32,038 bases of DNA, taken from a virus. This document shows positions 1 to 32,038 of the stretch, piece after piece. The notes below the pieces were generated by a model, which had not been told where the DNA came from, ran no database searches, and saw only the letters and a list, made by a program, of their open reading frames with translations. Within the stretch, counting starts at the first letter, position 1; every line of letters begins with the position of its first letter. The position numbers were made by a program, and so were the translations under genes. The stretch lies in IMG/VR virus record IMGVR_UViG_3300029264_000244, positions 1 to 32,038 of that record; one strand, 5' to 3'.

Positions 1-478
1 GGGAGGGATATAAAAAGCCGTCTATGCCATTATATGCCCAAGTGTAATGTTCAACGTCATCTTCAAACTTATCCCATATATGAGATAGATCACCATCCCA
101 TGCCATAACAGAAGAGTTATGATCCATGTCATTGCCCTTTAGTTCGTAGGTTTTCCAAAGGGCTTTTATCATACAAAGTTTGTTAGGTCTTATACTATCA
201 ATAATAGGTTGTAGATTGTTTTGTATAACTACGTCAAGATCGAAGAATATGTGTTCTCCGGGTTCTTGATTAAATAGTGTTAGCTTCCACCACCACTTTT
301 CTAGACCTAAAGAAGTGTCTAAAGGTTTTATTTGTATGTCTTTGTGTATGTTCTCGGGATTTTCCGTATGGCAAACAAATGTAAATGGGATGCTTATGTT
401 CTTAGCCACCATCGTATATAATCTGTTCACATGTTCGTGGCTAAACTTGTTACCCCATTTTACGCATGATATAATCAT
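1..478 (-). CDS. Glycosyltransferase-like protein, GT-A type, 3' end outside window
   Basis: This reading frame is open from an ATG at 478 to the window edge, about 159 residues, so the C-terminus is missing. The N-terminus begins MIISCVKWGNKFSHEHV, and the frame holds an FFDLDVVI segment near residues 78-85. Its DLD (residues 80-82) matches the metal- and nucleotide-sugar-binding DxD motif of GT-A glycosyltransferases. A WWWK cluster lies just before it at 62-65. The start overlaps the end of the carbamoyltransferase gene by 29 bp, so the two are almost certainly co-transcribed and perhaps translationally coupled. No strong Shine-Dalgarno is visible. The donor and acceptor sugars are unknown. 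The GT-A assignment rests on the DxD context only. Confidence 0.7.
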   Translation of the reverse strand, partial: MIISCVKWGNKFSHEHVNRLYTMVAKNISIPFTFVCHTENPENIHKDIQIKPLDTSLGLEKWWWKLTLFNQEPGEHIFFDLDVVIQNNLQPIIDSIRPNKLCMIKALWKTYELKGNDMDHNSSVMAWDGDLSHIWDKFEDDVEHYTWAYNGIDGFLYPS

Positions 479-1958
479 TAATTACCAACATATCCATTTT
501 AGTTCTTTCAAAAGTATCTATGGCTTCCGTAGGTGTCTCGACAATAGGCTCTTGACAATTAAAGCTAGTATTGAGTAGCATGGGAATGCCGGTGATTTTA
601 TAGAACTCGTTAATCAGATCATAAAACTTTTCATTCTGTTCTCTGTTAACGGTTTGGATGCGGGCTGTTCCATCGACGTGGGTAATGCCAGGAACTTTGT
701 CAGACTTTACTTTTACAATGCGAGACATATAAGGACTCGGTGTTTCAGTATCAAAGTATTCTTGGTAATGTTCTTCGAGCACACTTGGTGCAAAAGGTCT
801 AAAGTCTTCCCGCATTTTAATCGTGTGGTTAATAATACTTTTTATCTTAGGATTTCTAGGATCGGCAAGTATACTTCTATTGCCCAGTGCTCTATGCCCA
901 CTCTCAGATTTACCTTGGAACCAACCAATGATCTTACCATCAGCAATTGCTTGAGCAACTTCTTTTATATCTACCTTCTCTTTGCCGACAAAGTCATACT
1001 CTTTACCTGCATACACAGACGGAATATGTGTGTTCTTGTTTAGCATATAATCGGCATGCATATACGTTCCAAGGGCTTGGCCTTCGTCTCCCGGCGCGGG
1101 CGGAACAAATACGTTATCCCATTCTTCCGTAAGTAACTCGTTTACATAACCATTGTATGCAACTCCGCCCGTTACACAAAGATTGTCAGAAGTTTTTAAT
1201 TCCCTTACGGCATCCAAAATTCTTTCCTCGGTAGCCTTTTGCAAAGTGTATGCTACATGTCTAGGATTTTCTTTATTGGCAATATATCTTAATTCATTCC
1301 ATATATTACTTACTCTTTTATCCTTTGTATCCCAAAACCGATCTAATAGCGTATAGAGATCATATAGAATGTGTTCCGGCTTGTTATAACCTACTAAGCC
1401 CATTACCTTACTTGCACCAAGAGTACCAAAGTCAAGCTCTTTTGAAAACCAATCCCATATTTCACCAATGCCTAAATCTAGAATATTGGGGTAACCATCT
1501 CTATCAAAAAATACAGTATTGTATTTGTACCCCCGCCCGTCAATTGCTAATATGTCTGATTCAGCAAAGCCGGAAGTTAAGTACGCATAAGCTGCATGCG
1601 ATTGATGATGGTCTATGTAATAAAGGTTTCCCCTTTTCTTATAATCCCAAAGGTTAGTAGGATGCCAGTCCATAAACTCTTTCTTTGATTCAAGTTCAGG
1701 CATTTGCGCAACACCACCGACTGTGGTTGTATAAGCAAAGATTTCATGATTTTCTGGTTTCCAATAGTCTTTATAAAATTCTTGACCTGAACTTTTGTCT
1801 TCCTTGTTCATTTTATCTACTGTGCTATGATGAGGGTATGCATCATAATGCCATGGAATATTATGCTTACGCCGAGTATATCTTTCCCTTTGGTTATGAA
1901 ATACTCCATCATATGTGTTATGGTCGTGTGGACCAAATGCTGCACTAAAGATTTTCAT
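450..1958 (-). CDS. NodU/TobZ-family carbamoyltransferase
   Basis: The 502-residue product matches O-carbamoyltransferases of the NodU/CmcH/TobZ family, which move carbamoyl from carbamoyl phosphate through carbamoyl-adenylate onto a hydroxyl, often of a sugar. The Kae1-like N-terminal half shows HHQSHAAYAY (117-126), DGRG (140-143), GGVAYNG (264-270) and PPAPGDEG (286-293). The C-terminal part shows ESGHRALGNRSI (352-363), KMREDFRPFAP (381-391) and LLNTSFN (461-467). The ATG at 1958 is preferred over one five codons upstream because GGAG lies 8 nt before it and the family N-terminus begins there (MKIFSAAFGPHD). It overlaps the SGNH hydrolase gene upstream by 14 bp and the glycosyltransferase gene downstream by 29 bp, pointing to one operon. 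The family call is firm; the acceptor is unknown. Confidence 0.92.
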   Translation of the reverse strand: MKIFSAAFGPHDHNTYDGVFHNQRERYTRRKHNIPWHYDAYPHHSTVDKMNKEDKSSGQEFYKDYWKPENHEIFAYTTTVGGVAQMPELESKKEFMDWHPTNLWDYKKRGNLYYIDHHQSHAAYAYLTSGFAESDILAIDGRGYKYNTVFFDRDGYPNILDLGIGEIWDWFSKELDFGTLGASKVMGLVGYNKPEHILYDLYTLLDRFWDTKDKRVSNIWNELRYIANKENPRHVAYTLQKATEERILDAVRELKTSDNLCVTGGVAYNGYVNELLTEEWDNVFVPPAPGDEGQALGTYMHADYMLNKNTHIPSVYAGKEYDFVGKEKVDIKEVAQAIADGKIIGWFQGKSESGHRALGNRSILADPRNPKIKSIINHTIKMREDFRPFAPSVLEEHYQEYFDTETPSPYMSRIVKVKSDKVPGITHVDGTARIQTVNREQNEKFYDLINEFYKITGIPMLLNTSFNCQEPIVETPTEAIDTFERTKMDMLVINDYIMRKMG

Positions 1959-2721
1959 AGATGAACTCCGCAATTAATTCATGGCCTATTTTATTTGGAT
2001 GCGTGTCGTTAGGTCCAATTACACAGTCGACGTCCTTAGCACCATGATAAGGACTAATATTAGCAAGGTTATATATGGCTTCCCGATATTTTTTCGATCT
2101 AAGATCTCCGACCGTAAAACCCCCTGCTTCATCATAGAGCGGCCAACCTATAAAATTATCTTTATTGATATGGCGAAACTGTGCGGATTCACTAATATAA
2201 TCTATACATTTTAATCTTACTCCTACGGCATTTGGCCGGTGGTATTCATTTATATAGTCCCTAAACAACGATAGCGCTTGGAACTGCTTATATGGTATAT
2301 TGTTACTTTCGCATAGCATTTGTAAGTTGTGAAAGTTTCTTACGCTTTTTCTCATAAAGTGAAAAATCCCTCCTCTCGGCGACACACGAGTATTCTCCCA
2401 AGTTCTACGGTCCCCACTCTGTAGTCGGTCAAAGGGCGCGAAATGATTTTTTATTTCAAAATCCATTCTTTCTGCTTTAGACCAAGCAGCTATTACCATG
2501 CCTATATCTTTCGGATGAGGATGATCTATGTGAGTACACACCCAGTCTTGTATAGAAGAGTATATTTGTTCATTGCCTCCTCCCGCCGATGCCACGCATA
2601 CTAAATTCATATTTAGTTTTTCCGCCAATAATACAGGCCATGTTAGAATATCTTTTCCTTTGTAGCTAGAACAGCTTTGATCCGAAAAACTATCACCGCC
2701 TACTAATAAAATCTTTTTCAT
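1945..2721 (-). CDS. SGNH/GDSL-like hydrolase
   Basis: The 258-residue product fits the SGNH hydrolase fold, a family of esterases and acyl- or acetylhydrolases that includes carbohydrate O-acetyl esterases. Block I is GDSFSDQ with the nucleophile candidate Ser11. A block II/III-like SAGGGNEQ follows with Asn50 as oxyanion candidate, and the C-terminal DTHPNKIGHELIAEF supplies Asp239 and His241. The middle block is poorly conserved, so activity is not guaranteed. The ATG at 2721 has AGGA about 11 nt upstream and lies behind a near-consensus sigma70 promoter. It is the first gene of the unit hydrolase, carbamoyltransferase, glycosyltransferase. Trimming or adding acyl groups on the same sugar acted on by its neighbours is an inference. 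Confidence 0.72.
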   Translation of the reverse strand: MKKILLVGGDSFSDQSCSSYKGKDILTWPVLLAEKLNMNLVCVASAGGGNEQIYSSIQDWVCTHIDHPHPKDIGMVIAAWSKAERMDFEIKNHFAPFDRLQSGDRRTWENTRVSPRGGIFHFMRKSVRNFHNLQMLCESNNIPYKQFQALSLFRDYINEYHRPNAVGVRLKCIDYISESAQFRHINKDNFIGWPLYDEAGGFTVGDLRSKKYREAIYNLANISPYHGAKDVDCVIGPNDTHPNKIGHELIAEFIYENL

Positions 2722-2747
2722 TATGCATGTTTCCTATTGATGCAATT

Positions 2748-2776
2748 ATTATAACATGTCACGATCGGAATGTAAA
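2748..2776 (-). promoter_or_regulatory. Sigma70-type promoter for the hydrolase-carbamoyltransferase unit
   Basis: On the minus strand a TTTACA -35 element (2776-2771) and a perfect TATAAT -10 element (2753-2748) are separated by exactly 17 nt. They lie 26 nt upstream of the SGNH hydrolase ATG, in the only real intergenic gap of the minus-strand genes. Host RNA polymerase with its housekeeping sigma factor could use it without phage factors. It differs from the late promoters on the other strand. Confidence 0.8.
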
Positions 2777-2785
2777 CCCCCTTTT

Positions 2786-3166
2786 TTATTCTTCTCCGCA
2801 CCACTTCCTACATTGGCTTATAGTTTTAGTTTCGTCTTTCCACGAATCCGGTAATGTTTTAGTAAACCATTTTCCTTTCAGAATATCTTTCATATCGTTA
2901 TTATGGATATTATACTTTTCTTTGTCGTTATTATACTCTTCCATAGCTGATTTACCACCTTTACCAAACTGGTTATAAACAACAGATAATGGATTACCGT
3001 CTGAATCTACCCCTTTGCCACCATCGCTATGGCGCCCGGCTTCACCGCCTTTAAAATTCTGTTTTATACCCCAAATGGGATTTGCAAGATAGCAACATGG
3101 TAATACTTGACCATCTGGGTTAACAAGTACTCGGTTATCTTTTAACCACTTACATACAATTTTCAT
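2786..3166 (-). CDS. Stand-alone SPASM-like cysteine protein paired with a radical SAM gene
   Basis: The 126-residue product lacks a radical SAM core but looks like the C-terminal SPASM (auxiliary Fe-S cluster) part of a radical SAM enzyme. It has Cys5, a VNPDGQVLPCCYLANP segment near residues 16-31 and a terminal CRKWCGEE. Its ATG overlaps the TGA of the radical SAM gene upstream (ATGA) and has a strong AGGAGG six nt before it, embedded in the end of that gene. The two proteins are therefore probably made together and form one two-subunit enzyme. A glycine- and lysine-rich stretch lies in the middle. A second pair of the same design lies at 4685-5669. Binding of an Fe-S cluster is inferred from the cysteines alone. 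Confidence 0.68.
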   Translation of the reverse strand: MKIVCKWLKDNRVLVNPDGQVLPCCYLANPIWGIKQNFKGGEAGRHSDGGKGVDSDGNPLSVVYNQFGKGGKSAMEEYNNDKEKYNIHNNDMKDILKGKWFTKTLPDSWKDETKTISQCRKWCGEE

Positions 3167-3858
3167 GCTTCCCTCCTGATTTGCTTTTGACTACCTTTAA
3201 GTATTCTACTTTGCTCTAGTTGTTGCGCGTTACCATTACCGTCCGTAAACTCAAAAACCGATCCCCGCTCCCAACGATCAGAAGGGGTAAATTCTATATG
3301 CGATGCACCGTGATCTTTGCACAACTTTTCTATTTCATCAAGGTAATCTTCATTGTGTTTAAAAACTATAGTTCGCACTATAGGGTAAGACATAGTCCCT
3401 GATAGTGATTCCATATTATTCAATACTTTTTTAAGGTCGGTCTTTTGTCTGTAATGAGAATGCATTTTCTGGTTTACGCCATCAACCGCGAAAGTTACTC
3501 TTACCCTTCGACCGCCAATTCTTCCTAGGTCCCACCACCACTCTTCATTTCTTATACTTCCGTTAGTATCAATACCAACGTCTGCATTGCTGAATTTAAT
3601 AATATACTCTACCATGCCTATAAGATCTCTATTCATTACAGGATCTCCCCATGTTCCACAAAACGAAAAATGGCGATATAGAATTTTAGTGTTCTCTAAA
3701 TCATAAGCCTTCTTAAAAGTTTCAAGGTCCCAAGCTACCAAAGGCAACCAGTCTGCTTTATCTAAACCATTAGGATTAGTCCTATGACACTGAGGACAAG
3801 CAGCATTGCAATAGGTAGATATATCTAAGAAAACATTAAGGCCGTAATGATTATACAT
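3163..3858 (-). CDS. Radical SAM protein, catalytic half of a split rSAM/SPASM pair
   Basis: The 231-residue product has the CxxxCxxC motif of radical SAM enzymes at Cys17, Cys21 and Cys24 (YCNAACPQCHR), which holds a 4Fe-4S cluster and cleaves S-adenosylmethionine. The usual GGEP position seems to be taken by FCGTWGDPV (66-74). Later segments TFAVDG and TIVFKHNEDY fit the barrel strands. It ends without the SPASM cysteines, which are on the next, overlapping gene. The start ATG shares one base with the stop of the gene before (TAATG) and has GGGAG 7 nt upstream. It is clearly paralogous to the protein at 5025-5669, sharing FCG(x)3DPV and VFK(x)N(x)D. The substrate cannot be named. Confidence 0.85.
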   Translation of the reverse strand: MYNHYGLNVFLDISTYCNAACPQCHRTNPNGLDKADWLPLVAWDLETFKKAYDLENTKILYRHFSFCGTWGDPVMNRDLIGMVEYIIKFSNADVGIDTNGSIRNEEWWWDLGRIGGRRVRVTFAVDGVNQKMHSHYRQKTDLKKVLNNMESLSGTMSYPIVRTIVFKHNEDYLDEIEKLCKDHGASHIEFTPSDRWERGSVFEFTDGNGNAQQLEQSRILKGSQKQIRREA

Positions 3859-4673
3859 TACACTACTCCCGCTTCCATTATTCTTAATATTTGTTCTGGG
3901 GGTCTTTTTTCGATGTGCTCAGTACAGCCTATACAATACTTTTCAAATCCAAACAATTCAAAGTTCATCATCTTTTGTATGTTTTCGCGAGTAACGTCAA
4001 ACACCTTAGAACCATTAATTACTTTCTTACTGCAATGTCTTATCTTTTTTATCTCAAAGTCAACCACCGGCACTTTAGGAAAGGCAGCACACATACGTCT
4101 GTCGAACTCGGGTGCTTGTGAATTTTTGGCCCAGTTAGGAGAACGGGAATTAAACTCTTTGAGTAAAGTGTTTTTATGATCTAGCTCGGACATGTCGTGT
4201 TTAGCCAGATGCTCATAATAACCGGGCGTCTTAATAACTAGATTGTAGTTGTTTAAATTATTCTCTGGGAAAAAGGGAAAGTTGCCTAACTTCTCTATTT
4301 TGTCTTCGTGGAAATCTAATACTAAATGCTCAACATAATAGATCTCAGGATCTTCTAGAACATACGGGTGAAATTTTCTTATAAGAGAATTAGAAAGCAC
4401 CGATAGTTTTATATTGTCGTACGTTTTGACCTTGGCAATAACCTCTTTAAGGTTTTTAATTAAACCCGGCTCACCGCCAAGTAAATTTACATTCACCCTA
4501 TGACCGTCGAACCCGTCGAGAGTATTAGTTAAAAATTCCATGTCCACGTGAAGGTTGCGCATCTCTAAAGTCCAGGCGGTGCAATAGTGGCAAGACTTAT
4601 TGCAAGACTTAGACAGATAGAAATCAACCCCAAGGTAACCTTGTTCTCTTATATTGTGTATCGAATCTACCAT
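3858..4673 (-). CDS. Radical SAM protein with C-terminal cysteine region
   Basis: From the ATG at 4673 this encodes 271 residues. The radical SAM motif is CNKSCHYC (Cys24, Cys28, Cys31) and the SAM-binding GGEP is intact (LLGGEPG, 66-69). The C-terminal region has further cysteines (RRMCAAF, RHCSKK, YCIGCTEH), which suggests an in-built SPASM or twitch-like auxiliary cluster domain. The frame extends upstream to 4781, but that stretch is arginine- and lysine-rich and overlaps the previous gene. The start at 4673, 11 nt after the previous stop, is therefore more credible, although no good Shine-Dalgarno is seen. It sits between the two split radical SAM/SPASM pairs in the same operon. Substrate unknown. 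Confidence 0.85.
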   Translation of the reverse strand: MVDSIHNIREQGYLGVDFYLSKSCNKSCHYCTAWTLEMRNLHVDMEFLTNTLDGFDGHRVNVNLLGGEPGLIKNLKEVIAKVKTYDNIKLSVLSNSLIRKFHPYVLEDPEIYYVEHLVLDFHEDKIEKLGNFPFFPENNLNNYNLVIKTPGYYEHLAKHDMSELDHKNTLLKEFNSRSPNWAKNSQAPEFDRRMCAAFPKVPVVDFEIKKIRHCSKKVINGSKVFDVTRENIQKMMNFELFGFEKYCIGCTEHIEKRPPEQILRIMEAGVV

Positions 4674-4684
4674 ATTGATATCTA

Positions 4685-5032
4685 TCACGTTTCTTTTACG
4701 TATTTTTTGTCGTTGTCTTCGCCGTAAAACGTTTCTCTTTTGTGCTGCGGAGAATCTCGTTTTTTGCACACGAGATGACAAATGGTAAACCCTATGCCTT
4801 TCTTTAGATTATCCTGAAACTCGAGCCATTCGTCTGTAAATAGAATTTCTTCAATCGAGTCGTAATCCTGAATATGACTTGCTATTAGTAATTTTATGTA
4901 ATCAGGATCTCTTCTATTTACTTGATTATCTAACCAGCAACAAGGTATAAGTTCACCACGATTTGTAATAGCAAAGGCTTCCTGCCCGCCAGTTAAACAT
5001 TTTGGATCTAACTCGGTACGTTCATTATCCAT
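4685..5032 (-). CDS. Second stand-alone SPASM-like cysteine protein
   Basis: This 115-residue protein has LDPKCLTGGQEAFAI near its start, then ITNRGELIPCCWLDNQ, then CHLVCKKRD near residues 90-98. The pattern of a turn, PCC(W/Y)L(x)N and a later cysteine pair parallels the free SPASM-like protein at 2786-3166. It begins at an ATG that overlaps the last codons of the radical SAM gene upstream by 8 bp. A weak GAG lies about 8 nt before the ATG. I read it as the auxiliary-cluster subunit of that radical SAM enzyme. It could instead be an independent small Fe-S protein. The C-terminus after about residue 95 is charged and does not resemble the other copy. Confidence 0.63.
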   Translation of the reverse strand: MDNERTELDPKCLTGGQEAFAITNRGELIPCCWLDNQVNRRDPDYIKLLIASHIQDYDSIEEILFTDEWLEFQDNLKKGIGFTICHLVCKKRDSPQHKRETFYGEDNDKKYVKET

Positions 5033-5669
5033 CGTGTAAACTCAGACTATGTTCTTTGGTGGGCCGGTATTCATCCTCACCGTTTAACCAACGTGAAGAG
5101 TTTACTACCATAAATTGTACTCCTGCTTCCTTTGCCATATTATGAGCTTCTTCAATATGGTCTTGATTATACTTAAATACAATATATTGCCATACGGGCA
5201 GTTGCTTTAAGTATGGAATCGATTCAACCATAATATCAAATAGCTTTTGACCATCTTGGTTTATTCTATACTTGTGGCTTTCCCCTGGAAGACCGTCGAT
5301 ACCAAACCACCAACGAGCATTGGGATTAGCCTGAAATGCTTTTGGATACCACCTTCTAGGCTTAGCGCCGGTTGCATGATGAACGGATACGCTAGTTCCA
5401 GCTTCATATAATATTTCTAGAAACTCTGCAAACTTTGGGTGATGCACCGGATCAGAGACTTGGCCGCAGAAATTAATATGTTTAAAATGTTCTACTATTT
5501 TAGTGAATTCTATTACCGACATATCATGGCCCGGGACTTTAAGACCTTTGGATGTAAAGGACGTGGCGCGCTGACATCTAGGACATTCTAATGGACATCT
5601 ATGAGTAATATCAAGGTTAACCGCATTCCTCTGCAGCATATTTACGATAGGATTTGTACTACGTCGCAT
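5025..5669 (-). CDS. Radical SAM protein, paralogue of the one at 3163-3858
   Basis: The 214-residue product carries the radical SAM motif RCPLECPRCQR (Cys25, Cys29, Cys32). In place of GGEP it has FCGQVSDPV (67-75), closely resembling FCGTWGDPV in the other split pair. WWFGIDG and YIVFKYNQDH mark later core strands, and both paralogues end near a (S/P)xxRW segment before stopping. The gene overlaps the aminotransferase by 28 bp. The ATG at 5669 has only a distant AAGAGA; an ATG ten codons later (5639) is possible and would still keep the whole core. It is followed by an overlapping SPASM-like gene. Function is unknown beyond being a likely SAM-dependent radical enzyme. Confidence 0.84.
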   Translation of the reverse strand: MRRSTNPIVNMLQRNAVNLDITHRCPLECPRCQRATSFTSKGLKVPGHDMSVIEFTKIVEHFKHINFCGQVSDPVHHPKFAEFLEILYEAGTSVSVHHATGAKPRRWYPKAFQANPNARWWFGIDGLPGESHKYRINQDGQKLFDIMVESIPYLKQLPVWQYIVFKYNQDHIEEAHNMAKEAGVQFMVVNSSRWLNGEDEYRPTKEHSLSLHDG

Positions 5670-6724
5670 ATTTTATTTATCTCTTCTTCAGTTAACCAGG
5701 CATGAACAGGCAAAGACATAACGGTATCACAAGCAATTTGAGAATTAGGACAGTTATCTTTCTCATGGTGTTGATCTATATATAATGAATTTTTAGATAA
5801 AGTTTTCTCGTAATGTATATTGGCATTCAGGCCAATAGATTTCAATCCGTCTTTCACTTCTTTGCGGTGTTGTTTACTTTCGAATCTTATGACATACTTA
5901 TGAAAGTTATGTTCAAGGTCAACCGGGATGGGCTGACACATAACACTGTGACCTAATTCTTCTGTGTAGATGGAAGCTATCTTATTACGCCTTTGTTGCC
6001 ACTTAGGCATCTGGGTTAATCTATATTGAATAACGTCTGCGTTGGTAACAAACATTTTAGAGTTATAGCCTAATTCGCCAAAGTCTTTATCCTTACCGTG
6101 CCGTCTAACTCTTTTCACATAATCGGCATGTTCTTTGTTATCAGTCATAAACATACCCCCGCCCGATATACCAGCAATGACTTTGTTACCGTTAAAACTA
6201 TACGATGAACATTCACCTATAGTTCCTGCTTTGCGGTCAGCGAGAGACGAGCCAAGAGCCTGCGCGGAGTCTTCTATAAATCTAATGCCATTGCTTATAC
6301 ACCACTCTTCTATTTCTCTTGTGTCAGACATATTACCATAAAGGTGGGTATAGATCAACGCTTTTGTTTTACTGGTAGCCATACGGTAAATACTGTCGAA
6401 TGACATATGATATGAGTCTAAGTCAATATCACAAAATACTGGGGTGGCGCCTGCCATAGAAATACAAGATGAGGTGCTGATCCACGAGAAGTCTGTAACG
6501 AGCACCTCGTCTCCGGGTCCTATTCCCCATAAAGAAAACCTAAGCGCGTCGGTCGCGCTCGCGACAGCAACAGAATACTTTCGACCAGTATAGGAAGAGA
6601 TTGCTGATTCTAAATCTTCTGTGCTACCTTCGACCTCTTTGACCATTGCTTTATCAAAAAGAGTATGGTATAACTCTTTGTTCTCTAGGTACTCTCTGTC
6701 CCAGCCATTATATGATATCTTCAT
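5642..6724 (-). CDS. DegT/DnrJ/EryC1/StrS-family PLP aminotransferase
   Basis: The 360-residue product is a sugar aminotransferase-type enzyme, which uses pyridoxal phosphate and usually glutamate to aminate a keto-sugar nucleotide. Visible signatures are ASATDALRFSL (55-65), GDEVLVTDFSW (71-81), the PLP-ring Asp in EDSAQALGSS (Asp152, Gln155) and the PLP lysine in SYSFNGNKVIAGISGGG (Lys181). Length and motif spacing are normal for the family. Its ATG at 6724 has GAGG about 6 nt upstream and overlaps the previous gene by 17 bp. With the carbamoyltransferase and glycosyltransferases nearby it is the best evidence that the island makes a modified amino sugar. Members acting on non-sugar ketones exist, so the substrate is not certain. 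Confidence 0.93.
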   Translation of the reverse strand: MKISYNGWDREYLENKELYHTLFDKAMVKEVEGSTEDLESAISSYTGRKYSVAVASATDALRFSLWGIGPGDEVLVTDFSWISTSSCISMAGATPVFCDIDLDSYHMSFDSIYRMATSKTKALIYTHLYGNMSDTREIEEWCISNGIRFIEDSAQALGSSLADRKAGTIGECSSYSFNGNKVIAGISGGGMFMTDNKEHADYVKRVRRHGKDKDFGELGYNSKMFVTNADVIQYRLTQMPKWQQRRNKIASIYTEELGHSVMCQPIPVDLEHNFHKYVIRFESKQHRKEVKDGLKSIGLNANIHYEKTLSKNSLYIDQHHEKDNCPNSQIACDTVMSLPVHAWLTEEEINKICDVVQILS

Positions 6725-7559
6725 ATGCCCTCACTATTGCTTCTATATTTGGCGTCTTCGGTTCTCTATTCCAATAGACTGAACCACCATCCTGTATTGA
6801 TTTATCTCTAAGGTAAATTATCTTTTTATTGTAATACTTACACTCCATGAAAATTCTAGGGGCTGGGTCAAAAGTAGATTTAGTATAAACATAGGTGCCA
6901 AACCTTCCCAACAGATTATCTATGGGAACAAATACGTTGTTTAATTCATTATTAATATAGCGATCACTATAGGTTATAATACCATGATCGTCATAATCTT
7001 TAATTACTTTCTCTACGTCTTTATAGTATTCTTTATTGGTTCCCAAGAACAGATGTTCAAATTCCTTATCTTCTATAGGATCTTTGTATAATGAAAAGTT
7101 AATCGTCTTCTCAAAGTGGTTACCAACTCCATTAGGATACACGTCGACATCACATAGATCTACGGTTGCCTTTGTTTTAAAATAATCTAATGCAGGCTGA
7201 TAATTTTTTGTATCGTTCTCGGAATATACCGATATTAGTTTATTCTTAAACAGTTGATGTAAAAGTAATAACTGATCCATATCATATTGAATCTGTTCTT
7301 TATACGGGATAGATATCATGGAACGACCCAGTATCATAGACACGTCGTCCGGCTCAGGCCAATAGTCAGTATCTTCTACATACTTGACATAAACATATTT
7401 CTTCTGTAAGGATTGAATATAGTCTTGGTGTTTATATTTACCTCGGGGAACAATAACCACTTTAGCAGGTATTCCATTGTCATTGAGTTGACAGCAATAT
7501 TCGTAGCTATAATGTAATAAACCGTCGACGGGCTTGCTGGTAACAACAATGTTGATCAA
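6708..7559 (-). CDS. Putative glycosyltransferase-like protein (weak)
   Basis: I do not recognise this 283-residue protein with certainty. It opens with a Rossmann-like strand (INIVVTSKPVDG) and a helix (HYSYEYCCQLNDNGIPAKVVIV), as in GT-B glycosyltransferases. The C-terminal part has DPAPRIFMECKYYNKKIIYL near residues 231-250, resembling the stretch where GT-B enzymes bind the donor phosphates. No signal peptide or membrane segment is seen. Translation appears to start at a TTG (7559) overlapping the TGA of the PP-loop gene; no clear Shine-Dalgarno is present. The adjacent aminotransferase supports a sugar-related role. It could equally be a non-catalytic GT-B-like protein. Confidence 0.5.
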   Translation of the reverse strand: MINIVVTSKPVDGLLHYSYEYCCQLNDNGIPAKVVIVPRGKYKHQDYIQSLQKKYVYVKYVEDTDYWPEPDDVSMILGRSMISIPYKEQIQYDMDQLLLLHQLFKNKLISVYSENDTKNYQPALDYFKTKATVDLCDVDVYPNGVGNHFEKTINFSLYKDPIEDKEFEHLFLGTNKEYYKDVEKVIKDYDDHGIITYSDRYINNELNNVFVPIDNLLGRFGTYVYTKSTFDPAPRIFMECKYYNKKIIYLRDKSIQDGGSVYWNREPKTPNIEAIVRAYEDII

Positions 7560-8293
7560 GTATCAAATGCCCATGTTTTTTCGCCACACCAGAAGCAATT
7601 CCCGCAGGGTGTAGAATAGTAATCCGTGTCGTCGAACTTGCCCACACATGATGAAGTGAATGGATATAAACTATCCATAAGATTATGATCTTTGTATACC
7701 CCGGCAACAAACTTCTTATCTACGTTTACAAGAGGCTGATACTGCCTTCCCATTTTCCATTGTATTTGATGATCCCTACGATCTCTGCGTCTTTCCGCTA
7801 CGTCATAAAAACCGTATTTGCGTTGTTCTTCGACCGGCGGATTAGCAGTCATACCCGTCATTATTGTATGACCCGGATATTGATTTTTAAGTCTATCAGC
7901 GTTAGCATTAAGAAATAAAACTTTTACTAATCCCGATAGTTTTTTAAATTTATGTATTACAGTACCATTAAGCCCTATTGTGGTTTCGCTGTCCCATTGT
8001 TCCTGTGCTTTCGCGCGCCATTCTGGATCCCAGATATCAAATCTATATGCGTCCTGCTCTTTAATATTTGCATTCGGAAATATTTCTCTAATGAATTGTA
8101 ATATATCTTTAGTGCATTCGTAATCCATAGGGGCAGTAACATCATGACCGGTATAGGGTACAATTTCTGTGTCGGGAAAGTAATGGCATATTAAATATAA
8201 TATAGCAGCAGAATCTAGTCCTCCCGATAACGATAAAAGAACTTTATCAGGGCATTTAAAATCTATTGTTTGATTACCGTATGTTAGGTTCAT
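7556..8293 (-). CDS. PP-loop ATP pyrophosphatase, QueC-like
   Basis: The 245-residue product has the ATP-pyrophosphatase PP-loop SGGLDS at residues 23-28. It ends with a Cys cluster CGNCFWCGEK (Cys230, 233, 236) preceded by Cys216, like the zinc site of QueC, which makes 7-cyano-7-deazaguanine. In QueC the first cysteine is about eight residues from the CGxCxxC; here the gap is 13. No QueD, FolE or DpdA homologue is in the window, so it may be a relative adenylating another carboxylate or amide. Its ATG overlaps the stop of the radical SAM gene (ATGA) with AAGGA 7 nt upstream. The overlap places it second in the long minus-strand operon. The superfamily is firm, the reaction is not. Confidence 0.8.
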   Translation of the reverse strand: MNLTYGNQTIDFKCPDKVLLSLSGGLDSAAILYLICHYFPDTEIVPYTGHDVTAPMDYECTKDILQFIREIFPNANIKEQDAYRFDIWDPEWRAKAQEQWDSETTIGLNGTVIHKFKKLSGLVKVLFLNANADRLKNQYPGHTIMTGMTANPPVEEQRKYGFYDVAERRRDRRDHQIQWKMGRQYQPLVNVDKKFVAGVYKDHNLMDSLYPFTSSCVGKFDDTDYYSTPCGNCFWCGEKTWAFDT

Positions 8294-9543
8294 GATTTGT
8301 CCTTATAAAATTCTTCTAGCTCCGGCCAAACATCAAACAGTTCCATTTCCCACTTGGTACCTCTATATGCCTCATCACCTTTCATTAAGTAGTTACATAC
8401 TTCATTAAAGTTTGCATCAGGCTCTTGGGGCATTTTTAAGGCTTTTACAATGTCCGCATATTTTGGATTATCTTTATAGTGGGGGATTAGCCCATCTTTT
8501 AATGGTTTAGGTAAATTGTTTATTCTAAGTTGTGCCGGGCTTTGTATTAACCAATGACTGCCGCCCGAGATAAAAGGATTCTTATCAGCGTATTCGATTA
8601 TCTCATGAAAGCGTAATATACCCGGGACGGACAGAGTAGAGTTAAGATTTAATATAACATTATCGAACTTTGAACACGCCTCTATATTTGCTTCTATTTC
8701 TTGGAAGGACGACCTGCGTCTAATATAATCATTATACTTACCCACTGCATCAATGGAAACCGTTATAATGACTTGTTTAAAATGAGGAATGTAACTTAAA
8801 AAGTTGTGCTTACCATTTTTTAGCTTAGATAAATTCGTCTGATATTTTATTTGAATATTTTTAGACTCACCGGATTGCACCAATCTATCTAGCACGGAAT
8901 AGTATTGCTTCATAACAAGTGGCTCACCGCCAATGATTTTTAATGTTCTTACATACGGTGCCAGTTCAATCATCTGGTTAATGACTATATTATCATCTAC
9001 CTTATCCAAGTTAGCGGTCATTGATAATTTCTTAGAGCGATCGATATTACCCCAAACGGTCTCATTAAACGTGCCTTTTTTATATGCCATATCTTGCCGC
9101 GTTGTAGAACTAAAGTGGTGACACATATAACAGTCCAGGTTACATTTTGAACCGAATACCCTAAGCTGTAGTTCTAGTATTCTTTCGTCCAAATCATAAC
9201 CGGCAACGGCGCTCATACGCACCGCCCGATCAACTAACGCCCATTGTGACTTGTGACTTTTAAGTGCTCCCGTTGATTTTAGTCTTCTGGAATTACCATA
9301 TCGCTCTTCGTCAAACTTACACCTATGGCAAACTTTATTAACCATTTCGTGATTAGAATTGGGGTCAAGCATTTCGGCGCGAAGCTGTTCCATTTTATCG
9401 CTCTGCATCCATTCCACTATAGACGTATTCTCGACACCCATATGCTTGTCGGGCTCGGCAAAGTTACAAGGGGCGTATTTCCCGTTATCATGGGCATATA
9501 CCATATTCCAAGGGGATACGCAAAAGAAATTGTCTTTAGCCAC
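8290..9543 (-). CDS. Twitch/SPASM-type radical SAM protein with N-terminal cysteine domain
   Basis: The 417-residue product has a cysteine region before the radical SAM core: FFCVSPW (Cys8), APCNF (Cys26) and VCHRCKF (Cys72, Cys75). This arrangement is often annotated as a twitch domain-containing radical SAM protein in phages. The core motif is CNLDCYMC (Cys134, 138, 141), and GGEP follows in LKIIGGEPLVM near residue 208. Translation starts at a GTG at 9543, because no ATG precedes the family-like N-terminus; a weak GAAAG lies upstream. It is the first gene of the minus-strand operon and shares a 56-bp divergent region with the plus-strand arm of the island. Substrate unknown; peptide or protein substrates are common in the SPASM/twitch group. 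Confidence 0.87.
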   Translation of the reverse strand: MAKDNFFCVSPWNMVYAHDNGKYAPCNFAEPDKHMGVENTSIVEWMQSDKMEQLRAEMLDPNSNHEMVNKVCHRCKFDEERYGNSRRLKSTGALKSHKSQWALVDRAVRMSAVAGYDLDERILELQLRVFGSKCNLDCYMCHHFSSTTRQDMAYKKGTFNETVWGNIDRSKKLSMTANLDKVDDNIVINQMIELAPYVRTLKIIGGEPLVMKQYYSVLDRLVQSGESKNIQIKYQTNLSKLKNGKHNFLSYIPHFKQVIITVSIDAVGKYNDYIRRRSSFQEIEANIEACSKFDNVILNLNSTLSVPGILRFHEIIEYADKNPFISGGSHWLIQSPAQLRINNLPKPLKDGLIPHYKDNPKYADIVKALKMPQEPDANFNEVCNYLMKGDEAYRGTKWEMELFDVWPELEEFYKDKS

Positions 9544-9556
9544 GATTTAACTTTCA

Positions 9557-9564
9557 CATAAATA
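9557..9564 (+). promoter_or_regulatory. T4-type late promoter, CATAAATA
   Basis: CATAAATA differs from the T4 late consensus TATAAATA by one base and is identical to six other sites in the window. It lies 35 nt before the ATG at 9600, so the plus-strand arm of the accessory island is probably expressed late with the virion genes. Confidence 0.7.
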
Positions 9565-9565
9565 G

Positions 9566-9584
9566 ATTCATACTATATATGAAT
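9566..9584. promoter_or_regulatory. Inverted repeat in the divergent region
   Basis: ATTCATA and TATGAAT form perfect 7-bp arms around a 5-nt spacer, just downstream of the late promoter and upstream of both divergent genes. It could be an operator for a dimeric regulator or a short RNA hairpin. An alternative ATG at 9579 for the plus-strand gene falls inside it. AT-rich palindromes occur by chance, so confidence is modest. Confidence 0.4.
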
Positions 9585-9599
9585 AGATTAGGATATAGC

Positions 9600-10541
9600 A
9601 TGATAGAAAAAGCAGTGATAGAGATATGTGGCTCGTGTAATTACTCTTGCTCGTTTTGCCCACACTCATTTACTGAAGGCAGGGAAAGATCTTTCCGTAA
9701 GATGATGAACTATCAACAGTTCGTCAATACCCTTGACCAGCTAATGGAAACTAATTGTAAAGAAATATATTTAGAAGGTTCCGGCGAACCGACTATGAAT
9801 AAAAAGCTGCCTGAATTTGTAAAAGCTGGTACTGATAGAGGATTTAAAATGTCTTTTATTACTAACGGCTTTTGGTTCAAAGACGACTTAATGAAGCGAA
9901 CAGTCGATGCAGGTATGCATTTTGCACGTATCTCGGTCACCGGATCTAATCCAGAGGCATACCATAAGAACATGAGCAAAGACGCTTTCTATCAAGTAAT
10001 GGATAATGCGAATGCAGCTATTGCTTATGGCGGAAGTATTGGATCTTATTCTCTTATCTTAGACAACGATAATATGGAGAATGAGGTTAATGAATATCGC
10101 CAAAACTGGATTGACCACGTGCCTGGGATCAGAGCGTCTATCTGGAAAATGCACAACTGGTCAGGGCAGCTAGGAGTGGATTGGCGCAAAGGCAAAAAGA
10201 AACGAAGTTGTGGTAGACCGTTTTCACCCGATTTAATCGTACGCGCGGGCGGGAACGGCGGGAAGACAGGAGCGGTGGTTCCATGTTGTATGGTATTAGG
10301 TCAAGACAGTAAAGCTGTTCTAGGACACTTGTCGGACCAAAGTCTAGAAGATATCTGGTATGGGGAGGAATATAACAAGCTCCGCAAAGCACACGAGATG
10401 CACGACTTTGATTCTATTGATTACTGCAAAAGCTGTGATATGTTATACGACGCACCGGATGCGCTAGTATGGTCTAACTTCAATGCTGACTATAATACTT
10501 TAACCGGATCTACCTTTACTATGGAGCAATTCAGGAAATGA
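9600..10541 (+). CDS. Radical SAM/SPASM domain protein
   Basis: The 313-residue product has the radical SAM motif CNYSCSFC (Cys13, 17, 20), a GSGEPT version of the SAM-binding GGEP (60-65), and a C-terminal SPASM region. The latter has RSCGRPFSPD, VPCCMVLGQ, HLSDQSLEDIWYG and YCKSCDM, the classic order of auxiliary-cluster cysteines around a phrase typical of peptide- and protein-modifying SPASM enzymes. The ATG at 9600 has AGGA six nt upstream and puts the motif at the usual distance from the N-terminus. An ATG seven codons earlier lies in a palindrome and lacks a ribosome site. It leads a four-gene plus-strand unit joined by ATGA overlaps. This is the most conventional radical SAM/SPASM protein of the five. 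Confidence 0.9.
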   Translation: MIEKAVIEICGSCNYSCSFCPHSFTEGRERSFRKMMNYQQFVNTLDQLMETNCKEIYLEGSGEPTMNKKLPEFVKAGTDRGFKMSFITNGFWFKDDLMKRTVDAGMHFARISVTGSNPEAYHKNMSKDAFYQVMDNANAAIAYGGSIGSYSLILDNDNMENEVNEYRQNWIDHVPGIRASIWKMHNWSGQLGVDWRKGKKKRSCGRPFSPDLIVRAGGNGGKTGAVVPCCMVLGQDSKAVLGHLSDQSLEDIWYGEEYNKLRKAHEMHDFDSIDYCKSCDMLYDAPDALVWSNFNADYNTLTGSTFTMEQFRK

Positions 10542-10969
10542 TATATATTGATAAGAAGAAAACTAGAATAACTTCTTTCACTATATCTAAGACATTGCAG
10601 CAGATGCATCTTGATCATATAATAGAGAACTTGGAACGACTGAGTAAAGAAAACTTTAACCGAGTTAGTATTCCCGACTTTGACTATAGAACAGACGGAA
10701 GTGAAATAACTATAGAGTCGGAATATATAAAAGGCAATCATATCGATCTATCTCATATGAATATATTATACGAAGACCTAGTCCTTAGACCTAGCGAATA
10801 CAGCTTTCATGATTATCAATTCTGTAATTATATGACAAGAGACGGGAAGATCTACGTTATAGACTTAGATGATTACAGGGTTATTTCACTGGAAGACCGA
10901 AAGAAAGATTGGTTAAAAATACAAAGAGAAGAAATCTTAAAATTAAAAAGGTTGCATAAATTACTATGA
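10538..10969 (+). CDS. Small kinase-like protein (protein kinase/APH fold C-lobe)
   Basis: The 143-residue product shows an ESEYIKG segment (61-67) like a kinase hinge. SFHDYQFCNYMTRDGKIYVIDLDDYRV (90-114) resembles the catalytic loop and metal-binding motif of aminoglycoside phosphotransferase-type kinases. Candidate residues are His91, Asn97 and Asp109/Asp111. The ATP-binding N-lobe is too short for a complete kinase, and the catalytic loop lacks the usual HxD(x)4N spacing. It is either a minimal kinase or a kinase-like binding protein. The ATG overlaps the radical SAM stop (ATGA) with AGGA close upstream, and its own stop overlaps the next ATG. Phosphorylating a sugar or acceptor in the island pathway is possible but unproven. 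Confidence 0.55.
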   Translation: MIYIDKKKTRITSFTISKTLQQMHLDHIIENLERLSKENFNRVSIPDFDYRTDGSEITIESEYIKGNHIDLSHMNILYEDLVLRPSEYSFHDYQFCNYMTRDGKIYVIDLDDYRVISLEDRKKDWLKIQREEILKLKRLHKLL

Positions 10970-11460
10970 AAACAATTGTTTGCGATAACTACCTAGATAA
11001 AAATGTATACGATATGTTATATAAAATGTATCAAAACACTAAAGGCGGACATGACGTAGAAAGAACAATGTTTGATTATGATCCAACGCCCAAGATTGCG
11101 GATCTTATTAATCAGTTTAGTAACACAAGGGAATATACTAAACTAGCTAAATTTATTCACACGGCGGCTACGCCTCCTAACTTTCATCATAAGATACACG
11201 ATGAAGCGGAGTTTAAGATTATGTCTGCTATTGTTTATATTGGTCCAGAAAAGGCTCCCGGCACTACATTCTATATCGACGGTAAAGAAAACACGATTGA
11301 ATGGAAACCCAATAGACTAATGGTTTTCTGCGGAGAGACGAACGTCACTTGGCATGATTATAAATCAGATAATAATATGAGATTTACCTATAACTATTTT
11401 TTAATTGATCCGACTAAGGTAGAAAATGAAACATATAAAAACAATATTATTGGGATGTGA
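10966..11460 (+). CDS. 2-oxoglutarate/Fe(II)-dependent oxygenase-like protein
   Basis: The 164-residue product matches the small prolyl-4-hydroxylase-like oxygenases often found in phages. The first strand pair gives KIHDEAEFKIMSAIVYIGP, where His78 and probably Glu80 (or Asp79) sit at the HxD metal site. The far side gives FCGETNVTWHDYK with His130, then MRFTYNYFLID with Arg139 as the 2-oxoglutarate anchor. An H-x-E rather than H-x-D triad would be unusual. Such enzymes hydroxylate proteins, sugars or nucleobases using oxygen and 2-oxoglutarate. The ATG overlaps the previous stop (ATGA) without a good Shine-Dalgarno, so coupling is likely. Family well supported; substrate unknown. Confidence 0.8.
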   Translation: MKTIVCDNYLDKNVYDMLYKMYQNTKGGHDVERTMFDYDPTPKIADLINQFSNTREYTKLAKFIHTAATPPNFHHKIHDEAEFKIMSAIVYIGPEKAPGTTFYIDGKENTIEWKPNRLMVFCGETNVTWHDYKSDNNMRFTYNYFLIDPTKVENETYKNNIIGM

Positions 11461-12256
11461 CACGGCCGAGCAAGTAGCTTATACTGTTATGTTTGACGAA
11501 AGCACTGTACAAGCTCACGCTACCATTATGAGCCAACTTTGTACTCCTTTATGGAAGATACAAAGCTTGTACGAAGAAGGCATAATAACTGAGCCGCAAG
11601 TAATTAACGTATTTATCCCAGAAAGATTTATAGGTCTTAAACTACACCCCCGTAATATTAATACATGCGATCAGCACTTAATATACTTTATGGAAAACTT
11701 TGTTCCCCCGGCGCCGGGAGTTGCTTTTAAAGTGTATACATTTAATGAAATTGATGGCCGCGTACAAGCCCCGTGGAATGCAAAATGCATTTGGCCATTT
11801 AAGCAGCAGTGGATCGGCGACGGTGACTATATAACACTACAGAAACACGGCGAGACAATATTAAGCAAAAAGACTCATCTCTTTAGAGATATTGCAAGGC
11901 GAAGCGGGCAAGTGGATATAATAAACAACATAGAACGATATAGCGAATATCCGGTAAAAGAAATAAGCTATACTATGACGGAAGAAGATTTTTTTAATAC
12001 ATTAATACATTCCAAAAAGCATTATACTTATATGGGGTCTAGTTATTACTCTGCAGCTTTAATTAATTGTCCTACGATATGCTTTGGGTTTCCTACGGAT
12101 ATGCCTAGTATCTGGGGTCACGATATGGGGAACGGGTTTAAGAATATATGCCAATATGATTTTAATAAGGTATATAATGGGCCTACAACTTATGTTAGCC
12201 ACACCAATTCAGTAAACGAATTAAAGGGGCATTTACTAGGTATAAACCCTAATTAA
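11426..12256 (+). CDS. Unrecognised protein, possibly GT-B glycosyltransferase-like
   Basis: The 276-residue product has no motif I can name securely. The C-terminal third contains a helix, HSKKHYTYMGSSYYSAAL, followed by INCPTICFGFP. This resembles the segment in GT-B enzymes and surveillance-type sugar transferases where a His/Ser-rich turn meets the donor site. The N-terminus starts with a strand, IKTILLGCDT. The ATG at 11426 lies inside the end of the oxygenase gene (35-bp overlap), with AAGG about 7 nt upstream. It is the last gene of the plus-strand arm of the island; a late promoter for the virion block follows 6 bp after its stop. No signal peptide or membrane segment is visible. Confidence 0.55.
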   Translation: MKHIKTILLGCDTAEQVAYTVMFDESTVQAHATIMSQLCTPLWKIQSLYEEGIITEPQVINVFIPERFIGLKLHPRNINTCDQHLIYFMENFVPPAPGVAFKVYTFNEIDGRVQAPWNAKCIWPFKQQWIGDGDYITLQKHGETILSKKTHLFRDIARRSGQVDIINNIERYSEYPVKEISYTMTEEDFFNTLIHSKKHYTYMGSSYYSAALINCPTICFGFPTDMPSIWGHDMGNGFKNICQYDFNKVYNGPTTYVSHTNSVNELKGHLLGINPN

Positions 12257-12261
12257 AATAC

Positions 12262-12269
12262 CATAAATA
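12262..12269 (+). promoter_or_regulatory. T4-type late promoter, CATAAATA
   Basis: CATAAATA preceded by an A-rich tract (AATTAAAATAC) lies 39 nt before the ATG at 12309 and 6 nt after the stop of the last island gene. It marks the start of the virion gene block. Confidence 0.75.
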
Positions 12270-12308
12270 CATATAGCTAATCACAGCTTTCAACCACGGA
12301 GAAAATAT

Positions 12309-12551
12309 ATGTCTGGACCACGCGTAACAATCGACCTGCTCGGAACATTGACCGAAGCAAATAACAATGCAGCTAATTTTACAAGACAGGTAAAATTAAT
12401 GTTGGAAGCCGAAGCAAGAACCTACGATTTAGAATTAGACAGCAGAAATAATCCTTGGGATATGTACAATCAATTGGAAGCACATATTGCATCTTTGGCT
12501 CCCCAGACGGTTCCTGACGACGGTCCAGTGGCTGAATCTATTCCTGAATGA
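12309..12551 (+). CDS. Small protein of unknown function under late control
   Basis: This 80-residue protein is not recognised. It starts MSGPRVTIDLLGTL, has a probable amphipathic helix over residues 16-40 (NNAANFTRQVKLMLEAEART), and ends in an acidic proline-containing tail. It has no cysteines and no membrane segment. The ATG has GGAG 9 nt upstream, and the gene stands alone between two late promoters, which suggests a virion or assembly-related role. Its position next to SPASM-type radical SAM genes makes a modified peptide conceivable, but it lacks Cys and has no leader-like features, so I do not favour that. Confidence 0.65.
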   Translation: MSGPRVTIDLLGTLTEANNNAANFTRQVKLMLEAEARTYDLELDSRNNPWDMYNQLEAHIASLAPQTVPDDGPVAESIPE

Positions 12552-12563
12552 GATACTAAAACA

Positions 12564-12571
12564 CATAAATA
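12564..12571 (+). promoter_or_regulatory. T4-type late promoter, CATAAATA
   Basis: CATAAATAG lies 25 nt before the ATG at 12597, preceded by ACTAAAACA. It probably drives the small virion protein and the long repeat protein that follows. Confidence 0.75.
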
Positions 12572-12596
12572 GTAGTAACATCAACGGAGGGAAGAA

Positions 12597-12953
12597 ATGG
12601 CCATATACAAAGAGCTTCTGATAGACCAAGGTTCTACTTTTAGATACCAAGTAAGTGTATCTGATACGAATGACGACACTGCGTTCGACCTTACAGGGTT
12701 TACAGCTACCTCCCATATTAAAAAAACGTATAAATCAGTATCACCCAGCGCCACATTTACTTGTGGATTCGCTGGGGGTAACGCCGCGTCAGGTGGGATA
12801 ACCCTAAGTCTAACAGACGAGCAAACTAAGCTTCTCCCCGCAGGAAGATACATGTTTGACGTAGTAATCGAATCCGCATCGGGTGACATTTTTAGAGTAG
12901 TAGAGGGGCTTATCGAAGTAACTCCCGGCGTAACATTCCCGGCGGCATCTTAA
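12597..12953 (+). CDS. Small beta-rich virion-associated protein (BppU-N-like)
   Basis: The 118-residue product resembles a small phage family with an immunoglobulin-like or BppU N-terminal fold. Its pattern is a short polar N-terminus, FDLTGFTATSHIKK (30-43), LTDEQTKLLPAGRYMFDVVI near residues 76-95, and VVEGLIEVTPGVT at the end. Members usually lie next to tail fibre or baseplate genes and may link fibres to the tail. It has a strong ribosome site (GGAGG about 6 nt before the ATG) and its own late promoter. The gene for the long repeat protein follows one base after its stop, so the two are likely co-translated partners. The exact virion position is unknown. Confidence 0.66.
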   Translation: MAIYKELLIDQGSTFRYQVSVSDTNDDTAFDLTGFTATSHIKKTYKSVSPSATFTCGFAGGNAASGGITLSLTDEQTKLLPAGRYMFDVVIESASGDIFRVVEGLIEVTPGVTFPAAS

Positions 12954-12954
12954 T

Positions 12955-15900
12955 ATGGATAACAAATACAGACGCACAGGGCTAACAGGTAGCCCTCATT
13001 TTAACGTTAAAACTGAAAGAACTAAAAATCCTTTTTACCTAAAACACGGTGCCATTCAAACTGTAGTAGAGACGGTAAACGAAGGAACATCAGAGCAATA
13101 TGAGAGTAAGTATTACATTGGAACTGGCTATCTTCCAATGCGGAGATATCAATCTTTACTCTTAGGATCTTCGGTTTCCATATCCGAGGCGTTTCTGACT
13201 GGTACCGCCCTTGATCCATTCTTCGATCAGGTTGAGGTGGACGGAAAAACTCTTGTAGACTTCTTAGTAGAAAAAGGCCTTTCAGAAAATCTCAATACCT
13301 CAGACGTTACTAGCTTTGTCTTTGGGAAGAATATCATTGAGCCGTTTAGCGCTGTAGAACAATTAGCGTTCCACCTAAGATCGGGCTTACAAGATAACTT
13401 TAATGCAAATGATATTGTTTTTGTCGAGGTTGGTATCTTTAAGACCTTTGCTGACGAGGCAAATGCAACCGAAGAAGCTCGTTGGAATTTCTTTAAGACA
13501 TTAGCCGACGACGCGCAGATCCTAGATCTTGTGGGTATTCCAGATGGGTCTACATTCCAGTTTATTAAAAGTCTTGGCGACGAGGCAATTACTTCCGAAA
13601 GTCTTGTTCGCACGTGGGTGGCATTTAGAGAATTTAACGACCCTGCTAACGTGTCGGAGGCAAAGGTACTTGATCTTAGCAAACCGTTCGGCGAGACAGC
13701 AACCATAACCCAGACTCTACAAAAAGCCTGGTCGTTGTTTAGTCCTTTCGTCGACGCCGCAACGATTACTCATGATACTATTGCTTTGGTATACTCCGCG
13801 GGACGGAGTATTACAGACAGCCTTAATTCGTCTGATGTTCAACATTTACAAATTACAAAAGTATTAGAAGAACTAGCAAATCCATCTGAAGAGTTAATAT
13901 GGGATCTAAATAAAGTATTTAACGATCTCGCGGACGCTCTCGACTCTCCTCCCGATTTTACAATAAATAAGATTTTTGCAGATATTGCAACTGCGCAGGA
14001 TTTAATCGGCGTACCAGATGGAGCTACATTCCAGTTTATTAAAACTATTGCTTCCGTAGCAGATACACTTACGACAACCGACGTTCTAGAACGCCAGTTT
14101 ACGGCGTTTAGAACCTTTGGAGATGCTCCGACAGCAAATGATTTTGCAGCTATTCTTTTCGCCACGGCATTCGACCACGCTGCGGACGCGACGGATCTTA
14201 CCGCCATTAATCTTAGTAGACCTTTAAGTGACGTAGTTGATACGAATGAATTCGCAGCTGTCTTCCAATCATATGTAAGAAACTTTACGGATTCTGCCGC
14301 CTTATTCCATCCTCTTATTAATATTAATATGGCCAAAGCTATAGCGGACGGGATTAGTGTATCTGACCTATTGGACGATCACTTTGATATATTCGTAGCT
14401 AAGATTATTGCTGACCAAGCTACGATTACCGATCTTCCTTTGCTTAATATCGCAAAGCCTTTGTCTGAAGAATTGAATCTAACTGAATTAGTACAAAACC
14501 TTGTTGGCAAAATATTCGGTCATAGCGCAGGCGTAGAGGAACATGATTTCCATCGTCTTCTCACAAACAAAGTAATTGCCGATGAACTTAATCCAGCAGA
14601 AGCCAATACATTACTTACGAATAAGCCTCTCGCGCACAATGTTACTTTATCAGAGGCAATTAGTCTAATTAGATTTAGACTACGAGAACTTGCTGATAGT
14701 TTTTCTACTGGAGAAAATGCGCTACTTCACGCTACTAAACGTTTTGCAGACACGGCAAACGCACAAGATCTTTTGGGTGTTCCAGATGGATCTACGTTCC
14801 AGTTTATTAAGTCTGTAAGCGAATCAGGTCTTGACGTACTAGATGCTCTTTTAGTAAGCCTCGGAAAAGAGCTTGCTGAGGAAGCGACTCTTAGCGAAGA
14901 ACACTTATTTAGCCTTGCGAAGCCGCTACAAGAGACCGCATCAGCCATACAGCAAGCAACGATTTCTTTTGAAACGGCTTTTGCCGATCAAGCAGACTTC
15001 TTCCATCCTCCCGCGCAAAAGTTTATCGGAAAGCCAGTTTCCGAGCAAGTAGACTTTAGCGATCCCGATCGTCTGTTTAATATGAATAAGGGATTGGCAC
15101 ACTCAGCAACTCCGGCTGACCTATTGGCCCAAAGCGTCGCAAAGCCGGTTGCCGATACCCTATCCTTTAGTGAAGCAATAGCACAGCATTTTGGCAAACC
15201 ATTAAGCGACATCCAAAATATTACAGAGTTCTTTGCTCTTGCATATTCAATCGGAATTCCATTAGCATCCAGCGCAGCGGTTACTAATAATGACGTTCTT
15301 AATATTATAGCTTTTGCTAAAAATATATCAGACGGCGTTACTATGCAAGACCTTTTGGGTGTTCCGGATGGAATAACCTATAGTATGATTCAGTCGCTAG
15401 CTGATCAGGTTGCTATGGGTGATCCGATTGCTATTGGTTTACAAAAGCCTTTTGCAGATACAGCAACATTCTTAGAGAGTCTAGCAAATCACCTTAATCT
15501 TGTCAAAGGTGACCCAGCGACAGCAAATGACGAAGATCCCACATTGGACACGAATCAGGTTAAATCCGAATTTGTATTGGCGAATCAGGCAAACGTATTA
15601 GCAGTTAGTAAAATCCTTACCGATCAAGCAGCCTTCTTCCATCCTCCCGCGCGATTGTTTACTACCAAGTTTATTAAAGCTAGCGCCGCCAAGCCTAGCA
15701 CAGTAGAAGCTGAAGATTTCGACGGCTTTGATTTAGACTTTACGTTTGGCTTAAAATTCAATGATGTCACCGGTAATGAGCCTATAAAGGATGTTATAGA
15801 TCGCAAAGATATCGGAAAAGTTATTTCAGATATTTTCTCGGCAATCCAACAGCATTCGTTTAATATGACAAAGCTCTTTGGTCACTCTACAACTCCTAGC

Positions 15901-17226
15901 GATAGCCCTGCCATTGCTACAAGCCTTGTTCCTTTTGTCGGGGACAACTCTATCGAGCCAACAGATGTTGTTCCTGACGTCCACCCAAATAAAGGCTTCT
16001 TTGACACCCAGACCATAAGCGAAGCAATTGCTAGAAAAGTTCTAAGTAAATTTATATCTGATATAGCAAACATACAAGACTTAGTTGGCATTCCAGACGG
16101 AATAACGTTTGAGTTTATAACAGCACTATCACATACTACTACCGCCACGGACGCGATTAACTTAATATCGCAACATTGGGTACGCAATCTCGCGGATAGC
16201 GCAGGCGTAGAGGAACATGATTTCCATCGTCTTTTTACAAACAAAGTAACTGCTGACCTCGTCACCCTAAACGAAGACATATCAGGTCAAACAAGTAAAG
16301 TCTTTAGCCACGGTGTTACCATAGCAGAAGGTTCTGCGTTTGGCGTTGGTAAATCACTAACCGAATCACAAAGTCTAACTGATGCGCTAGTATCTACTCT
16401 AGGCTTCGGACGTAATTTCGGGGACAACGCAACTCCTGGCGATAGTCCTGCCTTAGCTACAAGCACCAGCTTCGGCCACTCTGCAACGCCTGGCGACGCT
16501 CCTGCGTTAAATCCGAGTAAAGTCTTTGGGCATGGTGTTACCATAGCAGAAGGTTCAGTAACCACGACCGGTAAGGTTATAGCAGATTCTACTACTCCAG
16601 GTGACGCGATTAACTCGATTCTTCGAACCCTTGTATATGGTTTCGCGGACAGCACAACACCATCCGAGAATGCTATTCTTAATTCTAATAAGATACTGGC
16701 GCACTCAGCAACTCCTAGCGATAGCCCTGCCAAAGCCACAAGCACAAGCTTTGGTCACTCCGCAACGCCGGGTGATAGTCCTGCCTTTGGCACATCATTA
16801 CCATTCGGTCATGGGGTTACAGCAACCTTTACTAACAGTATAAATACAACTAAGGGATTGGCACACTCAACAACTCCTAGCGATAGCCCTGTCAAAGCCA
16901 CAAGCACCAGCTTTGGTCACTCTACAACGCCTGGCGATAATAGTCCCTTACTTAGTATTGGCATTCCATTAGCTGACGCAGCAAATGCTTTAGATCTAGT
17001 AGGAGTTCCAGACGGTATAACTTACCAGTGGTCCACAAGTTTCGCAGACCAAATTACGTCTACCGAGAATGCAGCTAAGGCATTCTCCACGGGCCGAGCA
17101 GATACTGCTTCAACAAGCGAAGCAGGCAAATTAATTCAAAGGGATTACTTTGCTTCAGATTATGTAGAATTTGACCTTTCCGACCCACTTGCTGCTTACG
17201 ATGCAGCATTAACTCGATCCTTCTAA
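12955..17226 (+). CDS. Very long repeat protein, probable tail fibre or virion adhesin
   Basis: This 1423-residue protein is the largest in the window. Residues 1 to about 160 form a non-repetitive head. From there to about residue 1390 it is built of about 18-residue repeats with the loose consensus K-P-L-A-D-x-A-T-x-S-D-x-L-x-x-x-L-x. Six copies are lengthened by a GVPDG(x)T(F/Y) insert, and three have FFHPPA-like centres. The C-terminal quarter drifts to FGHSATPGDSPA-type repeats, ending in YFASDYVEFDLSD. There is no signal peptide or cysteine cluster. It starts one base after the stop of the preceding small gene and has no promoter of its own. Regular repeats suggest a long thin fibre; host-receptor binding is an inference. 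Copy number could vary by recombination. Confidence 0.75.
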   Translation: MDNKYRRTGLTGSPHFNVKTERTKNPFYLKHGAIQTVVETVNEGTSEQYESKYYIGTGYLPMRRYQSLLLGSSVSISEAFLTGTALDPFFDQVEVDGKTLVDFLVEKGLSENLNTSDVTSFVFGKNIIEPFSAVEQLAFHLRSGLQDNFNANDIVFVEVGIFKTFADEANATEEARWNFFKTLADDAQILDLVGIPDGSTFQFIKSLGDEAITSESLVRTWVAFREFNDPANVSEAKVLDLSKPFGETATITQTLQKAWSLFSPFVDAATITHDTIALVYSAGRSITDSLNSSDVQHLQITKVLEELANPSEELIWDLNKVFNDLADALDSPPDFTINKIFADIATAQDLIGVPDGATFQFIKTIASVADTLTTTDVLERQFTAFRTFGDAPTANDFAAILFATAFDHAADATDLTAINLSRPLSDVVDTNEFAAVFQSYVRNFTDSAALFHPLININMAKAIADGISVSDLLDDHFDIFVAKIIADQATITDLPLLNIAKPLSEELNLTELVQNLVGKIFGHSAGVEEHDFHRLLTNKVIADELNPAEANTLLTNKPLAHNVTLSEAISLIRFRLRELADSFSTGENALLHATKRFADTANAQDLLGVPDGSTFQFIKSVSESGLDVLDALLVSLGKELAEEATLSEEHLFSLAKPLQETASAIQQATISFETAFADQADFFHPPAQKFIGKPVSEQVDFSDPDRLFNMNKGLAHSATPADLLAQSVAKPVADTLSFSEAIAQHFGKPLSDIQNITEFFALAYSIGIPLASSAAVTNNDVLNIIAFAKNISDGVTMQDLLGVPDGITYSMIQSLADQVAMGDPIAIGLQKPFADTATFLESLANHLNLVKGDPATANDEDPTLDTNQVKSEFVLANQANVLAVSKILTDQAAFFHPPARLFTTKFIKASAAKPSTVEAEDFDGFDLDFTFGLKFNDVTGNEPIKDVIDRKDIGKVISDIFSAIQQHSFNMTKLFGHSTTPSDSPAIATSLVPFVGDNSIEPTDVVPDVHPNKGFFDTQTISEAIARKVLSKFISDIANIQDLVGIPDGITFEFITALSHTTTATDAINLISQHWVRNLADSAGVEEHDFHRLFTNKVTADLVTLNEDISGQTSKVFSHGVTIAEGSAFGVGKSLTESQSLTDALVSTLGFGRNFGDNATPGDSPALATSTSFGHSATPGDAPALNPSKVFGHGVTIAEGSVTTTGKVIADSTTPGDAINSILRTLVYGFADSTTPSENAILNSNKILAHSATPSDSPAKATSTSFGHSATPGDSPAFGTSLPFGHGVTATFTNSINTTKGLAHSTTPSDSPVKATSTSFGHSTTPGDNSPLLSIGIPLADAANALDLVGVPDGITYQWSTSFADQITSTENAAKAFSTGRADTASTSEAGKLIQRDYFASDYVEFDLSDPLAAYDAALTRSF
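14522..14559 (+). repeat. 38-bp exact direct repeat, copy 1
   Basis: This segment is identical over 38 bp to 16196-16233 and encodes SAGVEEHDFHRL in both places. The similarity continues past it with a few substitutions (ACAAACAAAGTAA). The surrounding repeats are much more diverged, which points to a recent gene-conversion-like copying event inside the fibre gene. Confidence 0.85.
16196..16233 (+). repeat. 38-bp exact direct repeat, copy 2
   Basis: Second copy of the 38-bp identical segment at 14522-14559, about 1.67 kb downstream and in the same reading frame. Recombination between the two would delete about 558 residues in frame. Confidence 0.85.
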
Positions 17227-17245
17227 TTAACAGGATTAAAAAAGA

Positions 17246-17271
17246 CATAAATACTTATGTTAACATAAATG
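17246..17271 (+). promoter_or_regulatory. T4-type late promoter with a second near-copy
   Basis: CATAAATA at 17246-17253 is preceded by GATTAAAAAAGA and lies 40 nt before the ATG at 17294. A near match, CATAAATG at 17264-17271, follows 18 nt later. The first is the better site. Confidence 0.72.
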
Positions 17272-17293
17272 ATCATTTACAGGAGATTCTCAT

Positions 17294-17749
17294 ATGATCC
17301 GTGAAACACTCGCCGCTACAGGCAAACTAAATATCGTTCTTACAAACAAGCACGGTGCTGTAAAAGAAACCCGCGAAGTTCCAAACGTTGTCGTAACTGT
17401 TGGTAAGACGTGGATCGCAGCTCGTATGACTGACACAGGCCGTCCAGATGATATGTCACACATGTCTGTTGGTACAACTGCAACTGCTGCTGCAGTAACT
17501 CAGACTACTCTTGTTGCTGAAAACGGCCGTCAAGGTTTAACAGGCGGCGAAGGCGCACCTGCAGCCTCGACTATCGTTTACACGGCTACTTTTGCTGCTG
17601 GTACTGGTACTGGCGCATTGGTAGAAGCTGGCGTATTCAACAGTGCTACTGCAAACGGTGGCGTTATGCTTTGCCGTACAGTATTCGCTGCTGTAAACAA
17701 AGGTGCTGATGACTCAGTTACTATCACTTGGACCGTTACTATTGCTTAA
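17294..17749 (+). CDS. Small virion structural protein, function unassigned
   Basis: The 151-residue product is rich in Ala, Thr, Val and Gly. Residues 8-36 (ATGKLNIVLTNKHGAVKETREVPNVVVTV) are a beta-hairpin-like start, followed by a glycine-alanine-rich central region and a VTITWTVTIA ending. This is typical of small phage tail or fibre-associated proteins in marine myophages, though I cannot name the family. It has a strong AGGAGA ribosome site and its own late promoter, suggesting abundant late expression. Codons are dominated by GCT, ACT and GTT, which also fits high expression like the capsid gene. A virion role is inferred from composition and neighbours. Confidence 0.62.
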   Translation: MIRETLAATGKLNIVLTNKHGAVKETREVPNVVVTVGKTWIAARMTDTGRPDDMSHMSVGTTATAAAVTQTTLVAENGRQGLTGGEGAPAASTIVYTATFAAGTGTGALVEAGVFNSATANGGVMLCRTVFAAVNKGADDSVTITWTVTIA

Positions 17750-17793
17750 TAAGTAATTAATCTGTTAGAAATTAAGAAGAGGTAACATCCGCC

Positions 17794-18798
17794 ATGGCTA
17801 CTATCGTAACGCGTTCTGGAAAAGGCTCATCGTTAACTAATGATGAAGTCGATGCCAACTTTAACAACTTAAATGCTGGTAAAGTTGAAAAAACTTCGGA
17901 TACTGGTGCAGCTCTTGTTCCAGCCGGAACTACAGCACAACGCGATGGCACTCCGGCGGGTGGCTACTTTCGATTTAATTCGACAACAGATCATATTGAG
18001 TTCTATGACTCTGCAGCTTGGCAATCCGTTGCCAAGCTGTCAGGTGACACGTTTACCGGAACCGTAATAGCTCCTAAATTTCAAGGCGCTGTGGACGGAG
18101 CAACAATACTTAAAGGCATAAATTCAAGCGGCGTAACGCTTGTAGCCGGCACTGTAGTATCTCTTCATTCTGGCTCGACATTAGGTAGCCCAAAATTTGA
18201 CCGAGCTGATTGCACAATAGCTGCAAAGATGCCTGCAGTTGGTTTTGTAAATGCAACTTCTACAAATGGCGCAGAATGTATCGTTACCACTTCCGGCACA
18301 CATATAGGCCTTGATACGAGTACAATGACGGTCAATGACCCGATCTTTGTGCACGCAGTAGCGGGTCAGGTTACAACCACTCATCCTACACTAGAAGTCT
18401 CCCAAATACAACGTATCGGATACGTTCTTTCCGTAGACTCAGACGGCGAAGTTGAAGTGGGTATGACAGGTCGTGCAGAAGATCTTCCTAACCTTAACAA
18501 CGGTAACTTCTTTTTTGGAGCAGGTGGCGTTGCAACTAGAGTAAGCTTTGCTACAAAATATACCGAAGCTTTAGCTCTTAATTCCATCGGTGGATTATCA
18601 GACGTAGCACTTACAACACCTGCAGCCGGGCAATATTTATCTTGGGATAGTGCCGAACAAGAGTTCGTTAACGGAGTATTGGCAATACCTGCAGACGGAG
18701 TAGGCGAAGACGAATTATTTAACAAGACTACGCTAATTATTAAAAACTCCAGTGGCACGGCTTTAAAAACAATATTCGGCGTAGGGATCACTTCATAA
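17794..18798 (+). CDS. Tail fibre-like structural protein
   Basis: The 334-residue product begins with SGKGSSLTNDEVDANFNNLN (8-27), a segment recurring at the N-terminus of fibre and baseplate-associated proteins of marine T4-like phages. A short FNSTTDHIEFYDSAAWQSV segment (62-80) follows, typical of fibre connector repeats. The rest is beta-rich and includes a C-terminal LSDVALTTPAAGQYLSWDS stretch (268-286), which is also common in fibre proteins. The ATG at 17794 has GAGGT about 10 nt upstream. It is the last gene before the neck genes. The receptor-binding tip may be on this or the long repeat protein; the window does not tell which. Confidence 0.72.
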   Translation: MATIVTRSGKGSSLTNDEVDANFNNLNAGKVEKTSDTGAALVPAGTTAQRDGTPAGGYFRFNSTTDHIEFYDSAAWQSVAKLSGDTFTGTVIAPKFQGAVDGATILKGINSSGVTLVAGTVVSLHSGSTLGSPKFDRADCTIAAKMPAVGFVNATSTNGAECIVTTSGTHIGLDTSTMTVNDPIFVHAVAGQVTTTHPTLEVSQIQRIGYVLSVDSDGEVEVGMTGRAEDLPNLNNGNFFFGAGGVATRVSFATKYTEALALNSIGGLSDVALTTPAAGQYLSWDSAEQEFVNGVLAIPADGVGEDELFNKTTLIIKNSSGTALKTIFGVGITS

Positions 18799-18815
18799 TA
18801 GATGTTTACTAAACG

Positions 18816-18823
18816 CATAAATA
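18816..18823 (+). promoter_or_regulatory. T4-type late promoter, CATAAATA
   Basis: CATAAATAG preceded by TTTACTAAACG, 28 nt before the gp13 ATG. It could drive gp13 through gp17, since no further late site occurs until 23358. Confidence 0.75.
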
Positions 18824-18851
18824 GTAATAACACTATAGCAGGAATACCGAC

Positions 18852-19595
18852 ATGGCAGTAAATTCTAAAATTACCCTTATACAATATGCGCTGCGAAAGC
18901 TAGGTGAACCTGTTATTGAAATTAACGTTGACCCGGATCAATTAGATGATCGCGTGGACGAAGCGTTAGAAGTATACCGGGAGTTCCATTCCGAAGCAAC
19001 TAAAAAAATATACCTGAAGCACGAAATAACCCAACTAGATATTACGAATAAATATATCCCTATCCCCGCAGAAATTGTGTCGGTTACTAAAATGTTTCCC
19101 ATCTCAAAAGGCTTCGGTGGCGGCTCAGGTATGTTCGATCTTCAGTATCAAATGATGCTAAACGACATGGCATTCATGGGATCATATCGCCAAGGTGGTA
19201 TGGCATCTTATGAGCAAATGCAGCAGCACCTTGGTCTGCTTGACATGAAGTTAAACGGCACACCACAAGTGACTTACTCCCGCCATGAGGATAGACTTTA
19301 TATCCACGGCGAGCTAGGCACCGATATCCTATTAGGCGATTTCGTAGTTATAGAAGCATATGAGTATCTAGAAGGTACTCAGGTGTTCAACGATATGTGG
19401 CTTAAGAAGTTTACTACTGCTTTGGTTAAAAGACAATGGGGTGCAAACCTTATGAAGTTCGAAGGCATGCAGCTTCCCGGCGGTGTCACTCTTAACGGTG
19501 CACAGATCTTCCAAGACGCAATGGCAGAAATCGATAAGCTAGAAGAAGAAATAAGATCCACTTTCGAGCTTCCTATTGACTTTTTAGTAGGATAA
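18852..19595 (+). CDS. 13: Neck (head completion) protein, T4 gp13-like
   Basis: The 247-residue product fits T4 gp13, which with gp14 closes the filled head and forms the neck to which the tail joins. The N-terminus (LIQYALRKLGEPVIEINVD followed by LDDRVDEALEVYREFHSE) matches the usual helical start of gp13-type proteins. T4 gp13 is longer (309 residues). A methionine- and glutamine-rich central segment (MMLNDMAFMGSYRQGGMASYEQMQQ) is seen. It is first in the canonical series 13-14-15-16-17-18-19-20 and stops 4 nt before the gp14 ATG. The assignment relies on gene order plus N-terminal resemblance. Confidence 0.85.
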   Translation: MAVNSKITLIQYALRKLGEPVIEINVDPDQLDDRVDEALEVYREFHSEATKKIYLKHEITQLDITNKYIPIPAEIVSVTKMFPISKGFGGGSGMFDLQYQMMLNDMAFMGSYRQGGMASYEQMQQHLGLLDMKLNGTPQVTYSRHEDRLYIHGELGTDILLGDFVVIEAYEYLEGTQVFNDMWLKKFTTALVKRQWGANLMKFEGMQLPGGVTLNGAQIFQDAMAEIDKLEEEIRSTFELPIDFLVG

Positions 19596-19599
19596 TAAA

Positions 19600-20475
19600 A
19601 TGGCAACAAATCCTTATTTTAGTCACAGAGTTTTATCAGAGCAGCATCTCTATGAAGATATTGCAATCGAATCTCTTAAAATGTACGGAACGGATGTTTA
19701 CTATCTTCCCCGTGACATTGTTAATGAAGACAAGATCTTTGGCGCCGATGTAATCCACCGATTTAACTCTTCCCACGTTGTTGAAATGTACATTGAAAAT
19801 GTAGACGGCTTTGACGGAGAAGGCGATCTGTTCTCTAAGTTCGGGATCGAAATTCGCGACACGGCGACGTTTATCGTATCTAGGCGTCGCTGGAGACAGA
19901 CCGTCGGATATGACGATAACGAGGTAACGTCTGAACGACCTTTGGAAGGGGATTTAATCTATCTTCCTTTGTCTAATTCTATGTTCCAGATTATGCACGT
20001 CGAGCATGAACAGCCATTCTACCAGTTAAGCAATCTGCCTACATACAAGATGCGTTGCGAATTATACGAACCGAATGATGACGATTTTGATACAGGTATC
20101 GAGATTATTGATTCACTAGAAAGCCAAGGATTCACGATTGATCTTACCTTAACGGCAAGCAGTTTCACACTCACAGATGGCGAAACCGTGAGTCAGACGC
20201 TTGCGAGTGGCAAAATCATAACAGGCGAAGTCGTTGACTATAACGGGGTCACTAACATAGTAAGACTTGCACACGTAGGATCAAACGACGACGAGTATCA
20301 TACGTTTATTCCGGGTAATATTACAGGCAGTATTAATACTGCAACGCGAGTCGTTACAGCGGTAAATGATACACTGAATCAGGTAACTGCACAGAATGAC
20401 GACTTTAAAACAGAATCATTGGACTTCCTAGACTTTAGTGAAGGTAATCCATTCGGCGAACCGGGGAGCAGCTAA
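19600..20475 (+). CDS. 14: Neck protein, T4 gp14-like
   Basis: The 291-residue product corresponds to gp14, the second neck protein that forms the head-tail connector with gp13. The start MATNPYFSHRVLSEQHLYEDI followed by an aromatic, acidic segment (VYYLPRDIVNEDKIFGAD) is typical of gp14. It is slightly longer than the T4 protein (256 residues), with extra beta-type sequence near residues 170-270. AGGA precedes the ATG by 8 nt. Its stop overlaps the next start by one base (TAATG), so gp14 and gp15 are translationally linked. Confidence 0.86.
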   Translation: MATNPYFSHRVLSEQHLYEDIAIESLKMYGTDVYYLPRDIVNEDKIFGADVIHRFNSSHVVEMYIENVDGFDGEGDLFSKFGIEIRDTATFIVSRRRWRQTVGYDDNEVTSERPLEGDLIYLPLSNSMFQIMHVEHEQPFYQLSNLPTYKMRCELYEPNDDDFDTGIEIIDSLESQGFTIDLTLTASSFTLTDGETVSQTLASGKIITGEVVDYNGVTNIVRLAHVGSNDDEYHTFIPGNITGSINTATRVVTAVNDTLNQVTAQNDDFKTESLDFLDFSEGNPFGEPGSS

Positions 20476-21251
20476 TGTTTGGAACTCACTTTTATCATCA
20501 GCGTATTCGCAAATCAGTAGCTACCTTTGGTGCACTGTTTAATAACTTAAATGTTATCCGCAAGAATGCTGCAGGCAATGTAATTAGCACTGTTCGCGTG
20601 CCTCTCGCGTACGCGCCTCGCGAGAAGTATTTAGATCGTATCCGTGAGAATCCTGACTTAGAGGATAACACGATGACGGCTATTAAGCTTCCTCGTATGT
20701 CATTCGAGATTGTTAACTTCCAATATGACGGCACTCGTATGGTTGGTAAGACAAATCAATTCAGTAAGGCAAGTCCAACGACCGTTCAGAATAGAAAGAT
20801 ATTCTATGCAGGCGTTCCGTATAACATATTCTTTCAGCTGAATGTTTATGCACGTAGCCACGACGATGCTCTGCAAATCGTAGAACAGATTGTTCCTTAC
20901 TTTGGTCCACAATACAATCTTACAGTAAAACCATTCGAAGACTATCCTGAAGTAAAAGAAGACGTGCCACTTACTTTGCAGTCTACCTCATTCAGCGATG
21001 ACTTTGAGAGTGTATTAGAACAACGTAGAACGATCATATATACTCTTGAGTTCGAAATGAAGACAATGTTCTATGGTCCAATTGGTGACAGTAAGATCAT
21101 CCGCAGTGTTCAGACCAACTTCTACCTACAGGGTGGCACGGGTGATTCCGATACCCATATAAGTGCGTTTGTTACATCGCCTGATCCTGTTAATGTAAAT
21201 GCTGATTCCGACTATGGATTCAATACAACTTGGACGGATTATATAGGTTAA
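20475..21251 (+). CDS. 15: Tail sheath stabilizer and completion protein, T4 gp15-like
   Basis: The 258-residue product fits gp15, the hexameric terminator that caps the finished tail and contacts the neck. The N-terminus MFGTHFYHQRIRKSVATFGALFNNL and the VPLAYAPREKYLDRI segment (42-56) are typical features of gp15 in T4 relatives. Its length is close to the T4 protein (272). The start shares a base with the gp14 stop; there is no separate ribosome site beyond GGGGAG about 10 nt upstream. A GC-rich inverted repeat near 20600-20625 lies inside the coding region and is probably incidental. Confidence 0.88.
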   Translation: MFGTHFYHQRIRKSVATFGALFNNLNVIRKNAAGNVISTVRVPLAYAPREKYLDRIRENPDLEDNTMTAIKLPRMSFEIVNFQYDGTRMVGKTNQFSKASPTTVQNRKIFYAGVPYNIFFQLNVYARSHDDALQIVEQIVPYFGPQYNLTVKPFEDYPEVKEDVPLTLQSTSFSDDFESVLEQRRTIIYTLEFEMKTMFYGPIGDSKIIRSVQTNFYLQGGTGDSDTHISAFVTSPDPVNVNADSDYGFNTTWTDYIG

Positions 21252-21254
21252 ACA

Positions 21255-21617
21255 ATGAGTGACTCCGATAAACAAATAGACGATGACTTTGATTTCTCTC
21301 GTGGAGTATACCTGGATCTAATTAAGACAGGACAAGAAGCTCTCGGCAATATGATTGACGTAGCTCAAGAGAGTGAACATCCTCGTGCATATGAAGTGCT
21401 ATCTGGTATGATTAAGAACGTAAGTGATATCAATGATAAGCTTATGGATCATCATAAAAAGAAGAAAGATATGCAGAAGGTAGATAGTAAAGAAGCTGCT
21501 GCTATATCTGGAACAACGACGAATAATGTCTTTCTTGGATCTACAACAGATCTACAAAGAATGTTACAAGATGCATCAAAGCAAGCGATCGATATTACAC
21601 CTGACGATATGATATGA
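21255..21617 (+). CDS. 16: Terminase small subunit, T4 gp16-like
   Basis: The 120-residue protein sits directly before the large terminase and has the helical, charged composition of gp16. A predicted coiled coil runs through GQEALGNMIDVAQESEHPRAYEVLSGMIKNVSDINDKLMDHHKKKK (about 29-70). This corresponds to the central oligomerisation helices that form the ring on DNA and stimulate gp17. T4 gp16 is 164 residues, so this one lacks some terminal sequence. The ATG has AGG about 8 nt upstream and follows the gp15 stop by 3 nt. Confidence 0.87.
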   Translation: MSDSDKQIDDDFDFSRGVYLDLIKTGQEALGNMIDVAQESEHPRAYEVLSGMIKNVSDINDKLMDHHKKKKDMQKVDSKEAAAISGTTTNNVFLGSTTDLQRMLQDASKQAIDITPDDMI

Positions 21618-21702
21618 GTGTTCTATCCCTTTCCAAAGATGTCTCTTTATTATACCGAGGTTCCCTTGGTTTGTAAACCCCCTAAGTTAAAAAAAGTTCA
21701 TA

Positions 21703-23337
21703 ATGTCTGAAGATTTTAAAACAAAGCTCGGTGGTGGTAAAGACGAAAGCTATCTCGGTAACACCCAAGTCAAGCGCGATGGTGTATCGCAGCAATGGTC
21801 TGTAGCGCAGGTCCACGAGTATACCAAATGTATGCAAGATCCCTCATACTTTGCTCGAACCTATTGTAAGGTAATTCACGTAGATCGTGGCCTTGTTCCG
21901 TTTAAGCTATACCCATATCAAGAAAAGATGTTTAAGCACTTTGATGAGAATCGATTCTCTATCGTTCTTGCATGTCGCCAATCGGGTAAGTCTATATCTT
22001 CTGTTGCATATCTGCTATGGTATGCCATATTTAACACAGAACAAGTCGTTGCAGTCCTTGCCAACAAAGGTGCTACATCCAGAGAGATGCTATCTCGGGT
22101 AACTCTGATGCTGGAGAATCTTCCGTTCTTCTTGCAGCCCGGATGTAAAGCACTGAATAAAGGTTCGATTGAATTCAGTAATAACTCTCGCATTGTAGCT
22201 GCAGCAACATCAGGATCTTCTATCCGTGGTATGTCGGTTAATTTGCTATACCTCGATGAGTTTGCATTCGTCGAAGATGCTGCCACGTTCTACACATCTA
22301 CCTATCCAGTTGTTGCATCGGGTGAAAAGACAAAGGTTATTATTACTTCTACCGCGAATGGCTTGGGTAATCAGTATCATAAAATCTGGGAAGGTGCTAT
22401 CCAAGGGACAAATGAATATAAGCCATTCCGAGTAGATTGGTGGGACGTTCCCGGTCGTGACGAAGAGTGGAAGCGCATGACGATTTCCAACACGTCTAAT
22501 CTACAGTTCGACCAAGAATTCGGTAATACATTCTTTGGCACCGGCGATACTCTTATTGAGGGTAATACACTACTCAGCTTAAGATCTCAGGAGCCATTAG
22601 AAAGAACAAAAGACGGTGTTTTAATATACGAGCATCCGGTAAAAAATCATGAATACATTTGCTTAGTGGATGTAGCGAGAGGAAGAGGACTTGACTATTC
22701 AACGTTTAACATTATTGACATTACAGCTCGGCCGTTTAAGCAAGTTGCCGTATATCGAAACAATCGCATTAGCCCAATTCTTTATCCCAACGTAATCTAT
22801 AAATATGTTAATACATACAATGAAGCACTATGTGTCGTAGAATCAAATGATGCCGGACAAGTAGTTTGCATAGGTCTATACCACGATCTTGAGTATGAAA
22901 ACCTTTATGTTGAGAGCGCAGTAAAAGCTGATGCTCTTGGGGTGAATATGACTCGAAAGGTAAAAAGACTTGGTTGCTCTGCCTTTAAGGATATCCTTGA
23001 GAATGGCAAAATAGAAATTGTAGACCACGACACGATTATTGAGATTTCTACATTCGTGGCAAAGGGTGTATCATACGAGGCTTCTGATAATAACCACGAC
23101 GACTTGGTTATGAATTTCGTGATGTTTGGTTACTTTGCAAGCACTACCTACTTCCAAGATCACGCCGATATGGATCTAAAGAAGATGCTATTCGAACAGC
23201 AAATGGCAGAGATCGAAGCAGACGTTTTGCCATTCGGTATACACGATGACGGATCGGTCCATGCGGAACACGTCGATGCCTTAGATCTCCGACACGACGA
23301 CGGTGGTTGGTCTCTTGATAGAGATCACGAGTGGTAA
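21703..23337 (+). CDS. 17: Terminase large subunit, T4 gp17-like
   Basis: The 544-residue DNA-packaging motor has an ATPase and a nuclease domain. Walker A is CRQSGKS (91-97), Walker B is LLYLDEFAFV (Asp185, catalytic Glu186) and motif C is TSTANG (215-220). The RNase H-like nuclease has LVDVARG (Asp323), VVESN (Glu380) and NNHDDLVM (Asp466/467), the expected acidic triad that cuts concatemeric DNA after headful packaging. It is shorter than T4 gp17 (610 residues), mainly outside these motifs. The 85 nt before it lack a Shine-Dalgarno but contain an A-tract and CATAATG overlapping the start, resembling a decayed late promoter. Confidence 0.97.
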   Translation: MSEDFKTKLGGGKDESYLGNTQVKRDGVSQQWSVAQVHEYTKCMQDPSYFARTYCKVIHVDRGLVPFKLYPYQEKMFKHFDENRFSIVLACRQSGKSISSVAYLLWYAIFNTEQVVAVLANKGATSREMLSRVTLMLENLPFFLQPGCKALNKGSIEFSNNSRIVAAATSGSSIRGMSVNLLYLDEFAFVEDAATFYTSTYPVVASGEKTKVIITSTANGLGNQYHKIWEGAIQGTNEYKPFRVDWWDVPGRDEEWKRMTISNTSNLQFDQEFGNTFFGTGDTLIEGNTLLSLRSQEPLERTKDGVLIYEHPVKNHEYICLVDVARGRGLDYSTFNIIDITARPFKQVAVYRNNRISPILYPNVIYKYVNTYNEALCVVESNDAGQVVCIGLYHDLEYENLYVESAVKADALGVNMTRKVKRLGCSAFKDILENGKIEIVDHDTIIEISTFVAKGVSYEASDNNHDDLVMNFVMFGYFASTTYFQDHADMDLKKMLFEQQMAEIEADVLPFGIHDDGSVHAEHVDALDLRHDDGGWSLDRDHEW

Positions 23338-23357
23338 AACCCTCGACTTAAAAAAGT

Positions 23358-23365
23358 CATAAATA
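23358..23365 (+). promoter_or_regulatory. T4-type late promoter, CATAAATA
   Basis: CATAAATAG preceded by CTTAAAAAAGT, 52 nt upstream of the sheath ATG and just after the terminase stop. It would give the very abundant sheath and tube proteins their own strong transcript. Confidence 0.8.
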
Positions 23366-23417
23366 GTCATATGAACAATCGTATTATGAACATATCTTAC
23401 AATTAGGAGAACACCCA

Positions 23418-25241
23418 ATGGCACTAAGTATTCCATCAGCATCTCCTGCTGTTAACTTTAGAGAAATTGACCTTTCCGGGTCGATCGCTGGCAACGCGCC
23501 AGGCTCTGTTGGAGTTATCGCAGGGAGTTTCAGTTGGGGTCCGGTTGCAGAACCAGTACTTGTTTCTAACGAAGCCGGTCTAGTATCTGTATTTGGCGCA
23601 CCCAATACCCTCAACACTATCGACTTTCACAGCGCAGCATACTTCTTACGGTATGCCAACTCGCTTTCAGTAATTCGCGAGATCGACAGCACTGTCACTG
23701 CTCGTAACTCATTCTCTGTATCAGACGGAGCACCACTTCAGCCGGTAACTACTTCCCCCACCGTTATCCGCAACACAAAAGACTTTGAAATTCAAGAAGC
23801 GGCTCTTGGTCTATATTCCGGCGATAGTGCCAGCGATCCAAGCATTGTTCGCGGTGTTGCTTTCGCAGCTCGTTATCCTGGCGACCTAGGTGACAACCTT
23901 GAGCTTCATATCTGTCCCGCAGATACCGGCGACTCAGTATTCGACGCTTGGGCTTATCGTGGAAGCTTCGATGGCGCGCCTAGCACGTCTACATACGCTG
24001 CAGCCCGTGACGCAACCTTTGACGAACTGCACGCAGTCGTAGTTGATGCCACTGGTGTTATCTCAGGAACCAAAGGCGCTATCCTAGAGACTTACTCATA
24101 CCTCTCCGCTGCATCCGATGCTAAAGGCGAAGACGGCCGTTCTAACTACATTGGTGATATTCTTAACGCTCGTTCAGAGTATGTTCACTTTGCCTCATGG
24201 GGTTCAAGCCTTGCGTTTGATTCCGATGACAGCTATAACACATCTGCTACCCTAGGTACAGCTACTACTCCTGGCACCACAAAAGCGTTCGTTGACGGAC
24301 TACCGGCTATTAAGTATTCCTTTAAGGGCGGCGAAAATGCAACAACTCTTGCCACTGCCGATTATCTCCGTGCGTTTGATCTAATCGAAGATCCTGAACT
24401 TACTGAAGCTGATCTAATTATCGCTCCTTCTTTGATATTGCAAGCTGACCAAGTAACAGTCGTAGCCGACTTAGTTGCAACCGCCGGAACTTTGCGTAAA
24501 GATGCATTGGTAGTTGCTTCTCCTCATCGTGCAGCAATCGTTAACGCTACTCCTTCGACTATCGTAGCTTCGGTAAAAGCCTTTGCAGATGCATTAAGTT
24601 CTTCATCCTACCTTTCAGTAGATGGTAACTTCTTGAAAGTATACGATAAGTACAACGATAAGTATATCACTATTCCCGCTGCTTCTTCTACTGCAGGTCT
24701 AATGGCTGCTACCGATCGTAATGCTGCTCCTTGGTTCTCACCAGCAGGCACACGTCGTGGTAACTATTTGGGCGTAACAGATATTTCTTGGAACCCAAGT
24801 AAAACACAGCGTGATACTCTTTACAAAGCCGGCGTTAACCCAATCGTTAACTTGAACGGTCAAGGTGTTATGCTATACGGTGATAAGACTATGCTTAAGC
24901 GTCCAAGTGCATTCGATCGCATTAACGTTCGTCGTCTCTTCTTAAAGCTTGAAAAAGACATTATTGCATATGCCAAAACTATCCTGTTTGAATTCAACGA
25001 CGAGTTTACTCGTGGTGAATTTGTTGGCGTTGTAGAACCCTATCTTCGTGACGTAATGGCACGTAGAGGCATTAGTGACTTCCGCATTGTTTGCGATACA
25101 ACAAACAATACCTCAACAGTAATTGACAATAATGAATTTGTCGCCTCGATCTTTATTAAGCCTGCTCGCTCTATTAACTACATTACTCTAAATTTTGTAG
25201 CTGTTAGATCTGGTGCAAGCTTTGAAGAAATCGTTGGATAA
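23418..25241 (+). CDS. 18: Tail sheath protein, T4 gp18-like
   Basis: The 607-residue product is the contractile sheath subunit. The N-terminus (SPAVNFREIDLSGSIAGNAPGSVGVIAGSFSWGPV) is the hallmark of phage sheath proteins, with a strand exchanged between subunits. The C-terminal region (INVRRLFLKLEKDIIAYAKTILFEFND, about 508-534) is the conserved core next to the tube. A DITARN-like region is replaced by YLGVTDISWNPSKTQRDTLYKAGVNPI (about 451-477), also conserved in the family. T4 gp18 has 659 residues; the shortfall is probably in the variable outer domains. It has a strong AGGAGA ribosome site and is followed 14 nt later by the tube gene. Confidence 0.96.
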   Translation: MALSIPSASPAVNFREIDLSGSIAGNAPGSVGVIAGSFSWGPVAEPVLVSNEAGLVSVFGAPNTLNTIDFHSAAYFLRYANSLSVIREIDSTVTARNSFSVSDGAPLQPVTTSPTVIRNTKDFEIQEAALGLYSGDSASDPSIVRGVAFAARYPGDLGDNLELHICPADTGDSVFDAWAYRGSFDGAPSTSTYAAARDATFDELHAVVVDATGVISGTKGAILETYSYLSAASDAKGEDGRSNYIGDILNARSEYVHFASWGSSLAFDSDDSYNTSATLGTATTPGTTKAFVDGLPAIKYSFKGGENATTLATADYLRAFDLIEDPELTEADLIIAPSLILQADQVTVVADLVATAGTLRKDALVVASPHRAAIVNATPSTIVASVKAFADALSSSSYLSVDGNFLKVYDKYNDKYITIPAASSTAGLMAATDRNAAPWFSPAGTRRGNYLGVTDISWNPSKTQRDTLYKAGVNPIVNLNGQGVMLYGDKTMLKRPSAFDRINVRRLFLKLEKDIIAYAKTILFEFNDEFTRGEFVGVVEPYLRDVMARRGISDFRIVCDTTNNTSTVIDNNEFVASIFIKPARSINYITLNFVAVRSGASFEEIVG

Positions 25242-25255
25242 TAGGAGATATAACA

Positions 25256-25816
25256 ATGGTTCTTAATGTAAACGATTTTAAAGCAAAGCTTGGCGGCGGT
25301 GTTAGAAGTAACCTTTTTAAGATTACTTTGGTATCTCCCGTCAATGGCTTGGAAGTATCCGGCCTTAGCACTTTCCTCGCTAAAACTGGCGAACTTCCAG
25401 GTTCGACTATCACACCAATTATCCTGCCGTACCGTGGACGTCAGCTCAAGATCTCAGGCGATAAAACGTTTGATCCTTGGACTGTTACGGTCATGAACGA
25501 TCCTAACTTCACGATCCGTAAGGCTCTTGAGCAATGGATGAGTGGGATAAACAACCACGAAGACGGACAAGGTTCAGAGAATTACTTTGTTGATCTGAAG
25601 ATTGAATCGCAGGATCGCAACGGTAATACATTGCGTGCATACGCTCTGAAAGATGCTTGGCCATCAGATCTTGGTCCTATTGCGGTTTCTTTCGACGCTG
25701 AAAACCAGCTTCAGGAATACCAAGTAACGTTCCAGTATCAGTACTGGACTGCTGGTGTGGTAGAAGGCACTTCGGATCTTATCGAAGGCGGCGAAGCTTT
25801 TGGCTCTGTGACTTAA
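25256..25816 (+). CDS. 19: Tail tube protein, T4 gp19-like
   Basis: The 186-residue product is the tube subunit that stacks in hexamers inside the sheath. It shows the tube-fold pattern: NLFKITLVSPVNGLEVSGLSTFLAKTGELPGSTI at the N-terminus (19-52), YRGRQLKISGDKTFDPWTVTVMNDPNFTIRKALEQWM in the middle, and QEYQVTFQYQYWT near the end. It is a little longer than T4 gp19 (163 residues). AGGAGA precedes the ATG by 9 nt. It is probably co-transcribed with the sheath gene from the promoter at 23358. Confidence 0.95.
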   Translation: MVLNVNDFKAKLGGGVRSNLFKITLVSPVNGLEVSGLSTFLAKTGELPGSTITPIILPYRGRQLKISGDKTFDPWTVTVMNDPNFTIRKALEQWMSGINNHEDGQGSENYFVDLKIESQDRNGNTLRAYALKDAWPSDLGPIAVSFDAENQLQEYQVTFQYQYWTAGVVEGTSDLIEGGEAFGSVT

Positions 25817-25837
25817 TAAGTTACGGTTATAAACAAT

Positions 25838-25845
25838 CATAAATA
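25838..25845 (+). promoter_or_regulatory. T4-type late promoter, CATAAATA
   Basis: CATAAATAA lies 50 nt before the portal ATG and immediately before an 11-bp hairpin, so a transcript started here would carry that hairpin at or very near its 5' end. Confidence 0.72.
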
Positions 25846-25846
25846 A

Positions 25847-25874
25847 AACAAAGGGCATTCAGTTGCCCTTTGTT
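25847..25874 (+). terminator. Strong hairpin between tube and portal genes
   Basis: AACAAAGGGCA and TGCCCTTTGTT form a perfect 11-bp stem with a 6-nt loop. The run of T needed for a classic intrinsic terminator is missing (AGACTTTG follows), so it may be a partial terminator for tube transcripts. Alternatively it may be a 5' stem that stabilises the portal mRNA. The structure is certain, the function is not. Confidence 0.6.
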
Positions 25875-25895
25875 AGACTTTGATAGGGAAAAGAA

Positions 25896-27464
25896 ATGGT
25901 AGACAACGTATACAAATTCTTTGGGTTCGAAATTCAACGTCCCAAAAAGAATGAGAAAAAAGAAGACCGTAGTCCATCTATTGTTCCGCCTAATGATGAA
26001 GACGGTGCAGGTTACGTAACCGCATCAGGCGCTGGTCACTTTGGTCAATACGTAGACTTAGACGGTGATAAAGCAAAAGACAATGCACAGATGATTATGA
26101 AGTATCGCGGCGTGGCTATGCAGCCCGAATGCGATATGGCAATCGAAGATATTACAAACGAAGCTATCTCTGTCCAAGACAATAAGCAACCAGTTCAATT
26201 AAAGTTGGACGAAGCTGATGAAATGTCCGACAAAGTTAAAAAGACGATTACCGAAGAATTTGATAACATCTGTTCTCTATTGGGATTTAATGACAACGGT
26301 CATGATCTATTCCGCAGATGGTATATCGACGGACGGTTGGTTCACCACATTGTAATCGATGAGAAGAACCCAAAAGCAGGTATTCAAGAACTACGCTTTA
26401 TGGATTCCATGAAGACCCGCAAAGTCCGTGAAATTAAATACAAGAAAGATGCTACGACTGGCGTAAAGATTGTAGATAACGTCGAAGAATATTTTGTTTA
26501 CCAGGAAAAGCCTGGCGCACAGAATCAAGGCACGAAGCTTACCAGCGACTCTATTAGCTACGTAACATCCGGTCTATTAGATGAGACACGCAAAAAAGTA
26601 GTTTCATACCTACATAAAGCCCTAAAGCCTGTTAACCAGTTACGCATGATGGAAGATTCACTTGTAATCTATCGCCTCGCGCGTGCACCCGAACGTCGCA
26701 TCTTTTATGTCGATGTAGGTAACTTACCTCAGGGTAAAGCAAACGAGTACATGAAAAACATCCAGTCTAACTTCCGCAACAAGTTAGTCTATGATTCAAG
26801 CACCGGGCAGATTAAAGACGACCGCAAACATATGTCTATGCTCGAAGACTTTTGGTTGCCACGCAAAGAAGGCGGCAGAGGCACAGAAATTAGCTCTCTT
26901 CCCGGCGGTGATAACCTTGGTCAAATCGAAGATATTATTTACTTCCAAAAGCGTCTTTATAGATCACTGAACGTTCCCGTAGGCAGACTTGAACCAGAGC
27001 AAGGTTTCAACATCGGTCGTAGCACTGAGATCTCCAGAGACGAAGTAAAGTTCCAAAAGTTTATCGATAAGATCCGTCGTAGATTCTCTAAGCTATTCAC
27101 ATCTTTGCTTAAGAAGCAATTGTTACTGAAAGCCATTATTACTGAAGACGATTGGAACAAGTGGAAAAACGATATTGTCGTAGACTTTGTTCGTGATAAC
27201 CACTTTGCCGAACTTAAAGAAAATGAGGTTCTAAGAGAGAAGATTCAGACGCTTGATATGGTTACCCCGCACCTCGGTCAGTTCTTTACTGAAGAATGGG
27301 TAATGAAAAACGTTATGCGTTACACCGACGAAGAGATTGAAGAGATTAAAAAAGAGGGTGAAGAACGCGATGCTGCAGAAGAACAGGATCAAGAAGAAGC
27401 ACCCGCAGCACCGGAAGCAGGCGCGACGGCTAAACATAGCTTAGATATCAACATTAAAAAGTAA
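25896..27464 (+). CDS. 20: Portal vertex protein, T4 gp20-like
   Basis: The 522-residue product matches the dodecameric portal through which DNA enters and leaves the head. The N-terminus has MVDNVYKFFGFEIQRPK. Later segments include DMAIEDITNEAIS (88-100), RFMDSMKTRKVREIKYK, RRIFYVDVGNLPQGKANEYM (about 267-286) and RLEPEQGFNIGRSTEISRDEVKF (about 364-386), all well conserved in T4-type portals. The length is almost identical to T4 gp20 (524). The C-terminus is acidic and alanine/proline-rich. GATAGGG lies about 9 nt before the ATG. This gene is commonly used as a marker for marine T4-like phages. Confidence 0.97.
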   Translation: MVDNVYKFFGFEIQRPKKNEKKEDRSPSIVPPNDEDGAGYVTASGAGHFGQYVDLDGDKAKDNAQMIMKYRGVAMQPECDMAIEDITNEAISVQDNKQPVQLKLDEADEMSDKVKKTITEEFDNICSLLGFNDNGHDLFRRWYIDGRLVHHIVIDEKNPKAGIQELRFMDSMKTRKVREIKYKKDATTGVKIVDNVEEYFVYQEKPGAQNQGTKLTSDSISYVTSGLLDETRKKVVSYLHKALKPVNQLRMMEDSLVIYRLARAPERRIFYVDVGNLPQGKANEYMKNIQSNFRNKLVYDSSTGQIKDDRKHMSMLEDFWLPRKEGGRGTEISSLPGGDNLGQIEDIIYFQKRLYRSLNVPVGRLEPEQGFNIGRSTEISRDEVKFQKFIDKIRRRFSKLFTSLLKKQLLLKAIITEDDWNKWKNDIVVDFVRDNHFAELKENEVLREKIQTLDMVTPHLGQFFTEEWVMKNVMRYTDEEIEEIKKEGEERDAAEEQDQEEAPAAPEAGATAKHSLDINIKK

Positions 27465-27485
27465 TAAAGTTAGACTTTATATTAT

Positions 27486-27493
27486 TATAAATA
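27486..27493 (+). promoter_or_regulatory. T4-type late promoter, TATAAATA
   Basis: An exact TATAAATA, one of only two sites with the full T4 consensus, 26 nt before the gp67 ATG. It probably drives the prohead genes gp67, gp21, gp22 and gp23, since no other late site precedes the capsid gene. Confidence 0.82.
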
Positions 27494-27519
27494 CTACTAA
27501 GAGAGAATGGAGACACATT

Positions 27520-27822
27520 ATGGAAGCAGACATTAAAGATCTAATCGGTCATGTAATGGATGATGATATGGTAAAAGCAAATGAACTATTCGGTTCGCTT
27601 TTATCTGTTAAACAAGACGATGCTGTAGAAGCTGCTAAGGCAGATATGGCACAAGGTGTATACGACGGCGGCGAAGCAACGGAACTCGAAGCGCCATTCG
27701 TTGATGAATTGGAATTGGAAGACGAAGTCGAGGAAGATCATATTGACCTCGATGATATTTCATTGGAAGATCTTAGCGATGAAGAGCTCGACGCATTAGA
27801 CGTTGACGAAACAGAAGTATAG
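27520..27822 (+). CDS. 67: Prohead core protein, T4 gp67-like
   Basis: The 100-residue product has a short helical N-terminus (MEADIKDLIGHVMDDDMVKANELFGSLL) and a strongly acidic tail from about residue 55 on, the composition of T4 gp67. Gp67 is an internal prohead scaffold component cut to small peptides during maturation. T4 gp67 is 80 residues. Position between portal and protease genes is exactly that of T4. T4 also has gp68 here; no such gene is present. GGAG is about 9 nt before the ATG. The gp21 gene follows after 12 nt. Confidence 0.85.
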   Translation: MEADIKDLIGHVMDDDMVKANELFGSLLSVKQDDAVEAAKADMAQGVYDGGEATELEAPFVDELELEDEVEEDHIDLDDISLEDLSDEELDALDVDETEV

Positions 27823-27834
27823 ATAGGAATAACA

Positions 27835-28488
27835 ATGAAACTGATTTGCGAATTTGAAGACAAAAATCTCAACTGTTTAGTTGAAGCGAAAGACGGTGAA
27901 AAGAAATACACCATCGAAGGCGTCTTCATGCAAGCAGATCAAAAGAATAGAAATGGTCGCGTTTATCCTCGTTCCGTAATGGAATCAGCAGTTGATAAAT
28001 ACGACCAAGACCAAGTACAAAAGGGACGCGCAGTTGGTGAACTTAATCACCCCGACGGTCCTACTGTTAACTTGGATAAGGTTTCACATCGCATTACTGA
28101 GCTAAAATGGCAAGGTAATGATGTTGTTGGAAAGGCACAAATATTGGATACTCCTATGGGTAAGATTGTTAAAAATCTCCTTGACGGTGGTGTGCAACTA
28201 GGCGTGTCAACTCGTGGTATGGGATCTCTAGAATCCCGTGGTGGTGTTAATTACGTCAAAGAGGATTTTCACCTCGCGACGGTAGACATTGTCCAAGATC
28301 CATCTGCACCAGACGCTTTCGTTAATGGAATTATGGAAGGTGTAGACTGGATATGGGATAATGGCATCATTAAGGCTAGAGATATTGAACGAATTGAGAC
28401 TGAAATCAAAAACGCTCCGCGTGCCGATCTCTATGAGACACAGGTTCGTGAGTTTAAGAATTTCCTCTCCGTACTTAAAAATATATAA
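27835..28488 (+). CDS. 21: Prohead maturation protease, T4 gp21-like
   Basis: The 217-residue serine protease processes the scaffold and capsid proteins inside the prohead. It has the herpes-assemblin-like fold signature, with GELNHPDGPTVNL holding His72 and QLGVSTRGMGSL holding the nucleophile Ser125. The N-terminal IEGVFMQADQKNRNGRVYPR (27-46) is typical of this family, and DIVQDPSAPDAF lies near residue 150. Its length is nearly that of T4 gp21 (212). It should cleave after Leu/Ile-x-Glu sites. AGGA precedes the ATG by about 8 nt. Confidence 0.95.
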   Translation: MKLICEFEDKNLNCLVEAKDGEKKYTIEGVFMQADQKNRNGRVYPRSVMESAVDKYDQDQVQKGRAVGELNHPDGPTVNLDKVSHRITELKWQGNDVVGKAQILDTPMGKIVKNLLDGGVQLGVSTRGMGSLESRGGVNYVKEDFHLATVDIVQDPSAPDAFVNGIMEGVDWIWDNGIIKARDIERIETEIKNAPRADLYETQVREFKNFLSVLKNI

Positions 28489-28499
28489 GGAGTCACAAT

Positions 28500-29546
28500 A
28501 TGACTGATCAAACTACCGATCAAGACGTCGCAGTTGACTTGGAAGCTGAAGTAATGGAAGAAGGGGCAACTCATGATCCTAAGAATGCTGAAGCACAGAG
28601 TATTGCCGCAGTCGATGCTGCAACACAAGCTGTAAAAACCCAAGCACCTGGTCGTACTGGCGACAAGCGTAATGCTGAACCAATGCCAAAGACTAAGGCT
28701 GGAATGCTTTCCGCTATGGTTACTAAAATGCAAGGAATGAACAAAGGCGATCTTGGTACCATGTTTAAAGGCATGCACGAAGACGTTGAGTTCGAAGGCG
28801 AAGAAGCTGATGTTGTTGTAGAATCTATTCTCGACGTCGACGCTGAATTGAGTGCACTTGTCGAATCAGAAGCAACTCTTTCCGAAGAGTTTAAAGAGAA
28901 GACCGCAGTACTGTTTGAAGCAGCACTTAAGTCCAAACTTTCTGAAGAGATCGATCGCATTGAAGCTGCCTCTATCCAAGCATTGGAAGAAGAAGTTGCC
29001 CAAGTCGAAGAAGGCATGGTTAACAAAATCGATTCGTATCTAAACTACGTAGTTGAATCTTGGATGACAGACAACGAAGTCGCTATCCAAGCAGGCTTGC
29101 GCACTGAAATCGCTGAAGGCTTTATGGCAGGTTTGAAAACCTTGTTCACAGAATCTTACATCGAAGTTCCAGAAGCAAAAGTCGATCTAGTTGACGGACT
29201 AGCAGAACAGGTAGAAGAGCTGGAAGCAGCCCTTAATAAAGCTACTTTGGACTCAATGAAATTGGTTGAAGAGAACGAAGTTCTTATTCGTAGCCAAATC
29301 ATTGCCGAAGCAGCATTCGACCTGGCTGATACTCAAGCAGAGAAGCTTGCTACACTCGTCGAATCTGTGGATTTTGAATCAGTAGAAGTCTTTACACGTA
29401 AAGTCGCTATTGTTAAAGAATCACATTTTGCAACCCCATCTGCTGAAGCTGATGACATTGTTGAAGCTACTGAAGGTGACGAAGAAGCCGTTACTGAAGT
29501 AAATCCAATGATGCAGCAGTATCTCACAGCGCTAAACAACCAATAA
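28500..29546 (+). CDS. 22: Prohead scaffold protein, T4 gp22-like
   Basis: The 348-residue product is acidic and almost wholly helical with long coiled-coil-like stretches (for example SEEIDRIEAASIQALEEEVAQVEE and DGLAEQVEELEAALNKATLD). This fits gp22, the main core scaffold that shapes the prohead and is then digested by gp21. It is longer than T4 gp22 (269). Many Glu residues after Leu/Ile-x offer protease sites. It ends with PMMQQYLTALNNQ, reminiscent of the conserved C-terminus of gp22 proteins. AAGGAG lies about 7 nt before the ATG. Confidence 0.92.
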   Translation: MTDQTTDQDVAVDLEAEVMEEGATHDPKNAEAQSIAAVDAATQAVKTQAPGRTGDKRNAEPMPKTKAGMLSAMVTKMQGMNKGDLGTMFKGMHEDVEFEGEEADVVVESILDVDAELSALVESEATLSEEFKEKTAVLFEAALKSKLSEEIDRIEAASIQALEEEVAQVEEGMVNKIDSYLNYVVESWMTDNEVAIQAGLRTEIAEGFMAGLKTLFTESYIEVPEAKVDLVDGLAEQVEELEAALNKATLDSMKLVEENEVLIRSQIIAEAAFDLADTQAEKLATLVESVDFESVEVFTRKVAIVKESHFATPSAEADDIVEATEGDEEAVTEVNPMMQQYLTALNNQ

Positions 29547-29566
29547 AGACCTAGGAGTAATTACAC

Positions 29567-30907
29567 ATGTCTTACGATCAACTTACAGAAAAATGGGCTC
29601 CGGTCCTAAACGCGAAATCTGCCGGTGAAATTACCGACAAATACCGTAAAAATGTTACAGCACAATTGCTGGAAAACATGGAAAAAGATTTTGCTCAGTC
29701 AGGTTCTGCACAGAACTTCTTGTCTGAAACAAACAACACAACTTCCGTAACAGCTGGCGGCGGCGCTAACTGGAACCCAGTTCTTATCTCACTCGTTCGT
29801 CGCGCTATGCCGAACATGATGGCATATGACGTTGCTGGTGTACAGCCAATGACAGGTCCAACTGGTTTGATCTTCGCAATGAAGTCACGCTACAAGACAG
29901 GCCTTAACAACATCGGCGCAGACACAGAAGCTTTGTTTAACGAAGCAAACCCGGCCTATTCCGGCGATCCATCTGCAACTGCAATCACTGGTACTTCTGG
30001 CTTTGAAGGCATCACAGACGCAGACAACGACAGCACTGTTGGCGACGCTCGTGTTGATCCACGTGCTGCTATCGATTTGTTCTCTACTGCAGAAGCTGAA
30101 GCTGTTGGCAATGCCGGCGCAGATGCATTTGCTGAAATGGGTTTCACCATTGAAAAAGCAACTGTAACAGCTAAGTCACGTGCACTCAAAGCAGAGTACA
30201 CAATGGAGCTTGCACAAGATCTGAAAGCTATCCATGGTTTGGACGCTGAAACTGAATTGGCTAACATCTTGACAACTGAGATCCTTGCGGAAATCAACCG
30301 TGAAGTTCTTCGTACAATCAACAGCCAAGCTAAAACTGGTGCAACAACTTCGAACACTGCAATCAACGGCATCTTCGATCTGCAATCAGACGCAGACGGT
30401 CGCTGGCACATCGAAAAAGCCAAAGGCTTGATCGTTCAAATCGAACGTGAAATGAACGTCATTGCTAAAGAAACACGTCGCGGTAAGGGTAACTTCATTA
30501 TCTGTTCTTCCGACGTTGCTTCTATCTTGGCTGCTTCCGGCATGCTGGACTACGCACCTGCTATGTCTACAAACTTGAATGTAGATGACACAGGCAACAC
30601 TTTTGCTGGTCTTTTGAATGGTCGCACTAAGGTCTACATCGACCCATATGCATCTGCAGATTACGTAACAGCTGGTTATAAAGGTACTTCCCCTTATGAC
30701 GCTGGTGTATTCTATTGCCCATACGTACCTTTGACAATGGTTCGCGCCGTTGGTGAAGATAACTTCCAGCCAAAAATCGGCTTTAAGACTCGTTATGGCA
30801 TGGTAACAAACCCATTCGTTGGTAACACACCTGCAAACGGTCTAGCAGCTGCTAAGACTAACCAGTACTACCGTATCTTCCGCGTAGACTCCATCATGGG
30901 TGTCTAA
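29567..30907 (+). CDS. 23: Major capsid protein precursor, T4 gp23-like
   Basis: The 446-residue product is the HK97-fold capsid precursor. Conserved stretches include WNPVLISLVRRAMPNMMAYDVAGVQPMTGPTGLIFAMKSRY (about 70-110), the MELAQDLKAIHGLDAETEL segment (about 213-231) and FKTRYGMVTNPF near the end. T4 gp23 has 521 residues; the shorter length is usual in marine relatives. A gp21-type site, Leu52-Ser53-Glu54 in QNFLSETNN, suggests removal of the first 54 residues, leaving about 392. Codon use is strongly biased, as expected for the most abundant protein. The ribosome site is AGGAG. A terminator follows within 30 nt of the stop. Confidence 0.98.
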   Translation: MSYDQLTEKWAPVLNAKSAGEITDKYRKNVTAQLLENMEKDFAQSGSAQNFLSETNNTTSVTAGGGANWNPVLISLVRRAMPNMMAYDVAGVQPMTGPTGLIFAMKSRYKTGLNNIGADTEALFNEANPAYSGDPSATAITGTSGFEGITDADNDSTVGDARVDPRAAIDLFSTAEAEAVGNAGADAFAEMGFTIEKATVTAKSRALKAEYTMELAQDLKAIHGLDAETELANILTTEILAEINREVLRTINSQAKTGATTSNTAINGIFDLQSDADGRWHIEKAKGLIVQIEREMNVIAKETRRGKGNFIICSSDVASILAASGMLDYAPAMSTNLNVDDTGNTFAGLLNGRTKVYIDPYASADYVTAGYKGTSPYDAGVFYCPYVPLTMVRAVGEDNFQPKIGFKTRYGMVTNPFVGNTPANGLAAAKTNQYYRIFRVDSIMGV

Positions 30908-30933
30908 GCTTTAGCTTACACGTACAAGAAAGG

Positions 30934-30958
30934 CAGGCGCTTCGGCGTCTGTTTTTTT
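30934..30958 (+). terminator. Intrinsic terminator after the capsid gene
   Basis: CAGGCGC and GCGTCTG form a 7-bp stem (one G-U pair) around a UUCG tetraloop, followed directly by seven T. This is a textbook rho-independent terminator. It ends the prohead/capsid transcript 27 nt after the gp23 stop and before the next late promoter. Confidence 0.92.
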
Positions 30959-30973
30959 GTGGGTTATTTTTTG

Positions 30974-30981
30974 TATAAATA
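30974..30981 (+). promoter_or_regulatory. T4-type late promoter, TATAAATA
   Basis: An exact TATAAATAG preceded by TTATTTTTTG, 18 nt before the ATG at 31000 and 15 nt after the terminator's T-run. It restarts transcription for the tail-tube-fold protein and possibly uvsY. Confidence 0.83.
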
Positions 30982-30999
30982 GTATTGAAGGAGAAAGAT

Positions 31000-31485
31000 A
31001 TGAGTCTTACCAATAACATTAACTATCTACAGGCTTCCGGCTTTAGATTTGTTGCAGATAAACGTAGGTTTGCTAATCTCTCGTTCTTTGCTCAGTCAGT
31101 TAACCATCCATCTATTAGCACAAATGCTGCCGAAGTTGCTTATGGTAAATTTGCAAGCGTACCACAAGTTGGTGATAAGTTTACATATGGTGCACTTACG
31201 GCTGCCGTGCTTATCGATGAAGATATGAAATCCTATTTAGAAATACTTAACTGGATGAAGCACAACGTAGATAAAGAAGATCTAGGTCCTAACAGTGTTA
31301 ACTCGTCTTTCAGTGATCTTACATTGCATATTCTTAGTTCTAAAAATAACATTAATAAGACTATCATATATAGGAATGCGATACCTACTGATCTCGGCGA
31401 AATAAACATGGAATCAAACCAAGACGGAACACAGGTAATGGTATGCCCAGTTACGTTTAGATATACGGAATTTGTTATAACATAA
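31000..31485 (+). CDS. Tail-tube-fold protein, possibly gp3-type tail completion protein
   Basis: From the ATG at 31000 (GGAG 8 nt upstream) the product is 161 residues; an in-frame TTG at 30985 is less likely. The pattern SGFRFVADKRRFANLSFFAQSVNHPSIS near the N-terminus, VGDKFTYGALTAAVLIDEDMKSYLEILNWM in the middle and CPVTFRYTEFVI at the end follows the tube-fold layout of gp19. It has its own exact late promoter. In cyanophage-type genomes the gene between gp23 and uvsY is the tail completion protein gp3, and the length (T4 gp3: 176) agrees. A tube-initiator or gp19-like baseplate role remains possible. Confidence 0.72.
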   Translation: MSLTNNINYLQASGFRFVADKRRFANLSFFAQSVNHPSISTNAAEVAYGKFASVPQVGDKFTYGALTAAVLIDEDMKSYLEILNWMKHNVDKEDLGPNSVNSSFSDLTLHILSSKNNINKTIIYRNAIPTDLGEINMESNQDGTQVMVCPVTFRYTEFVIT

Positions 31486-31495
31486 GGAAATAGAA

Positions 31496-31942
31496 TTGAT
31501 TGATTTGAAAAACGTTTTGGCAATGTGGGAAACAGATACAACCATCGATGAGTTTAATCTAGATGAAGCTTCTCGCGATACCGCCAAACTACACAGCAAA
31601 TATTTGCAGATGCACTCGTTAGCTAAATTACAGTATAAGAAGGTAGATCTTGCCCAGAAGGTCTTGCTTAAGAATAAGTTTCTATACTACAACGGAAAAC
31701 TCTCTCAAGAAGAGATAGAGGGTTACGGCTGGGCATACGATCCATTCAACGGTCTAAAGATTATGAAGGGCGACATGTCTCGCTACTACGAATCTGACGA
31801 ACATATCCAGATCTCTGAGGAAAAGCTCGAATACTGGAAAGTTACAGTCGAGACGCTTAAGGATATACTTGAGAATATTAAATGGCGCAGCAGCACGATC
31901 AAGAACATGATCGAGTTTCGCAAGTTCCAGGCTGGTGGATGA
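31496..31942 (+). CDS. uvsY: UvsY recombination mediator protein
   Basis: The product (148 residues from a TTG start) resembles T4 UvsY, 137 residues, which loads the UvsX recombinase on single-stranded DNA coated with gp32. The parallel is clear in KLHSKYLQMHSLAKLQYKKVDLAQKVLLKNKFLYYNGK (31-68), in RYYESDEHIQI and EKLEYWKVTVETLKDILENIK, and in the ending IKNMIEFRKFQAGG. The TTG at 31496 has AAGGA 7 nt upstream, while the first ATG, nine codons later, has none. It follows the tail gene by 10 nt. Its stop overlaps the start of the HNH gene (ATGA). Confidence 0.92.
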   Translation: MIDLKNVLAMWETDTTIDEFNLDEASRDTAKLHSKYLQMHSLAKLQYKKVDLAQKVLLKNKFLYYNGKLSQEEIEGYGWAYDPFNGLKIMKGDMSRYYESDEHIQISEEKLEYWKVTVETLKDILENIKWRSSTIKNMIEFRKFQAGG

Positions 31943-32038
31943 TACACAAGCACCACATAATTCCTCGTCATGCCGGTGGCACAAACGAAGCATCTAACCT
32001 TATAGAGCTAACGGTTGAAGAGCATGCGGAAGCACATA
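31939..32038 (+). CDS. HNH endonuclease, 5' end only
   Basis: The last 100 bases encode the start of an HNH nuclease. After MIHKH comes HIIPRHAGGTNEASNLIELT and VEEHAEAH, the well-known phage HNH pattern in which the first His pair and the Asn of GGTNEASNL form the beta-beta-alpha metal site. It is preceded by GGTGG and its ATG overlaps the uvsY stop. Free-standing HNH genes of this type are common in T4-like phages and often behave as homing endonucleases. The rest of the gene lies outside the window, so completeness cannot be judged. Confidence 0.85.
   Translation, partial: MIHKHHIIPRHAGGTNEASNLIELTVEEHAEAH

Follow-up and report, generated by a model that had tools for sequence, protein, structure and literature searches.

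The window analysed here is a virus record of 32,038 bases which, by its gene content, belongs to a T4-like phage. Genes between positions 18852 and 30907 encode gp13-gp15, the terminase subunits, sheath, tube, portal, protease, scaffold and major capsid protein, and the capsid proteins closest to that of the window are those of phage C48C1 (63%) and of Melnitz and HTVC008M (approximately 60%). The same record encodes a 1,423-residue protein of short repeats, which raises the question of what such a protein does and whether it is peculiar to this virus. It proves to belong to a widespread and essentially undescribed family of rod proteins, of which it is an unusually long example, and to be encoded within a four-gene tail-fibre cassette. 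In this cassette an LtfC/p132-like anchor is followed by the repeat rod, a 151-residue protein (g151) and a protein with an LTNxEVDxNF motif, with T4-like structural genes thereafter (Table 1). The protein is probably the rod, variable in length, of a modular tail fibre.

Table 1. Features of the tail-fibre cassette in the window.
Feature	Position	Strand	Basis
Anchor protein, 118 aa, LtfC/p132-like beta-sandwich	12597..12953	+	PHROG, Pfam and profile matches
Repeat rod protein, 1,423 aa	12955..17226	+	ORF, translation, repeat statistics
N-terminal region before regular repeats, aa 1 to ~105, proposed docking segment	12955..13269	+	Cyclic profile decode
18-residue repeat array, ~65 units, with breaks	13273..17124	+	Cyclic profile decode
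DG insert 1, DLVGIPDGSTF, aa 191-201	13525..13557	+	
DG insert 2, DLIGVPDGATF, aa 349-359	13999..14031	+	
DG insert 3, DLLGVPDGSTF, aa 605-615	14767..14799	+	
DG insert 4, DLLGVPDGITY, aa 799-809	15349..15381	+	
DG insert 5, DLVGIPDGITF, aa 1042-1052	16078..16110	+	
DG insert 6, DLVGVPDGITY, aa 1347-1357	16993..17025	+	
C-terminal tip motif SEAGKLIQRDYFASDYV...F, ~aa 1388-1423	17116..17223	+	Same motif ends family members
g151, 151-aa cassette protein, proposed joint or cap	17294..17749	+	PHROG and profile matches
334-aa protein with N-terminal LTNDEVDANF, proposed distal fibre	17794..18798	+	Motif at aa 14-23

The repeat array, its inserts and its tip

The rod gene starts with ATG and runs for 1,423 codons to a stop. 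A sequence-only reading had described its product as a chain of repeats of about 18 residues, and this was confirmed by the ORF, by autocorrelation and by a cyclic profile. Lag 18 ranked first in the autocorrelation (z = 13.1 against 100 shuffles) and lag 36 second (z = 5.4). An untrained cyclic 18-state profile gave the protein 654 bits, compared with 20-38 bits for shuffles of the same composition; retrained, it gave 1,134 bits, compared with 188-226 bits for shuffles trained alike. The profile assigned 1,123 residues to approximately 65 imperfect units, with the consensus G-K-P-F/L-A-D-S-A-T-A-S-D-A-L-x-L-x-F. The most conserved positions in the window are K2, F/L4, D/H/E6, A/V8, T/N9 and D/E12. 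The near-constant phase claimed in the same reading did not hold, since most units measure 18-20 residues, those bearing an insert measure 24, and the array is interrupted by a non-repeat gap near residues 850-953. In the DNA of the gene, Tandem Repeats Finder (TRF) detected a single tandem array, of 37 bp, and no long one, which indicates that the repeats are old and have diverged at the DNA level. A direct search with the rod matched no Pfam family or solved structure in the PDB (E up to 1), tblastn against INPHARED returned no match, and literature searches found no description of the repeat.

All six of the inserts reported earlier, with the form DLxG[VI]PDGxT[FY], are present, each adding six residues to its unit. 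Their uneven spacing was likewise upheld, successive inserts starting 158, 256, 194, 243 and 305 residues apart. No other local element of the rod is kept as well: identity in the regions of inserts 2 and 3 is 71%. A search of bacterial genomes with the GVPDG pattern gave two matches, both due to chance and both lacking repeats. The protein ends in a tip motif, with YFASDYV at residue 1398, and the form YFxxDYV...F also ends its homologues. This conserved C-terminal motif had gone unmentioned in the earlier reading.

A four-gene cassette in the window and its relatives

A DNA pattern for the insert recovered seven further viral contigs (L012-L016, L018 and L019), together with fragments of the same species. 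All seven encode full-length or partial homologues with the repeat, the insert and the C-terminal YFxxDYV...F. Moreover, their gene neighbourhoods match that of the window (LtfC-like protein, repeat protein, 151-residue protein, LTNxEVDxNF protein), several also carrying gp13 and T4-like genes. When the 151-residue protein was used as bait, relatives were found in 375 viral contigs, 80 of which were examined. Room for an ORF upstream of g151 was available at 76 loci. At 64 of these the ORF immediately upstream scored above 35 bits for the repeat (shuffled controls had a mean of 7.6 and a maximum of 42), and at 10 more it was approximately 250-270 residues long with a lower repeat score and the C-terminal tip motif. 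The remaining two loci had no ORF meeting these criteria; repeats or tip motif were thus seen at 74/74 loci where such an ORF precedes g151. Downstream, LTNxEVDxNF or a close variant occurs in the first 90 residues of the ORF after g151 at 75/77 loci. An ORF of 3,347 residues in C48C1 reached a profile score of 141, but reading of the sequence revealed a different repeat (TRTRxSxYxGxY) and it was rejected.

The rod-tip family, as defined in this analysis, is related to PHROGs 12240 and 384, neither of which has a described mechanism in the library searched. Of 15 short homologues 12 matched phrog_12240 and seven matched phrog_384, in L044 at the C-terminal end. BcepGomr gp17 belongs to phrog_384, and the window rod itself matches phrog_12240 weakly (E = 0.009). 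All features of the family are present in the window: K-x-L-x-D-x-A-x-x-x-D repeats, YFxxDYV, and the g151 and LTNxEVDxNF genes downstream.

The gene upstream, which ends one base before the rod gene, offers the firmest functional clue to the rod, though the match is a distant one. Its product matches phrog_1084 (3e-27), phrog_3304 (L-shaped tail fibre assembly, 3e-17) and, weakly, Pfam LtfC. The profile of this Kyanoviridae form (A5) matched T5 p132 (7qg9_R) with an E value of 8e-4 and a second L-shaped tail fibre assembly chain (8hqz_Q) with 5e-3, weak matches that indicate a distant relation to p132. A small BppU_N/LtfC-like protein precedes the rod at all 11 loci inspected. By hhalign, an alignment of eight such proteins is linked to that of the LtfC-like proteins (E = 2.4e-5, probability 76%), and one small upstream protein among these loci matches BppU_N. 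The T5 p132 dodecamer is the collar that bears the three lateral fibres; its fold resembles that of the BppU N-terminal domain, and it probably holds approximately 50 N-terminal residues of the fibre (PMC10038345). LtfC of DT57C is a dodecameric ring that holds the N-termini of LtfA through strand addition (PMC10713586).

On the other side of the rod, g151 matches phrog_5417 (5.5e-22) and, weakly, phrog_4176 (tail fibre). Its profile (A2) has a weak match (E = 7e-4) to residues 411-508 of the HFTV1 baseplate hub gp44. This hub also anchors tail fibres, which are joined to its N-terminus (PMC12494034), so the domain matching g151 need not be the anchoring one. The first 80 residues of the 334-residue LTNDEVDANF protein are common to many PHROGs.

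Length, fold and place of the rod

Homologues of the rod are mostly 245-450 residues long, compared with 1,423 in the window and 2,243 in the reading frame of contig L103. The L016 rod exceeds 3,768 residues (it is open at the contig end), with 2,226 residues in recognised repeats, well over 100 units. At the other extreme are siphophages, in which a phrog_384 minor tail protein located after the tape measure carries the rod module as a fusion. In Pseudomonas phage Knedl this protein has the phrog_384-type N-terminal domain and zero repeats, and its C-terminus reads YFAEDYVE (repeat counts in Knedl and the next two phages were made by eye on the sequences). In Achromobacter phage JWX, gp22 contains about four repeats and the tip, and is followed by the 151-like gp23 and by gp24, which starts with an LTNxEMDxNL form. 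In BcepGomr, gp17 contains five to six repeats and the tip, and gp18 and gp19 are of the same kinds as the two JWX proteins. Both rods lie after the tape measure. In BUCT-ZZ01, the repeat protein adjoins gp6 and has a baseplate-wedge-like N-terminus that is fused to the repeats and a tip-like end; it lies far from the g151 homologue in the genome. Length thus varies widely ahead of a constant tip, and the array behaves as a variable-length spacer between a virion-attached start and that tip.

Self-BLASTP of the rods gave no match, and duplications were sought on ungapped diagonals. These revealed repeated blocks in L016 (offset 475, 75% identity over 193 residues) and L103 (offsets 557 at 57%, 242 and 330). 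In the window rod duplications lie near the C-terminus at offsets 54 and 93 (51-61%; 51% at offset 93), and older ones at offsets 256, 414, 558 (35%) and 693. Inserts number 13 in L016, 10 in L103 and six in the window. A short homologue typically contains a single DG-type insert, about one per 300-residue module, although L051 has no obvious one by eye. One insert per module in short rods and several in long ones make the inserts look structural and copied by duplication. We therefore infer that they are a standard part of the module throughout the family, copied with multi-unit blocks, and not peculiar to the window fibre. The tip motif also occurs in L103 in five internal copies.

These data bear on whether the rod could itself be the receptor-binding protein, its repeats serving as an adhesive surface and its DG inserts as host- or metal-binding loops. 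The window rod is only approximately 26% identical to that of L012, compared with 61-92% for neighbouring proteins (gp17 92%, gp13 85%). Such fast divergence relative to the neighbours is usual for host-facing proteins and supports a fibre rod; it would also fit a receptor-binding role, as would the good preservation of the inserts. However, the inserts are conserved across several phages, unlike typical specificity loops, which are variable; length varies mostly in the plain repeats; and a separate LTNxEVDxNF gene lies downstream. We consider this role unlikely for the rod.

The fold of the array was approached through its residue pattern. Among approximately 600 units from 30 proteins the commonest length is 18 residues (368 units), followed by 19 (55) and 20 (38), and K2, D6 and D12 are strongly kept. 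MAFFT spread the stacked-repeat alignment (A3) over 210 columns. Period 2 accounts for 50% of the Fourier power of conservation and 40% of that of large hydrophobic residues in these units. This alternation suggests extended strands, though the hydropathy of the repeat has power at 3.6 residues as well, and strand and helix are not distinguished by average Chou-Fasman propensities. The repeat region is unlikely to form a continuous alpha-helical coiled coil, as it contains 59 prolines and 65 glycines and its stretches free of both are at most 34 residues long.

In place of a rigid rod, anchor and tip might be linked by a flexible and mostly disordered tether, which would account for an array rich in S, T, A, D and G and very variable in sequence and length. 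AlphaFold2 monomer predictions for two homologues (L014 with 5 homologues, L091 with 15) gave pLDDT values of 29 and 31 and no usable model, which also fits a tether. Monomer prediction would be expected to fail on an intertwined trimer, but the low-confidence models are no evidence for a trimer. Against a tether, the repeat composition falls on the folded side of the Uversky boundary (H 0.50 vs 0.44), big hydrophobic residues sit at fixed positions, conservation alternates with period 2, and the three charged positions are kept across the units compared. Disorder throughout, which the sequence-only reading had set against its own proposal of a fibre, is thus not what the composition indicates; AlphaFold2, on the other hand, gave no confident fold. 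A tether is, on this evidence, improbable.

The interpretation offered by the sequence-only reading was partly supported. Its suggestion that the inserts mark kinks or binding loops is conceivable, whereas the identity of a long fibre is supported well by gene context: the anchor one base upstream, the LTNxEVDxNF gene, the T4-like genes and the homologues fused to tail or baseplate domains all point the same way. The fusions in BUCT-ZZ01 and the phrog_384 homologues, and the tip-like C-terminus retained by Knedl without repeats, would also suit a structural tail or baseplate part (a brace, whisker or collar decoration) with no role in host contact, but a length ranging from none to well over 100 units is easier to reconcile with an arm that projects than with a brace inside the structure, and with the anchor and the LTNxEVDxNF gene on either side we give this alternative little credence.

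Under the preferred reading, that of a length-variable fibre rod, the LtfC/p132-like protein would secure the basic N-terminal segment to the baseplate or tail, as p132/LtfC does in the T5 family. This docking is suggested by the N-terminal fibre segments of T5 and DT57C (PMC10038345, PMC10713586), and homologues of the window rod likewise begin with a basic segment before the repeats. The approximately 65 units would form an extended, possibly beta-rich rod. The C-terminal YFxxDYV tip may join it, with or through g151, to the LTNxEVDxNF protein, which would carry or begin the distal, host-contacting part. Rod length would be free to evolve and would presumably set the reach of the fibre; in the window it has probably grown by duplication of blocks of units, each with its DG insert. 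More speculatively, the repeat could be a fibre-shaft fold not yet described, serving as an extension arm in myophages, siphophages and other tailed phages. The number of units, from none to well over 100, would set its length, each duplicated block would bring a DG loop (in L103 a copy of the tip motif as well), and giant fibres might present several docking sites along the shaft. This wider proposal is possible but doubtful. For the widespread cassette, whose genes are labelled as of unknown function, the preferred reading gives a concrete four-part fibre model, with JWX and BcepGomr as cultured carriers. If that model is right, rods that range naturally from zero to well over 100 repeats could be used to study how fibre reach is tuned in phages, and a new shaft fold may be at hand.

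Known fibres and apparent exchange on the anchor

The long tail fibre of T4 is a multi-gene fibre (gp34-gp35-gp36-gp37) and offers an analogy to the proposed proximal rod, joint and distal part. However, the window rod has no PHROG, Pfam or PDB match to gp34-gp37, and both the repeat and the gene order differ. The triple beta-spiral shafts of adenovirus and reovirus, with short repeats and alternating conserved positions, are a further analogy. Compared by sequence alone, the window repeat differs in its 18-residue period and in the K and D conserved at alternating positions.

The T5 lateral fibre (Ltf/LtfA with p132/LtfC) is likewise long, its shaft being preceded by a short N-terminal segment, and the window shares with it an adjacent anchor gene with a weak p132/LtfC profile match. 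The rod itself, however, matched no solved chain, Ltf PHROG or Pfam family by which homology to Ltf/LtfA could be claimed. Moreover, LtfA of DT57C continues as an alpha-helical trimer (PMC10713586), and in contrast to the T5 system the window virus is T4-like and its rod is followed by g151 and the LTNxEVDxNF gene. In the cultured Kyanoviridae relatives C48C1, Melnitz, HTVC008M, Mosig and P-HM1 an LtfC-like gene is followed by other fibre-like proteins, which contain no repeats, tip or LTNxEVDxNF motif. The anchor is therefore not specific to a rod of the window type, and the rod, joint and distal part appear to be exchanged as one unit on a common anchor.

Homologues of the rod

The homologue of the rod (the 18-residue-repeat protein of the window) on viral contig L016 is longer than 3,768 residues, a lower bound as it runs off the contig end. 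Over this open-ended length it contains 13 DG inserts, and it is organised in a super-repeat of ~473 residues. The L103 homologue, an ORF of 2,243 residues measured stop-to-stop, contains 10 DG inserts, and the tip motif (YFDSDYI) is found there in five internal copies and one terminal copy. In L018 a short stretch reads ILGDTASLGDSPS where L014 and L019 have IPDEIVIRAVDSPS, a difference that, from the sequences, looks like a compensated frameshift.

Locations of rod homologues and of genes preceding the fibre cassette
Feature	Sequence	Position	Strand
Rod homologue	L016	2881-14184	-
Rod homologue	L103	5721-12449	
Rod homologue	L018	6647-7963	-
Gene cluster	window	450-9543	-
Further radical SAM/SPASM protein, immediately ahead of fibre region	window	9579-10541	+

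Genes near the LtfC-like gene

Besides several radical SAM/SPASM proteins, the window cluster has genes for a carbamoyltransferase and a DegT/DnrJ aminotransferase; next to the fibre cassette, it may be an island for modifying sugars or small molecules. Pelagibacter phage Mosig (L007 1-9774) has a metabolic cluster (aminotransferases, oxygenases) immediately 5′ of its LtfC-like gene. The window has a cluster in the same position, made up of different genes. In phage C48C1 (L004 1-9961), a 3,347-aa ORF labelled hypothetical lies near the LtfC-like gene and is built from another short repeat, TRTRxSxYxGxY / NFVGNYSRxF.
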